A stretch of DNA of 64,000 nt from Acidimicrobiales bacterium. GTDB taxonomy: Bacteria > Actinomycetota > Acidimicrobiia > Acidimicrobiales > MedAcidi-G1. This document shows, in pieces, positions 1 to 64,000 of this stretch. Position 1 is the first letter of the stretch. Every line of letters starts with the position of its first letter. The position numbers and the translations under genes were made by a program. The stretch is taken from contig JAAZXY010000008.1 in NCBI GenBank assembly GCA_014239855.1, forward strand, positions 1 through 64,000, in the 5' to 3' direction. The notes below the pieces were generated by a model that saw nothing but the letters and a program-made list of their open reading frames with translations, did not search any database and was not told the origin of the DNA.

Positions 1-1209
1 CTGGCCCATGAACTCCATCCGCTGGGAGTGGGGGTGGCCATTGTCGAACCGGCGTCGGTGCGCACCGGCCTGTGGGACCTGGGCACCGTGCACGGTGATC
101 CCGACGGGCCGTACGCCGCACTCGTGGAAAGCGTGGAGGTCGGCGACGATAGGGCGTGGGCCAGGGCGCTCGACCCGGCGTCGGTGTCGGCCACCATGGT
201 GGCCGTCACCGAGGGACGGAGGGGTCTTCGCCATCCGGTCGGCCTGACGGCCCGGGCCCGGTTCGCCGCCCGGGGGGTCGTCCCGGCGGGCGCCCAGCGG
301 CGGATCATCAGTCGACTCACCCACCAGCCGAGATCGGTGGCTTCGCCGCGCAACCCCGAGGGCGTCATCATGGTCACCGGGTGTTCGTCGGGCTTCGGGC
401 TGGGCATCACCGTGGAGCTGGCCCGAAGGGGTCGTCGGGTGGCGGCCACCATGCGCGATCTGTCGCGGCGCGGGCCGTTGGACGCTGCACTGGCCGAGGC
501 CGGGGTGGCCGACCGGGTCGAGGTGCTCCCCATGGACGTCACCGATCCGACGTCGATCGCCGAGGCGTTCGCCCGGGCCGACCGGTGGGTCGAGTTGGCC
601 GGCGATGTGGGCCGGATCGTGGGTCTCGTCAACAACGCCGGCGTGGTGTCGGTCGGACCCTTCGAGGAGCTGCCCGCTTCCGAGGCCGGCCGGGTGATCG
701 AGACGAACCTCATGGGCACGCTGGCCGTCACCCAGGCCGCCCTGCCCCGGATGCGCCCCCACGGCGGCCGCATCGTGTTCGTGTCGAGTTCGAGTGGGCT
801 GGGCGGCCTTCCCACGTGGTCGGCCTACGCGGCGTCCAAGTGGGGCGTCGAGGGATTCGCCGAGTCGTTGGCCTTCGAGGTCGGCCCCCACGGCATCGAC
901 GTGGCCCTCGTCGAGCCGGGGGCGTTCCCGACCGGGATCTGGCGCGACGACTCGTGGCACGGCGACCCCCACGGCCCGTACGCCGTGTTGGCCGATGCAA
1001 TGGCCGATGCCGACCGGAAGGCCGCTGAGCTCGGCGGCGACCCGATGGTGGTGGCCCGGGCGGTGGCCGGCTGCTTCTCGGGGGGCCTGGTCGGTGGTCG
1101 GCCGTGGACCCGACGCCCGGTGGGGCGCGGGGCCTGGCTGCGATGGGCGGCCCGGGGCGTGGTGCCGTACGGCATCCAGCGCCGCATCGTGGCCCGCATG
1201 CTGGGCTGA
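1..1209 (+). CDS. Tandem (double-domain) short-chain dehydrogenase/reductase, N-terminally truncated by window edge
   Basis: Frame is open to base 1 (LAHELHPLGVGVAIVEPASVRTGLW...). The C-terminal end of one SDR domain is followed by a full second SDR (VTGCSSGFGLGI, NNAGVVSVGPFEE, YAASKWGVEGFAESLAFE). Confidence 0.88.
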   Translation: MAHELHPLGVGVAIVEPASVRTGLWDLGTVHGDPDGPYAALVESVEVGDDRAWARALDPASVSATMVAVTEGRRGLRHPVGLTARARFAARGVVPAGAQRRIISRLTHQPRSVASPRNPEGVIMVTGCSSGFGLGITVELARRGRRVAATMRDLSRRGPLDAALAEAGVADRVEVLPMDVTDPTSIAEAFARADRWVELAGDVGRIVGLVNNAGVVSVGPFEELPASEAGRVIETNLMGTLAVTQAALPRMRPHGGRIVFVSSSSGLGGLPTWSAYAASKWGVEGFAESLAFEVGPHGIDVALVEPGAFPTGIWRDDSWHGDPHGPYAVLADAMADADRKAAELGGDPMVVARAVAGCFSGGLVGGRPWTRRPVGRGAWLRWAARGVVPYGIQRRIVARMLG

Positions 1210-1236
1210 CCCCGTCCGGGGGTCAGAATCACCGCG

Positions 1237-2457
1237 ATGGACTTCGACTTTCCTCCGGACGACGACCCCCGCCGACTGGCCGTCCGGGAGTGGTTGGCCG
1301 ACCATCCGGAGCCGACGGCTCGACAGCTCCATGATGCGGGCTACGTGGTGCCCCACTGGCCGGCCCCCTACGGGATCGGTGCCGAGCCGATGCACCAGAT
1401 CCTCATCGACGACGAGTTGCGGCGGGCCGGGGTGCGTCGCCCGGAGAACCCGATCGGGATCGGTTGGGCCGCCCCCACCATCGCCCTGGCCGGGACCGAC
1501 GAGCAGAAGCAGCGGTACCTGGATCCGATCTTCACCGGCGAGGAGTTCTGGTGTCAGATGTTCTCCGAGCCCGATGCCGGATCGGACCTGGCCAACATCG
1601 GCACCCGGGCGGTGCGCGACGGCGACGAGTACGTGGTCAACGGATCGAAGATCTGGACGAGTGGGGGTCACCGGGCGAAGTTCGGGATCCTGATCGCCCG
1701 GACCGACCCCGACCAGCCCAAGCACAAGGGCATCTCGTACTTCGTCTGCCCGACCGATCTGCCCGGCCTGACCATGACGCCCATCATCGATGCCACCACG
1801 GCGCACTCGTTCAACCAGGTGTTCTTCGACGACGTTCGTATCCCGGCCGAGAACCTGGTCGGGGCCGAAGGCGACGGCTGGCGTCTGGCCCGGGTGACCC
1901 TGGCCAACGAGCGGGTGTCGCTGTCGTCGGCCGGCTCGCTGTGGGGAGAGGGTCCGTCGGCCGATGACCTGCTCGACCTCGTCCGTGACGCCGGTGGGGT
2001 GGCCGATCCGGTGGAACGCCAGCGCCTGGCCGGCCTGTGGTGCGAGGCCGAGGTGCTGCGTCTGAACCGGCTCCGGACGTTGACGGCCCAGATCGCCGGG
2101 AAGGAACCGGGCGCCGAGGCGTCCATCCAGAAGGCCATGGCCGACGAGCACGGCCAGCACGTCATGGAGATGGCCAAGGAGGTGGCCGGCACGGCGGGAA
2201 TGCTCGTCGGATCGGGTCCGCCGGGGCGTCTCGACGACGCCAAGTCCGGGGGCACGACAGAGAATCGTCTGACCACCCGACAGTTTCCCGACGTGTCGTC
2301 GATCTGGCACTACGGGTACGTGTTCGCTCCCGCGCTGACCCTGGGCGGCGGCACGTTCGCCGTGCAGCGCAACATCATCGCCGAGCGGGTGCTCGGGCTT
2401 CCCCGGGAGATCGACACAGAGCGCGGCCTGTCCTGGGCCGAGGCCCGACGCGGCTGA
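1237..2457 (+). CDS. Acyl-CoA dehydrogenase family protein
   Basis: 406-aa ORF with ACAD motifs (QMFSEPDAGSDLANIGTRAVRDGDEYVVNGSKIWTSGGH). Confidence 0.95.
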   Translation: MDFDFPPDDDPRRLAVREWLADHPEPTARQLHDAGYVVPHWPAPYGIGAEPMHQILIDDELRRAGVRRPENPIGIGWAAPTIALAGTDEQKQRYLDPIFTGEEFWCQMFSEPDAGSDLANIGTRAVRDGDEYVVNGSKIWTSGGHRAKFGILIARTDPDQPKHKGISYFVCPTDLPGLTMTPIIDATTAHSFNQVFFDDVRIPAENLVGAEGDGWRLARVTLANERVSLSSAGSLWGEGPSADDLLDLVRDAGGVADPVERQRLAGLWCEAEVLRLNRLRTLTAQIAGKEPGAEASIQKAMADEHGQHVMEMAKEVAGTAGMLVGSGPPGRLDDAKSGGTTENRLTTRQFPDVSSIWHYGYVFAPALTLGGGTFAVQRNIIAERVLGLPREIDTERGLSWAEARRG

Positions 2458-2486
2458 GGCGGAATTCCCGACATGGCGGCAGCGAC

Positions 2487-3533
2487 GTGACGCGGGCCGG
2501 TGACCTGACCACGCCGGTGCTGTTGGCCGACGTCGGTGTGCTGGATGCCAACGTGGCCACCATGTCGGCCGCCCGTCCGGGCCCGGCGCTTCGTCCCCAT
2601 GTGAAGGCGTTCAAGTGCACGGCGCTGGCCGCCCGGCTGGCTGAGGCGGGTCATACCGGATTCTGCTGTGCCACGGTCCGCGAGATGGAGGGCATGGCCG
2701 CTGCCGGTCTGGGCGCCGATCTGCTGCTGGCCAATGAGATCGTGGATCCCCGGGCCGCCGGTCGTCTCGGTGCCCTGGTCGCCGCGGGCGCCCGGGTGAC
2801 GGTGGCCGTGGACTCTTCCGAGACGATCGCCGTGGCGGCCGCTGCCGGGATCGGCGAGGTGCTGGTCGACGTCGATGTGGGCATGCCCCGCTGCGGCTGC
2901 GATCCGGCCGACGCCGGTCGACTGGCCGACGAGGCGCGGTCCGCCGGTCTGACGGTCCGAGGCGTCATGGGCTACGAGGGCCACCTCCAGCATGTGGCCG
3001 ACGCCGACGAACGCCGTTCCCGCACGGCCCGGTCGATGGCCGTGCTGGCTGACGCCCACGCCGTGGTGGGTGGCGACGTGGTGTCCGGTGGTGGCACCGG
3101 CACATGGGACTGCAACGACGTGGTCACCGAACTCCAGGCCGGATCGTTCGTGTTGATGGACGGCGACTACGCCCGCCTCGGACTCCCCTTCGCCGAGGGG
3201 CTGGTGCTCCTCACCACGGCGGTCTCGGTCCGGCCCGGTCGCCACGCCGCGCTCGATGGTGGCCTCAAGGCGCTGGCCATGGACAGCGGCGACCCCCGAC
3301 TGGTCGACGATCCGTCCCTGGCAGCTGGCGTCGGCGAGGTGCTGTTCTGCTCCGACGAGCACACCACGGTGGCCGGAGGGTCGTGGTCGGTCGGCGACCG
3401 GGTGGGGCTTCGTCCGGCCCACATCGACCCGACGATCGCCAAGCACGAGGTGCTCCACCTGGTGGACGACGTCCGGGCGGGTGGCGATGCCGAGGTGCTC
3501 GAGTCGTGGCCGGTCGACTTGCGGGGCTGGTGA
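2487..3533 (+). CDS. Alanine racemase-fold / D-threonine aldolase-like PLP enzyme
   Basis: LRPHVKAFKCTALAARLAEAGHTGFCCATVREMEGM and GYEGHLQ; GTG start at 2487 inside a longer ORF. Confidence 0.85.
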   Translation: MTRAGDLTTPVLLADVGVLDANVATMSAARPGPALRPHVKAFKCTALAARLAEAGHTGFCCATVREMEGMAAAGLGADLLLANEIVDPRAAGRLGALVAAGARVTVAVDSSETIAVAAAAGIGEVLVDVDVGMPRCGCDPADAGRLADEARSAGLTVRGVMGYEGHLQHVADADERRSRTARSMAVLADAHAVVGGDVVSGGGTGTWDCNDVVTELQAGSFVLMDGDYARLGLPFAEGLVLLTTAVSVRPGRHAALDGGLKALAMDSGDPRLVDDPSLAAGVGEVLFCSDEHTTVAGGSWSVGDRVGLRPAHIDPTIAKHEVLHLVDDVRAGGDAEVLESWPVDLRGW

Positions 3534-3537
3534 GCCG

Positions 3538-4893
3538 GTGAACGCCTCCAGGACCGGAGGAGGGATCCGGGCCGACGGCACGTGGCGGAACTGGGCCGGC
3601 AACCAGCGCAGCCGCCCGGTCCGCATCGAGCGGCCCACCACCGAGGCCGAGGTGGTCGACCTGGTGCGGCGGGCCGTGGGCGACGATCTCCGGGTCCGGG
3701 TGGTGGGGGCCGCCCACTCGTTCACCGCGGTGGCCCGCACCGATGACGTCCTGGTCAGCCTGGACGGCCTGACCGGGGTGGTGGCCGTCGATGATGACAA
3801 CGGTCGGGTGACCGTGCGGGCAGGGACCCGCCTGTGCGATCTCAACCCGCAGTTGGACGCCCGTGGCCTGGCCATGCCCAACCTGGGTGACATCGCCTAC
3901 CAGTCGGTGGCCGGGGCCATCTCGACGTCGACCCATGGCACCGGTCTGGGTTTCCGGTCGATCGCCGCCGGGGTGGTCGGCCTGCGCCTGGTGGCCGGCG
4001 ACGGCACGGTCGTGGTGCTCGATGACGACCACGACCCGGATCTACGGGACGTCGCCCGGGTGGGCCTCGGGGCGCTCGGGGTGATCACCGAGGTGACCCT
4101 GCAGTGTGTACCGGCCTTCAACCTGCACGCCATCGACGAGATCATGGCTGTCGACGACGTGGTGGCCGGCTTCGACGGTTGGGCCGAGACGACCGATCAC
4201 GCCGAGTTCTTCTGGATGCCCCACACCGGCATGGCCCAGGTCAAACGAAACACCCGCACCACCGAAGCGCCGCGGCCCGCCCGCAACGTCCGCCACGCGG
4301 TCCGACGCCGATGGAAGCGTTTCAAGAACAAGGAGCTCCTCGAGAACGTGGCCTTCGGGGCGCTGAACCACGTGGGGCGGCTCCGCCCGTCGGCCATCCC
4401 GCGGCTCAACAGTCTGGTGTTTGACGAGGTGGGGCGGGCCGAGTACCTGACCACTTCCTATGAGGTGTTCGCCAGCGAACGGCGGGTCCGGTTCCTGGAG
4501 ATGGAGTACGCCGTGCCCCGTGAGCACGGCCTCGAGGCGTTCGGTCGGGTGCGGTCGCTGATCGACACGCTGGATCGGCCGATCAGCTTCCCGGTGGAGT
4601 TCCGGATCCTGGGCGGCGATGACGTGCCGCTGTCGACGGCCGAGGGGCGCGACACCTGCTACATCGCGGTGCACGTGTTCCGGGGCACGCCGTTCGAGGA
4701 GTACTTCCGGGGCGTGGAGTCGATCATGGACGACTACGTCGGCCGCCCCCACTGGGGGAAGCTCCACTTCCAGACAGCTGAGACACTGGCTCGCCGCTAC
4801 CCGCAGTGGGACCGCTTCCAGGAAGCCCGAGACCGTCTCGACCCGACCCGCCGCTTCACCAATCCATACCTGGAAACCGTCCTCGACCCCTGA
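3538..4893 (+). CDS. FAD-binding D-arabinono-1,4-lactone oxidase family protein
   Basis: FAD_binding_4 signature (VRVVGAAHSFTAVARTDDVLVSLDGLTGV) and C-terminal HWGKLHFQTAETLARRYPQWDRFQEARDRLDPTRRFTNPYLE. Confidence 0.92.
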   Translation: MNASRTGGGIRADGTWRNWAGNQRSRPVRIERPTTEAEVVDLVRRAVGDDLRVRVVGAAHSFTAVARTDDVLVSLDGLTGVVAVDDDNGRVTVRAGTRLCDLNPQLDARGLAMPNLGDIAYQSVAGAISTSTHGTGLGFRSIAAGVVGLRLVAGDGTVVVLDDDHDPDLRDVARVGLGALGVITEVTLQCVPAFNLHAIDEIMAVDDVVAGFDGWAETTDHAEFFWMPHTGMAQVKRNTRTTEAPRPARNVRHAVRRRWKRFKNKELLENVAFGALNHVGRLRPSAIPRLNSLVFDEVGRAEYLTTSYEVFASERRVRFLEMEYAVPREHGLEAFGRVRSLIDTLDRPISFPVEFRILGGDDVPLSTAEGRDTCYIAVHVFRGTPFEEYFRGVESIMDDYVGRPHWGKLHFQTAETLARRYPQWDRFQEARDRLDPTRRFTNPYLETVLDP

Positions 4894-4896
4894 GCG

Positions 4897-5337
4897 TCAG
4901 TGCCCGAGGATCGAGAGCAGGTCCTTCTGGCTGTTGGCCCCGGGCACCTCGACGCGGAGACGGATCCGGCGATGGGAGTTCCCACCCTTCGCGTCCGCCT
5001 TCTGACAGACGCCGACCTGTGCGGAGGTGATCTCCTTCCGGAGCGCCTCGATGTCCGTATCGGGATCGAGTCTCCGTGGACAGCCGATGGGGATGACCCG
5101 GTCGGACAAGGGTTGCTTGCGGGCCGGTTCGGAATCCAGCCAGATCTCGGCCAGCACTGATCCACTGGTCGCCAGTCGACCCAGGATGCTGTCGAGTCCC
5201 TCGTAGTACTGCGGGTTCCGTCCCTTTCCGTTTCGGGAGAGCAGAACGACGTCGAAGGATCCGACCTCCACCTCGAACTCGGAATCCAGATCCGTGCCGT
5301 CGTCGCTTTTGGCGTTGTACCGGGCGGCGCTGTCCAT
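4897..5337 (-). CDS. Small protein resembling the N-terminal head domain of ScoMcrA-like restriction proteins; otherwise hypothetical
   Basis: 146 aa from ATG (MDSAARYNAKSDDG...). Motifs NPQYYEGLDSILGRL and KGGNSHRRIRLRVEVPG recall that head domain; recognised from memory, not searched. Confidence 0.55.
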   Translation of the reverse strand: MDSAARYNAKSDDGTDLDSEFEVEVGSFDVVLLSRNGKGRNPQYYEGLDSILGRLATSGSVLAEIWLDSEPARKQPLSDRVIPIGCPRRLDPDTDIEALRKEITSAQVGVCQKADAKGGNSHRRIRLRVEVPGANSQKDLLSILGH

Positions 5338-5377
5338 GCCGCGATGTTGGCACGAAGAGCGCTGGATTTCTCGGGAA

Positions 5378-6181
5378 CTACCTGCGGGTGACCAGGGCGA
5401 TGTCGGCGGTGCCGTCGGTCGTCGTGGTGAGCGACGGGTCGTATTGGTAGCCCTCGGGGTGGTCGAAGTCGACCAGGCCGTCGGGGTCGTCCAGCCCGTG
5501 GGCCACCACGTGGCGCACCAGCGCACCCTTCAGCAACTTGTTCCAGTGCGACACCGTCACCAGGGTTCGCTCGCCGCCCTTGACCACGTCGTCCAGGAAC
5601 CGCACCCGGATACGGCGTCCGGCGATCGACGGATCCCATGCCGCAGCGTGCTCGTTGGGCAGCAGGTCCCACACCGTGTCCGTTCCTGAATCCGCGATGG
5701 CCCCGGCCAGCGTCCGGCTCAGGATCGGCTTCCAGAACCGGGCCGGCTTGCCGAGCCCGGGCAGGGTGGCGCCCATCTTGAGCTTGTAGTCGGGGATCGG
5801 ATCGGCGGGCCGCACCGCCCCCCAGAGACCGCTGAAGATCACCACCTGACGGTCCACGCCCCGCCGGACCTTCGCCGGGAGCGACGGGTAGTCCAGCGCG
5901 TCATAGAGCACGCCGGTATAGCGATCGATGGCCGACATGGTCGGCGCCGAAGGCACCGTCAGATTGGTCTCCGTGGCCTCGTCGGCACGTGTGGCCTTCA
6001 CTCCCAGGAGCTTCGACCGGGCCTCGGCCGAGCCACCCATGGCCTCGACGAGGGCGGCGATCACCTCCCGGCGGGCATCGGCCAGATCGGCGAACGACTG
6101 CTCAGCCGCATCCCACCGCGGGCCCTCGCCACCGGCGGCCTTGCCCTCGGATGGAGGCAGGAGGATCAGCGGGGCGGGCAC
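5378..6181 (-). CDS. yaaA: Peroxide stress protein YaaA family
   Basis: N-terminal LILLPPSEGKAAGG, RYTGVLYDALDYPSL, SGLWGAVRPADPIPDYKLKMG. Confidence 0.93.
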   Translation of the reverse strand: MPAPLILLPPSEGKAAGGEGPRWDAAEQSFADLADARREVIAALVEAMGGSAEARSKLLGVKATRADEATETNLTVPSAPTMSAIDRYTGVLYDALDYPSLPAKVRRGVDRQVVIFSGLWGAVRPADPIPDYKLKMGATLPGLGKPARFWKPILSRTLAGAIADSGTDTVWDLLPNEHAAAWDPSIAGRRIRVRFLDDVVKGGERTLVTVSHWNKLLKGALVRHVVAHGLDDPDGLVDFDHPEGYQYDPSLTTTTDGTADIALVTRR

Positions 6182-6204
6182 CGGCCGACGGTACTCTCGC
6201 CCGC

Positions 6205-6387
6205 GTGATCGAGCCCGACATTGATGCCCCGGAAGAAGATGCCGAGCTCGAGGTGTTGGAGTCCGATCTGGCCACCATCGAGGCGGCCATGGACCGGGTC
6301 GACTCCGGTGACCTCGAGGGCGCCGAAGCCATGATGGCCCGGCTGTCCGATGATCCCGTCGTGCAACCGGCCGACGAGTCCGAGTAG
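6205..6387 (+). CDS. Small acidic hypothetical protein (60 aa)
   Basis: GTG start; VIEPDIDAPEEDAELEVLESDLATIEAAMDRVDSGDLEGAEAMMARL; divergent from yaaA. Confidence 0.6.
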   Translation: MIEPDIDAPEEDAELEVLESDLATIEAAMDRVDSGDLEGAEAMMARLSDDPVVQPADESE

Positions 6388-6412
6388 GACCCGCACCGGC
6401 ACGACAACCGGT

Positions 6413-7033
6413 TCAGAGCACGTCGGGCAGGGTCCCGTCGGGGATGAGTTCCATTCTTGGCCCAGCCGTCAGACTCCCGTCCGATATCTCGAACCAGCGG
6501 GCACCGAGGTTCTCGAGGCGTCGCCAGGGCTCCCCGCAGGAGTCCTCCAGCGTGTACACCACCCCACCGTGGGCCACCACAAGCACCTCGCCGCCCCCGG
6601 CCCGTTGCGCCACCCGGTCCAGCGCCGCCATGACCCGCTCCAGCATCACGTCGTCGGGTTCGTAGCCCGGCGGACGTTTCCCCTGTTCGAGGTAGCCCGG
6701 CCAGTCCATCTCGATCTGCCCGCGGGTCAGGCCCTGCCATTCACCGGCGTCACGCTCCATGAGGTCCGGTTCAACCAGCACCGGGCCGATCCCCAGATGC
6801 TCGGCGATGACGGTGGCCGTCTCGGCGGCCCGCTGCAACGGCGAGGCCACCACCGCGTCGAACGACCCCAGTGCCCGGGCCGCTGCCGCCGCCTGACGCT
6901 GACCCTCCATGGTCAGTGGTGGGTCGGCCCGGCCCTGCCAGCGGCCCACCGCGTTCCACTCCGACTGACCGTGGCGAACGACCAGCAGATGGGTGGCCGT
7001 CGCGGCATCGTCGGTCGTCCGGGTGAGAGGCAT
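6413..7033 (-). CDS. Histidine phosphatase (phosphoglycerate mutase-like) family protein
   Basis: LLVVRHGQSEWNAVGRWQGRADPPLT with catalytic RHG; start ATG at 7033. Confidence 0.93.
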   Translation of the reverse strand: MPLTRTTDDAATATHLLVVRHGQSEWNAVGRWQGRADPPLTMEGQRQAAAAARALGSFDAVVASPLQRAAETATVIAEHLGIGPVLVEPDLMERDAGEWQGLTRGQIEMDWPGYLEQGKRPPGYEPDDVMLERVMAALDRVAQRAGGGEVLVVAHGGVVYTLEDSCGEPWRRLENLGARWFEISDGSLTAGPRMELIPDGTLPDVL

Positions 7034-7128
7034 GGCGACCGACCGTACCGGTGACCGGGCCGCTCCTTGCCCGGTTCGCCCGGTTCGCCCGATGGGGAGG
7101 CCGGGAGGGGCCTCCGTACACTCCCCGC

Positions 7129-7365
7129 ATGGCCGTGTTGCGCCTTTTTGCCTCGGTCCGGGTCGCTGCCGACACCGGGAAGATCGACGTCCCCGGTTGC
7201 ACCGTGGGCGAGGTCCTCGCCGCGGCCGACGAGAAGTTCGGCGAGACGTTCGCCGACGTGGCGGCCACCTGTCGGGTGTGGCTGAACGGTGAGGCCGCAT
7301 CGGCCACCGACGCGGTGGACGACGACGACGAGGTGGCCCTGTTGCCGCCGGTCTCGGGGGGCTGA
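7129..7365 (+). CDS. MoaD/ThiS family sulfur-carrier-like protein
   Basis: MAVLRLFASVRVAADTG...VALLPPVSGG, C-terminal GG. Confidence 0.88.
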   Translation: MAVLRLFASVRVAADTGKIDVPGCTVGEVLAAADEKFGETFADVAATCRVWLNGEAASATDAVDDDDEVALLPPVSGG

Positions 7366-7368
7366 ATC

Positions 7369-8580
7369 GTGCGTCGCCTGGCCGTCCTCTCCCTGCACAC
7401 CTCGCCGCTCGTCCAGCCCGGATCGGGCGACGGTGGCGGCATGAACGTCTACGTCCGCGAGTTGGCCTCGGCGTTGTCCCAGGCCGGTGGTGGCTCCACG
7501 GTGTTCACCCGCCGGACTGACGACCACACCCCGACGGTCGTCGACGTCGAACCGGGTTTCCGGGTCGTCCACATCGAAGCCGGCCCGCACGACCTCCCCA
7601 AGGAGGACCTCCCGGGCGTGGTCGACGAGTTCACCGACGGGGTGGCGTCCTACCTGACGTCCCATCCGGGACACGACGGTGTGCTGGCCAACTACTGGTT
7701 GAGCGGGGTGTCGGGCCACCGGCTCAAGCACGAGTTGGACCTGCCCCTGCTGACCATCTTCCACACGCTGGCCCGGGTGAAGGCCGAGACGGGCGACCCC
7801 GAGCCCCGACGACGTGTCGAAGCCGAGACGGCGGTGGTCGGCTGTTCGGACCTGATGCTGGCCAACAGCCCCGAGGAGCGCCGCCAGTTGGTTGACCTGT
7901 ACGGCGCGGATCCGACCCGTATCGAGGTCGTCCCGCCGGGGGTCGACCATGCCTTCTTCACGCCCGGGTCCCAGTCGGTGGCCCGGCGGGCCACCGGACT
8001 CGGCGACGGCCCGGTGCTGCTCTTCGCTGGTCGCATCCAACCTCTCAAGGGCGTCGACGTCGCCGTCCGTGCCCTTGACGTGCTCGACCAGCCCGATGCC
8101 CGACTGGTGGTGGTGGGCGGTGCCAGCGGCGCCGAGGGTGAGGCCGAGGAGCGGCGCCTGCATGAGCTGGCCGACGCGCACGGCCTGGCTGACCGGGTCC
8201 AGTTCGTCCCGCCGCAGCCCCACCACTGCCTCGCCTACTGGTACCGGGCCGCCGACGTGGTCGTCATGCCCAGCCGGTCCGAGTCGTTCGGCCTGGTGGC
8301 GTTGGAGGCGGCAGCCTGCGGGGTGCCCGTGGTGGCCGCCGACGTGGGCGGGCTACGGACGTTGATCGACCATGGCCGGACCGGCTACCTGGTCGAGGGC
8401 CGTGACCCGGCCGACTACGCCGACCGGGTGGCGTCGATCCTGGATGATCCGGCGCTGTCCGCCTCGATGGCCTCGGCGGCCGCCGAACGGTCGTGGTCCT
8501 ACACCTGGTCGGCCACCGCGGCCCGTCTGCGACGCATCTGCGACGACGTCTCGTCCCGCTCGCTCGTGGACTGCGCCTGA
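7369..8580 (+). CDS. mshA: Glycosyltransferase family 4, MshA-like (D-inositol-3-phosphate glycosyltransferase type)
   Basis: LSLHTSPLVQPGSGDGGGMNVYVRELA, FAGRIQPLKGVDVAVRAL, PSRSESFGLVALEAAACG. Confidence 0.82.
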   Translation: MRRLAVLSLHTSPLVQPGSGDGGGMNVYVRELASALSQAGGGSTVFTRRTDDHTPTVVDVEPGFRVVHIEAGPHDLPKEDLPGVVDEFTDGVASYLTSHPGHDGVLANYWLSGVSGHRLKHELDLPLLTIFHTLARVKAETGDPEPRRRVEAETAVVGCSDLMLANSPEERRQLVDLYGADPTRIEVVPPGVDHAFFTPGSQSVARRATGLGDGPVLLFAGRIQPLKGVDVAVRALDVLDQPDARLVVVGGASGAEGEAEERRLHELADAHGLADRVQFVPPQPHHCLAYWYRAADVVVMPSRSESFGLVALEAAACGVPVVAADVGGLRTLIDHGRTGYLVEGRDPADYADRVASILDDPALSASMASAAAERSWSYTWSATAARLRRICDDVSSRSLVDCA

Positions 8581-8632
8581 CCAGTTGTCCTGTCCAGTCG
8601 CCACGTCCGGCATCTGAAATCACCTCCTGAAC

Positions 8633-9106
8633 ATGTCCGACCAGCCGCTGGGGCCCGACGACCTCGCCGCCGTGGAGGCCGTGGTCGACGGTTGGTTGGC
8701 CCGCACCCTGGAGGAGAATCCGGTGCTGGCCGCCGTGGAGCGCGATCCGGACGCCGGCACCCACGAGCATCGTTGGTTCGTCCGCATCGAGGGCGAGGAG
8801 AAGGACGTCTCGACCATCCGCCTCTCGCTGCGCCAGCGGATGCTCCACCACGAGACGTACCTGATGCCGGCGCCCGAGGAGAACCACGCCGACTTCCATG
8901 CCCACCTGCTGAAGCGGAACCGCGACCTGGTGGGAGCCACGTTCTGCATCGGCGAGGAGGAGGCGGTGTTCCTGGTGGGGGCCATCCCGGCGTCGACGGT
9001 CGATAACGACGAGTTGGACCGCATCCTCGGGACGGTGTGGACGGCCATCGAGCGGTGTTTCCGGACGGCCCTGCGGATCGGCTTCGCCAGCCGGTTCGAC
9101 ACCTGA
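8633..9106 (+). CDS. YbjN domain-containing protein
   Basis: YbjN/T3SS-chaperone-like sequence (MLHHETYLMPAPEENHADFHAHLLKRN); adjacent to the mshA homologue as in mycobacteria. Confidence 0.8.
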   Translation: MSDQPLGPDDLAAVEAVVDGWLARTLEENPVLAAVERDPDAGTHEHRWFVRIEGEEKDVSTIRLSLRQRMLHHETYLMPAPEENHADFHAHLLKRNRDLVGATFCIGEEEAVFLVGAIPASTVDNDELDRILGTVWTAIERCFRTALRIGFASRFDT

Positions 9107-9124
9107 GATGATCTGTGTCTCTTG

Positions 9125-9153
9125 TTGACTTTCAATCCCTTTGGACATATCGT
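9125..9153 (+). promoter_or_regulatory. Candidate sigma70-type promoter for the MFS gene
   Basis: TTGACT (9125-9130), 17-nt spacer, TATCGT (9148-9153). Confidence 0.45.
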
Positions 9154-9198
9154 GCCCGTTGAAGCCGGCGGCCGGTACGTCGGGGTTCGATCGGGGAA

Positions 9199-10467
9199 GT
9201 GAGTTCTCCGATGCCACGGCCGCCGGCTTCGCCGCGTGCAGGCTCCGGCGCCCCCACCGGAACGGCGGGCAGGCCGTCCCGTCTGCTCGTCTTCTCGGTC
9301 ACCGCCATGGCGCTCCTCAACAACTCGGTCCTCATGAGCTCCACGCCGGAGATCCTCGAGTCGTTCGGCGAACCGGTCTCCCGGGCCGGGCTGCTCATCG
9401 CCACCGGGACCGTCACCGGGATCGTGGCCGCACCGGCCATCGGCTTCCTGGCCGACCGGCACGGACGCAAGCGCGTCCTCGTGCCGTGCCTCCTGGTGTT
9501 CGGCACCTTCGGAAGCCTCGGGGGGTTCGCCCCGTCGTTCGAATGGTTGCTGGTCGTCCGGATCATCCAGGGCCTCGGGTCGGCTGGGCTCATCAACCTG
9601 GTCGTCGTCCTCATCACCGACCACTGGTCGGGGCTCGACCGGGCCAGGTTGCTGGGCCAGAACTCGGCCGTCATCACCGGTTTCCTGGCCGTCTTCCCGT
9701 TCCTCGGTGGGGCCACCACCGACCTGTTCGGCTGGCGGTGGAACTTCGCCTACTACGCCATGGCACTACTGGTCGGCGCCGCGGTGGCCCGCCACCTCGA
9801 TGACCCCTGGGTCACCCGACGTGACCCGGTGGGTCGCCAGCTGCGGTTGGCGCTGGCCGAGATCGCCATCCCGGTCAACGCGGTCACCATGGCCCTCGGA
9901 TCCCTGACCTTCTTCGTCATGTTCGGCGTCTTCCTGACCCTCATCCCCATCCATCTCGACGAGGTGTTCGACCTCGGCCCCACCCAGCGGGGCCTGGTGG
10001 CCGCCGTCCCCGCCGTGACCTCGACCATCACCTCGCTGACCGTGACGTGGTTCCGGGCCCGCCTCTCGGTGGGGCTCATGGTGGCCACCGGCCTCGGGGT
10101 CTTCGGCGCCACCTTCGTGGCCATGGGCCTCGGATCGCTGTGGCTGCTGGTCGCCGCGGCGGCCGTGTACGGCCTGGCCGAGGGCCTCACCATCCCCACC
10201 CTGCAGGACGTGGTGGCCGAGCGGGCACCCGAGCACCTCCGCGGCGTCCTGATGGCGCTGTGGGTCGGGGGTCTCCGGGTGGGCCAGACCACCGGGCCGC
10301 TGGTCGTCGGGATGGCCATCGGGTGGTGGTCCACCGAGACCGTCCTCACGTTGGCCGGCATCACCGTGGGATGCCTCGCCGTGGCCCTCGGTGCGTCGCG
10401 GATCCTGCCGTCGGGACGCCCCATGGCATCCGACGGGCCCGGGTCCCCGGTTGACGGGAACCGATAG
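9199..10467 (+). CDS. MFS transporter
   Basis: 422 aa with many hydrophobic segments and the MFS loop GFLADRHGRKRVLV. Confidence 0.93.
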   Translation: MSSPMPRPPASPRAGSGAPTGTAGRPSRLLVFSVTAMALLNNSVLMSSTPEILESFGEPVSRAGLLIATGTVTGIVAAPAIGFLADRHGRKRVLVPCLLVFGTFGSLGGFAPSFEWLLVVRIIQGLGSAGLINLVVVLITDHWSGLDRARLLGQNSAVITGFLAVFPFLGGATTDLFGWRWNFAYYAMALLVGAAVARHLDDPWVTRRDPVGRQLRLALAEIAIPVNAVTMALGSLTFFVMFGVFLTLIPIHLDEVFDLGPTQRGLVAAVPAVTSTITSLTVTWFRARLSVGLMVATGLGVFGATFVAMGLGSLWLLVAAAAVYGLAEGLTIPTLQDVVAERAPEHLRGVLMALWVGGLRVGQTTGPLVVGMAIGWWSTETVLTLAGITVGCLAVALGASRILPSGRPMASDGPGSPVDGNR

Positions 10468-10476
10468 GTTCGCCCC

Positions 10477-11298
10477 GTGACTGACGGACTGGACGGCCCA
10501 CCCCCGAGCATGCGCCTGCAGGTGATCGGTGGGGGGAAGATGGGCGAGGCCCTGCTGGGCGGCCTGTTGGACGACGGCTGGGCGACCGCCGATCAGTTCC
10601 ACGTCGTCGAACCCGATGGTGATCGCCGGGCCGTCCTGGCCGAGGCGCTTCCCGGCATCTCGGTCGGCGGATCGGCCATGGCCGGGGTCGACACCCTGGT
10701 GGCCGTCAAGCCCCACGTGGTGGCCGACGTGTGCGCCGGTCTGGCCGCCCTCGGCGTGCCCCGTGTGCTGTCCATTGCCGCAGGCGTCACCACGGCGGCC
10801 ATGGAGTCGGTGCTGGGTGACGGCGTGCCTGTCGTTCGGGTGATGCCCAACACCCCGTCGCTGGTCGGCCAGGGTGCCGCCGCGGTGGCCGGCGGCCGTG
10901 CGGCGACTCCGACAGACCTCGACTGGGCGGCCGGGATCCTCGGTGCGGTCGGCGAGGTCGTGGTGGTCGACGACGAGGCCCTGATCGACGCGGTCACCGG
11001 GCTGTCAGGCTCCGGCCCGGCCTATGTCTTCCTGCTGGCCGAAGCGCTCATGGCGGCCGGCATCGCCGAGGGCCTGCCCGCCGACGTGGCCGTCACCCTC
11101 ACCGAACAGACCCTGCTGGGGGCGGCCACCCTGCTCAAGGCGTCGGACGATCCGCCGTCCACCCTGCGGGAGAACGTCACCTCCAAGGGCGGCACCACGG
11201 CAGCCGGTCTCGCCGTGTTCGAGGCGGCCGGATTCCGGGACCTGGTGGCCGACGTGGTCGCCGCAGCGGCCGCCCGGTCGCGCGAACTGGGTTCCTGA
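10477..11298 (+). CDS. proC: Pyrroline-5-carboxylate reductase
   Basis: VIGGGKMGEALLGGLL, RVMPNTPSLVGQGAAAVAGG, SGSGPAYVFLLAEALMAAGI. Confidence 0.96.
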   Translation: MTDGLDGPPPSMRLQVIGGGKMGEALLGGLLDDGWATADQFHVVEPDGDRRAVLAEALPGISVGGSAMAGVDTLVAVKPHVVADVCAGLAALGVPRVLSIAAGVTTAAMESVLGDGVPVVRVMPNTPSLVGQGAAAVAGGRAATPTDLDWAAGILGAVGEVVVVDDEALIDAVTGLSGSGPAYVFLLAEALMAAGIAEGLPADVAVTLTEQTLLGAATLLKASDDPPSTLRENVTSKGGTTAAGLAVFEAAGFRDLVADVVAAAAARSRELGS

Positions 11299-11311
11299 CC
11301 GGGCGACGACC

Positions 11312-12211
11312 ATGGGCCAGCGACACGACACCCTCTCCTTCCTCTCGGACTACGGCACCGATGACGAGTTCGTCGGGGTGGTCCACTCGGTGGTGGCCTC
11401 CATGGCTCCCCACGTGCGGATCATCGACGTCACCCACGGGATCGCTCCCCACGATGTGCGGGCCGGTGGCCTGGCCCTGGCCCGCAGCGCGCAGTACCTG
11501 TGCCCCGGAGTCGTCCTGGCCGTGGTCGATCCCGGGGTGGGCACCGCCCGCCGGGGCCTGGCCGTCGAGGTGGGCGGTGGACAGTCGGTCCTCGTTGGTC
11601 CCGACAACGGTCTGCTGGCCCCCGCGGTGGCCATGGTCGGTGGCGCTGATCGGGCGGTCTCGTTGACCGATCCGGCCTGGCACCTCCCGGCTGGCGCCAC
11701 GACGTTCGACGGGCGCGACGTCTTCGCTCCGGCTGCCGCCCATCTGGCCAACGGTGTCGACCTCGCCGAGCTGGGCGAGACGATCGATCCCAACGGGCTG
11801 TTGCCTGCCGTCGTCTCGGCGGCCGCCGTCGAGGCCGATGGCCTGCACGCCGAAGTCTGGTGGATCGACCGGTTCGGCAACGTCCAGATCAACGCCGGAC
11901 CGGAGGATCTCGACGAGTTGGCCGGCGACCCGTCGGTTGACCGGTTCCGGGTACGGATCGCCGACCGGGTGCTCCCGGCCCGGCGGGTCACCGCCTTCGA
12001 CGAGGTGGATCCGGGCGGCCTCGGGCTGCTCGTCGACTCGGCCGGCCTGGTGTCGCTCGTGATGTGCCGCACGTCGGCCGCCGCCGACCTGGGTCTGGGC
12101 CCGTCCGATCCGGTGATTGTCGAGGCGGCCGACGGTCCGGTGGGGGGCGTGACCACGGCGGTCACCCTCGGGGCACGGCCCGAAACCACGCCGCCGCTGG
12201 AGGAGTCCTGA
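11312..12211 (+). CDS. SAM hydrolase / SAM-hydroxide adenosyltransferase (DUF62 family)
   Basis: LSFLSDYGTDDEFVGVVHSVVASMAPHVRIIDVTHGIAPHDV; VVDPGVGTARRGLAVEV. Confidence 0.92.
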   Translation: MGQRHDTLSFLSDYGTDDEFVGVVHSVVASMAPHVRIIDVTHGIAPHDVRAGGLALARSAQYLCPGVVLAVVDPGVGTARRGLAVEVGGGQSVLVGPDNGLLAPAVAMVGGADRAVSLTDPAWHLPAGATTFDGRDVFAPAAAHLANGVDLAELGETIDPNGLLPAVVSAAAVEADGLHAEVWWIDRFGNVQINAGPEDLDELAGDPSVDRFRVRIADRVLPARRVTAFDEVDPGGLGLLVDSAGLVSLVMCRTSAAADLGLGPSDPVIVEAADGPVGGVTTAVTLGARPETTPPLEES

Positions 12212-12300
12212 TGCGTTTCGGAACCACGATCGTCACCGCGGTGCTGTTGATGGCCATCCTCGGCGCCGCCGTCGTGCAGTTCGTCCTACTGGTCGACTGA
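12211..12300 (+). CDS. Putative 29-aa single-TM small protein
   Basis: ATG overlaps the upstream TGA by one base; MRFGTTIVTAVLLMAILGAAVVQFVLLVD reads as one TM helix. Confidence 0.45.
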   Translation: MRFGTTIVTAVLLMAILGAAVVQFVLLVD

Positions 12301-13008
12301 ACCGCCGGCGCCGGCCCTGCCGCCGGTGGCGGTGAGGGCCCCGGCGAAGATCAGCGAGATTCCCACGAGCAGCGATACGGCGAAGCCGGTCATCTCGTCG
12401 AGCATCGAGTTCAGCAGGCCACCCCAGCTCAACACGAGCGCCCCGGCCACGATCAGGCCGTTGCCGGTCGCTCCCCGACGGGCCGCCGGGCCGCCGATGC
12501 GACCGAGACGGACCATCGACCAGAGGGACCCGACGATGACGACCAACGCGCCCACCGATGAGGCGAGGGCGGCGGCCACCCGGGGACCGGCCCCGAACAC
12601 CTCCGAACCCTGCGGCAACTCGTCGGCTGCGAAGACTTCCGTCCCGCTGGTCCCACCGGTCACCGGCGCGGCCATCACGACACCGGCGGCGAACGCACAG
12701 GCCAGGACGGTGGCCACGGTGATCCGGTCGGCGGTTCGCCGGGACGCCAGCAGGTACACGGTGCCCAGGGCCAGGATGGGCACGTTCAGGACGGCGCCGA
12801 AGGCGTAGAACGCACGGAACGAACCGGCCGACCAGCCGGCCGATGCGCCCCACCAGAGGGCGCCGGCACCCGAGGCGAACAGCCCGAGCGACGTCGCCCA
12901 GGCAAGGTCCTGGGGCCGGCGACGGTCGATCCAACGCTCGAGGACCGTGGCGGCGAAGGCCAACGAGACGAGCATGGCCGCCGCGGCGACCGGGGACTGC
13001 GTGTTCAC
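12286..13008 (-). CDS. Polytopic membrane protein of unknown function
   Basis: Several hydrophobic segments (AAAAMLVSLAFAATVLERW, ITVATVLACAFAAGVVMAAPV, SVGALVVIVGSLWSMV); GTG start at 13008. Confidence 0.7.
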   Translation of the reverse strand: MNTQSPVAAAAMLVSLAFAATVLERWIDRRRPQDLAWATSLGLFASGAGALWWGASAGWSAGSFRAFYAFGAVLNVPILALGTVYLLASRRTADRITVATVLACAFAAGVVMAAPVTGGTSGTEVFAADELPQGSEVFGAGPRVAAALASSVGALVVIVGSLWSMVRLGRIGGPAARRGATGNGLIVAGALVLSWGGLLNSMLDEMTGFAVSLLVGISLIFAGALTATGGRAGAGGSVDQ

Positions 13009-13066
13009 GGAAGGCAACGGTATTGGTCCGTTGTCCCGGCCCGGTTCCCGCCAGCAGGCGGTGTCA

Positions 13067-13082
13067 TGTGAATCGGTGCACA
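13067..13082 (+). promoter_or_regulatory. Rex operator-like palindrome upstream of rex
   Basis: TGTGAATCGGTGCACA against the known actinobacterial Rex consensus TGTGAACNNNTTCACA: left arm intact, one mismatch in the right arm plus spacer differences; 18 bp before the rex start. Confidence 0.72.
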
Positions 13083-13100
13083 AGCGCGTAGTTTTGCAGT

Positions 13101-13832
13101 GTGTCTTCCATCGACGGGCCCGTGAACGACGGGCCGGACCCGACCCCGCACCGGACACCGGACCGGACACCAGACCGGGTAGAGGCCATTCCCGAAGCCA
13201 CGGTGGCCCGACTTCCCGTCTACCTGCGCGGCCTGATCGAACTGGCCGAATCCGGCGTGGACACCGTGTCCTCGGTCGAACTGGCCGACCTGGCCGGGGT
13301 CAACGCGGCCAACGTCCGCAAGGACCTCTCCTTTCTCCATGCCCACGGCACCCGGGGCGTCGGCTACCAGGTCGACCACCTCATCGGCGAGATCAGCCTC
13401 GCCCTGGGGGGTGGCGAGCCGAGCCCGGTGGTCATCGTCGGCATCGGCAACCTCGGTCGGGCCCTCAGCCGGTACGACGGCTTCGTGGCCGGCGGGTTCC
13501 CGGTGGCCGGCCTGGTCGATGCCGATCCGGCCGTGGTGGGAAAGCGCATCGGCGGACGTGTGGTGCGGCCGGTCGACCAGCTGGCTGAGGTCGTCGCCGA
13601 GTCCGGATGCACGGTGGGCATCATCGCCACACCGTCAGCTTCCGCCCAGGAAGCGGCCGATCAGCTGACGGCCGCCGGCATCCTCTCGATTCTCAACTTC
13701 GCTCCGGCGGTCGTCCACGTGCCCGAGCACATCGACCTCCGGCAGGTCGACCTGGCCACCGAGCTGCAGATCCTCGGCTATCACCAGCATCGCCGGCTGC
13801 TGGAACGAGCGGCCGCTCTGGCTACCGGATGA
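13101..13832 (+). CDS. rex: Redox-sensing transcriptional repressor Rex
   Basis: IPEATVARLPVYLRGLIELAESGVDTVSSVELADLAGVNAANVRKDLSFL, VVIVGIGNLGRALSRYDGF; directly upstream of hemA as in Streptomyces. Confidence 0.95.
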   Translation: MSSIDGPVNDGPDPTPHRTPDRTPDRVEAIPEATVARLPVYLRGLIELAESGVDTVSSVELADLAGVNAANVRKDLSFLHAHGTRGVGYQVDHLIGEISLALGGGEPSPVVIVGIGNLGRALSRYDGFVAGGFPVAGLVDADPAVVGKRIGGRVVRPVDQLAEVVAESGCTVGIIATPSASAQEAADQLTAAGILSILNFAPAVVHVPEHIDLRQVDLATELQILGYHQHRRLLERAAALATG

Positions 13833-13953
13833 GCCACTCGACGGCGGTTCGCGGCACAGATCACGAAGTGGGTTGGAACACACCCTTCTCATCGGGAATG
13901 CTGGAGCCCCTGACGACGTCCGACGATGTCGTAGGCCGGTCATTCCACCCGTC

Positions 13954-13998
13954 CAGAAACCATTCCCTCAGAAACCATTCCCCCAGAAACTGGTACCC
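13954..13998. repeat. 15-bp tandem repeat, about 3 units, in the hemA leader
   Basis: CAGAAACCATTCCCT / CAGAAACCATTCCCC / CAGAAACTGGTACCC. Confidence 0.85.
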
Positions 13999-14038
13999 CG
14001 GTCTTCCGGCGGTGCCGGAGAACCAGGAGTAGCGGCCC

Positions 14039-15298
14039 TTGTCGGTCGTCGCCGTCGGCTTGAACCATCGGACCGTTCCCCTCGACCTGCTCGAGCGGAT
14101 GACGGTGCCGGCTTCCCGCCTTCCCAAGGCGTTGGCTGATCTCACGTCGCGTGAGAACGTCACCGAGGCCGTCGTGCTCTCGACCTGCAACCGCATCGAG
14201 GTGTACGCCTTCGCCGAGAAGTTCCACGGCGCCTACCAGGACATCCGCAACTTCTTCGCCGAGTCCTCCCACGTGGCCCCCGAGGAGTTCTCCGACCACC
14301 TGGTCGGCCTGTTCGACGGCGACGCGGCCCGCCACCTCTTCTCGGTGGCGTCCGGCCTGGATTCAGCGGTCCTGGGCGAACACGAGATCCTCGGACAGGT
14401 CCGGACGTCCTGGGAGACGGCGGCCACCGAAGGCGCCGTCGGGCCGGTGCTCAACCCGTTGTTCCGTCATGCGCTCGAGGTGGGCAAGCGGGTCCGGACC
14501 GAGACGGCCATCTCCCGGAACATCACCTCGGTCTCACAGGCTGCGGTGGCCATGGCCACCGATCGGCTGGGCACCCTGGAGGGCCGCCAGGTCATGGTGG
14601 TCGGCGCCGGCGAGATGGGCGAGGGCCTGGCCCGTGCCCTCCACAGTGGCGGCGTGTCCTCCATCCTGGTGGCCAACCGCACCTGGGAACGGGCGGTCGA
14701 CGTCGCTGAACGCCTCGGCGGCACGGCGGTCCGCCTCGACGATCTGCCCCGCCTCCTGCCCGAGGTCGACGTGCTGTTGACGTCCACCGGTGCGTCATCG
14801 GTCATCCTCGAGCACGGCGACCTGGCTTCGGTGGTCGGTGAACGCGGGGGCCGTGAGTTGCTGGTCGTGGACATCGCGGTGCCCCGTGACGTCGATCCGG
14901 CGGCCGGCGAGATCGACGGTCTGACCCTGTTGGACATGGATGACCTCCGGGCCTTCGCCGAGGCGGGGATCCGGGAACGCCAGCGGGAGGTCACGGCGGT
15001 CCAGGCCATCGTGGACGCCGAACTGGATCGTTACGTCGACGAGTCGACGGCCCGTCTGGTCGCACCATTGGTGACCAGCCTCCGTGGTCGCGGCGAGGAC
15101 GTCCGGAAGGGCGAGTTGGAGCGTCTGGCCGGTCGTCTGGGCGATCTGGACGAACGCCAGCGCGAAGCCGTCGAGGCGCTGGCCGTCGGCATCGTCGGCA
15201 AGCTCCTGCACGAGCCGACCATCCGGATGAAGGACGCCGCGGGCACCGCCCGGGGCGAGCGCCTGGCCGAGGCCCTGCGCGACCTCTTCGACCTGTAG
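14039..15298 (+). CDS. hemA: Glutamyl-tRNA reductase
   Basis: VAVGLNHRTVPLDLLERM, VLSTCNRIEVYAF, LGEHEILGQV; apparent TTG start. Confidence 0.96.
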   Translation: MSVVAVGLNHRTVPLDLLERMTVPASRLPKALADLTSRENVTEAVVLSTCNRIEVYAFAEKFHGAYQDIRNFFAESSHVAPEEFSDHLVGLFDGDAARHLFSVASGLDSAVLGEHEILGQVRTSWETAATEGAVGPVLNPLFRHALEVGKRVRTETAISRNITSVSQAAVAMATDRLGTLEGRQVMVVGAGEMGEGLARALHSGGVSSILVANRTWERAVDVAERLGGTAVRLDDLPRLLPEVDVLLTSTGASSVILEHGDLASVVGERGGRELLVVDIAVPRDVDPAAGEIDGLTLLDMDDLRAFAEAGIRERQREVTAVQAIVDAELDRYVDESTARLVAPLVTSLRGRGEDVRKGELERLAGRLGDLDERQREAVEALAVGIVGKLLHEPTIRMKDAAGTARGERLAEALRDLFDL

Positions 15299-15306
15299 CG
15301 GTCGAC

Positions 15307-16233
15307 ATGCACATCCGTGCGGCGACCCGGGGCAGCGCCCTGGCGCGATGGCAGGCCGATCGCCTGTCCGCCCTGATCGTGGCGGCCCGACCGGGCACCA
15401 CCGTCGAGATCGTGGTCGTCGAAACCACCGGAGACCTCGACCGGACCACCCCGCTGGAGCAGATGGGTGGCCAGGGGGTGTTCGTCAAGGAGGTCCAGGC
15501 CGCGGTGCTCGACGGCCGGGCCGACGTGGCCGTCCACTCGGCCAAGGACCTACCGGCGGTGACCCCCGATGCTCTCGTGCTGGCCGCGGTGCCTGAGCGC
15601 GCCGACCCACGCGACGCCCTGGTCGGTTGCCGGTTCGCCGATCTGGCCGACGGCGCCACGGTGGCCACCGGTTCGATCCGTCGCCGCGCCCAGTTGGGCC
15701 ACCGGCGACCCGACCTGGTGTTTGCCGGCCTGCGGGGAAACATCGGTACCCGGTTGGCGAAGCTTGACGGGCCCGAGGGCTTCGCGGCGATCGTGGTGGC
15801 GGCTGCCGCCCTCGATCGACTGGAACTGACCCCCGACGTCGTGGACCGTCTGGATCCGTCGGTGCTGCTTCCCCAGGTGGGTCAGGGGGCACTGGCCGTG
15901 GAGTGCCGGAGCGATGACGGCCCGGCCGTCGAGCTGCTGGCGACCGTCGACGACCTGGTGGCCCATCGGACGGTGGCCGCCGAGCGGGCGTTCCTGGCCG
16001 AGCTGGGTGCCGGGTGTGATCTTCCGGTGGCCGCCCACGCTGTGCTGATGGACGGGACCACTCCCGGTGACGAGCCCGACGGCGAACTCCGTCTGACCGG
16101 GTCGGTGTCGTCGATGGACGGCACGGAGCTCCTGGTCGAGGAACGGACCGGATCCGATGGGCCGGCCATGGGTCGGGCCATCGCCCGCTTCCTGCTCGAC
16201 GAGCGGGGCGGATCCGCCCTGCTGGGCCGATGA
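15307..16233 (+). CDS. hemC: Porphobilinogen deaminase (hydroxymethylbilane synthase)
   Basis: RAATRGSALARWQAD, VHSAKDLP, GSIRRRAQLGHRRPDL. Confidence 0.96.
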   Translation: MHIRAATRGSALARWQADRLSALIVAARPGTTVEIVVVETTGDLDRTTPLEQMGGQGVFVKEVQAAVLDGRADVAVHSAKDLPAVTPDALVLAAVPERADPRDALVGCRFADLADGATVATGSIRRRAQLGHRRPDLVFAGLRGNIGTRLAKLDGPEGFAAIVVAAAALDRLELTPDVVDRLDPSVLLPQVGQGALAVECRSDDGPAVELLATVDDLVAHRTVAAERAFLAELGAGCDLPVAAHAVLMDGTTPGDEPDGELRLTGSVSSMDGTELLVEERTGSDGPAMGRAIARFLLDERGGSALLGR

Positions 16234-17024
16234 CCGCTGATCGGCCGGGCCCACTGGCCGGCTGCACCGTGGTGGTCACCCGCGCCACCGACCAGGCGGG
16301 CTCTCTGGCCGACGCCCTGAGGGCGCGGGGCGCCGAGGTGGTCGAACTCCCGGTCATCGCCATGGCCGAGCCGACCGACGGGGGAGTGGCCCTCGCTGAG
16401 GCCCTCGACCGCGCGGTGGCCGGTGGCTACGACTGGATCGTGGTGACCTCCCCGAACGGTGCCCGCCGGGTGGCCGGCGGGCTCGACGGGTGTGCCTTCG
16501 CGGGACGGATCGCCGCGGTCGGGCCCCGGACCGCGGCACCACTGGTCGATGCCGGCCACGTCGTGGACCTCGTGCCGACCCGCGCGGTGTCCGAGGGACT
16601 GTTGGCCGAGTTCCCGGCGCCCGACGGTGACCGGTCCCGGGTTCTGCTGGCCCGGGCCGAGGTCGCCCGCGCGGTGTTGCCCGAGGGTCTGCGGGCCGGC
16701 GGCTGGGAGGTCGATGTGGTGACCGCCTATCGGAACGTGGCACCCGACGTGGACGCCGAGGTACTGGCCATCGCCGCCCGGGCCGATCTGGTGACCTTCA
16801 CGTCCGAATCCACGGTCCACCGGTATCACGACCTGTTTCCCGGGGCGGTGGTCCCGCCGGTCGAGGCGGCGTGCATCGGCCCGATCAGCGCCGCGGCGGC
16901 CCGGCAGGCCGGACACGAGGTGGTCGAGGCCGAGCCGCACTCGGTCGATGGCCTGGTGGCCGCCGTCGGGGCGTGGGCCGCTGACCGTCGGAGGCCTGCT
17001 CCCGAGGACGCTGGCTCTCCGTAG
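16230..17024 (+). CDS. hemD: Uroporphyrinogen-III synthase
   Basis: HemD-like (VVVTRATDQAGSLADALRARGAEVVELPVI; VTFTSESTVHRY), 4-bp overlap with hemC. Confidence 0.92.
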   Translation: MTADRPGPLAGCTVVVTRATDQAGSLADALRARGAEVVELPVIAMAEPTDGGVALAEALDRAVAGGYDWIVVTSPNGARRVAGGLDGCAFAGRIAAVGPRTAAPLVDAGHVVDLVPTRAVSEGLLAEFPAPDGDRSRVLLARAEVARAVLPEGLRAGGWEVDVVTAYRNVAPDVDAEVLAIAARADLVTFTSESTVHRYHDLFPGAVVPPVEAACIGPISAAAARQAGHEVVEAEPHSVDGLVAAVGAWAADRRRPAPEDAGSP

Positions 17025-17034
17025 GCTCTGACCC

Positions 17035-18018
17035 GTGGAATACCCCGTCTCGCGGCCCCGCCGTCTGCGCCGCACGGCCGCCCTACGGCGCCTCGTCGCC
17101 GAGACCCGTCTGTCGGTCGACGACCTCGTCGCCCCGCTGTTCGTCCGCGAGGGCATCGACGACCCGCAGCCCGTGGCTTCGTTGCCGGGCGTGGTCCAGC
17201 ACACCCGGGCCAGCCTCCGCTCCGAGGTGGCCGCCCTCCGGGACCTCGGCGTCCCGGCCGTCATCCTGTTCGGCGTGCCCGAGAAGAAGGACGCCGTCGG
17301 CTCCGAAGCGTGGAACCCGGACGGCATTGTCCAGGTGGCCCTGCGGGACCTGCGTGACGAGGTGGGCGACGACGTGGTGCTCATGGCCGACCTGTGCGTC
17401 GACGAGTACACCGACCACGGTCACTGCGGCGTCCTGGACGGGCACGGCTCGGTCGACAACGACGCCACCCTCGACCTCTACGCCCGGGCCGCCGTCGCCC
17501 AGGCCGAAGCCGGGGCCTCGGTCACCGCTCCCTCGGGGATGATGGACGGTCAGGTGTCGGCCATCCGCACGGCGCTGGACGACGCCGGCCACCAGCAGAC
17601 GGCGATCCTGGCCTATGCGGCCAAGTACGCCTCGGCGCTCTACGGGCCGTTCCGCGACGCGGTGGACGTCGAGATCGCCGACGGTGGCGACCGCAAGGGC
17701 TACCAGCAGGATCCGCCCAACGCCCGCGAGGCCATGGTCGAGATCCTCGGCGACATCGAACAGGGCGCCGACATGGTCATGGTCAAGCCGGCGCTGGCCT
17801 ACCTCGACGTGATCGCCGAAGCGAGGGCTGCGGTCGATGTGCCGCTGGCCGCCTACCACGTCAGCGGCGAGTACGCGATGGTGCAGGCTGCGGCGGCCAA
17901 CGGATGGCTGGACGGCGACGCCGTCGGCATGGAGCACCTGCTGTCCATCCGGCGGGCCGGGGCCGACTTCATCCTCACCTATCTGGCCCGGCGGGCCGCC
18001 GAGATCCTCGGCAACTGA
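17035..18018 (+). CDS. hemB: Delta-aminolevulinic acid dehydratase
   Basis: RPRRLRRTAALRRLVAETRLSVDDLVAPLFV, DLCVDEYTDHGHCG, PSGMMDGQVSAIR. Confidence 0.97.
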   Translation: MEYPVSRPRRLRRTAALRRLVAETRLSVDDLVAPLFVREGIDDPQPVASLPGVVQHTRASLRSEVAALRDLGVPAVILFGVPEKKDAVGSEAWNPDGIVQVALRDLRDEVGDDVVLMADLCVDEYTDHGHCGVLDGHGSVDNDATLDLYARAAVAQAEAGASVTAPSGMMDGQVSAIRTALDDAGHQQTAILAYAAKYASALYGPFRDAVDVEIADGGDRKGYQQDPPNAREAMVEILGDIEQGADMVMVKPALAYLDVIAEARAAVDVPLAAYHVSGEYAMVQAAAANGWLDGDAVGMEHLLSIRRAGADFILTYLARRAAEILGN

Positions 18019-18029
18019 GGGTCGGAACG

Positions 18030-19298
18030 ATGGGCGCCAACCTGGATCTCTTCGACCGCGCCCGACGGGTGATTCCCGGTGGGGTCAACTCGCCGGTCCG
18101 GGCCTTCGGGTCGGTCGGTGGCACGCCGTACTTCGTGGACCGGGCCGAGGGCCCGTACCTGTGGGACGCCGAGGGCCGCCGGTACATCGACTACGTGCAG
18201 TCCTACGGCCCGGGCATCCTCGGCCACGCCCACCCGGCGGTGCTCGATGCCGTCACCCGGGCCGCCTCGGCGGGCACCTCCTACGGTGCGCCGACCGAAG
18301 CCGAAGTGGTTCTGGCCGAGATGGTGGTCGACCGGATCGCCGGGCTGGAATCGGTGCGGTTCGTCTCCTCGGGTACCGAGGCCACCATGTCGGCCATCCG
18401 CCTGGCCCGGGGAGCCACCGGACGACCGGGCATCGTGAAGTTCGCCGGCTGCTACCACGGCCATGCCGACGCCCTGCTGGCCGCCGGCGGCAGCGGGGTG
18501 GCCAATCAGGGTCTGTCGGGATGCGACGGCGTCACCGACGGCGCAGTGGCCGACACGATCGTCGCCCCGTACAACGTGGTGCCCACCCTCGATGACACCG
18601 TCGCCGCGGTGATCGTGGAACCGGTGGCCGCCAACATGGGCCTCGTCGCCCCGGCCGACGGGTTCCTCGAGGGCCTGCGGACGGCCTGCGACGAAGCGGG
18701 CGCTCTGCTCATCTTCGACGAGGTCATCACCGGCTTCCGGCTGGCTCGAGGTGGGGCCGCCGAGCGGTTCGGGGTGACCCCGGACCTGTGGTGCTTCGGC
18801 AAGGTCATCGGCGGCGGCCTCCCGGTCGGTGCCTTCGGTGGCCCATGGGACGTCATGGAACACCTCGCCCCGCTGGGCGGCGTCTACCAGGGCGGAACGC
18901 TCTCGGGGAACCCGTTGGCCATGGCGGCCGGACGCACCACCCTGGAACTGCTCGACGACGGGGCCTTCGACCAGTTGACCGCCACGGCGACCCGATTGGC
19001 CGATGGTCTGGCCTCCGCCTTCGCGTCGGCCGGCATGGCGTCGATCCTGCCCCGGGTGGGTTCCCTGCTGGGCCTGTTCTTCGGTGATCGTGCGCCCACG
19101 GACTTCGACGAGGCCAAGGTGCTGGCCGACAACGGCGTGTACCCGAAGGTGTTCCACGCGCTGCTGGACCGGGGCGTGGCCCTGGCTCCCGGTGCGTACG
19201 AGGCGTTGTTCCCGAGCCTCGCCCACGACGACGCGGTGGTCGACGAGACCATCGAGATCGCGGCCGACGCGGCCGCGGCCGTCGCCTCCGCTTCCTGA
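18030..19298 (+). CDS. hemL: Glutamate-1-semialdehyde 2,1-aminomutase
   Basis: FDRARRVIPGGVNSPVRAFGSVGGTPYFVDRAEGPYLWDAEGRRYIDYVQSYGP; LLIFDEVITGFR. Confidence 0.97.
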   Translation: MGANLDLFDRARRVIPGGVNSPVRAFGSVGGTPYFVDRAEGPYLWDAEGRRYIDYVQSYGPGILGHAHPAVLDAVTRAASAGTSYGAPTEAEVVLAEMVVDRIAGLESVRFVSSGTEATMSAIRLARGATGRPGIVKFAGCYHGHADALLAAGGSGVANQGLSGCDGVTDGAVADTIVAPYNVVPTLDDTVAAVIVEPVAANMGLVAPADGFLEGLRTACDEAGALLIFDEVITGFRLARGGAAERFGVTPDLWCFGKVIGGGLPVGAFGGPWDVMEHLAPLGGVYQGGTLSGNPLAMAAGRTTLELLDDGAFDQLTATATRLADGLASAFASAGMASILPRVGSLLGLFFGDRAPTDFDEAKVLADNGVYPKVFHALLDRGVALAPGAYEALFPSLAHDDAVVDETIEIAADAAAAVASAS

Positions 19299-19520
19299 GC
19301 GCCCGCATCTGAGCGCCCGTTCCCGGGCACCCCTTTTACGGGGATGGGCTCCTGCTGGCCCGGGGGGCGACCTGTCACGGCCGGTGGGTACGGCTACGAT
19401 GATGGACAGACATCAAGAGCGCGCCGCGGCCGACAGGTCACGACGCCACCAACCGAGCCCCCTCGTGGGGTCACGGTGGTCAGCCACGTGCAGATGTGCA
19501 CCCAGAGACAGAGGTGAAAA

Positions 19521-19910
19521 ATGAGCGATGAACGTTCCACCGATCCCGGACGTCGTGCCGAGGTCCTCGACACCCTCCACGACCCCGTCGCCGACGATCC
19601 GGTCGAGAGGCGCCGCCGCCGGCGCCTGCGCAGGCTGAACTCGGCCCTCGACCGCCTCGGCATCCTGGACGCCATCGGCCGTGACTGGCTCACCGTCGAC
19701 GCCGATACCGGGCAGATCCGGTTCGACGACCTCGCCGAGGGCCGCTCCCTGGCGTTCCAGCTTCTGCTCGATGACCTGGCCGACGGTGTCGGCCGCCCGA
19801 CCGGCGCCACCGTCAGCCGTCGGACCCGCCTTCGGGCGGCCGCGCCGGTCCGCCCGCCGCTGATCGCCCACCAGACGGGGACCGGTCCGCACATCGGAGG
19901 TCGCCGGTGA
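19521..19910 (+). CDS. Hypothetical protein (first gene of a three-gene unknown cluster)
   Basis: 129-aa ORF with SD-like GAGGTGAAAA upstream; next ORF overlaps by 4 bp. Confidence 0.7.
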   Translation: MSDERSTDPGRRAEVLDTLHDPVADDPVERRRRRRLRRLNSALDRLGILDAIGRDWLTVDADTGQIRFDDLAEGRSLAFQLLLDDLADGVGRPTGATVSRRTRLRAAAPVRPPLIAHQTGTGPHIGGRR

Positions 19911-21154
19911 GGCCCGAGGTGTACCACGTGTCGGCCGACGAGTGGGAGGTCCTCTGCGGGGTGATCGATGCCATGGGGCCCGACGGGCTGGCGAACGTCC
20001 CGTATCTGGCCTTCTCCGGCAGCGGGACCGACCCGAAGTGGCACTTCACCAGTGCCGACGGCACGGTGGTCTCCGTCTCCCACGACCGTGACATCGCCCT
20101 CCACGGGGTTCCGGACCTGAGGCTGATCCTGGTCCCGTCGGCCCTGATCCGTCACGCACACCTGCTGGCCCACACCGAGGAGACCTGTGACCTGCTCATT
20201 GATTCCGACGGGTACGCCCGGCTGATCGGGGGTCGCGGTTCCGACGTGGTGATCGACCGTCCCGCCCCCGACGTCTGGTGGAGCGACGACCAGCCTCCGT
20301 TCGTGCCCGAGTTGGGACCGTTGGCCGAAGCGGTGGTCGAGGCCGGTGCCCTGTGCCGGGCCATGGTGGCCGTCAGCGTGTGGCCCCCGGGGACCGACGA
20401 GGCCGTCGAGGCTCCGGTCGTCCAGGTGGAGGTGGATGGCGACCGGCTGGCGTTCGGGATCAACTGGCGTCCCCATGGCCTGTACCGGCTCACCAACCGG
20501 ATTCCGGCCCATGCCCAGGGGTCGGCCTCGATCGGCTACCGGCACGAACTCGTGGAGCGCCTGGTCACCCTGGCCACCCGGCCCGACGAGGTGGTCACGG
20601 TCCGCATCTACGGCTCCTGCGTGGTGTTCGAGACCGACCGGTGGATGGCCATCGCCGAACAGGTGGAGACGGGCGCGGCCCGCCTGCTGGTCGCCGCGGC
20701 CGACCTGCTGGAGGGGTCCGGCTTCAGAATCAGCTGGCGCAGTCGGTCGGCGCTGGTGGTCGCCGATTCCCCGGTTTTTGCCGACAACACCGGAGTCGCC
20801 TATGAACTCAGTAGCACCCGGATCGAGGCGTTCATCCTTGACGACGGGGACCCGGGGGTGGTGAGGATCTCGACGGTCCTGGTCGAGGACGTCGGAGACT
20901 CCCCGGAACTCCGGTCGCGGATGGACGACCTCGCCGCCGCCGGTGCCGGTCTCTCGACCTGGCTGGACGAGGGTCGGCTGGTCGTGGCCTGCGACCTGGA
21001 GAGCGGGCGCCTCGCCGAGCTTCCGTCGCTCGTCGACCGGTTCCGTCGCCGGGTCGAGGGGCTCGACGTGCTCTTCGCCGACGCGGCGGGTGCCGTCCAG
21101 TTGGAACTGTTGCCCTCGGGCGACGGGGTGTCCCCGGAGGTGGAAGATGCGTAG
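19907..21154 (+). CDS. Hypothetical protein, 415 aa
   Basis: Long ORF overlapping both neighbours; C-terminal part (VRISTVLVEDVGDSPELRSRMDDLAAAGAGLSTWL) faintly recalls YbjN/T3SS-chaperone-like proteins. Confidence 0.75.
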   Translation: MRPEVYHVSADEWEVLCGVIDAMGPDGLANVPYLAFSGSGTDPKWHFTSADGTVVSVSHDRDIALHGVPDLRLILVPSALIRHAHLLAHTEETCDLLIDSDGYARLIGGRGSDVVIDRPAPDVWWSDDQPPFVPELGPLAEAVVEAGALCRAMVAVSVWPPGTDEAVEAPVVQVEVDGDRLAFGINWRPHGLYRLTNRIPAHAQGSASIGYRHELVERLVTLATRPDEVVTVRIYGSCVVFETDRWMAIAEQVETGAARLLVAAADLLEGSGFRISWRSRSALVVADSPVFADNTGVAYELSSTRIEAFILDDGDPGVVRISTVLVEDVGDSPELRSRMDDLAAAGAGLSTWLDEGRLVVACDLESGRLAELPSLVDRFRRRVEGLDVLFADAAGAVQLELLPSGDGVSPEVEDA

Positions 21155-21515
21155 GGGCCATCTGACCCGGGCACCCTGGCGGTCGGGCCGGCCGCACCTG
21201 ACGGAGCGGGCGTTGGCCGTCCATCCCCTGGTGTGGGTCTGCCCGGGGGCCTCGGACCTCTCGTCTGCCGAGGCCTACGACCGGATGCTCTCCGGCTGCC
21301 GGGTAGTGGTCAGGACGACGGCCCAGGCAATTCAGCTGCTTCGTGCTCTGGGCTGTCCGATCGACGAGGCGAAGTTGGCCGTGTTCGCCGCCAAGTTGGC
21401 GCCGGCCCACTTCGGCCTGCCCGACGACGATCGGGTGCTGTCCGATGCCGCCATTCTGGAGGTCCTGGAGGATCCCGGCCAGGTCGAGTCGGTGGACCGG
21501 ACCGGGCCGGCCTGA
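21147..21515 (+). CDS. Hypothetical protein, 122 aa
   Basis: ATG at 21147 overlaps the upstream stop by 8 bp; MRRGHLTRAPWRSGRPHLTERALAVHPLVWVCPGASDLSSAEAYDRML. Confidence 0.65.
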   Translation: MRRGHLTRAPWRSGRPHLTERALAVHPLVWVCPGASDLSSAEAYDRMLSGCRVVVRTTAQAIQLLRALGCPIDEAKLAVFAAKLAPAHFGLPDDDRVLSDAAILEVLEDPGQVESVDRTGPA

Positions 21516-21525
21516 CCGGCGTTGC

Positions 21526-23145
21526 TCAGCCCTCCCGGAGCGAACGGGCCCGGCGGAGCAGTTCGGACGCCGGCGCCGTTCCCTCGGCCAGGTCGAGGGC
21601 CATCTGCTTGCCCAGTTCAACGCCCCACTGATCGAAGGGGTTGATGCCCAGCAGCGCCGCGGTGGCCACCGTGCGGTTCTCGTAGAGGGCCATCAACTGG
21701 CCGAGGGTCGACGGCGTCAGTTCCGGCAGGAGGATGGCCGTCGAAGGACGGTCCCCGGGGAACGTCCGGTGGGCCACCAGGTTCTCGTCGACCCCGTCGG
21801 CTCTGACCTCGTCGGCCGTCCGTCCGAAGGCCAGGGCGTCGGCCTGAGCGGCCAGGTTGGTCATCAGCACCTCGGCGCCCTTCCGCGACCGGTCGTCGTC
21901 AACGGCCGGTCGGGCCACACCGATGAAGTCCACCGGCACCACGTCGGTGCCCTGATGGAGCAACTGGAAGAAGGCGTGCTGGGCATCGGTTCCGGTCGCC
22001 CCCCAGATGACCGCCCCGGTGGGCGTCTCGGGGTCGGAGCCGTTCTGGCACACCCGCTTGCCGAGGCTCTCCATCGAAAGTTGCTGCAGCCAGGGGGTGA
22101 ACAGGCGGAGCCGATGGGCGTAGGGGACCACCGCCACCGAGCCCCGACCGAGGTGGCCGTGGTTCCACACGTCCACCAGGGCCAACAGGACGGCGGCGTT
22201 CTCCTCGACCGGCAGGCCGGCCGACAGGCTGTCCACGACGCGCATCCCGGCCAGCAGTTCGTCGAAGGCGTCGGGGCCGATGGCCACCATGACCGGGAGG
22301 CCCACCGCCGACCCCACGGAGAACCGACCGCCCACGGCCAGCGGGATCTCGAGGATCCGGTCGTCGCCGATGCCGTGGTCCCTCGCCCGGTCGGGTGCCG
22401 CGGTCACCGCCAGGACGTGGTCCATGGCCCGATCGCCCACGCCGATGGTCAGCCAGGCCAGAGCGCCGTCCAGCGCGGTCAGCGTCTCGATGGTGGTGAA
22501 CGACTTCGAGCAGGCCACCACCAGGGTGGATGCCGGGTCCAGGCCGTGGAGGGCCTCGTCCAGATCGTCGGCGTCGATCCCCGCTGAGAACCGGATGGTG
22601 ACGTCGGGGTGGGCGAGGTGCCGGAGGGCGTCGGTGACCAGTGCCGGCCCGAGGTGGCTGCCGCCGATCCCGAGCTGGACCAGTGCGGTGATCCGCTGAC
22701 CCGTGGCCCCGGTCGCCTTGCCGCTGCGGATGGATTCGGCCAGCTCGGCCATCCGGTCGAAGGTGGCGAACGCCTCCTCCACGCCCGGTCCGGACGGTGA
22801 CCGGTCCCGGGCCCGGAGGGCGCCGTGGACGGCGGCCCGGTCCTCCGAGCCGTTCACGGCCTCGCCCAGCAGCACCCCGGTGAGCGTGTCGGTGACCCGG
22901 CGTTGGCGGGCCAGAACGTGGAGGTGCCCGAGGACTTCGTAGGTCAGGTGCTGGCGGGACAGGCCGACCCACAGATCGGCGCACTCGACGCCGAGACGGT
23001 CGTCGCGGGCCGGGTCGCCAGCGAACAGGTCGCGCAGCGAAGGCGACGGCCCCTCGGACAGGTCCTCGAGCTCGGCCCACGCCGAGGCGGCATGCACCGA
23101 GCCGTCGATCGGACGTCCATCGAGAGGTGGGTTCACGTCGGCCAT
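21526..23145 (-). CDS. pgi: Glucose-6-phosphate isomerase
   Basis: GIGGSHLGPALVTDAL, VVACSKSFTTIETL, LYENRTVATAALLGINPFDQWGVELGKQMA. Confidence 0.96.
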   Translation of the reverse strand: MADVNPPLDGRPIDGSVHAASAWAELEDLSEGPSPSLRDLFAGDPARDDRLGVECADLWVGLSRQHLTYEVLGHLHVLARQRRVTDTLTGVLLGEAVNGSEDRAAVHGALRARDRSPSGPGVEEAFATFDRMAELAESIRSGKATGATGQRITALVQLGIGGSHLGPALVTDALRHLAHPDVTIRFSAGIDADDLDEALHGLDPASTLVVACSKSFTTIETLTALDGALAWLTIGVGDRAMDHVLAVTAAPDRARDHGIGDDRILEIPLAVGGRFSVGSAVGLPVMVAIGPDAFDELLAGMRVVDSLSAGLPVEENAAVLLALVDVWNHGHLGRGSVAVVPYAHRLRLFTPWLQQLSMESLGKRVCQNGSDPETPTGAVIWGATGTDAQHAFFQLLHQGTDVVPVDFIGVARPAVDDDRSRKGAEVLMTNLAAQADALAFGRTADEVRADGVDENLVAHRTFPGDRPSTAILLPELTPSTLGQLMALYENRTVATAALLGINPFDQWGVELGKQMALDLAEGTAPASELLRRARSLREG

Positions 23146-23217
23146 TCTCGCCCGACCCGACGGCGGACGGGGGTCATGCCGTCGGGACCGGTTCGCCAGG
23201 CGTGGGAACCGGGTCGG

Positions 23218-24507
23218 TCAGGCGTCGACCAGGCGGTCGGGGACCAGGCGCACCACGCCGGCGATGGCCGCGTAGGCGGCCTCGGCGGCTCCCCGGTCCT
23301 CGTCGCGCATCAGGTTGGCCATGATCCGCAGCGCCCACTCCATGAGGGGCTGGGATCGCATCCCCACCCGGGTCAACTCACGGATGAGCGCCGGGTTGCC
23401 GATCACCTTGGAGAACAGCCGGGCCACCTTGAAGTACAGGCCGTACTCCTCGTCGAGCAGGTCGGGGTAGCGGGCCAGGATGGCGTCGTCGCCCCGGGCG
23501 GCGGCCTCGGCGATCAGGCCGGCAGCCATCCGTCCGGTCTCGTAGGCGTAGTCGATGCCCTCGCCGTTGAACGGATTGACCGAGCCGGCGGCATCTCCCA
23601 CCACCAGCCAGTTCGGTCCCGCCTTGGGGCCGACCGAACCGGCCATGGGGAGGCGGCCACCGGTCGGCGGGGCGATGGGTCGTGTCGGGTCGATCTGCCA
23701 GTGCTCGGGGAGCGTGCAGGCGAACTCCTCGAACAGGTGGCTGGTGTTGACCTGCTTGTAGTCCCGGAAGGTCGAGAGCAGGCCGATGCCCACGTTGATG
23801 GTGCCGTTGCCCACCGGGAAGATCCATCCGTAGCCGGGCATGGCGTTGCCCTCCCGGTCACGGACGTCCAGCGAGGATTCGATCCACGGGTCGTCGTGCA
23901 GCGGGCTCTCGAAGTAGCCGCGGATGGCCATTCCCATCGGGTAGGACCGGTCTCGCACGGTGCCCAGTGCCCGACCGAAGCGGGAGTTGGCGCCGTCGGC
24001 CACCACGACGTGGCGGGCCCGGATGGCCCGTTCGGTTCCGGTGGCCTTGTCCAGGACGACGGCGCCCCCGATGGCACCCGGTGCCGAACCGTCAGGCGGG
24101 TCGATGGGCCGGACGGCCTCGGTTCCCTGCAGCAGGGTCGCCCCGGCGGTGACCGCGTGTTCGGCCACGAAGGCGTCCAGGTCGCAGCGTCGAACCACGT
24201 ATCCGTAGGTCGGGTAGACGGAGTGGTCGGGCCACGGCATCTCGATGGTCCGGCCGTGGGCGATGGCCCGGAGACCGTCGAACCGGTGGTACCGCTCGAG
24301 AACCGGTCCGAGGCCCATCTCCTCGAGCTGGTGGACGGCCCTCGGCGTCAGGCCGTCACCGCACGTCTTGTCCCGGGGGAAGGTCTTGCGTTCGACGACC
24401 ACCACGTCGAGACCGTGGGACGCTGCCCAGTAGGCGGTGGCTGCACCAGCAGGCCCGCCACCGATGACCAACAGGTCGACCGGGGCGTCAGAAATGGGGT
24501 CGGTCAT
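23218..24507 (-). CDS. Geranylgeranyl reductase family FAD-dependent oxidoreductase
   Basis: DLLVIGGGPAGAATAYWAASHGLDVVVVERKTFPRDKTCGDGLTPRAV; GWIFPVGNGTINVGIG; GDAAGSVNPFNGEGIDYAYETGR. Confidence 0.92.
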   Translation of the reverse strand: MTDPISDAPVDLLVIGGGPAGAATAYWAASHGLDVVVVERKTFPRDKTCGDGLTPRAVHQLEEMGLGPVLERYHRFDGLRAIAHGRTIEMPWPDHSVYPTYGYVVRRCDLDAFVAEHAVTAGATLLQGTEAVRPIDPPDGSAPGAIGGAVVLDKATGTERAIRARHVVVADGANSRFGRALGTVRDRSYPMGMAIRGYFESPLHDDPWIESSLDVRDREGNAMPGYGWIFPVGNGTINVGIGLLSTFRDYKQVNTSHLFEEFACTLPEHWQIDPTRPIAPPTGGRLPMAGSVGPKAGPNWLVVGDAAGSVNPFNGEGIDYAYETGRMAAGLIAEAAARGDDAILARYPDLLDEEYGLYFKVARLFSKVIGNPALIRELTRVGMRSQPLMEWALRIMANLMRDEDRGAAEAAYAAIAGVVRLVPDRLVDA

Positions 24508-24570
24508 GGCGTTCTCGACGGTGGGTTCGGCTGAGCCCGAGGGCCCGATCCGGGGAGCCGATCTGGGCGG

Positions 24571-25317
24571 CTAGTGCCCGTCGTCCTCGTGGGCGACGGA
24601 GTCCAGGATGGCCTGGATCTCGGCTGTGGTCACCGTCGACGGATCGAGGTGGCCGTGCAGGTCCAGTTCGCCGTTGTGGACGGCGTGGTCGATGGCCTCG
24701 GCCAGCGCTGCGTCGTCGTCCGAACCCGACAGGCGGGCCCGTTCATGGAGCACCACGCCGATCAGTTCCTCGGTGGTGAGCACGTCGGCCCAGCCGGGCA
24801 TGCCACCCTCGACGACCCGGCCGCGGGCCGCGTCGCCGTACGGGTTGCCGAGGCCGAAGCCGTCGGAGCCCCTGGCCACCCATTCGATGTGGGCCGCAGC
24901 GGTCGGGAAGGTGGTCAGCACCTCACCGTCGGCCAGGGCGTGGCCGCTTCCGCCGGCGCCGGTGGCGCCGTGGCAGCTGGCGCAGCGGGCCTCGTAGACG
25001 TGCGCACCCTCGGCGAGGACGCCGGTGGCCTCCTGCGGGGGCCGCTCCAGCGTGCCCACGTACGAGATGGCCCAGATGGGGAGTAGCAGCAGCCCGCTGG
25101 TGGCCCACCACGGGATCTTCTTCCGGGCATTGGCCGCGGCCACGTAGGGCGCGACGGGGGCCGGCGGTGCCTCGACCACCGGTGCAGCGGGTGCCGCGGC
25201 GACCGGTGCGGCCGGGGCGGCCTCGGTCGGGGTGTCGGCTGCCGGGGCGTCGGCGCCGGTGGCCTTGGCCTTGGCGGCTGCGGCCCGCTTCAAAAGGTGT
25301 TCGGGGATATCGGTCAA
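24571..25317 (-). CDS. Membrane-anchored cytochrome c (single CXXCH)
   Basis: TM segment IPWWATSGLLLLPIWAISYV then ARCASCHGATG; N-terminal MTDIPEHLLKRAAAAKAKATG. Confidence 0.88.
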   Translation of the reverse strand: MTDIPEHLLKRAAAAKAKATGADAPAADTPTEAAPAAPVAAAPAAPVVEAPPAPVAPYVAAANARKKIPWWATSGLLLLPIWAISYVGTLERPPQEATGVLAEGAHVYEARCASCHGATGAGGSGHALADGEVLTTFPTAAAHIEWVARGSDGFGLGNPYGDAARGRVVEGGMPGWADVLTTEELIGVVLHERARLSGSDDDAALAEAIDHAVHNGELDLHGHLDPSTVTTAEIQAILDSVAHEDDGH

Positions 25318-25630
25318 CGTGGGCTCCGGAGGAGTCTGACGGTGCGGGCGGGTTCCGGGGTTCGGGTCGGCGGTGAGGCCGGCCCGGACCTGGTCGCCGG
25401 TCTGGAACAGGGGCAGGTTAGCGGGCGGCCGTTGGGCGCGGGCGCTCCGGGCGCCGGACGTCCCGGGTGTCAGCCGGAGGTGGCCGATTCCGGTGGACGC
25501 GTGATAGAAACGCCCACCGGATCGAAGCCACGTTCCGACCGCCGCCCGGGCCGGGTCGACCCTTGGTCAACCCTCCGGACTTCGGTCGTCGTGGGCGACG
25601 TCCAACCGTTAGCATGGTGCACGTACCGCT

Positions 25631-25646
25631 TGTGCACTATTTCACG
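25631..25646 (+). promoter_or_regulatory. Rex operator-like palindrome upstream of the bc-complex operon
   Basis: TGTGCACTATTTCACG against TGTGAACNNNTTCACA: two mismatches outside the spacer; 37 bp before the first ORF. Confidence 0.55.
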
Positions 25647-25682
25647 AAGTCTGCTTGAGCCGCCGAGGGAGGGCCTGGATCG

Positions 25683-26138
25683 ATGGTCGCGTTCGTGACA
25701 TCCATCATCGTGCTGCTCGTCCTTCTGGGCGGTTGCGACTGGTACCGGAAGCGCACGCCCGCCGACAAGGACTTCACGTGGGGCGAGGCGATGCTCTTCG
25801 CCACCTACGTCTTCTTCGTGCTCTGGTGGGTCTACGGCGTGGTGCCCCACCAGTGGTTGACCTGGGCGGACAGCGAGTTGAACTGGCGCCCCGATCGGTT
25901 CCTGGTCGGCCCTGAACTCCCGTGGACGGGAAACAAGGGCATTGTCGAGTGGGCCCTTCCCTTCACCATGACCTACCAGATCATCCGTGACCTGGTGGCC
26001 GTCGTCATCTACGGCATCGCCCTCGGTGGCAACGTCGTGATGTGGCGCCAGTGGCAGGAGCGCGGCAAGGTCGACGACACCCCGAAGCCCACCTCGGAAT
26101 ACGGCCGTCCGTTGATCCGAGAGGGGGCCGGATCATGA
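25683..26138 (+). CDS. Hypothetical membrane protein, first gene of the bc-complex operon
   Basis: 151 aa with three hydrophobic segments (VAFVTSIIVLLVLLGGC, MLFATYVFFVLWWVYGVVP, DLVAVVIYGIALGGNVVM); 4-bp overlap with the ferredoxin gene. Confidence 0.8.
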   Translation: MVAFVTSIIVLLVLLGGCDWYRKRTPADKDFTWGEAMLFATYVFFVLWWVYGVVPHQWLTWADSELNWRPDRFLVGPELPWTGNKGIVEWALPFTMTYQIIRDLVAVVIYGIALGGNVVMWRQWQERGKVDDTPKPTSEYGRPLIREGAGS

Positions 26139-26551
26139 GCGTCACCGACGCCAACCCCGAGCACCCGACGTTCGTCGACGACTACGTCCTGCGCGAGGTC
26201 GACGCGGACTGGATGACGACCAACAACCGGGTCAAGCAGTTCATCCACATCGACCAGTCCGAGTGCATCATGTGCGAGGGCTGCGTCGACATCTGCCCGT
26301 GGAAGTGCATCCACATGGTTTCGACCGATGCGGTGGCCGAGTCGGTGGGAACCGAGCAGCCGGGCGTCGACCCCAGCGACCACGTGATCTTCACCATCGA
26401 CGACGACGTGTGCACCCGCTGCGCCCTCTGCGTCGATCGGTGCCCGACCGGCGTGATCATCATGGGCAAGTGCACCGATGCGCCGGCCGAAGGCGATGCC
26501 CACCAGCGGACCAACACCCACGGGTACGGCTACGGAATGCGGCTGGGCTGA
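26135..26551 (+). CDS. 2x[4Fe-4S] ferredoxin-like protein
   Basis: CIMCEGCVDICPWKC and CTRCALCVDRCP. Confidence 0.92.
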   Translation: MSVTDANPEHPTFVDDYVLREVDADWMTTNNRVKQFIHIDQSECIMCEGCVDICPWKCIHMVSTDAVAESVGTEQPGVDPSDHVIFTIDDDVCTRCALCVDRCPTGVIIMGKCTDAPAEGDAHQRTNTHGYGYGMRLG

Positions 26552-26597
26552 GTGGACATGAACGCACGTACGAAGGTTTCACAGGAGAGCGGACACC

Positions 26598-27380
26598 GTG
26601 GCTGACGACAAGAAGCCGGCTGGTCAGGCGCTGCAGGAGCAGCTCGGCCAACTGACCGAACAGGTCCAGGGCTCTCAGGCCTGGAGCTCGATCTTCCGAC
26701 CGGGCTCGATCTTCCGGAAGGGCTACAACGACAGCCCCCGGAACCGGTCCTACGTGATCATGAACAGCGTGCTGTACCACCTCCACCCGGTGAAGGTGAA
26801 GCGCCACGCGGTGAAGGTCAGCTACACCCTCTGCCTGGGTGGGCTGTCGTTCTTCCTGTTCATCCTGTTGACGGTGACCGGCATCTTCCTGATGTTCTTC
26901 TACCGACCGACCGCCGCCCAGGCGTGGGATGACATCCAGACCCTGCAGACCGCGGTGGGCTTCGGACTGTTGGTCCGCAACATGCACCGGTGGGCGGCCC
27001 ACCTCATGGTGCTGTCGGTGTTCCTGCACATGGCCCGCGTCTTCTATCACGGTGCCTACAAGCCGCCCCGGGAGTTCAACTGGGTCATCGGCGTGATGCT
27101 CCTGCAGTTCACCCTGCTCCTCTCGTTCACCGGTTACCTCCTCCCGTGGGACCAGTTGGCCCTCTGGGCGGTGACGGTGGGAACGAACATGATGGGCTTC
27201 ACCCCTGTCTTCGGTGAACAGGTCCGGTTCGTGCTGCTCGGCGGCGTCGAGATCGGAACCGACACCCTTCTTCGCTGGTACACCCTGCACGTCCTCATGC
27301 TTCCGTTCGTGGTGGTCATATTCATGGCCATCCACTTCTGGCGGGTGCGTAAGGACGGCGGCATCTCGGGCCCGCTCTAA
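26598..27380 (+). CDS. Cytochrome b N-terminal half (b6-like) of a bc complex
   Basis: CLGGLSFFLFILLTVTGIFLMFFYRPT, MHRWAAHLMVLSVFLHMARVFYHGAYKPPREFNWVIGV; GTG start. Confidence 0.94.
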   Translation: MADDKKPAGQALQEQLGQLTEQVQGSQAWSSIFRPGSIFRKGYNDSPRNRSYVIMNSVLYHLHPVKVKRHAVKVSYTLCLGGLSFFLFILLTVTGIFLMFFYRPTAAQAWDDIQTLQTAVGFGLLVRNMHRWAAHLMVLSVFLHMARVFYHGAYKPPREFNWVIGVMLLQFTLLLSFTGYLLPWDQLALWAVTVGTNMMGFTPVFGEQVRFVLLGGVEIGTDTLLRWYTLHVLMLPFVVVIFMAIHFWRVRKDGGISGPL

Positions 27381-27407
27381 GCCGGCCCGTACGCGACAGG
27401 ACGACAG

Positions 27408-28136
27408 ATGACCGAGATCCCCGAACACCTCAGGAAGCGGGCCGAAGCCGCCAAGGCCAAGGCCCAGGGCGAGGCCGCACCGTCGGCCGGCGATGCTGCT
27501 CCCGCGGCCGCGGCATCGGGCGACGACAAGATCCCCAGCCATCTGCTGGACCGTGGCACCGCGGCGGCCGACCAGCCGGCTCCCTCTGCCGGCTCCGCCG
27601 GTGGTGGACTGGCCGCCCCCGCAGGCAGCAGTGGTCCCGACGGGCACAACCAGCGTCTGCTGACCGTCGTCAAGTCCGGCTCCATTCAGGACACCAAGGC
27701 CACCCCGCAGGACAAGGTCCACGTGTGGCCGCACCTCCTGCTGGCCGAGTTCCTCGCTGCGCTGGCCGTCACCCTGTTCACGCTGCTGTTCTCGATCTTC
27801 GTGAACGCCCCGCTACTCGAACTGGCCGACTTCAACAAGACGCCGAACCCGTCCAAGGCACCGTGGTACTTCCTGGGCCTGCAGGAACTGCTCACCATGT
27901 TCCACCCGATGGTGGCCGGCGTGACCATTCCCGGCATCGGCCTCATCGTGCTGGTCATGGCGCCCTACATGGACAAGAACCCCTCCAAGCGTCCCGAAGA
28001 CCGCAAGTTCGCCATCTCGTTGATGACCGTGCACCTCATGTTCTGGTCGGTGCTGGTGATGATCGGGTCCTTCTTCCGGGGCCCGGGCTTCAACTTCATC
28101 TTCCCGTGGAACTCCGGCCTCTTCTTCGAGCTGTGA
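27408..28136 (+). CDS. Cytochrome b C-terminal half (subunit IV-like) with extended N-terminus
   Basis: KVHVWPHLLLAEFLAALAVTLFTLLFSIFVNAPL, NPSKAPWYFLGLQELLTMFHPMVAGVTIPG. Confidence 0.93.
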   Translation: MTEIPEHLRKRAEAAKAKAQGEAAPSAGDAAPAAAASGDDKIPSHLLDRGTAAADQPAPSAGSAGGGLAAPAGSSGPDGHNQRLLTVVKSGSIQDTKATPQDKVHVWPHLLLAEFLAALAVTLFTLLFSIFVNAPLLELADFNKTPNPSKAPWYFLGLQELLTMFHPMVAGVTIPGIGLIVLVMAPYMDKNPSKRPEDRKFAISLMTVHLMFWSVLVMIGSFFRGPGFNFIFPWNSGLFFEL

Positions 28137-28192
28137 TCGCCATGGAACCCTTCACCCCGTCCGCCATCCCGATGAACCACAGGAGCTGACCC

Positions 28193-29083
28193 GTGGGCGT
28201 CGTCATTGCCGTCATCCTTCTCCTCGTCCTGGCCGTGGCTGTTCTGGCCGGGGCCTCCCGTCGCCGCGACCGCGGTGCGGCCGGCTTGTCCCGTGAGGCA
28301 CGCCGCCGGGACGTGACCAACCCCCTGCTGGCCAACTCCCAGCCGGGTGGTTCCGACACCGAGTCGGCCCCGTCCGGTCGCGACGTCGAGGCGGCTGCGG
28401 CCGCCGCACGATCCGGGTCCGATCTGGTGGCCGTGGAGTCCGCCCCGGTCGAGCCGTTCGTGGCTCCCGACCCGGGCGCCGTCGGCGTGAGCCGACGCCA
28501 GTTCTTCAACCGGAGCCTCGTGGGCATGATGGGCTTCGGTCTCTCGGGCTTCGGTGGCGCCAGCATCGCCTTCCTGTGGCCCCAGGGCGTGAGCGGTTTC
28601 GGCTCCAAGATCAAGGTGGGCAACGTCGTCGAGCTGTTGGCCGACATCACCGCCAACAACGGCTTCCTGTACAAGCCCGAGGGTCGGATGTGGATCACCG
28701 CCTACCCGAACGGCGCCGTCGAGAAGGCCAGAGCCACGTACTCGTCTCCCGAGCTGGCCGGCATGACGGCCGGCGTGGACGGCGGTTTCGACGCCGGCAT
28801 CATCGCCCTCTACCAGAAGTGCCCCCATCTGGGCTGCCGGGTCCCGAACTGCGTGTCGTCGCAGTGGTTCGAGTGCCCGTGCCACGGTTCGCAGTACAAC
28901 CAGGTCGGTGAGAAGCGAGGCGGCCCGGCTCCCCGGGGCATGGATCGCTTCGCCATGTCGGTGACCGACGGTGTTCTCACCGTGGATACCGGCACCATTG
29001 TCCAGGGACCCCCGATTGGTACGAACACCACCGGCCAGGAGGCCGAGGGTCCGAACTGCATCGGACAGGCCGACGGCCACTAG
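28193..29083 (+). CDS. Rieske [2Fe-2S] protein of the bc complex
   Basis: CPHLGCRVPNCVSSQWFECPCHGSQYNQ; Tat-like SRRQFFNRS before a hydrophobic helix; extra N-terminal TM. Confidence 0.95.
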   Translation: MGVVIAVILLLVLAVAVLAGASRRRDRGAAGLSREARRRDVTNPLLANSQPGGSDTESAPSGRDVEAAAAAARSGSDLVAVESAPVEPFVAPDPGAVGVSRRQFFNRSLVGMMGFGLSGFGGASIAFLWPQGVSGFGSKIKVGNVVELLADITANNGFLYKPEGRMWITAYPNGAVEKARATYSSPELAGMTAGVDGGFDAGIIALYQKCPHLGCRVPNCVSSQWFECPCHGSQYNQVGEKRGGPAPRGMDRFAMSVTDGVLTVDTGTIVQGPPIGTNTTGQEAEGPNCIGQADGH

Positions 29084-29116
29084 TCCGTCGAGACGCACGA
29101 GATCGCAGAGACACCG

Positions 29117-30313
29117 ATGAGCACACTTCTCCTCGCAAGCACCCAACGGACCATCGGCTGGGTCCTCGCGTCCGTGGTCCTGGTGGGTATGGGCGTCTAC
29201 CTGTTGTTCAGCTTCCGCATCGGCAAGCGCGAGGTCGGGTCCGAGATCGACCTGGCTCCCAACCGGGTCCGGCACGCTGACGACGACGAGCTTGAGACCC
29301 GCTTCCTGGACCGCAACCTGGCCTGGTCGCTGGTCCTGCTCACCGTGGTCTCCATGATCCTTCCCATCTACTGGCTCATGGAGCCGGCCCGTCAGGACAA
29401 CGCGGCCTACGGATGGGTCAAGCGGTTCGAGGGGCGTGGAGCGAAGACCTTCGAAGAGGCGTGTGTGAGCTGCCACGGTCCGGGCGGCGTGGGTGGTGTC
29501 GCCCAGTTCACGCTCACCGATGCCAATGGTGGTTTCGTGGCCCAGGTCGAGTGGAAGGCCCCGGCGCTCACCACGGTCCTGAGCCGGTTCGACGAATCCG
29601 AGGTCCGTCGGATTCTCGATTACGGCCGACCCGGTACGCCGATGCCCGCTTGGGGACTGCCCGGCGGCGGACCGTTGACCTCCCAGCAGGTCCACCAGCT
29701 CGTCGTCTACCTGCGTTCCGTCCAGTTGACGCCCGAGGAAGCGGCGGCCGAGGTGACCAGCGGTCTGCAGGCCGGGGCACGGGGCATCGTCACCTCCCGG
29801 GATCCGGGCCTGACCGACGCCCATGACATCGACGCGGCCATCGAGGCCTGGCTCGCCCAGGCGGCCGACCCGTCCAGCAGCGACTACGCGGCCTACGGAG
29901 AACTGTTGTTCAACAACCCGGCTGCCCAGGGCGCCAACAGTTGCGCCCGCTGCCACACGCCCGGTTTCTCCTACGGCGCATCCAGCGATGAGGCCGCCGC
30001 CGAGCTCATGGCCGAGTGGCCCCGTCTGGCCGAGGCCGGTGTGCTCACCGGCTACCGCCCGGGAGCCGGTCACGTCGGACCTGCGCTGGTGGGCATCGAG
30101 ACCCACTTCCCGACGGCCGGCGGTCACGAGGACTTCGTCCGAACCGGCTCGGAGGTGGGCTCCGGCTACGGAAACGCCCGCCCCGGCACCGGAGCCATGC
30201 CCGGCTTCGGTGGCCGTTCCGATGACCTGAATGTGATCGGGACCGTCGTGCGGTCCCGCATCCTGACCCCTGAACAGATCGCGGCGATCGTGGCCTACGA
30301 GAGGAGCCTCTGA
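29117..30313 (+). CDS. Membrane-bound diheme cytochrome c
   Basis: Two N-terminal TM segments; CVSCHG and CARCHT. Confidence 0.92.
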   Translation: MSTLLLASTQRTIGWVLASVVLVGMGVYLLFSFRIGKREVGSEIDLAPNRVRHADDDELETRFLDRNLAWSLVLLTVVSMILPIYWLMEPARQDNAAYGWVKRFEGRGAKTFEEACVSCHGPGGVGGVAQFTLTDANGGFVAQVEWKAPALTTVLSRFDESEVRRILDYGRPGTPMPAWGLPGGGPLTSQQVHQLVVYLRSVQLTPEEAAAEVTSGLQAGARGIVTSRDPGLTDAHDIDAAIEAWLAQAADPSSSDYAAYGELLFNNPAAQGANSCARCHTPGFSYGASSDEAAAELMAEWPRLAEAGVLTGYRPGAGHVGPALVGIETHFPTAGGHEDFVRTGSEVGSGYGNARPGTGAMPGFGGRSDDLNVIGTVVRSRILTPEQIAAIVAYERSL

Positions 30314-31323
30314 TGGACACCCTGGTCACGATGGCCGGGTTGGCCTGGGATCCCGAGATCCGGGGCATCCTCACCGTCGCCACCGGCTTCGCGGTCCTCA
30401 TGGGGTCGATCTGGCTGATCGTCGTCACCAACTCCGGTATCCGGCTGGCCACGCTGATGTCGGCCGCCGCCCTCATGGGTTGGATGGTCATCCTGGGCAG
30501 CGCCTGGTGGATGTACGGCTCCGGTTGGAAGGGCGACGCCCCGAGCTGGAAGACCGTGGACATCAACGTGGGTGATCTGGGGGCCAGCGGCCTCCTCTAC
30601 GCCCGTGAGCTGCCCAACCCGGACGAGATCCCGTCGGCCTACGAGCTGGTCGTGGCCTCCGGCGACCTCGTGGCCGTGGCTGAGTTCGACACGCTCCCCA
30701 GTGCCGTCGACAATCCGGACCTCCCGGCTGAGTCGCTCGATGCGCTGCGAGCCGATCGGCAGTTGCGAAACGAGACCATCACCCGATCCGAGCTGGCTGC
30801 CGTGGCCCGCAACGTGACCGATGCCGCCGGCCTCCGCTCCGTCGGGCCATGGCGCCTCCTGTCCACCAGCGAGGCCGGTGACGCCCAGGCTCAGGCGTCG
30901 GCCGACGTACTGGCCCACCCTGATCTCGGGTTCGCCAGCTCGGCTGACTACAAGCTGCTCGACTCCTACACCATGGGTGGCAAGCCCTCGCTGACCGACG
31001 ACCCGAACCGCTGGGACCGGATCAGCCACTGGATCACCAGTTCGGCTCGACTCACCCACCCGACCCGCTACACGGTGGTGCAGCTCCAGGGGGTGCTCCA
31101 CCAGGACGTTCCCGCCGGCGTGGCCCCGCCCCGTCCGGTGGTCGATCCCGGTGAGCCGGTCGTGTCGGTCGTGATGATCCGAGACCTCGGATGGGTCCGC
31201 CTGCGGCCCGCACTGGTCACCATCGGTTCGTTGCTGGTCTTCCTGGCCCTCTGCTACTGGCTCCACGTGCGTGACAAGGAGCTCATGGAGCGGCGCAGGG
31301 AGTTCGAGACCAGTACCGCCTGA
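30313..31323 (+). CDS. Hypothetical membrane protein, last gene of the bc-complex operon
   Basis: 336 aa, two N-terminal and one C-terminal TM segments; start overlaps the cytochrome c stop. Confidence 0.8.
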   Translation: MDTLVTMAGLAWDPEIRGILTVATGFAVLMGSIWLIVVTNSGIRLATLMSAAALMGWMVILGSAWWMYGSGWKGDAPSWKTVDINVGDLGASGLLYARELPNPDEIPSAYELVVASGDLVAVAEFDTLPSAVDNPDLPAESLDALRADRQLRNETITRSELAAVARNVTDAAGLRSVGPWRLLSTSEAGDAQAQASADVLAHPDLGFASSADYKLLDSYTMGGKPSLTDDPNRWDRISHWITSSARLTHPTRYTVVQLQGVLHQDVPAGVAPPRPVVDPGEPVVSVVMIRDLGWVRLRPALVTIGSLLVFLALCYWLHVRDKELMERRREFETSTA

Positions 31324-31370
31324 CCTCGTGACCAATTCCGTGGTCATGGGTGGGACCGGGGACGAGTGAC

Positions 31371-31859
31371 GTGCTCGGCCAGTACCTGCCCATCATCGTC
31401 CTCCTGATCCTGGCGTTCCTGTTCGCCGCCCTCAGCTTCGTCGCGTCGCGCCTTCTGGCTCCCCGCAGCCCGAACGACCGCAAGGCCGCGCCCTACGAGT
31501 GCGGGATCATCCCGGGTCGCGAGACTCCGGAACGCTTCCCGGTGCGCTTCTTCCTCGTGGCGATGATCTTCATCGTCTTCGACATCGAGATCATCTTCTT
31601 CTACCCGTGGGCCATTGCCCATGACGGCCTGGGCCTGTTCGGCCTGGTGTCGGTCCTCATCTTCTCGGCCGCCGTGTTCGAGTCGTTCGTGTACCTGATC
31701 GGAAACGGCGCCCTCGAGTGGGGTCCGGTACGCCGGGTCCGCCAGGCCGTGTCACCGCATCGCACCTCGTCGTCCACCATCCGGCGGGCCGGCGTACGTG
31801 AGGTCGGTCTGGAAGGTCGGGTGCCGATGGGTTCCGACGGGCGAGAGCAGGCCGCCTGA
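31371..31859 (+). CDS. nuoA: NADH-quinone oxidoreductase subunit A (copy 1)
   Basis: [42 protein letters not shown]; start uncertain (GTG 31350 or 31371). Confidence 0.94.
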
Positions 31860-32467
31860 TGGTGCATCTTCCCGGTATCGGCGAAACCTCCGACGTGATG
31901 TCGAAGGGCCTCGAGGGCCTGGAGCACAACTTCGTCACGGCCAAGGTGGAGGACCTCGTCAAGTGGTCGCGGGCCCGGAGCTGCTGGCCGGCCACCTTCG
32001 GCCTGGCGTGCTGCGCCATCGAGATGATGGCCACCGGTGCCGCCCACTACGACCTGGCCCGCTACGGCATGGAGGTTTTCCGGGCCTCGCCTCGCCAGGC
32101 CGACCTGATGATCGTGGCCGGCCGGGTGTCCCAGAAGATGGCCCCCATCCTGCGTCAGATCTACGACCAGATGATGGAACCCAAGTGGGTCATCTCCATG
32201 GGCGTGTGTGCGTCCAGTGGCGGGATGTTCAACAACTACGCCATCGTCCAGGGCGTCGACCAGGTCGTCCCGGTGGACGTGTACGCCCCCGGTTGCCCGC
32301 CGGGTCCCGAGACCCTGATGCACGCCATCCTGACCCTGCACGACAACATCCAGAGCGGTGAACTGACCCGACGTCGCGAGGCCAATGACGGTGGCGCGGC
32401 CATCCAGGTCGACGTGCCGCCGGCTCCCGCCGAGACCGTGCAGCCCGTGGAACTGGGCACCCGATGA
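31859..32467 (+). CDS. nuoB: NADH-quinone oxidoreductase subunit B (copy 1)
   Basis: [53 protein letters not shown]. Confidence 0.97.
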
Positions 32468-32952
32468 GCGACGGTCAGCTGCTCCACGGCGTGCCGGTGG
32501 TCGAGGCCACCGGGCAGGTCGTGGCGCACCCGACGGTCGACCAGTGGCTGGACACCGTGGCGGCCCTGAAGGCCGACGGCTTCTGCATGGCCATCGACGT
32601 GACCGCCGTGGACTACTCGGCCCATCCCGGCCGTACCGACCTGCCCGAGGGCGTGACGCCCGAGCGCTTCGAGGTGGTGGCCGCCTTCATCGATCACGCC
32701 GGCGGTCGACGGGTCCGCCTGCGGGCCCAGGTGCCCGAGGCCGACCCCGTGGTGCCGTCGTTGTTCGACCTGTTCCCGGGCACCGAGGCCATGGAGCGCG
32801 AGGCCTGGGACCTGGTGGGCGTGGCCTTCGACGGCCATCCCGACCACACCCGGATCCTGATGCCCGAGGACTGGGAGGGCCACCCGCTTCGTCGCGACGT
32901 GGCCATTGGCCGTATCCCGGTCCAGTTCAAGGATGCACCGGCCGCCCGATGA
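32464..32952 (+). CDS. nuoC: NADH-quinone oxidoreductase subunit C (copy 1)
   Basis: [51 protein letters not shown]. Confidence 0.96.
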
Positions 32953-34316
32953 CCGACGTGACCAGTTCCCTGACCGGCCCCCCGGTCGGCGAGCCAACCG
33001 CTGACACCCATGAAGAGGCTCCGGCCCCTGATCTGGGTTCGGCCGAACGCGTCCTGCGCCGCGACGATTCGAGCGCCGTGCTCCGGCTGAGTGAGGCCGA
33101 GGCCGCCGTCCTGGCCGGTCACCCCGATGATCCGCCCACCGGCGATGCCGCCGACCAGCGGATGATCCTCAACATGGGCCCGTCGCACCCGTCCACCCAC
33201 GGCGTGCTGCGCCTCATGCTGGAGATGGAGGGCGAGACGATCCTGCGGACCAAGCCGGTCATCGGCTACCTCCACACCGGTATGGAGAAGACCGCCGAGG
33301 ACCTCACCTACCTGCAGGGTCCGACCAACGTCACCCGCATGGACTACGCCGCCCCGCTGTTCTCCGAGTTGGCCTTCTCGCTGGCCGTCGAACAGCTGTT
33401 GGGCATCGACGTGCCGCCCCGGGCCACGTGGATCCGCATGCTCATGTGCGAGCTGAACCGGGCCGCCTCCCACCTGCTGTTCCAGGCCACCAACGGCATG
33501 GACCTGGGCGCCGTGTCCATGATGATCTACGGCTGGCGCGAGCGCGAAGAGGTACTGCGGTTCTTCGAGAAGGTCACCGGCCTCCGGATGAACCACAACT
33601 ACATCCGTCCGGGAGGCGTCGCCGCCGATCTTCCCGATGGCTGGCAGGACGACCTCCGTCGGCTCCTCGACCTGATCCCGCCCCGCCTCGACGAGTACGA
33701 CACCCTGCTCACCGGGCAGCCCATCTTCCGCGAGCGGCTCCAGGGCGTGGGCGTCATGACGCCCGCCGAGGCCCTCGCCCTGTCGGCCACCGGACCCATC
33801 CTGCGGTCCACCGGTTACGCCTGGGACCTGCGTCGCGACCAGCCCTACCTGGCCTACGACGAGGTGGAGTTCGACGTCATCGTGGGCACCCACGGCGACT
33901 CGTTCGACCGCTACGCCATCCGTCTCAACGAGATCCGGGAGTCACTGCGGATCGTCGAACAGATCATCGACCTGATGCCCGACGGTGACTACCGGACCCA
34001 GGACAAGAAGGTCACCCCGCCGCCGCGTGCCCGCATCGACGAGTCGATGGAGGCCCTCATCCACCACTTCAAGATCTTCACCGAGGGTTTCCACGTGCCG
34101 GAGGGCGAGACGTACGCCGCCGTGGAGTCGCCTCGTGGCGAACTGGGTTGCTACCTGGTGTCCGACGGTGGGCCGAAGCCCTACCGGATGCACATCCGGG
34201 GTCCCAGCTTCGTGAACCTGCAGACCCTGCCGCACCTGATGGAAGGTGGCCTGATCGCCGACGGCGTGGCCGTCGTGTCGTCGGTCGACCCCATCATGGG
34301 GGAGGTCGACCGATGA
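32949..34316 (+). CDS. nuoD: NADH-quinone oxidoreductase subunit D (copy 1)
   Basis: LNMGPSHPSTHGVLRLMLEMEGETILRTKPVIGYLHTGMEK; C-terminal DPIMGEVDR. Confidence 0.97.
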   Translation: MTDVTSSLTGPPVGEPTADTHEEAPAPDLGSAERVLRRDDSSAVLRLSEAEAAVLAGHPDDPPTGDAADQRMILNMGPSHPSTHGVLRLMLEMEGETILRTKPVIGYLHTGMEKTAEDLTYLQGPTNVTRMDYAAPLFSELAFSLAVEQLLGIDVPPRATWIRMLMCELNRAASHLLFQATNGMDLGAVSMMIYGWREREEVLRFFEKVTGLRMNHNYIRPGGVAADLPDGWQDDLRRLLDLIPPRLDEYDTLLTGQPIFRERLQGVGVMTPAEALALSATGPILRSTGYAWDLRRDQPYLAYDEVEFDVIVGTHGDSFDRYAIRLNEIRESLRIVEQIIDLMPDGDYRTQDKKVTPPPRARIDESMEALIHHFKIFTEGFHVPEGETYAAVESPRGELGCYLVSDGGPKPYRMHIRGPSFVNLQTLPHLMEGGLIADGVAVVSSVDPIMGEVDR

Positions 34317-34972
34317 GCTGGTTCGACGCCACCCACGAGCGGATCGCCCGTGAGATCCTGGCCCGCTACCCGAAGCCGAAGTCGGCTGTCATCCCGTTGC
34401 TCCACCTCGCCCAGGAGCAGGAGGGTTGGGTCACCCCCGAAGCCATGGTCGAGATCGCCGATCTGACCGGCACCACGGCCGCCGAGGTGCTGGGTACCGG
34501 CAGCTTCTACGAGATGTTCAAGTTCCATCCGGTGGGCCGGTACGTGGTCAACGTCTGCACCAACGTGTCCTGCCAGTTGCTGGGCGGCGAGGAACTCCTG
34601 GACCATGCCGAGGCGACCCTCGGGGTGAGGGCCGGTGGCACCACCGACGACGGCCTGTTCACCGTCGAGGACGTGGAGTGCGTGGCCGCCTGCACCGAGG
34701 CGCCGTGCTTCACCGTGAACTACCGCTACTTCCACCGGGCCGATACCGACATCTTCGACGAGGTGGTGGCCGACCTCCGGGCCGGACGCAGCCCGTTGGC
34801 CCGGGGAGCGGCAGGCGACGACGGTGAGATCCCCGACCACGGCACGCTGGGCCGGGTCCGTCAGCAGGTGCCCGCGGATCGTCGGGCCGGCGTGGTCCCC
34901 CCCGAGGACGTCACCGGGCCGCCGGCCTGGATGCCAGTTGCCGTGGACGCCGGAGAGGGGGCGGCATCGTGA
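34313..34972 (+). CDS. nuoE: NADH-quinone oxidoreductase subunit E
   Basis: VVNVCTNVSCQLLGG, VEDVECVAACTEAPCFTVN. Confidence 0.96.
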   Translation: MSWFDATHERIAREILARYPKPKSAVIPLLHLAQEQEGWVTPEAMVEIADLTGTTAAEVLGTGSFYEMFKFHPVGRYVVNVCTNVSCQLLGGEELLDHAEATLGVRAGGTTDDGLFTVEDVECVAACTEAPCFTVNYRYFHRADTDIFDEVVADLRAGRSPLARGAAGDDGEIPDHGTLGRVRQQVPADRRAGVVPPEDVTGPPAWMPVAVDAGEGAAS

Positions 34973-36384
34973 CCGGCGCCTACGTCTCCCATGCCGCGGG
35001 CTACGTCGACAACGGCGGACCGAAGGTCGTCACGTCCCGCTTTGCCCACGAGGACTCCTTCACCCTGGAACGCTCTCTGGCCACCGGTGGCTACGAGGGA
35101 CTGCGGGCCGCGCTGGCCATGACCCCCGACGCCGTGCACGGCCAGGTCCGCGAGGCCACCCTGCTGGGCCGAGGCGGTGCCGGATTCCCGGCCGGCGTCA
35201 AGTGGGGCTTCTGCCCCGAGGGCGTGTGGCCCCGGTACCTGGTGGTCAACGGTGACGAGAGCGAGCCCGGCACCTACAAGGACCGCCTGCTCATGGAGCG
35301 CGATCCGCACCAGCTCATCGAGGGCTGCCTGATCGCGTGTTACGCCCTCGGCCTGTCGCAGTGCTTCCTGTACGTCCGGGGAGAGATGGCTCTGGCCCAG
35401 GAACGAATCGCCACGGCACTCAACGAGGCCTACGCCGCCGGTTACGTGGGCCGCAACGTGCTGGGCAGCGACCTCTCGGTCGACATCACCCTGCACTGGG
35501 GGGCCGGCGCCTACATCGTGGGCGAGGAGACGGCCCTCATCGAGAGCCTCGAGGGCAACCGGGGCATGCCCCGACTCAAGCCGCCGTACTTCCCGGCGGC
35601 CATCGGGCTGTACGGCCAGCCGACCATCGTCAACAACGTGGAGACGCTGGCCAACGTGCCGTGGATCATGAGCAACGGTGCGGCGGCCTACCGGGAGATG
35701 GGGTCGGAGACCTCGCCCGGCACCCGCCTGTTCGCCGTCTCGGGCCACGTGAACCGACCCGGCGTCTACGAGGTCGAACAGGGCGTGACCACGTTCCGTG
35801 ACCTGTTCTACGGCGAGGCGTTCTGTCAGGGCATCCGCGACGGCCACGAGCTGAAGATGTTCATCCCGGGCGGCGGATCCGCCCCCTGGTTCTTCACCGA
35901 GCACCTCGATCTGCCGTTGGAGGCCAAGGAGGTCGGCGCCGCCGGATCGATGCTGGGATCGGGCGCCATCATCGTGATGGACGAGACCACCGACGCCGTG
36001 AAGGCGTGCCACCGGATGGTGCGGTTCTTCGCCCGTGAGTCGTGTGGCAAGTGCTCACCGTGTCGGGAGGGGACCACCTGGGAGGAGAAGATCCTGGCCC
36101 GGATCCTCGACGGCCACGGCCGCCCGTCCGACATCGACCTGCTGCTCGACGTGGGTGACAACATCAGCCCCGGGCCGTACCCGGTGGCCGCCCATCCCGA
36201 CGAGGGGCTCGACGCCGTGCCGTTCCCGCCCCGCCAGACGACCATCTGTCCGTTGGGCCCTTCCTCGGTGGCGCCCATCACCTCGACCATCCGGCGGTTC
36301 CGCCACGAGTTCGAGGCCCGCATCACCCGCGGTGACGGCATTCCCGTGTCGGCGGCCGCCCCCGGTGGGGAGGTCGGCGCATGA
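34969..36384 (+). CDS. nuoF: NADH-quinone oxidoreductase subunit F
   Basis: LGRGGAGFPAGVKWGF, VVNGDESEPGTYKDR, ESCGKCSPCREGT. Confidence 0.97.
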   Translation: MTGAYVSHAAGYVDNGGPKVVTSRFAHEDSFTLERSLATGGYEGLRAALAMTPDAVHGQVREATLLGRGGAGFPAGVKWGFCPEGVWPRYLVVNGDESEPGTYKDRLLMERDPHQLIEGCLIACYALGLSQCFLYVRGEMALAQERIATALNEAYAAGYVGRNVLGSDLSVDITLHWGAGAYIVGEETALIESLEGNRGMPRLKPPYFPAAIGLYGQPTIVNNVETLANVPWIMSNGAAAYREMGSETSPGTRLFAVSGHVNRPGVYEVEQGVTTFRDLFYGEAFCQGIRDGHELKMFIPGGGSAPWFFTEHLDLPLEAKEVGAAGSMLGSGAIIVMDETTDAVKACHRMVRFFARESCGKCSPCREGTTWEEKILARILDGHGRPSDIDLLLDVGDNISPGPYPVAAHPDEGLDAVPFPPRQTTICPLGPSSVAPITSTIRRFRHEFEARITRGDGIPVSAAAPGGEVGA

Positions 36385-38900
36385 CCGAAGAGGTGGAGAC
36401 CCCCGTCGTTGAGATACCCGTCGTTGAGATACAGGTTGATGGTGAGACGGTGGCTGCCCGGCCGGGCGAGTTGCTGATCGACGCCTGCGAACGCAACGGC
36501 ACCTACATCCCCCGGTTCTGCCACCACACCCGCATGAAGCCGGTCGGGATGTGCCGCATGTGCCTGGTCGAGGTGGACACCGGTCGGGGCCCCGCCCTCC
36601 AGCCGTCCTGCATGCTCGAGTGCACGCCCGGCATGAGCGTCGACACCGAGTCGGACCGCACCCGCAAGGCCCAGGACGGGGTGCTGGAGTTCCTGCTCGT
36701 CAACCACCCGCTGGACTGCCCGGTCTGCGACAAGGGCGGCGAGTGCCCCCTGCAGGACCAGACCATGGCCTTCGGGCCCGGTGAGAGCCGGTTCGTCGAG
36801 GAGAAGCGGCACTTCGAGAAGCCGATCCCCGTCAACTCCAACGTCCATCTGGACCGGGAACGGTGCATCCTGTGCGACCGCTGCACCCGGTTCGCCGGCG
36901 AGGTGGCCGGTGACCAGCTCATCCACTTCATGGACCGGGGCGGCCAGACGCAGGTCAACACCTTCCCCGAGCAGCCCTTCTCCTCGTACTTCAGCGGCAA
37001 CACCGTGCAGGTCTGCCCGGTGGGTGCGTTGACCGCCGCCCCGTACCGCTTCAAGGCCCGACCGTGGGACCTCGAGGAGGTGGAGTCGACCAGCACGCTG
37101 GACAGCGTGGGCAGTCGCATCGCTGTGCAGTCCTCCCGTGACCGGGTGCTCCGGTTCCAGGGTGTCGACGCGGATGCCGTCAACTGGGGCTGGCTGTCGG
37201 ACAAGGAACGTTTCGTCTTCGAGGCCTACGACCACGAGGACCGCCTGGCGTCGCCGATGCTGCGGGGCGATGCCCTGGGCAACCGGACGCCCGACGGCCC
37301 TTCGTTGGTGGCTGCGCCGTGGAGCGAGGCGCTCGGCGTCGCCGCGTCGGCCCTGGCGGCCGCACCGGCCGCCCGGATCGCCGTGCTGGGCGGCGCCCGC
37401 ATGACCAACGAGTCGCAGTACGCGTGGGCCAAGTTGGCCAAGGGCGTGCTGGGCACCGACCACGTGGATGCCCAGTTGGGCGACGGCCTGCCCGCCGAGG
37501 TGGTTCTCGGGCTGCCGCGGGCCACCATCGACCGGGCGTGCACGCCCGGCGGGGTCATCGTGCTCCTGGGTCCCGACCCCAAGGAGGAGCTGGGGGCGTT
37601 GTACCTGCGGCTCCGACACGCCGTGGTCCACGACGGGGCCACCCTGATCGAGCTCACGCCGCGGCGCACCGGTCTGAGTGCCCACGCCGCCCACTCGTTG
37701 CGGGTCACCCCGGGTGACGCGGCGGGCGTGGTGGCCGCCATGTTCGGCTCCGGATCACCGGCTGGTGTGGCTGGCATCCCGGTCGACCAGTTGGCCGCCG
37801 CCGGCGCCACGCTGGCTGCCGCGGTGGCTGAAGGCTCACCGGTCACCGTGCTGCTGGGTCGCCCCTCGCTGGCCGAGTCGGCCGGCCCGGTGGTCGACGG
37901 CGCGCTGGCCCTGCACGACCACCTGCCCACCGCCACCTTCCTGTCGCTGCTCCGTCGGGGCAACGTCCACGGGGCCATGGACATGGGTCTGGCTCCCGGA
38001 CTCCTTCCCGGTCGTGCGTCGCTGGCCGACGCCGGGCGGGTCGCCGACGTGTGGCCGACCGTGCCCGCGGCCACCGGCCACGACGCCCTGGGGATTCTCA
38101 CCGCGGCGGCCGCCGGGGAGATCGACGTTCTCGTCCTGCTGGGTGCCGATCTGCTGGCCGACGTGCCCGACCGCCAGCTGGCCGAACAGGCCCTGGCCGG
38201 CGCCCGGACCGTGGTGGCCGTCGACCTGTTCGGCACCGACACGGTGGCCCGGGCCGACGTGGTCCTGCCCGCCGTGGCCTCCACCGAACTGGACGGCACC
38301 TTCACCAACCTGGAGGGCCGGGTCAGCGTGGTGGCCCGCAAGGTGACCTCGCCGGGGACGTCCCGACCCGACTGGGCGATCGCCGTCGAACTGGCCGAAC
38401 GCCTGGGTGCCGACCTGGGCTTCATGTCGGTCGACGACGTGCTGGCCGAACTGGCCGCCGTGTCGCCGCTGCATGCCGATCTGACACCGGAAACCCTGGC
38501 CGGGGCGACCCGTGAGGGAATCCTGATCGAGGGTTCAACCGAGGTCGCCCGACCGGCGCCGACCAGCGTGCCGGGCCGTGACGGCTACGGCCTCCGCCTG
38601 GTGGTCGACCGGTGCATGTACGACGCCGGGGTCCTGGTGGCCCACAGCGCCTCGTTGGCCGGCCTGGCCCCGGGGACGCGTGCAGGCGTCGAGCCCACCG
38701 ACCTGGCCCGTCACGGGATCGACGAGGGTGAGGTCGTGGACCTCATCAGCGCCCGGGGCACCATCCAGGTGGTGGTGGCCGCCGACGCCGGCGTGGCCCG
38801 GGGGACCGTGCACCTACGGGCCAACCAGCCCGACCTGGCCGTCAACGCCCTGATCGACGCCTCGGCGCCGGTCACCGAGGTCCGGGTGGGACGACGGTGA
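36381..38900 (+). CDS. nuoG: NADH-quinone oxidoreductase subunit G
   Basis: CERNGTYIPRFCHHTRMKPVGMCRMCLVEV, CDKGGECPLQDQ, CILCDRCTRF; molybdopterin-oxidoreductase-like C-terminus. Confidence 0.96.
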   Translation: MTEEVETPVVEIPVVEIQVDGETVAARPGELLIDACERNGTYIPRFCHHTRMKPVGMCRMCLVEVDTGRGPALQPSCMLECTPGMSVDTESDRTRKAQDGVLEFLLVNHPLDCPVCDKGGECPLQDQTMAFGPGESRFVEEKRHFEKPIPVNSNVHLDRERCILCDRCTRFAGEVAGDQLIHFMDRGGQTQVNTFPEQPFSSYFSGNTVQVCPVGALTAAPYRFKARPWDLEEVESTSTLDSVGSRIAVQSSRDRVLRFQGVDADAVNWGWLSDKERFVFEAYDHEDRLASPMLRGDALGNRTPDGPSLVAAPWSEALGVAASALAAAPAARIAVLGGARMTNESQYAWAKLAKGVLGTDHVDAQLGDGLPAEVVLGLPRATIDRACTPGGVIVLLGPDPKEELGALYLRLRHAVVHDGATLIELTPRRTGLSAHAAHSLRVTPGDAAGVVAAMFGSGSPAGVAGIPVDQLAAAGATLAAAVAEGSPVTVLLGRPSLAESAGPVVDGALALHDHLPTATFLSLLRRGNVHGAMDMGLAPGLLPGRASLADAGRVADVWPTVPAATGHDALGILTAAAAGEIDVLVLLGADLLADVPDRQLAEQALAGARTVVAVDLFGTDTVARADVVLPAVASTELDGTFTNLEGRVSVVARKVTSPGTSRPDWAIAVELAERLGADLGFMSVDDVLAELAAVSPLHADLTPETLAGATREGILIEGSTEVARPAPTSVPGRDGYGLRLVVDRCMYDAGVLVAHSASLAGLAPGTRAGVEPTDLARHGIDEGEVVDLISARGTIQVVVAADAGVARGTVHLRANQPDLAVNALIDASAPVTEVRVGRR
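36402..36431. repeat. 15-bp perfect tandem duplication near the start of nuoG
   Basis: CCCGTCGTTGAGATA twice, encoding PVVEI-PVVEI. Confidence 0.95.
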
Positions 38901-40174
38901 CCACCGTGAACACCGTCGTGGGCCCCGTCATGGGCCCCGTCATGGACACGGCCGTGCTGGCCCTGGACCCGCTGCTGAGTGGTGACCTGGACCTGGGCAT
39001 CGTGGGCATCGTCATCCTGAAGGCCGTGGTGGCCTTCACCCTGCTGCTCGTCTCGGTCATGCTCATGATCTGGTTCGAGCGCAAGCTGGTGGCCGACATG
39101 CACAACCGGATCGGTCCGGCGGTGGCCGGTCCGTTCGGCATCCTCCAGACGCTGGCCGACGGCATCAAGTTGTTCTTCAAGGAGGACCTCATCCCGGATC
39201 GGGCCGACCGGGTGGTCTTCAAGCTGGCGCCCTACCTGTCCCTGGTCCCGGCCTTCCTGGTGTTCGCCATCGTCCCCATTGGTGGCGACTTCTCGTCGGG
39301 CGACGGCACCGTCACGTGGTTCGGCAAGAGCACCTACCTGCAGGTGGCCGACCCGCCGGTGGGCATCCTGTTCTTCCTGGCGCTCTCGTCGATCGCCGTC
39401 TACGGCGTGATGCTGGCCGGCTGGTCGTCGGGATCGAAGTACCCGCTGCTCGGTTCGGTGCGTGCTTCGGCCCAGATGATCAGTTACGAGGCGGCCCTCG
39501 GCCTGGCCATCGCCGCGGTCTTCCTGACCTCAGGTTCGCTGTCCACGCACGACATCGTGGCCAGCCAGGTCGACGGCAGTTGGAACGTGCTGGCCACCGG
39601 CGTCGTGCCGTTCATCGTGTTCCTGGTGGCCGGGACCGCCGAGTTGAACCGTCCGCCGTTCGACCTGGTGGAGGCCGAGCAGGAACTGGTCGGCGGGTTC
39701 CACACCGAGTACAGCTCGTTGCGGTTCGCCCTCTTCTTCCTGGCCGAGTTCATGAACGTGATCACCATGTCGGCCATCGCCGTCACCCTGTTCCTGGGTG
39801 GCCCGGCCGGCCCGATCCTGACCGACACCCTGGGCTGGGTGTGGCCGGTCTTCTGGTTCAGCGTGAAGGTGTTCGCCTTCCTGTTCTGCTTCGTGTGGCT
39901 GCGGGCCACCCTGCCCCGTCTTCGCTACGACCAGCTCATGGACCTCGGGTGGAAGGTGCTCATCCCGGTGGCCCTCGGATGGTTCCTGCTGATCGGGGCC
40001 ATGAACGTGGCCGGTGACCAGGGTTGGTCGCTGGTGCCCGTGGTGCTGGGCGGCCTGGTCGTGATGGCCGGCGGTGCGGCACTGCTCATGGGCGCGGTGG
40101 CCAAGGCCCGGGCCGAGCGCCTGGCCGAGGATTCCCCCGAACGGGACGACGTGCCGACGGGAGGGTCCGCCTGA
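38897..40174 (+). CDS. nuoH: NADH-quinone oxidoreductase subunit H (copy 1)
   Basis: [66 protein letters not shown]. Confidence 0.97.
38920..38943. repeat. 12-bp perfect tandem duplication near the start of nuoH (copy 1)
   Basis: GGGCCCCGTCAT twice, encoding GPVM-GPVM. Confidence 0.95.
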
Positions 40175-40791
40175 TGGGTTACTTCAAGGGCTTCGGCGTC
40201 ACCTTCCGCAAGATGTTCGAGAAGCGGGTCACCACCCCGTACCCCGAGAAAAAGCGTCCCAAGCCGGCCCGTCTGCACGGTCGTCACGTGCTGAACCGGT
40301 ACGAGGACGGCATGGAGAAGTGCATCGGCTGCGAGCTGTGCGCCGGGGTCTGTCCGGCGAAGTGCATCTACGTGCGCGGTGCCGACAACCCGCCCGACGA
40401 GCCGGTGTCGCCCGGTGAGCGGTACGGCTTCATCTACGAGATCAACTATCTGCGCTGCATCCACTGCGACCTGTGCGTGGAGGCCTGCCCGACCGAGGCC
40501 ATCACCGAGTCCAAGCTGTTCGAGTTCTCGTTCACCAACCGGGCCGACGCCATCTACACCAAGGAGGAACTGGTGGTCGACGCCACCACGGGCCGTCCCC
40601 AGCACCTCCCGTGGGAGGACTGGCGTCCGGGCGACGATGCCATGACCTCGGGTTGGATGCGGGCCACGTCATCCAGTGGCGATGCCTCGTACAGCGGCCG
40701 GGTCTCCTGGTCGGGCGAGTTGGGCCACGGCGTACGGGCCGCCGAGGTCGGGCAGTCCGACGCGGACTCCGACGGGTCGGGTGACCACTGA
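40174..40791 (+). CDS. nuoI: NADH-quinone oxidoreductase subunit I (copy 1)
   Basis: [15 protein letters not shown] and [16 protein letters not shown]. Confidence 0.96.
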
Positions 40792-41423
40792 TGGACGCCT
40801 TTGTCTTCCTGGTCAGCGCGGCCATCGTGTTGACCGGTGCCGTGGGCGTGCTGACGTCGCGCAACCCGGTCCACGCCGCCCTGTTCCTGGTCCAGACCCT
40901 GTTCGGCGTCGCCGTGCTGTTCGTCCTCCAGGACGCCACGTTCCTGGCCGCCGTGCAGGTCATCGTCTACGCGGGCGCCGTGGTCATCCTCTTCCTGTTC
41001 GTGATCATGCTGTTGGGCGTCGACCGGGCCGAGGACCTCGGCGTGGAGCCCATTGTCGGCCAGCGTCCGGTGGCCGCGGTGATCGGCGCCTCGCTCATGG
41101 GACTGCTGCTCACCCTGCTGCTGGTGGCCACCGATGGTCCGACGGGTGCCCCCGGTCGGACGGCACCGCTGGGCGACGCCGGGGACAACACCCGGCGCCT
41201 CGGCGAGGCCCTGTTCACCGGTCATGTGTTCGCGGTGGAGTTGACCGCCCTGCTGCTGACCGTCGCCGTGGTGGGTGCCGTGGTGCTGGCCCGGACCGTC
41301 AAGGGTCCGCTGCAGCCGTTGCCGGTGGTCGTGGTGGCCACGGCCACCGAGCCTGATGAACCGGCCGATGAAGGGGCCGAAGAAGAGGCCGAAGAAGAGG
41401 CCAAAGAAGAGGGAAGCGCCTGA
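40791..41423 (+). CDS. nuoJ: NADH-quinone oxidoreductase subunit J (copy 1)
   Basis: SRNPVHAALFLVQTLFGVAVLFVLQDATFLAAVQVIVYAGAVVILFLFVIMLLG. Confidence 0.95.
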   Translation: MDAFVFLVSAAIVLTGAVGVLTSRNPVHAALFLVQTLFGVAVLFVLQDATFLAAVQVIVYAGAVVILFLFVIMLLGVDRAEDLGVEPIVGQRPVAAVIGASLMGLLLTLLLVATDGPTGAPGRTAPLGDAGDNTRRLGEALFTGHVFAVELTALLLTVAVVGAVVLARTVKGPLQPLPVVVVATATEPDEPADEGAEEEAEEEAKEEGSA

Positions 41424-41728
41424 TGGTGGTGACCACCTCCTGGTACCTGGCGTTGGGTGCCGTGCTGTTCTCGCTCGGTGCCGTGGGCCTGCTGACCCGC
41501 CGCAACCCGCTGATCATGTTCATGTGCGTCGAACTGATGCTCAACGCCGTGAACCTCACCTTCGTGAGCCTCGGCGCCGAACTGGGTGACCTGGGCGGCC
41601 AACTCTCGGTGTTCTTCGTGCTCGTGGTGGCGGCGGCCGAGGTCGTGGTCGGCCTGGGGATCATCGTGGCCATCATGCGGCGTCGCCAGGGTGCGACGGC
41701 CGACGACCTCTCGGTCCTGGGGGGTTAG
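41423..41728 (+). CDS. nuoK: NADH-quinone oxidoreductase subunit K (copy 1)
   Basis: LLTRRNPLIMFMCVELMLNAVNLTFVSLG; VVAAAEVVVGLGIIVAIMRRR. Confidence 0.96.
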   Translation: MVVTTSWYLALGAVLFSLGAVGLLTRRNPLIMFMCVELMLNAVNLTFVSLGAELGDLGGQLSVFFVLVVAAAEVVVGLGIIVAIMRRRQGATADDLSVLGG

Positions 41729-41731
41729 GGC

Positions 41732-44088
41732 GTGCTCGATCTGGTCTGGTTGATCCCCGCGCTGCCCCTGGCCGGCTTCCTGGTGCTGACCTTCGGTGGA
41801 AAGCGGCTCGGCGAGCCGTGGGCCGGCTGGCTGGCCACCGGGGCCATGGCCGGCTCCTTCCTGGCCACCGTCGGCGTGTTCCTGGACCTGGTGGGGCGCG
41901 ACGTCCACGACCGGCGATCGGTGACCACGCTGTTCGAATGGATGCCGGCCGGCGACCTCCGGGTCGACGTGGGCTTCCTGGCTGATCCGCTGTCGCTCAC
42001 CATGTGCCTGTTCGTCACCGGCGTGGGCACCCTCATCCACCTGTACTCCATCGGGTACATGCACGGTGACGGCGACTTCCCCCGCTTCTTCACCTACCTG
42101 AACCTGTTCGCCTTCTCCATGCTGATGCTGGTCCTGGGCGACAACCTGCTGTTGACCTTCCTGGGCTGGGAGGGCGTCGGCGCATGCTCCTACCTGCTCA
42201 TCTCGTTCTGGTTCACCGACGAGGCCAACGCCACGGCGGGCAAGAAGGCCTTCGTGACCAACCGGATCGGCGACTGGGGCTTCATGGTCGCCATCTTCCT
42301 GACGTTCTTCACGTTCGGGTCGGTGGCCTACGTGGACGTGCTGGACACCACGGCGGCCGGCACCGTCGCCCAGTCCACGGCCACCTTCATCGCCGTGATG
42401 CTCTTCGTGGGGGCCATCGGCAAGTCGGCCCAGTTCCCGCTCTACCTGTGGCTGCCCGACGCCATGGCCGGTCCCACGCCCGTCTCGGCGCTCATCCACG
42501 CGGCGACCATGGTCACCTCGGGCATCTACCTGTTGACCAGGGTCAACCCGATCATCGCCGATGCCGCCGACTGGGTGCCCACCATGATCGCCTGGACGGG
42601 TGCCGGCACGGCCCTGTTCGCGGCGACCATCGCCGTGGCCCAGCGCGACATCAAGAAGGTGCTGGCCTATTCCACGGTCAGCCAGCTCGGCTACATGTTC
42701 CTGGCTGTCGGCTGTGGCGCCTACGTGGCCGCCGTGTTCCACATGATCACCCACGCCTTCTTCAAGGCGCTGCTGTTCCTGGGTTCCGGCTCGGTCATCC
42801 ACGGGATGGACGGCGACCAGGACATGGCCCACTACGGCGGGCTGCGTCGCTTCATGCCCATCACGGCCAGCACGTTCATCATCGGCTGGTTGGCCATCGC
42901 CGGCGTGCCGCCCTTCGCCGGCTTCTGGTCCAAGGACGAGATCCTGGCCTTCGCCTGGAACGAGAGCCCCCTGTTGTGGGCCGTCGGCCTGGTGACCGCC
43001 GTGCTGACCGCCTTCTACATGACCCGTCAGGTGGTGCTCACCTTCTTCGGTCGCCACCGCTTCGCCGACCCACGACCCGACGAGGTGGACGCCGCATGGG
43101 CAGCCCGTCTGGCCGGCGCCGACGAAGTGGTCGGTGCCGCCCGTAGCGCGGTGACCGACGCCGAGGCGGCACTCGAGACCCGTCGGACGGCAGTCGCTGC
43201 GGCCGGCGACGCCCTGACGGCGGCCATGGCTTCCGCCGCGGCCGGTCCCGCTGCTGCCGCCGACGGCGATGCCGACAGTGATGCCGCGGGCCCCTCATCG
43301 GAGGATCTGGCCGCGGCCGTGCTGTCCGCCGAGCAGGCCGTCGAGGCCGCCCGTGCCGCCGAGGCCGAAGCCGAGGCCGTGCTGGCGGCAGCCGTCGACG
43401 CCGTGACGGCCGCCGAGGCCGCGGCAGCCGGGGTCCGCGCTGCAGCCGACGTTCGTCCCGACCTGCCCGCCCTGGCTCTGGCCGGCGTCCCCGACGTGGG
43501 TGCGGTGGCTGACGAGTTGCCCGACACGGTGGCCGGCCGCGCCGCCCACCACCCGCACGAGTCCCCGTGGACCATGGCCCTCCCGCTGGTCGTCCTGGCC
43601 GGTCTGAGCGTGCTCGGCGGCCTCATCCAGCTGCCCTTTTCGTCGGCCACCAAGCGCCTCGAGCACTGGTTGGAGCCCACGCTGTTCCACAACGAGGTCC
43701 ACCTGTCCATCGGTGCCGGCACCCTGTGGGTGCTGGCCCTCATCGCGGTGGCTGGTGGAGCGGTGGGCATCGCCGTGGCCGTGGCGGCCTACGGGCAGCG
43801 ACGCATCGACCACACCACCTTCGAGCGCCCGATCCTGGCTGATGCCTGGCGATTCGACCGGAAGGTGTCGGACTTCATGGGCGGCCCGGGCCGTACCGGC
43901 TTCGACGCCACGGCGGCCTTCGATCGCCGGGTGGTCGACGGTGCGGTCGAGGGCGTGGCCACCCTGGTCCGCCGGGAGGCCGGCCTCCTCCGCCGATTCC
44001 ACAACGGCCTGGTCCGCACCTACGCGGCGGGCATCGGGGTCGGGGCCGTGGGCCTCGTGCTCTGGTTCCTCTCGAGGAGCAGCTTCTG

Positions 44089-44089
<1 letters not shown>
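41732..44089 (+). CDS. nuoL: NADH-quinone oxidoreductase subunit L (copy 1) with a long Ala/Glu-rich insertion
   Basis: GWEGVGACSYLLISFWF, LPDAMAGPTPVSALIHAATMVTSGIYLL; insertion between FFGRHRFA and HHPHESPW. Confidence 0.96.
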
Positions 44090-45689
<1,600 letters not shown>

Positions 45690-45690
<1 letters not shown>

Positions 45691-47231
45691 TGTCGAATCC
45701 GCTGCTGGCCAACGTCGTCACCCCCGAGGTCCTGTGGTGGGCCCTGATCCCGGTGATCCTGCTCTCGGCCGGCGGGATGCTGCTGCTGACCGTGGCCTCG
45801 GTCGTACGCCGCCTGTCCGACGTCGTACCCCAGGCCTGGACGGTCGTCACCGGACTGGCCGTGCTGGTGGCCTCGGTGCCCATGTGGAACGAGGTGCGCA
45901 GCGGCGGGCCCCGCTCGTACCTGGGCGGCATGGTCGCCGTCGACGGTTCCACGGTGCTGGTCACCGCCATGCTGGCCGCCGCCGTGGTGGCCACCGCCCT
46001 GCTGGCCCGCCCGTACCTGGCCCGTGAGGACCTGCCGGGCGTCGAGTTGTACGTCCTGCTCATGCTGTCGGCCGCCGGTGGCGTGGTCATGGCTTCGGCC
46101 GACGACCTCATCGTCCTCTTCCTGGGCCTGGAGATCCTGTCGATCGCCGTGTACGTGCTGGCCGCCCTGCACCTGCGGCGCATCGAATCCCAGGAGGCGG
46201 CGCTCAAGTACTTCGTGCTCGGAGCATTCGCCTCGGCGTTCCTGCTCTACGGCATGGCGTTGCTCTACGGCGCCACCGGTTCGACCCGCCTGGCCCTGAT
46301 CGCCGAGCACCTCTCGTCGGTGGTGCTGCTCGACGACGGGATGCTGCTGGCCGGCATCGCCCTGCTGCTGGTCGGCCTGGCCTTCAAGGTGGCCGCCGTG
46401 CCGTTCCACGCCTGGACGCCCGACGTCTACCAGGGGGCGCCCAGCCCGGTGGTGGCGTGGATGGCCGCCGGCGTGAAGGCCGCGGGCTTCGCGGCGATGG
46501 TGCGGGTTCTCGTGGTGGCCCTCGGGACCCACGCCTCGGACTGGTCGCCGGCCGTGGCCGTGCTGGCCGGCCTCAGCGTGGTGGTCGGTGCCTCGGTCGC
46601 CGTCCTGCAGACCGACGTGCGCCGCATGCTGGCCTACTCGTCCATCGCCCACGCCGGCTTCCTGCTGCTGGGCGTGCAGGCCGCCGATGCCCGGGGCACC
46701 GCGGCGGTCTACGCCTACCTGGTCGTCTACACCCTGCTGGCCACCGGTAGCTTCGCCGTGCTCACCGTCATGGGCGGCCCGGGCGACTCCGCCCACTCGC
46801 TCGACGACTACCGGGGCCTGGCTCGTCGCCGACCAGCGCTGGCCGGGGCGTTCACCATCCTGCTGCTGGGACAGGCCGGTGTGCCGTTCACCGGCGGGTT
46901 CGTGGCCAAGTTGGGCGTGCTGGCCGCCGCGGTCGAGGGCCGGGGCTACTGGGTGGCCGGCGTGGCCATGCTGGCCGCCGCCATCGCCGCCTTCGTCTAC
47001 CTGCGCATCCTCGTCGCGATGTATCTGGAGGATGGGTACCTGGAAGATGCCGGGGATACCGGGGATACCGGGGATACCGGGGATGCCGAAGGAACCGGAG
47101 ACACCGGTGTTCCGTTGGGCGCCAGGGTGGTCATCGGGGTGTCGTGTGTCAGCGTGCTGGCCATCGGGATCGTGCCCGGACCCCTCATGGACCTGGCCCG
47201 TGACGCCGTCCCCGTGCTGGTCGGGGGCTGA
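45690..47231 (+). CDS. nuoN: NADH-quinone oxidoreductase subunit N (copy 1)
   Basis: VPFHAWTPDVYQGAPSPVVAWMAAGVKAAGFAAMVR; MLAYSSIAHAGFLLLGV. Confidence 0.96.
47052..47087. repeat. 9-bp in-frame tandem repeat (4 units) in nuoN (copy 1)
   Basis: GGGGATACC x3 + GGGGATGCC, encoding GDT-GDT-GDT-GDA. Confidence 0.97.
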
Positions 47232-47232
47232 T

Positions 47233-47248
47233 CGTGGACCCGTTCACA
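47233..47248 (+). promoter_or_regulatory. Rex operator-like palindrome between nuoN1 and nuoA2
   Basis: CGTGGACCCGTTCACA against TGTGAACGCGTTCACA: 13 of 16 identities, right arm perfect; 92 bp before the nuoA2 start. Confidence 0.6.
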
Positions 47249-47340
47249 TCCGGTAACCTGCCCGGGTCGTCGGGCCCGTCGTTGGGATCGTCGTCTCGTT
47301 CGTCGTCGTCCATCCGCCCGATTCGTTAGGTTCTCCCTTC

Positions 47341-47706
47341 GTGTCCGACTTCCTTCGCAGCTGGCTCGTGCTGGTCGTCTTCGGCGGCCTCGCCGTGCTG
47401 TTGGTGTCGGCGTTCCTGGGCCTGGGCAGCCTGCTCCGACCGTCGCGTGACACCCCGCAGAAGGTCATGAACTACGAGTCCGGTGTCGACCCGCAGGGCG
47501 ACATGTGGAGCCAGTCCAACATCCGGTACTACGTGTTCGCCCTGATGTTCGTGCTGTTCGACGTGGAGGCCGTGTTCATCTTCCCGTGGGCCACCCGCCT
47601 CGAGGTCTACGACGTGTTCGGCCTCGTCGAGATGGCCATCTTCATCTTCATCCTGGCCCTCGGGCTGTTCTACGCCTGGCGCAAGCGCCTGCTCCGGTGG
47701 ATCTGA
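47341..47706 (+). CDS. nuoA: NADH-quinone oxidoreductase subunit A (copy 2)
   Basis: [44 protein letters not shown] start. Confidence 0.95.
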
Positions 47707-47734
47707 GCGGGCGTCGGTAGGGGAGGAACGGACC

Positions 47735-48235
47735 ATGGGACTCGTAGAGAACGGCAAGCTGCCGAAGCCGCTGACCAAGCTGCTCAACGTCAGCCGCAAA
47801 TACTCCCTCTGGGTGTACCAGTGGGGTCTGGCGTGCTGCGCCATCGAGATGGGCGCGGCGTTCGCCTCGCCCCGCTACGACGTGATGCGCCTCGGCGTCA
47901 TCCCCTTCCCGGCCAGCCCCCGCCAGGCCGACCTCGTGGTCGTGTCGGGCACGGTGACCGACAAGATGGCTCCGGCCGTCCGGCGCCTCTACGAGCAGAT
48001 GCCCGAGCCCAAGTACGTGATCTCGATGGGTTCGTGCGCCAACTGCGGCGGCCCGTACTGGGACAGCTACTCGGTGACCAAGGGCGTGGATCAGATCATC
48101 CCGGTGGACGTCTACGTCCCGGGCTGCCCGCCGCGTCCGGAGGCCCTCCTGGAGGGCATCGTGCTGCTCCAGGAGCGCATCGCCACCGAGGACATGACCG
48201 AACGATGGACAGGTGATCCAATTGTCGTCACCTGA
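47735..48235 (+). CDS. nuoB: NADH-quinone oxidoreductase subunit B (copy 2)
   Basis: [77 protein letters not shown]. Confidence 0.97.
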
Positions 48236-48950
48236 TACCGCGTCGTCACCTGATACCGAGTTGCCTGACGCCCCGACCGACGCGCCGCGCGACGCACTGG
48301 TCGCCGCGCTGGCTGATGCGTTGGGAAGCAATCTGGTGGAGAGCCACGTCGAGCCGGGCGTCGACGTCTGGGTCCGGGTGACCGCGGAGGCCTGGGTCGA
48401 GACGGCGACCGTCCTGCGGGACCGCTGCGCCATGACGTACTTCAACTTCCTGTCGGCCGTCGACTGGATGCCGTCTCCCTACGGACGCGACATGGACGCC
48501 CAGGTGGATCTGTCCCCGGATGCATCCGACGGGTCGGACGCCACCGCTGGTGCGGCCGGTTCGGATGCGTTCGAGACGGGAGTGGCCGGCGGCGAGACCC
48601 GCTTCCAGCTGCTGGCCCGGGTCCATGACCCGGTGGGCCATGTGGGCATCACCATCAAGGCCGACCTGACGGGCGACCGGCCCGAGGTCGACTCGTGGAT
48701 CGGCGTCTATCCCGGCGCCGACTGGCACGAGCGTGAGGCGTGGGAGATGTTCGGCATCTCGTTCCGGAACCACCCCAACCAGGTGCACCTCTACCTGCCG
48801 TCGCACTTCGAGGGGAACCCGTTGCGCAAGGACTACCCGCTGTTGGCCCGCCGGGTGAAGCCCTGGCCGGGCATTGTCGACGTCGAGCTCATGCCCGGCG
48901 GAGATGACGAGGCCGATGGCGCCGAGGCCGAAGCAGGAGAGGCGTCGTGA
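48213..48950 (+). CDS. nuoC: NADH-quinone oxidoreductase subunit C (copy 2), extended N-terminus
   Basis: [47 protein letters not shown]; overlaps nuoB2 by 23 bp. Confidence 0.93.
48224..48258. repeat. 18-bp tandem duplication at the nuoB2/nuoC2 overlap
   Basis: GTCGTCACCTGATACCG at 48224-48240 and 48242-48258; [12 protein letters not shown] in NuoC2. Confidence 0.95.
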
Positions 48951-50119
48951 CCGCGGTGAGCGACCCCCGACAGATGGCCTACATCGCCGGCCAGGCCAGC
49001 GACGCGCGGGTCAACGTCGAGATCGAGACCGAGGGCATGACCCTCAACATCGGCCCCCAGCATCCGGCCACCCACGGCACGCTTCGCATCATCGTCAAGC
49101 TCGATGGCGAGCGGGTGGTGGCCGCCGAACCGGTCATGGGCTACATGCACCGGGGCTACGAGAAGCTCTCCGAGGTCCGGACATACCCGCAGGTCACGAC
49201 GCTGGTCAACCGCATCGACTGGCTGGGCAGCTTCGCCAACGAGGTGCCGTTCATCCTGGCCGCCGAGCGGCTCATGGACGTCGAGGCGCCGCCGCGTGCC
49301 CAGTGGATCCGCACCGCCCTGTTCGAACTCTCGAGGATCGCCAACGTCGTGCTGTTCCTGGGCGACATGGGCGTCCAGTTGGGCGCCGTCACCCCGGTCT
49401 TCTTCGCCTTCCGTGACCGCGAGTTCGTCCTCAACCAGATCGAGGCTGTCACCGGTGGCCGGTTCCACCCCAACTTCGACCGCATCGGCGGGCTGAAGGA
49501 CGACCTCCCCAAGGGCTGGATCGACGAGACGAAGGGCGTGCTGGGCCGCATTCGCACGTTCTGCGACGAGATGGAGGACCTCGTCACCGGTAACGAGATC
49601 TTCCAGTCCCGGACCCGGGGCATCGGCGTGATCCCGGCCGACGTGGGCCTGTCCTACGGGCTGTCGGGCGCCAACATCCGGGCCTCGGGCGTCGACTGGG
49701 ACCTCCGGCGCGACGGCGGCATCGGCCTGGTCCACGACCAGCTGGACTGGAAGGTCTGGACGCATCCCGACGGCGATTCGTTCGCCCGCTACTGGGTGCG
49801 CCTCCAGGAGGTCCGCGAGGCCTGCGACATGGTCGACCAGCTGCTCGACGGCATTCCGTCGGGTCCCGTCATGGCCAAGGTGCCGCGCATCATCAAGGTG
49901 CCGGCCGGTGAGGCCTACGTCGAGACCGAGAACCCGCTGGGCGTCATGGGCTACTACGTGGTGTCCAAGGGCGACCTGGTCCCGTACCGGGTGAAGATCC
50001 GCTCGGCGTCGTTCAACAACGTCTCGATCACGCCGTGGCTGCTGGAGGGCACCTATGTGCCCGACGTGGTCTCGATCCTGGCCAGCCTGTACTTCATCCT
50101 CGGGGACATAGACCGGTGA
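48947..50119 (+). CDS. nuoD: NADH-quinone oxidoreductase subunit D (copy 2)
   Basis: [45 protein letters not shown]-terminal FILGDIDR. Confidence 0.97.
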
Positions 50120-50134
50120 TGGGACCGGTGATGG
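50111..50134. repeat. 12-bp perfect tandem duplication across the nuoD2 stop / nuoH2 start
   Basis: GACCGGTGATGG twice; gives two candidate in-frame ATGs for nuoH2 (50119, 50131). Confidence 0.95.
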
Positions 50135-51168
50135 GCACCCTGACCCTCGCTGTGGAGCTGGCCTGGTGGCAGCAGACCGGCATCCGTGCCGTGGTCGGCC
50201 TGCTGGCCGTGCTGCTGCCCGCCGGCACGCTCGTCTACCTGTTCCTGTTCAAGATGATGAGCTTCATGCAGAGCCGGCTCGGCCCCATGGAGGCCGGCCC
50301 GTTCGGATCGCTGCAGCTGCTGGCCGAGGTGGGCAAGTTCCTCCAGAAGGAGGACATCATCCCCGAGAAGGCGGACCGGATCGTCTTCAAGGCGGCCCCG
50401 TTCGTGGTGCTCATCTCCACCTTCCTGCTGGTGCTGGTCATCCCGGCCGGCCCCGACGCCTGGTTCATCGACGTCGACACCGGCATCTTCCTGGCCCTCG
50501 CCGTGTCGTCCATCTCGGTCATCGGCATCCTCATGGCCGGTTGGGCGTCGTCGTCGAAGTACTCGCTGCTGGGAGGCCTGCGGGCCGCCGGCCAGCTGGT
50601 GGCCTACGAGCTGCCCCTGGTGCTGGCCGTCATGGGCGTGGTCATCCAGGCCGGCACGCTCAACGTCCAGGAGATCGTCATGGCCCAGGCCACCGGCGAG
50701 ATCTTCGGGTGGGGCGGCATCGGCAACCCGTTCATCATCACGCAGTTCCTGGGCTTCGCCATCTTCCTGGTGGCCGTCCAGGCCGAGCTCACCCAGCCGC
50801 CGTTCGACATGCCGGTGGCCGAGTCCGAGATCGTCACCGGCTACCTCACCGAGTACACCGGCCTCCGCTTCCTGCTGTTCTTCATCGGCGAGTTCGCCAC
50901 GGCCGGCATCTTCTCGGCCCTGGCCGCCACGCTGTTCCTGGGGGGCTGGTACGTGCCGGGCATCGACCCGACCAGCGACCTGTTCAACGTGATCGGCCCG
51001 GCCATCCTGCTGGGCAAGGTCATCCTGGTGGCCTTCCTGATCTTCTGGTTCCGTTTCACCTACCCCCGCTTCCGCGAGGACCAGCTCCAGCAGCTGGCCT
51101 GGAAGGTGCTCATCCCGCTGTCGCTGGCCAACATCGTGCTGACCGGCATCCTGAAGGTGGTCTTCTGA
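50119..51168 (+). CDS. nuoH: NADH-quinone oxidoreductase subunit H (copy 2)
   Basis: [63 protein letters not shown]. Confidence 0.96.
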
Positions 51169-51683
51169 TGCCCGCACTACCCACCCTGAAGCTCCCCGGC
51201 CTGCTCAAGGGCCTCGGCGTCACCTTCAAGACCATGGTGCGAACCCTGACCAAGGGGTCCCACACCGTGCAGTACCCGAGGGTCAAGGAGGCGCCGACGG
51301 CGCGGGCCCGCGGTGTCATCACCCTGCACGAGGAGAACTGCACGGCCTGCATGCTGTGTGCCCGCGAATGCCCGGACTGGTGCATCTACATCGAGGGCCA
51401 CAAGTACAAGGCGCCGCCGCGCCGGCCGGGAGGCAAGCCCCGCCAGAAGAACGCCCTGGACCGCTTCGACATCGACTTCGCCCTCTGCATGTACTGCGGG
51501 ATCTGCGTCGAGGTCTGCCCGTTCGAGGCCCTGTTCTGGTCACCGGAGTTCGAGTACTCCGAGCCCAGGCTGGCCGACCTGCTCCACGACAAGGTCAAGC
51601 TCGGGAAGTGGATGGAGACCGTCCCGGACTTCGAGGACTACGAGGCCGGCAGCGAGGCCAAGAAGCTCCAGGTGCCCCGATGA
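51168..51683 (+). CDS. nuoI: NADH-quinone oxidoreductase subunit I (copy 2)
   Basis: [15 protein letters not shown] and [16 protein letters not shown]. Confidence 0.95.
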
Positions 51684-52225
51684 GCATGCTGGCCGCGGTC
51701 GCCGACATGGACCGCCTGACCAGCGGCGAGGCCCTGGTGGCCCAGAACGTGGCGTTCGCCGTGATGGCCATCACCATGATCGCCTCGGCGCTTCGCATGG
51801 TCACCACCCGCAACGTGGTGCACGCCGCCCTCTACCTGGTGATCGTGCTGTCCGGGGTGGCCGGCATCTTCATCCTGCTGGGCGCCGAGTTCGTGGGCGT
51901 CACCCAGGTGATGGTCTACATCGGCGCCATCGTCGTCCTGTTCCTGTTCGGCATCATGCTCACCAAGGGCTCCTTCGGCGAGGACGACGGCGTGTCGGGC
52001 GAGCGGCGCCTCATGGCCGGGCTGGTCGGGCTGCTGGTGTTCGGCGTGATGACCGCCGCCCTGGTCGATTCTTTCGCCGACGCCGAGTTGGCCCGCGAGG
52101 CCCCCAGCACCACGGCCGAGATCGCCGACAGCATCTTCAGCGCCTACATCGTTCCCTTCGAAGCCGTGTCGGTCCTGCTGCTGGCCGCGCTCATCGGGGC
52201 CATTGTCGTGGCCCGGCGGGACTGA
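51680..52225 (+). CDS. nuoJ: NADH-quinone oxidoreductase subunit J (copy 2)
   Basis: [55 protein letters not shown]. Confidence 0.95.
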
Positions 52226-52235
52226 GGGGGCTGAC

Positions 52236-52535
52236 GTGCTGCTGAACCAGTTCCTCATCCTGTCCGCCGTCCTGTTCTCCATCGGCGTGTACGGGGTACT
52301 GGCCCGCCGCAACGGCGTGCTGGTGCTCATGTCCATCGAGCTCATCCTGAACGCCGTGAACATCAACCTCGTGGCCTTCGGGGCCTTCCGGGCGTCGGTG
52401 GGCGGCGAGGTGTTCGCCCTGTTCATCATCGCGGTGGCCGCCGCCGAGGTCGGGGTGGGCCTGGCCATGGTGCTGCTGCTGTACCGCAACCGTCGATCCA
52501 TCGATCTCACCCTGATCGACCAGTTGAGGGGCTGA
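52236..52535 (+). CDS. nuoK: NADH-quinone oxidoreductase subunit K (copy 2)
   Basis: [39 protein letters not shown] start at 52236 likely. Confidence 0.95.
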
Positions 52536-52540
52536 TCACC

Positions 52541-54808
52541 GTGAACACGCTCTTCACCCTTGCCGCTGCGGCGACCGGCGACGGCCTGGCCCTCGGCATC
52601 ACCGAGGGCGGCAGCTGGCTGCTCCGCAACGTCTGGCTCATCCCGTTGCTTCCCGCCCTCTCGTTCATCGGGATCCTCTTCTTCGGCAAGAAGATGCCCC
52701 GGGGCGGCTCGGAGCTGGGCATCGCCGCGGTGGGCATCGCCTTCGTGCTGGCCCTGCTGACCGGCGTGGCCTGGATCGACCACCGCGACAACTTCCACGG
52801 TGACGAGGTCCACGTGGCCGTCATCCAGATGGATGATCACGGCGCCGCCCACGGTGATGACCACGGAGCGGGTCACGAGCCCGGGCACCCGTCGCTGGCC
52901 GTCCACCGCACCGCCACCTGGTTCCAGACCAACGGCGTGGAGTTCACCGTCGGCACCCTCGTCGACGGACTGGCGGTGATGATGCTGCTCGTGGTGACCC
53001 TGGTGTCGCTGCTGGTGCACGTCTATTCCACCGACTACGTCCACGGCGACCGGCGGTACACCCACTTCTTCGCCTTCCTGTCGCTGTTCAGCGCCTCGAT
53101 GCTCCTGCTCGTCGTGTCGGAGAACACGCTGCAGCTGCTGTGCGCCTGGGAGCTGGTCGGCGTCTGCTCGTTCGCCCTCATCGGCCACTGGTGGGAGGAG
53201 AAGCCCAACAGCGATGCGGCGCTCAAGGCCTTCCTGACCAACCGGGTGGGCGACATGGGGCTCCTGGTCGGGGTGACCGTCCTGTTCTTCGCCGCCGGCT
53301 CCGCGCTGCCCGACCGCTTCGGTTCGTTCTCCATTGCCGAGACCAACGCGCTGGCCAACAGCGGGGCGCTGTCGCACACCACGTTGGTGGTGGCCGCCAG
53401 TTGCCTGATGGCCGCCGTGATGTCCAAGTCGGGACAGTTCTTCCTCCACACGTGGCTGCCCGACGCCATGGCCGGTCCGACGCCCGTCTCGGCGCTCATC
53501 CACGCGGCGACCATGGTGGTGGCCGGCGTCTTCATGATCGCCCGCATGTACGGCGTGTTCTTCGAGGGCTTCCAGATCGGCGGCAGCTCGATCAACCTCA
53601 TGGCCTTCATCGGCGGTCTGACCACCATTGTCGGCGCACTGCTGGCCTTCGTGCAGCGCGACATCAAGAAGGTGCTGGCCTACTCGACGATCTCGCAGCT
53701 GGGCTACATGGTCCTGGCCCTGGGCGTGGGCGCCTGGACGGCGGCCGTGTTCCACCTGTTCACCCACGCCTTCTTCAAGGCCTGCCTGTTCCTGGGTTCG
53801 GGTTCGGTCAGCCATGCCGTGCACAGCTTCGACATGAAGTCCGACATGGGTGGCCTTCGTAGGCACATGCCCCACACCTACCGGACGTTCATGATCGGCA
53901 CCGTGGCCCTGGCCGGTCTTCCGCCGCTGGCCGGCTTCTGGTCCAAGGACGAGATCCTCGTGGGAACCGGTGGTTGGGGCCTGATGGGCGGCACGGGCGG
54001 CAACGGCGCCTACACCCTGATGCTGGGTATGGGCATGCTCACCGCGGCGCTGACCGCCGCCTACATGACCCGCTGCGTCTACCTCACCTTCTTCGGCGAG
54101 TTCCGTGGCCACGGCGAGCCCCACGAGTCCGGCCCGCGCATCACCGGTCCGCTGTGGATCCTGGCCGGCCTGGCCATCGTGGCCGGCTTCTTCAACATGC
54201 CCAAGGGCTTCCAGCTGGCTCCCGGGTCGCTCCAGGAGCGCTTCGGCCACTTCGTGGAGCCGGTGGCCGGTTACTTCCCGGCCATCAGCCATGCCACCCC
54301 GAGCTGGTCGCTGGCCATTGTCTCGACGCTGGTCGTCATCAGCGGCATCACCGCGTCGGGCTGGTACTACTTCGTCAAGGTGGAGGCGGCCTCCAAGGCG
54401 GCCGGGACCAGCCTCACCGAGCTGCCCGACGGGCCGACCACGAAGTACCCGCTGGCCAGGATGGGGCACACCCTGCTGTCCAACAAGTACTACCTCGACC
54501 ACTTCTACAACGGCGTCGTGGCCGATGGCACCAAGGGCCCGTTGGCCCGGATGGCCAATCGGATCAACCAGGACGTCATCGACCGCACTGTGGACGTGGT
54601 CGGCGAGACCGCCGTGAAGGCCGGGACCGTCGTCTACGAGAAGATCGACCAGTTGGTGGTCGATGGAGCGGTCAACGCATCCGGACGCGGATCGTCCGGT
54701 GCGGGAGAAGAACTTCGCAAGATCAATTCCGGAAAGGTCCAGAGCTACGCGGCGATCCTGTTCGCGGCAGCAACGGTCCTGGCCGGAATCCTCATCGTCC
54801 TCGTCTAG
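52541..54808 (+). CDS. nuoL: NADH-quinone oxidoreductase subunit L (copy 2)
   Basis: LPDAMAGPTPVSALIHAATMVVAGVFMIARM; FVQRDIKKVLAYSTISQLGYMVLALGVGAW. Confidence 0.97.
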   Translation: MNTLFTLAAAATGDGLALGITEGGSWLLRNVWLIPLLPALSFIGILFFGKKMPRGGSELGIAAVGIAFVLALLTGVAWIDHRDNFHGDEVHVAVIQMDDHGAAHGDDHGAGHEPGHPSLAVHRTATWFQTNGVEFTVGTLVDGLAVMMLLVVTLVSLLVHVYSTDYVHGDRRYTHFFAFLSLFSASMLLLVVSENTLQLLCAWELVGVCSFALIGHWWEEKPNSDAALKAFLTNRVGDMGLLVGVTVLFFAAGSALPDRFGSFSIAETNALANSGALSHTTLVVAASCLMAAVMSKSGQFFLHTWLPDAMAGPTPVSALIHAATMVVAGVFMIARMYGVFFEGFQIGGSSINLMAFIGGLTTIVGALLAFVQRDIKKVLAYSTISQLGYMVLALGVGAWTAAVFHLFTHAFFKACLFLGSGSVSHAVHSFDMKSDMGGLRRHMPHTYRTFMIGTVALAGLPPLAGFWSKDEILVGTGGWGLMGGTGGNGAYTLMLGMGMLTAALTAAYMTRCVYLTFFGEFRGHGEPHESGPRITGPLWILAGLAIVAGFFNMPKGFQLAPGSLQERFGHFVEPVAGYFPAISHATPSWSLAIVSTLVVISGITASGWYYFVKVEAASKAAGTSLTELPDGPTTKYPLARMGHTLLSNKYYLDHFYNGVVADGTKGPLARMANRINQDVIDRTVDVVGETAVKAGTVVYEKIDQLVVDGAVNASGRGSSGAGEELRKINSGKVQSYAAILFAAATVLAGILIVLV

Positions 54809-54820
54809 GGAGACGCCGAC

Positions 54821-56521
54821 ATGGAAAACCTGCTCGACGGCTGGGGTATCACCCTCGCCACCTTCTCGCCCCTGGTGGGCGCGGCGATCATGATGCTCAT
54901 TCCGAGGGAGCGAGAGGACCAGCACAAGCTGATCGCGCTCGTGACCTCGTTGTGGGTGGCGTTCGTGGGCCTGCTACTGCTGATCCAGTTCGACCTGGAT
55001 CACACCGACCGCCTCCAGTTCGGGGTCGACAAGGTCTGGATCGACGTGATCTCCAGCCGGTTCTCGGTGGGCATCGACGGCATGTCGCTGCCGCTGATCC
55101 TGCTGACCATGCTGATCGTGCCGCTGTGCATCATCTACAGCTGGAACCACTTCCCGGATCCGGTGAACCCCAAGGCCTTCCTGATCCTGATCCTGATCCT
55201 CGAGACGGGGATGATCGGGACCTTCGTGGCCCAGGACCTTGTGCTCTTCTTCGTGTTCTTCGAGGTCGTGCTCCTGCCGATGTTCTTCATGATCGCCGTC
55301 TGGGGCGGTGAGGACCGGCGCTACGCCTCGCTCAAGTTCTTCCTCTACACGCTGTTCGGCTCGGCCCTCATGCTGGTCAGCTTCCTGGCGTTGTTCTTCC
55401 TGACCGGCGCCGAGACGTTCTCCATTGCCGGTCTGTCCGACGCGGTGGCCGCCGGTGGCGTGTCCCGCAGCGCCCAGCTCTGGATCTTCGGTGGCATGTT
55501 CCTGGGCTTCGGCATCAAGGTGCCGATGTTCCCGTTCCACACATGGCTGCCCGACGCCCACACCCAGGCCCCGACCGTCGGTTCGGTCATTTTGGCTGCC
55601 GTGCTGCTGAAGCTCGGTACCTACGGTTTCATCCGGATCGCCATCCCGATCCTGCCCGACGCCGCGGTCACCTGGGCGCCGTGGATCGGTCTGCTGGCCG
55701 TGGTCGGCATCATCTACGGGGCGCTGGGCTGCCTGGCCCAGACCGACGTGAAGCGGCTCATCGCCTTCTCGTCAGTGGCCCACATGGGCTTCGTGATGCT
55801 GGGCATCGCCACCCTGACCGATTTCGGCATCAACGCGGCGATCATGGGCATGGTCGCCCACGGCCTCATCACCGGCATGCTCTTCTTCCTCGCCGGTTCG
55901 ATGAAGGAGCGCTACCACACGCTCGAGATCAGCCGACTGGGCGGTCTGCTGGTCCAGGCGCCCCGCATGGGTTGGATCTTCGGCTTCTGCGTCATGGCGT
56001 CGCTCGGACTCCCCGGCCTGGCCGGTTTCTGGGGTGAGTTCCCCGCCATCCTGTCGGCCTACAACCCGGCCAACGGCGTGCCCATCGAGACCTTCCGGAC
56101 CTACATGGTCGTCGCCGCGCTGGGCACGGTGCTGGCCGCCGGCTACCTGCTGTGGCTGCTCCAGCGGACCGCCTTCGGCAACCCGCCCGAGGAGTTCGCC
56201 GACGACCCGGCAATCACCGATACCACGAAGCACGAGTGGATCTCGTGGGCGCCCATCCTGGCCCTGATCGTGGCCATCGGCATCTACCCGAACCTGATCT
56301 TCCGGGTCTCCGACGGGGCGGTTGACGCCTCCCTGAGTGAGTGCCTGACCGTCGATGCCCACCAGTTGACCGACGAGGAGATCGAGGCGCTCGGCTGTTC
56401 GGACGTCTACCTCCTGGGCCACGACGACGATGGCCATGACGATCACGGTGACGGGCACGGCGATGACCATGGTGACGATCACGACGAGGATGCCGACGAG
56501 CACGCGGCGGCCGGGAACTAG
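54821..56521 (+). CDS. nuoM: NADH-quinone oxidoreductase subunit M (copy 2) with His/Asp-rich C-terminus
   Basis: FHTWLPDAHTQAPTVGSVILAAVLLKLGTYGFIRI; tail GHDDDGHDDHGDGHGDDHGDDHDED. Confidence 0.97.
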   Translation: MENLLDGWGITLATFSPLVGAAIMMLIPREREDQHKLIALVTSLWVAFVGLLLLIQFDLDHTDRLQFGVDKVWIDVISSRFSVGIDGMSLPLILLTMLIVPLCIIYSWNHFPDPVNPKAFLILILILETGMIGTFVAQDLVLFFVFFEVVLLPMFFMIAVWGGEDRRYASLKFFLYTLFGSALMLVSFLALFFLTGAETFSIAGLSDAVAAGGVSRSAQLWIFGGMFLGFGIKVPMFPFHTWLPDAHTQAPTVGSVILAAVLLKLGTYGFIRIAIPILPDAAVTWAPWIGLLAVVGIIYGALGCLAQTDVKRLIAFSSVAHMGFVMLGIATLTDFGINAAIMGMVAHGLITGMLFFLAGSMKERYHTLEISRLGGLLVQAPRMGWIFGFCVMASLGLPGLAGFWGEFPAILSAYNPANGVPIETFRTYMVVAALGTVLAAGYLLWLLQRTAFGNPPEEFADDPAITDTTKHEWISWAPILALIVAIGIYPNLIFRVSDGAVDASLSECLTVDAHQLTDEEIEALGCSDVYLLGHDDDGHDDHGDGHGDDHGDDHDEDADEHAAAGN

Positions 56522-56524
56522 CCC

Positions 56525-58033
56525 GTGACCGACGCTCTCCTTCTCCTGGCGTTCCAGCGCCCCCATATCGACTGGCACGGCATCGCGCCCGAGTTGGTGC
56601 TGCTGACCGCCGGCGCGCTGATCACGCTGGTCGACATCGTCTTCCTGGAGAAGGCACGCCCGTTCACCGCGGCGCTGGCCGGTCTGGGCCTGCTGGCCAC
56701 CGCGGTGCCGCTGCTGACGCTGGCCGTCGACGGCACCGACCGGGTGATGTTCGACGGGGCCTACGTGGTCGACGAGTTCTCGCTCGTGGTCAAGGCCGTG
56801 TTCCTGCTGGCCGGGTACGTGGTGGTCCTGTTGTCCACCAACTACGTGGCCGAGGGCGACTACTGGGAGAACGAGTACTACGGCCTCCTGCTGGCCTCGG
56901 TCATGGGCATGGTCATGATGGCCTCGGCCCGCGACCTGGTGTCGGTCTTCGTGGCCCTCGAACTGCTCTCCATCCCCGCCTACCTGATGGTGGCGTGGCG
57001 CAAGCGGGACCTGCACTCCACCGAGGCGGGCCTGAAGTACTACCTGATGGGCGTCTTCGCCTCGGCGGTCATGCTCTACGGGATGTCGCTGCTCTACGGG
57101 GTGAGCGGCTCGACGCTGTTGTCCGACATCGGCACCTCGGTGGCGGCCGCCGGTACGTCCACCGCCGTGATCACCATGGGCATCGTGTTCATCGTGGCCG
57201 GCTTCGCCTTCAAGGTCTCGGCTGTGCCGTTCCACACGTGGGCGCCCGACGTCTATGAGGGTGCACCCACTCCGGTGACCGCGTTCCTGGCCGTGGCGTC
57301 CAAGGCCGCCGGCTTCGTGGCCCTGCTGGTCCTGGTGTTCGTCGGCTTCTACTCCCGCAGCGAGGTCTGGGAGCCACTGATGTGGATCCTGGCCGCCGCC
57401 TCCATGACGGTCGGCAACCTGGTGGCCCTGCGCCAGACCAACGTGGTGCGCCTCATGGCCTACTCGGGCATCGCCCAGACCGGCTTCATGATCGCCCCGT
57501 TGGCCGTGGCCGGGCACGGCCTGACCAACGGCGACCAGGCCCTCTCGGCGGTCGTCACCTATCTGGCCATCTACACGGCCATGAACCTCGGGGCCTTCGC
57601 CGTCATCATCGCCCTGTCCCGCAAGACCGGGTCCGGCGAACTCTCCTCGTTCGGCGGGGCCTTCAGCTACGCCCCGGGCCTGACGGTGGCCATGACGATC
57701 TTCCTCTTCTCCCTGGCCGGCATCCCGCCGCTGGGTGGCTGGTTCGCCAAGTTCGAGGTCTTCCGGGTGCTGGCCACCGCCGGCGAGCCGTGGGGTTACG
57801 TGCTGGCTGCCGTGGGCGCCGTCAACTCGGTGATCGCCCTCTACTACTACGCCTCGCTGGCCCGCCGGATGTGGGCTGACGACGTGCCGGATGGCGACCA
57901 CTCGCCGGTGCCGGTCACCCCGTCGCTGGTCACCGCGTTGACCCTGTGTGGAGCGGTCACCCTGGCCTTCGGTGTCGCCCCCCAGTTGGTGGCCCGCTTC
58001 ACCGACGTCAGCCTGCTGGCCCTCGGGGGCTGA
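56525..58033 (+). CDS. nuoN: NADH-quinone oxidoreductase subunit N (copy 2)
   Basis: VPFHTWAPDVYEGAPTPVTAFLAVASKAAGFVALL; MAYSGIAQTGFMIAPL. Confidence 0.96.
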   Translation: MTDALLLLAFQRPHIDWHGIAPELVLLTAGALITLVDIVFLEKARPFTAALAGLGLLATAVPLLTLAVDGTDRVMFDGAYVVDEFSLVVKAVFLLAGYVVVLLSTNYVAEGDYWENEYYGLLLASVMGMVMMASARDLVSVFVALELLSIPAYLMVAWRKRDLHSTEAGLKYYLMGVFASAVMLYGMSLLYGVSGSTLLSDIGTSVAAAGTSTAVITMGIVFIVAGFAFKVSAVPFHTWAPDVYEGAPTPVTAFLAVASKAAGFVALLVLVFVGFYSRSEVWEPLMWILAAASMTVGNLVALRQTNVVRLMAYSGIAQTGFMIAPLAVAGHGLTNGDQALSAVVTYLAIYTAMNLGAFAVIIALSRKTGSGELSSFGGAFSYAPGLTVAMTIFLFSLAGIPPLGGWFAKFEVFRVLATAGEPWGYVLAAVGAVNSVIALYYYASLARRMWADDVPDGDHSPVPVTPSLVTALTLCGAVTLAFGVAPQLVARFTDVSLLALGG

Positions 58034-58046
58034 CCCACCCGCCAAC

Positions 58047-59177
58047 GTGGACGGGCTGCTGAGTGACGGGCCGCTGAGTGCCCGGCTGGCCGGGTCCATC
58101 CGTGCCGACGGCCCCATGGCGTACGACGCCTGGGTCGAGGCCTGCCTGTACGACCCCGACGAGGGCTTCTACGCCTCCGGTGGAAGCGCCGGCCGACGTG
58201 GCGACTTCCTGACCTCGCCGGAGGTCGGTCCGTTGTTCGGAGCCGTGCTGGCCCGGTGGATGGATGCCCGCTGGGAGGAGCTCGGCCGACCCGCCGGGTT
58301 CACGGTGGTCGAGGCTGCCGCGGGAACAGGCACCCTGGCCCGCGCCGTGTTGGCCGCCCAGCCGGCCTGCCTCGCCGGAGGCCGGTACGTGATGGTGGAG
58401 CGTTCCGCTGCTCTCCGTGCCGCCCAGCCCACCGACGAGACGTTGCCGGGGGTGGACCAGTCCTCGGTGGAGCTGTCGTCGGTAGCTGACCTGGAGGACC
58501 TGACGCCGGTGCCCCACGGGGTGGTGCTGGCCAACGAACTGCTCGACAATCTGGCCTTCGGGCTGCTGGAGGCGGTCGACGGCCGGTGGCACGAGGTGTG
58601 CGTCGATGCCCGTCCGGCGGGACCGGCCGAACCGGCCGGAGGATTTCACGAGGTGCTGGGCGGAGCCGCCGACCCGCCGCTACCGGTGGATGCCGCCACC
58701 TGCCCGCCCGGCTCCCGGATCCCCGTCCAGACGGCCGCCGCGGACTGGGTGGACGCCGCCCTCCGCCTGCTGGGGGCCGGATCGGCCCTGATTGTCGACT
58801 ATGCCTCGACGACGCCGGTCATGGCTGCCCGCCCGCCGGAGGAGTGGCTACGGACGTACCGGGGTCATGAACGCGGTAGCGCGCCCACCGATGCACCGGG
58901 CACCCAGGACGTGACCGTCGAGGTGGCCGTCGATCAACTTCCCGACGGCGCCCTGATCAGCACCCAGGCCGACTTCCTCAATGGCCACGGCATCGCCGAC
59001 CTGGTCGACGAGGGTCGCCGGCTCTGGGAGGAGCGGGCCCACCTGGGGGACCTGACGGCCCTCCGGGCCCGAAGCCGGGTGACCGAATCCGAGGCCCTGC
59101 TCGACCCGTCGGGCCTCGGAGGCTTCACTTTTCTCCAGTGGACACGCCCATCAGTGCCCATGAGTACCCATGAGTAG
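58047..59177 (+). CDS. SAM-dependent methyltransferase, MidA/NDUFAF7 (DUF185) family
   Basis: GPMAYDAWVEACLYDPDEGFYASG, RRGDFLTSPEVGPLFGAVLARWMD, VEAAAGTGTLARAVL, GVVLANELLDNLAFGLLE. Confidence 0.88.
   Translation: MDGLLSDGPLSARLAGSIRADGPMAYDAWVEACLYDPDEGFYASGGSAGRRGDFLTSPEVGPLFGAVLARWMDARWEELGRPAGFTVVEAAAGTGTLARAVLAAQPACLAGGRYVMVERSAALRAAQPTDETLPGVDQSSVELSSVADLEDLTPVPHGVVLANELLDNLAFGLLEAVDGRWHEVCVDARPAGPAEPAGGFHEVLGGAADPPLPVDAATCPPGSRIPVQTAAADWVDAALRLLGAGSALIVDYASTTPVMAARPPEEWLRTYRGHERGSAPTDAPGTQDVTVEVAVDQLPDGALISTQADFLNGHGIADLVDEGRRLWEERAHLGDLTALRARSRVTESEALLDPSGLGGFTFLQWTRPSVPMSTHE
59147..59176. repeat. 10-bp tandem repeat (3 units) at the 3' end of the MidA-like gene
   Basis: CCCATCAGTG / CCCATGAGTA / CCCATGAGTA. 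Confidence 0.95.
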
Positions 59178-59222
59178 AGTCCGGAACCGCACGACCTTCG
59201 ACGATCACCAGGGGCCCCGGCC

Positions 59223-61217
<1,995 letters not shown>

Positions 61218-61289
61218 GCCACGGCCTCGCTCCGCTTCCTCCCTCCCGGCTCTACCGGTAGCCGGTCCGGTGGCCCTCCGGCGGGGCCG

Positions 61290-61796
61290 GTGCTGGTCGT
61301 CGACGTCGACGGGGTGTTGTCGGACGCTTCGGGGCGACAGCATCTGCTGGACGGCGCCGAGCGACAGTGGGCGGCATTCTTCGAGGCTTCGGTGGACGAC
61401 CCGCCGATCACCGAGGGGATCGGCCTGGTCGCCGCGTTGGCCGATGCCGGCGCCGGTGCCAGCGGTGCCAGCGGTACCAGCGGTACCAGCGGTACCAGCG
61501 GTACCAGCGGCGGGCCGCCACACCCCACCGTGCTGCTGACCGCCCGTCCGGGCCGGCTGGCCGAGACCACCATGGCGTGGATGGCCCGCCACGGGATCGT
61601 GTGGGACCTGCTGGTCATGCGGGCCGACGACGATCACCGCAGCTCGCCGGACGTCAAGCGCGAGGCGGTGGCCGATCTCCGGGCCACCGGTCACGAGCCG
61701 GCCCTGGCCATCGACGACGATCCCCGCAACGCCGAGATGTACCGGTCCGAGGGCGTGCCCGTCGTCTACGTCCACTCGGGTTACTACGACCTGTGA
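61290..61796 (+). CDS. HAD-superfamily phosphatase-like protein (PNK 3'-phosphatase-like)
   Basis: VLVVDVDGVLSDASG, VLLTARPGRLAETTMAWMARHGI, LAIDDDPRNAEMYRSEGVPVVYV; GTG start uncertain. Confidence 0.75.
   Translation: MLVVDVDGVLSDASGRQHLLDGAERQWAAFFEASVDDPPITEGIGLVAALADAGAGASGASGTSGTSGTSGTSGGPPHPTVLLTARPGRLAETTMAWMARHGIVWDLLVMRADDDHRSSPDVKREAVADLRATGHEPALAIDDDPRNAEMYRSEGVPVVYVHSGYYDL
61455..61508. repeat. 9-bp in-frame tandem repeat, 6 units
   Basis: GGTGCCAGC x2 + GGTACCAGC x4, encoding GAS-GAS-GTS-GTS-GTS-GTS. Confidence 0.97.
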
Positions 61797-61879
61797 CTCT
61801 CCGGTAGCGCAGGGCCTGCGACCCGCGTCGGCCCGTTCGCCCCTACGCTGGTTTTCCCCGATCGACCCCGGAGCCTCCG

Positions 61880-62752
61880 TTGCTGAACACCGCCAAGACC
61901 TTCGCCCTGCTGGCCCTCCTGGGCGGCCTGTTCATCGTGGTGGGCGGGGCCATCGGCGGGAGTGGTGGCATGGCCTTCGGCCTCATCCTGGGTCTGGTCA
62001 TGGTCGGTGGTTCCTACTGGTTCAGCGACCGGATCGCCATCGCCTCGGCCAAGGCGGTGCCGGCCGACGAGGCGTCCCATCCCGAGTACCACCGGATCAT
62101 GCGCGAGCTCTCCATGGCCGCCGAGATGCCCATGCCCAAGCTCTTCATCTCGCCCAACCCGCAGCCCAACGCCTTCGCCACCGGCCGCAACCCGGACCAC
62201 GCGGCGGTTGCCGTGACCGAGGGCCTGTTGGCCCACATGGAGTGGAGCGAGGTGCGCGGCGTACTGGCCCACGAGCTCATGCACGTCCGCAACCGCGACA
62301 TCCTGATCGGCTCGGTGGCCGCCACCGTCGGCATGGCCATCACCATGATCGCCCGCATGGCCATGTTCGCCGCCATGTTCGGCGGCGGGCGTGACCGCGA
62401 TCGGAACCCGATCGGCGAGATCGCCTTCGCCATCCTCGCTCCGGTGGCCGCCATGCTCATCCAGGCGGCCATCAGCCGGAGCCGGGAGTTTCAGGCCGAT
62501 GCCTCGGCAGCTCGCCTCATCGGCGATGGCGAGCCGTTGGCCCGGGCGCTGGAGAAGTTGGAGTTGGCCGCCGGACGGATCCCGTCGGGCGTCGATCCGA
62601 ACCAGGCATCCAGCTACATCATCGACCCGCTCAAGGCCCAGGCCCGTGGCGGTGCACGTGGTGGTTCGAAGTTGTTCTCGACCCACCCCCCGACCGCTGA
62701 GCGCATCGCCCGCCTGCGGGGCGGCGACTGGACCACCGGGCCCATTTCCTGA
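61880..62752 (+). CDS. htpX: HtpX-family membrane zinc metalloprotease
   Basis: [24 protein letters not shown] (HEXXH); [37 protein letters not shown] start. Confidence 0.95.
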
Positions 62753-62789
62753 GTCCGCCAGACGGTCCTCGGACCATCGGAACCGGCGA

Positions 62790-63278
62790 CTAGTCCCGGA
62801 AGTTCTCGAACTGCAGGGGGATGCCGAGGTCGGCGGCCTTCAGGGCGGCGATGACCTCCTGGAGCGCATCACGCTTCTTGGCCGTCACCCGGACCTGATC
62901 GCCCTGGGTCTGGGACTGCACGCCCTTCAGACCGAGGTCCTTGACGGCCTTGTTCACGCCCTTGGCCTTTTCGGAATCGATGCCGGCCTGCAACCGGGCC
63001 AGTTGACGGGACCTCGCCCCGCTGGCCGCTTCGACCTCGCCCCAGTCCAGTGACTTGAGCGAGACGTTCCGCCGCACCAGCTTCTCCTCGAGGACGACGA
63101 CGAGGGCGGCCAGACGGTCCTCGGTCGACGACTCCAACTTGATGGCGCCCTCCTGGAGTTCGATCACCGAATCGGTGCCCTTGAAGTCGAAGCGGGTGTG
63201 CACCTCGCGGGAGGCCTGGTCCACCGCGTTGCGGACCTCCTGCAGGTCGATCTGGGAGACGACGTCGAAGCTGGGCAT
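62790..63278 (-). CDS. YajQ family nucleotide-binding protein
   Basis: MPSFDVVSQIDLQEVRNAVDQASREVHTRFDFKGTDSVIEL; C-terminal IPLQFENFRD. Confidence 0.96.
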   Translation of the reverse strand: MPSFDVVSQIDLQEVRNAVDQASREVHTRFDFKGTDSVIELQEGAIKLESSTEDRLAALVVVLEEKLVRRNVSLKSLDWGEVEAASGARSRQLARLQAGIDSEKAKGVNKAVKDLGLKGVQSQTQGDQVRVTAKKRDALQEVIAALKAADLGIPLQFENFRD

Positions 63279-63345
63279 GGCGCGCAGGCTAGCCAGCGAC
63301 GGCCGTCGTGGACCGTCCCGGGGGTGGGTATCCTCCGCATCTCCC

Positions 63346-63430
63346 GGGTCGGTGCCCGAGTGGCCAAAGGGAACGGGCTGTAAACCCGTCGGCATTGCCT
63401 TCGGAGGTTCAAATCCTCCCCGGCCCACCA
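63346..63430 (+). tRNA. tRNA-Tyr (anticodon GTA), CCA encoded
   Basis: Acceptor GGGTCGG/CCGGCCC, anticodon loop CTGTAAA, long variable arm, T arm GGAGGTTCAAATCCTCC. Confidence 0.95.
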
Positions 63431-63464
63431 ACCGTCGCCTCAGGCGGCGGTACGGGAACGGTTG

Positions 63465-63488
63465 ACGGGTCCGCTCAGGCGGGCCCGT
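63465..63488. terminator. Strong hairpin between tRNA-Tyr and the converging GNAT gene
   Basis: ACGGGTCCGC-TCAG-GCGGGCCCGT (10-bp stem with one G/T pair) nested inside ACGGGAA/TTCCCGT. Confidence 0.65.
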
Positions 63489-63545
63489 TTCCCGTTCCGG
63501 CCCCGTTTCCCGCCGGCAGGAGGTGAGGAGCGAACGGCCGAAGGG

Positions 63546-64000
63546 TCAGTCGTCGAACACGACCTGCATGACGGTGACGTCGACCCAGCGGTTGAACTTG
63601 CGTCCCACCTGACGCTCCACGCCCACCTCGGCGAATCCGTGCTTGGCGTGCAGGGTCGTGCTGGCCTCGTTGCCGCCTCCGATCCGGGCGATGACCGAGT
63701 GGAAGCCACTGGTTCGTGCCACCTCGAGGAGGTCACCCAGCAGTTGGTCGGCCACGCCGCGGCCCCGGTACCCGTCGGCCACGTAGATCGAGTTCTCGAC
63801 CGTGCTCCGGTAGGCGGCCCGCTCGCGGAAAGGTGACAGCGAGGCGAACCCGGCGACGACCCCGTCGCCCGTGTCCGGATTCTCGGACTCTGGGCCGGCG
63901 GGTTCATCGTCCACGGCCACCAGCACGCTGAACGCTCCCGACCGGTCGGCCATCCAGGCCTGCTGGGCGGCGACGCTGCGTTCCACGATGTCGAAGGTGG
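63546..64000 (-). CDS. GNAT family N-acetyltransferase, N-terminus cut by window edge
   Basis: SIYVADGYRGRGVADQLLGDLLEVARTSGFHSVIARIGGGNEASTTLHAKHGFAEVG; frame stays open to base 64000. Confidence 0.88.
   Translation of the reverse strand, partial: TFDIVERSVAAQQAWMADRSGAFSVLVAVDDEPAGPESENPDTGDGVVAGFASLSPFRERAAYRSTVENSIYVADGYRGRGVADQLLGDLLEVARTSGFHSVIARIGGGNEASTTLHAKHGFAEVGVERQVGRKFNRWVDVTVMQVVFDD

Follow-up and report, generated by a model that had tools for sequence, protein, structure and literature searches.

A predicted b6f-like respiratory complex encoded with a dedicated ferredoxin across deep-branching actinobacteria

A respiratory complex that resembles the photosynthetic complex of plants is encoded, together with a dedicated ferredoxin, across deep-branching actinobacteria. 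We propose that it is a menaquinol:cytochrome c reductase of b6f architecture with a ferredoxin partner on the cytoplasmic side, which probably passes electrons to the heme ci/Qi site; the probability of this reading is estimated at a little below one half (about 0.48). No description of an operon of this kind was found in the open-access literature.

Gene organization of the bc operon

The locus spans positions 25683-31323 of the window, i.e. the whole 64,000-nt stretch of contig JAAZXY010000008.1 that was analysed and to which all coordinates refer. Seven genes, all on the + strand, follow one another. TM1 (25683..26138) encodes a 151-aa membrane protein with three predicted TM helices, and its stop is overlapped by 4 nt by the start of Fdx (26135..26551), which encodes a 138-aa soluble acidic 2x[4Fe-4S] ferredoxin with eight motif cysteines. 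The b6-like N-half of cytochrome b (26598..27380; Pfam Cytochrome_B, E 3.5e-45) and the subunit IV-like C-half (27408..28136; Cytochrom_B_C, E 1e-6) come next, followed by a Rieske [2Fe-2S] protein (28193..29083; E 4e-9) with a CPH...CPCH motif, a membrane-anchored diheme cytochrome c (29117..30313; CxxCH at residues 116 and 276) and the membrane protein TM2 (30313..31323). This order had been given by the initial annotation, and each gene was found at its coordinates and on its strand. A divergent monoheme cytochrome c gene (24571..25317, − strand) lies next to the operon and is a conserved neighbour in most Acidimicrobiia loci. The peptide IPEHLLKR is common to this cytochrome c and the cytochrome b C-half, at the N-terminus of which IPEHLxKR repeats are present.

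The two membrane proteins, already described as unknown in the initial annotation, indeed match no known family: neither TM1 nor TM2 has relatives by sequence or by fold, and in the PDB fold search a weak match of TM1 to ETV6 chains was discarded as a 14-residue chance match. The AF2 model of TM1 (pLDDT 88) has helices at residues 2-24, 33-64 and 98-128 and a C-terminus that is predicted to be cytoplasmic and carries a conserved S-x-Y-G-R-P-L tail. TM2 consists of an N-terminal TM hairpin, an extracytoplasmic domain and a C-terminal TM segment.

Distribution of the operon

The same gene order is repeated in about 80 Acidimicrobiia loci and also in distant Actinomycetota families, which excludes a chance arrangement. 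The layout, which had been implied to be rare, is general in Acidimicrobiia with the exception of some families, and it is widespread in other Actinomycetota classes. Of the 222 operons examined, which come from several classes, 216 have Fdx between the genes for TM1 and cytochrome b, so the ferredoxin was correctly assigned to the bc operon. The other six operons lack Fdx and retain TM1 and cytochrome b in every case; since they have lost the ferredoxin and kept the rest, Fdx is dispensable for the core reaction. A search of viral contigs and plasmids for Fdx relatives found none.

Cytochrome b, Rieske protein and cytochrome c

The operon shows features of a b6f-type complex, namely a split cytochrome b, with a four-histidine N-half (H130, H144, H231 and H246) and a separate C-half, and a Rieske protein with the CxH...CxxH pattern. 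Among the PDB matches of the N-half, b6 chains are the best. Cys79 of the N-half aligns with the heme-ci cysteine, Cys35, of b6; it is invariant in all 50 members checked at the sequence level, the heme itself being predicted. Fused QcrB lacks this cysteine, as do most of the other split cytochromes b that were sampled. The spacing (15) of the second histidine pair was dropped as a b6-specific mark because QcrB has the same spacing. The C-half reads SKAPWYF where PEWY is expected, so that PWY is kept and the acidic residue is replaced. In place of cytochrome f, a diheme class I cytochrome c is encoded, and therefore the complex may be said to work like b6f without being a b6f.

Both the tree and the family scores place the split cytochrome b in a group of its own, apart from fused actinobacterial QcrB, in agreement with the distinction drawn in the initial annotation between this layout and that of well-studied Actinomycetota. 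Many of these genomes carry a fused QcrB beside the operon. In the genome of the window, the sole match to NF050120 (fused cytochrome b; 1.7e-31) comes from the split gene, and no single fused cytochrome b scores over that model.

The ferredoxin and its proposed role

Fdx contains two CxxCxxCxxxCP motifs, both of which are invariant across all classes sampled, and is acidic (23 D+E versus 9 K+R). A ninth cysteine lies in CPWKC, and CPWxC is conserved at 90% or more. The N- and C-terminal extensions are conserved as well, and the mean column identity within Acidimicrobiia is 84% with the segments outside the cluster motifs included; such high conservation outside the motifs is as expected for a dedicated partner. 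The AF2 model, of medium confidence, matches the bacterial ferredoxin fold, and the top PDB fold matches include FwdF and Nfn-type polyferredoxins. Because it has no TM segment, Fdx is presumably located on the n-side. In b6f, heme ci is exposed on the n-side.

According to our proposal, the operon product would be a menaquinol:cytochrome c oxidoreductase composed of the split cytochrome b, the Rieske protein and the diheme cytochrome c, with heme ci, and TM1, TM2 and the cytoplasmic Fdx would be regular parts of it. Fdx may dock at the cytoplasmic face of the complex, probably close to the TM1 tail and to the N-terminus of cytochrome b, which is basic; once docked, it would exchange electrons with the heme ci/Qi site. 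Reduced ferredoxin, generated for example by 2-oxoacid:ferredoxin oxidoreductase, would most likely feed its electrons into menaquinone, and the bc complex would work beside the 11-subunit complex I in a ferredoxin-linked respiratory chain. More tentatively, one may see here a complex III that has its own port for ferredoxin, a genetically anchored ferredoxin:menaquinone reductase activity located at heme ci. It would be ancestral among deep Actinomycetota and would act in concert with the 11-subunit complex I, to which it would be coupled.

The N-half carries a basic N-terminal extension of about 50 residues, the N-terminus of cytochrome b having 11 basic versus 5 acidic residues; a role of the extension as a docking segment specific to Fdx is not supported, since it is equally conserved in the Fdx-less operons. 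Degeneration of the TM1 tail in Fdx-less operons amounts to two or three cases only, two of them sisters. Cys79 is present in the four Fdx-less operons checked. Complexes that have no such ferredoxin contain heme ci too, and the presence of this heme thus requires no Fdx partner.

Complex I and alternative partners of the ferredoxin

Two complex I clusters follow the operon on the + strand. The first (31350..47231), read as a 14-subunit complex with subunits named by position and homology and not all by Pfam, contains a NuoD of the canonical high-scoring type (33501-34313) and NuoE-, NuoF- and NuoG-sized genes. The second (about 47341..58033) is of the 11-subunit type without NuoEFG; NuoB, C, D, H, I, J, K, L, M and N were identified or matched in it, and NuoA is presumably present judging from position. 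The neighbouring 11-subunit complex I noted earlier is therefore real, but it is separated from the bc operon by the NuoD-bearing first cluster. A complex I directly after the bc operon is found only in Acidimicrobiia.

With which complex does the ferredoxin exchange electrons? The initial annotation had suggested donation either to the bc complex and quinone pool or to the 11-subunit complex I; the conserved position of Fdx supports this suggestion without deciding between its two options. A less probable but serious alternative to our proposal is that Fdx is dedicated to carrying electrons to the 11-subunit complex I, in which the NADH module is missing, and makes no direct contact with the bc complex; Fdx and the bc complex would be co-expressed because all three complexes belong to a single ferredoxin-linked chain. 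What donates electrons to 11-subunit complexes is acknowledged to be an open question (PMC11238625). The 11-subunit-type NuoD was found in 76/81 genomes with the Fdx operon versus 22/61 without it, in 19/19 versus 0/11 within the order of the window, and the contrast holds even inside one family (G375 versus G383), a co-occurrence that is confounded by shared ancestry. Where both lie on the same contig, operon and 11-subunit-type complex I are at most 60 kb apart in 29 of 35 genomes. It is because the whole operon co-occurs and co-localises with this complex I that the latter keeps some standing as a partner. The co-occurrence fits a complex I partner for Fdx equally well. Several observations speak against this alternative. 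In all classes sampled, Fdx sits within the bc operon and not within that of complex I. The 11-subunit-type NuoD persists in four of five genomes without Fdx and is absent from five genomes that have Fdx, some of them incomplete MAGs. The 11-subunit type is also present in 22 genomes that carry no such Fdx.

It is rather improbable that Fdx serves in assembly or structure (Fe-S or heme insertion, or as a redox sensor of assembly) with no respiratory flux. The loss of Fdx from 6/222 operons that keep the complex would suit such a role, as would the extra conserved cysteine of CPWxC, which goes beyond the need of two clusters; however, the invariance of both 4Fe-4S motifs points to electron transfer, and Rieske proteins elsewhere are not known to need such a factor for their maturation. 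Least probable is that Fdx accepts electrons at the n-side of the bc complex, with bifurcation or reverse flow from menaquinol reducing ferredoxin for biosynthesis: its inferred position matches that of the NAD(P) oxidoreductase module on the n-side of the Kuenenia complexes, for which reduction has been proposed (PMC12954380), and its FwdF and Nfn-type fold matches are the homologues named for the anammox module, but electron transfer from menaquinol to ferredoxin is steeply uphill, and reduced ferredoxin is likely already supplied since most sampled hosts carry 2-oxoacid:ferredoxin oxidoreductase (see also PMC12008989), an enzyme that does not separate genomes with the Fdx-bc operon from those without it.

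Implications

It is an open question in photosynthesis whether b6f-type complexes can receive electrons from ferredoxin by way of heme ci (PMC5683061, PMC9342900). The presence of a conserved ferredoxin gene in a heme-ci bc operon, with Fdx-less operons as natural controls, makes this question and that of the complex I donor testable in heterotrophs. The operon suggests a route for ferredoxin electrons into (or out of) respiration at complex III in non-photosynthetic bacteria; if this is true, the ferredoxin port would correspond, outside photosynthesis, to the ferredoxin:quinone reductase long sought in cyclic electron flow. In addition, much of Actinomycetota does not rely, or does not rely solely, on the textbook fused QcrCAB.

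Comparison with known systems

The N-half scores 304 bits on the ExtP model NF040969 (cut-off 290), one of the NCBIfam models for cytochromes of the selenite/tellurite reduction operon. The same model is also passed in one control genome, so the name says little; the C-half reaches 52 bits on the ExtQ model, far below the cut-off of 150, and the seven-gene operon contains no other ext genes. An ExtPQ identity (tellurite reduction) was rejected on the basis of this gene context and the ExtQ score.

Actinobacterial QcrCAB, the bcc part of the bcc-aa3 supercomplex, is likewise a quinol:cytochrome c reductase with a diheme cytochrome c from the same phylum. In contrast to the present operon, it has a fused cytochrome b, no heme-ci cysteine and no ferredoxin.

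The Kuenenia (anammox) complexes Kuste4569-4574 and Kustd1480-1485 share with the operon a b6f-type core with heme cN. In the Rieske/cytochrome b complexes of anammox bacteria, a [4Fe-4S]/FAD module on the n-side is encoded by the same gene cluster as the core, and for Kuenenia the cytoplasmic location of the Fe-S module is a prediction (PMC12954380). That module, unlike Fdx, is a large oxidoreductase of the FAD/NAD(P) type, and the cytochromes c of these complexes are multiheme. A novel interface heme has been proposed for them; no equivalent was identified here, since no histidine could be placed at the position of its ligand, and we make no claim for one.

Cytochrome b6f of cyanobacteria and chloroplasts resembles the operon product in its split cytochrome b and in the heme-ci cysteine at the aligned position, and input from ferredoxin or FNR via heme cn/ci has been proposed for it (PMC5683061, PMC9342900). 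Unlike b6f, the actinobacterial complex lacks cytochrome f, has APWY for PEWY and possesses the extra TM1 and TM2, and here the ferredoxin is encoded inside the operon of a respiratory host.

Organization of the operon and its surroundings

The bc operon (25683–31323, +) lies in a metagenome-assembled genome (MAG) of 2.35 Mb, 83% complete, whose relatives are Acidimicrobiia, the nearest being Candidatus Microthrix-like MAGs. All seven genes listed in the initial annotation were found, tightly packed in the same orientation: a three-TM protein (TM1, 25683–26138), a 2×[4Fe-4S] ferredoxin (Fdx, 26135–26551), the N- and C-halves of cytochrome b (26598–27380 and 27408–28136), a Rieske protein (28193–29083), a cytochrome c (29117–30313) and a membrane protein (TM2, 30313–31323). 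Pfam assigned both cytochrome b halves, the Rieske protein, the cytochrome c and the dicluster ferredoxin, and gave no family match for TM1 and TM2. Fdx has two CxxCxxCxxxCP motifs, an acidic composition and no TM segments, and we read its product as cytoplasmic. Its AF2 model, of medium confidence (pLDDT 71, pTM 0.64), matches polyferredoxin and NuoI/NdhI-type folds. TM1 is predicted to form three long helices (pLDDT 88), with no match of the predicted structure in the PDB.

Two complex I clusters follow 3′ of the operon, a canonical-type one with NuoE/F/G-sized genes (31350–47231, +) and an 11-subunit-type one without NuoEFG (47341–58033, +). On the other side, a divergent MenJ-like menaquinone/geranylgeranyl reductase gene (23218–24507, −), kept nearby in many Acidimicrobiia loci, scores 352 bits against NF045655, whose cut-off is 700. 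The region about 6 kb upstream (14039–19226) holds what we take to be heme biosynthesis genes of the hemA/hemB region; in several distant families, too, the operon has a relative of the hemB-like gene close by. Two copies of the peptide IPEHLxKR lie in the N-terminal extension of the cytochrome b C-half (27417 and 27531, +), and a third is at the N-terminus of a divergent cytochrome c (25308, −). This sharing recurs in other Acidimicrobiia loci and was not seen in the distant-class loci examined.

Conservation of the gene order

A scan of genome contigs gave 80 loci, nearly all labelled Acidimicrobiia or Actinomycetota MAGs, in which the gene order is identical wherever the contig is long enough; most of them also have a divergent cytochrome c upstream, and about half have the MenJ-like reductase. 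In an even sample of the phylum, 114 of 397 genomes matched the Fdx profile, a few of these being weak matches to long reading frames, and 40 loci, most of distant families, keep the order from TM1 to TM2 where the contig allows. Among the 222 operons with a readable cytochrome b, Fdx is directly upstream of it in 216; in the other six (L142, L143, L144, L145, L195 and L279), which lack Fdx, TM1 adjoins cytochrome b. The cluster ligands of Fdx are kept across classes, and a ninth cysteine (CPWxC) is present in at least 90%. The genomes compared are mostly MAGs of Actinomycetota, and the arrangement may extend beyond this phylum. We found no description of this operon in the open-access literature.

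Two loci deserve separate mention. One genome (G043) has two operon-type ferredoxins (L128 and L129), one Acidimicrobiia-like and the other from a different lineage, pointing to a chimeric MAG or to transfer. The operon of a MAG labelled Acidobacteria (SM_70_13, L035) groups within Acidimicrobiia, with 92% identity in the cytochrome b N-half, and is probably a mislabelled record.

Type of cytochrome b

Among solved structures, b6 gives the best alignment of the cytochrome b N-half. In the alignment, Cys79 falls at the position of b6 Cys35, which binds heme ci covalently; 50/50 members of this cytochrome b type have it, including four from operons without Fdx. The fused actinobacterial cytochrome b (QcrB) lacks the cysteine, and so do the phylum's other split cytochromes b apart from a few. 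A maximum-likelihood tree of 70 rows (quick search, with SH-aLRT as its only support measure) places the Fdx-type cytochromes b in one group, with support of 91 alone and 96 with two heme-ci-less relatives; their nearest outgroup is uncertain because of long branches elsewhere in the tree. QcrB forms its own group (98), in agreement with the earlier claim that the split cytochrome b is unlike the fused one. Judged by sequence, the gene set is that of a split-b quinol:cytochrome c reductase of the heme-ci type, with a ferredoxin gene as a constant member.

Many genomes outside Acidimicrobiia have the operon and fused QcrB side by side. Within the window's order, families tend toward either one or the other, with exceptions, and QcrB was not found in the window's own incomplete MAG. 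In G305, a genome that has lost Fdx, a second cytochrome b (L170) of a sister type has an HLHP motif and a glycine replacing the heme-ci cysteine; an Aureibacter plasmid carries a relative of it.

Partner of the ferredoxin

Because Fdx holds a fixed position within the operon in every class sampled, the bc complex is favoured as its partner. An alternative, which we consider less likely, is that Fdx serves the 11-subunit complex I. It is retained because entry of ferredoxin electrons at Qi would be less profitable energetically than entry at that complex. Genomes for a co-occurrence count were selected on their Fdx or QcrB status, ahead of any look at NuoD, and NuoD was typed by PF00346 score (150–310 bits for the 11-subunit type, >330 for the canonical one), the division being our reading of the score gap. 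A second, 11-subunit-type NuoD copy is present in 76/81 Fdx genomes versus 22/61 genomes without the operon, and in the window's order this NuoD type is present in 19/19 with the operon versus 0/11 without it; as the genomes are related, Fisher values for this co-occurrence are descriptive only. Operon and 11-subunit-type NuoD also differ together inside one family (G375 and G383). On shared contigs, Fdx and the 11-subunit-type NuoD are separated by a median of 38 kb, and by 60 kb or less in 29 of 35 genomes. Direct adjacency of complex I to the operon is confined to Acidimicrobiia.

The bc core persists in genomes without Fdx, and the 11-subunit-type NuoD in four of the five tested; Fdx is therefore accessory to both enzymes and required by neither. 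In virtually every Fdx operon, the predicted cytoplasmic tail of TM1 carries an aromatic peptide (SxYGRPL or GGYK/R); of the six operons without Fdx, three retain this peptide, one has an altered form and two, from sister lineages, have lost it. This pattern at most hints at a docking role for the tail. As to the source of reduced ferredoxin, 2-oxoacid:ferredoxin oxidoreductase is common in genomes both with and without the operon, and in one Acidimicrobiia lineage it has been reported to replace 2-oxoglutarate dehydrogenase (PMC12008989).

Comparison with known systems

With the bc complex as partner, Fdx would bind its n-face, and electrons would pass from Fdx through heme ci to menaquinone. 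Work on cyclic electron flow has already proposed a route from ferredoxin to heme ci in b6f (PMC5683061, PMC9342900). Precedent for an Fe-S module on the n-side of such a core comes from the Rieske/cytochrome b complexes of anammox bacteria, the electron direction proposed for that module being opposite to the one proposed here for Fdx (PMC12954380).
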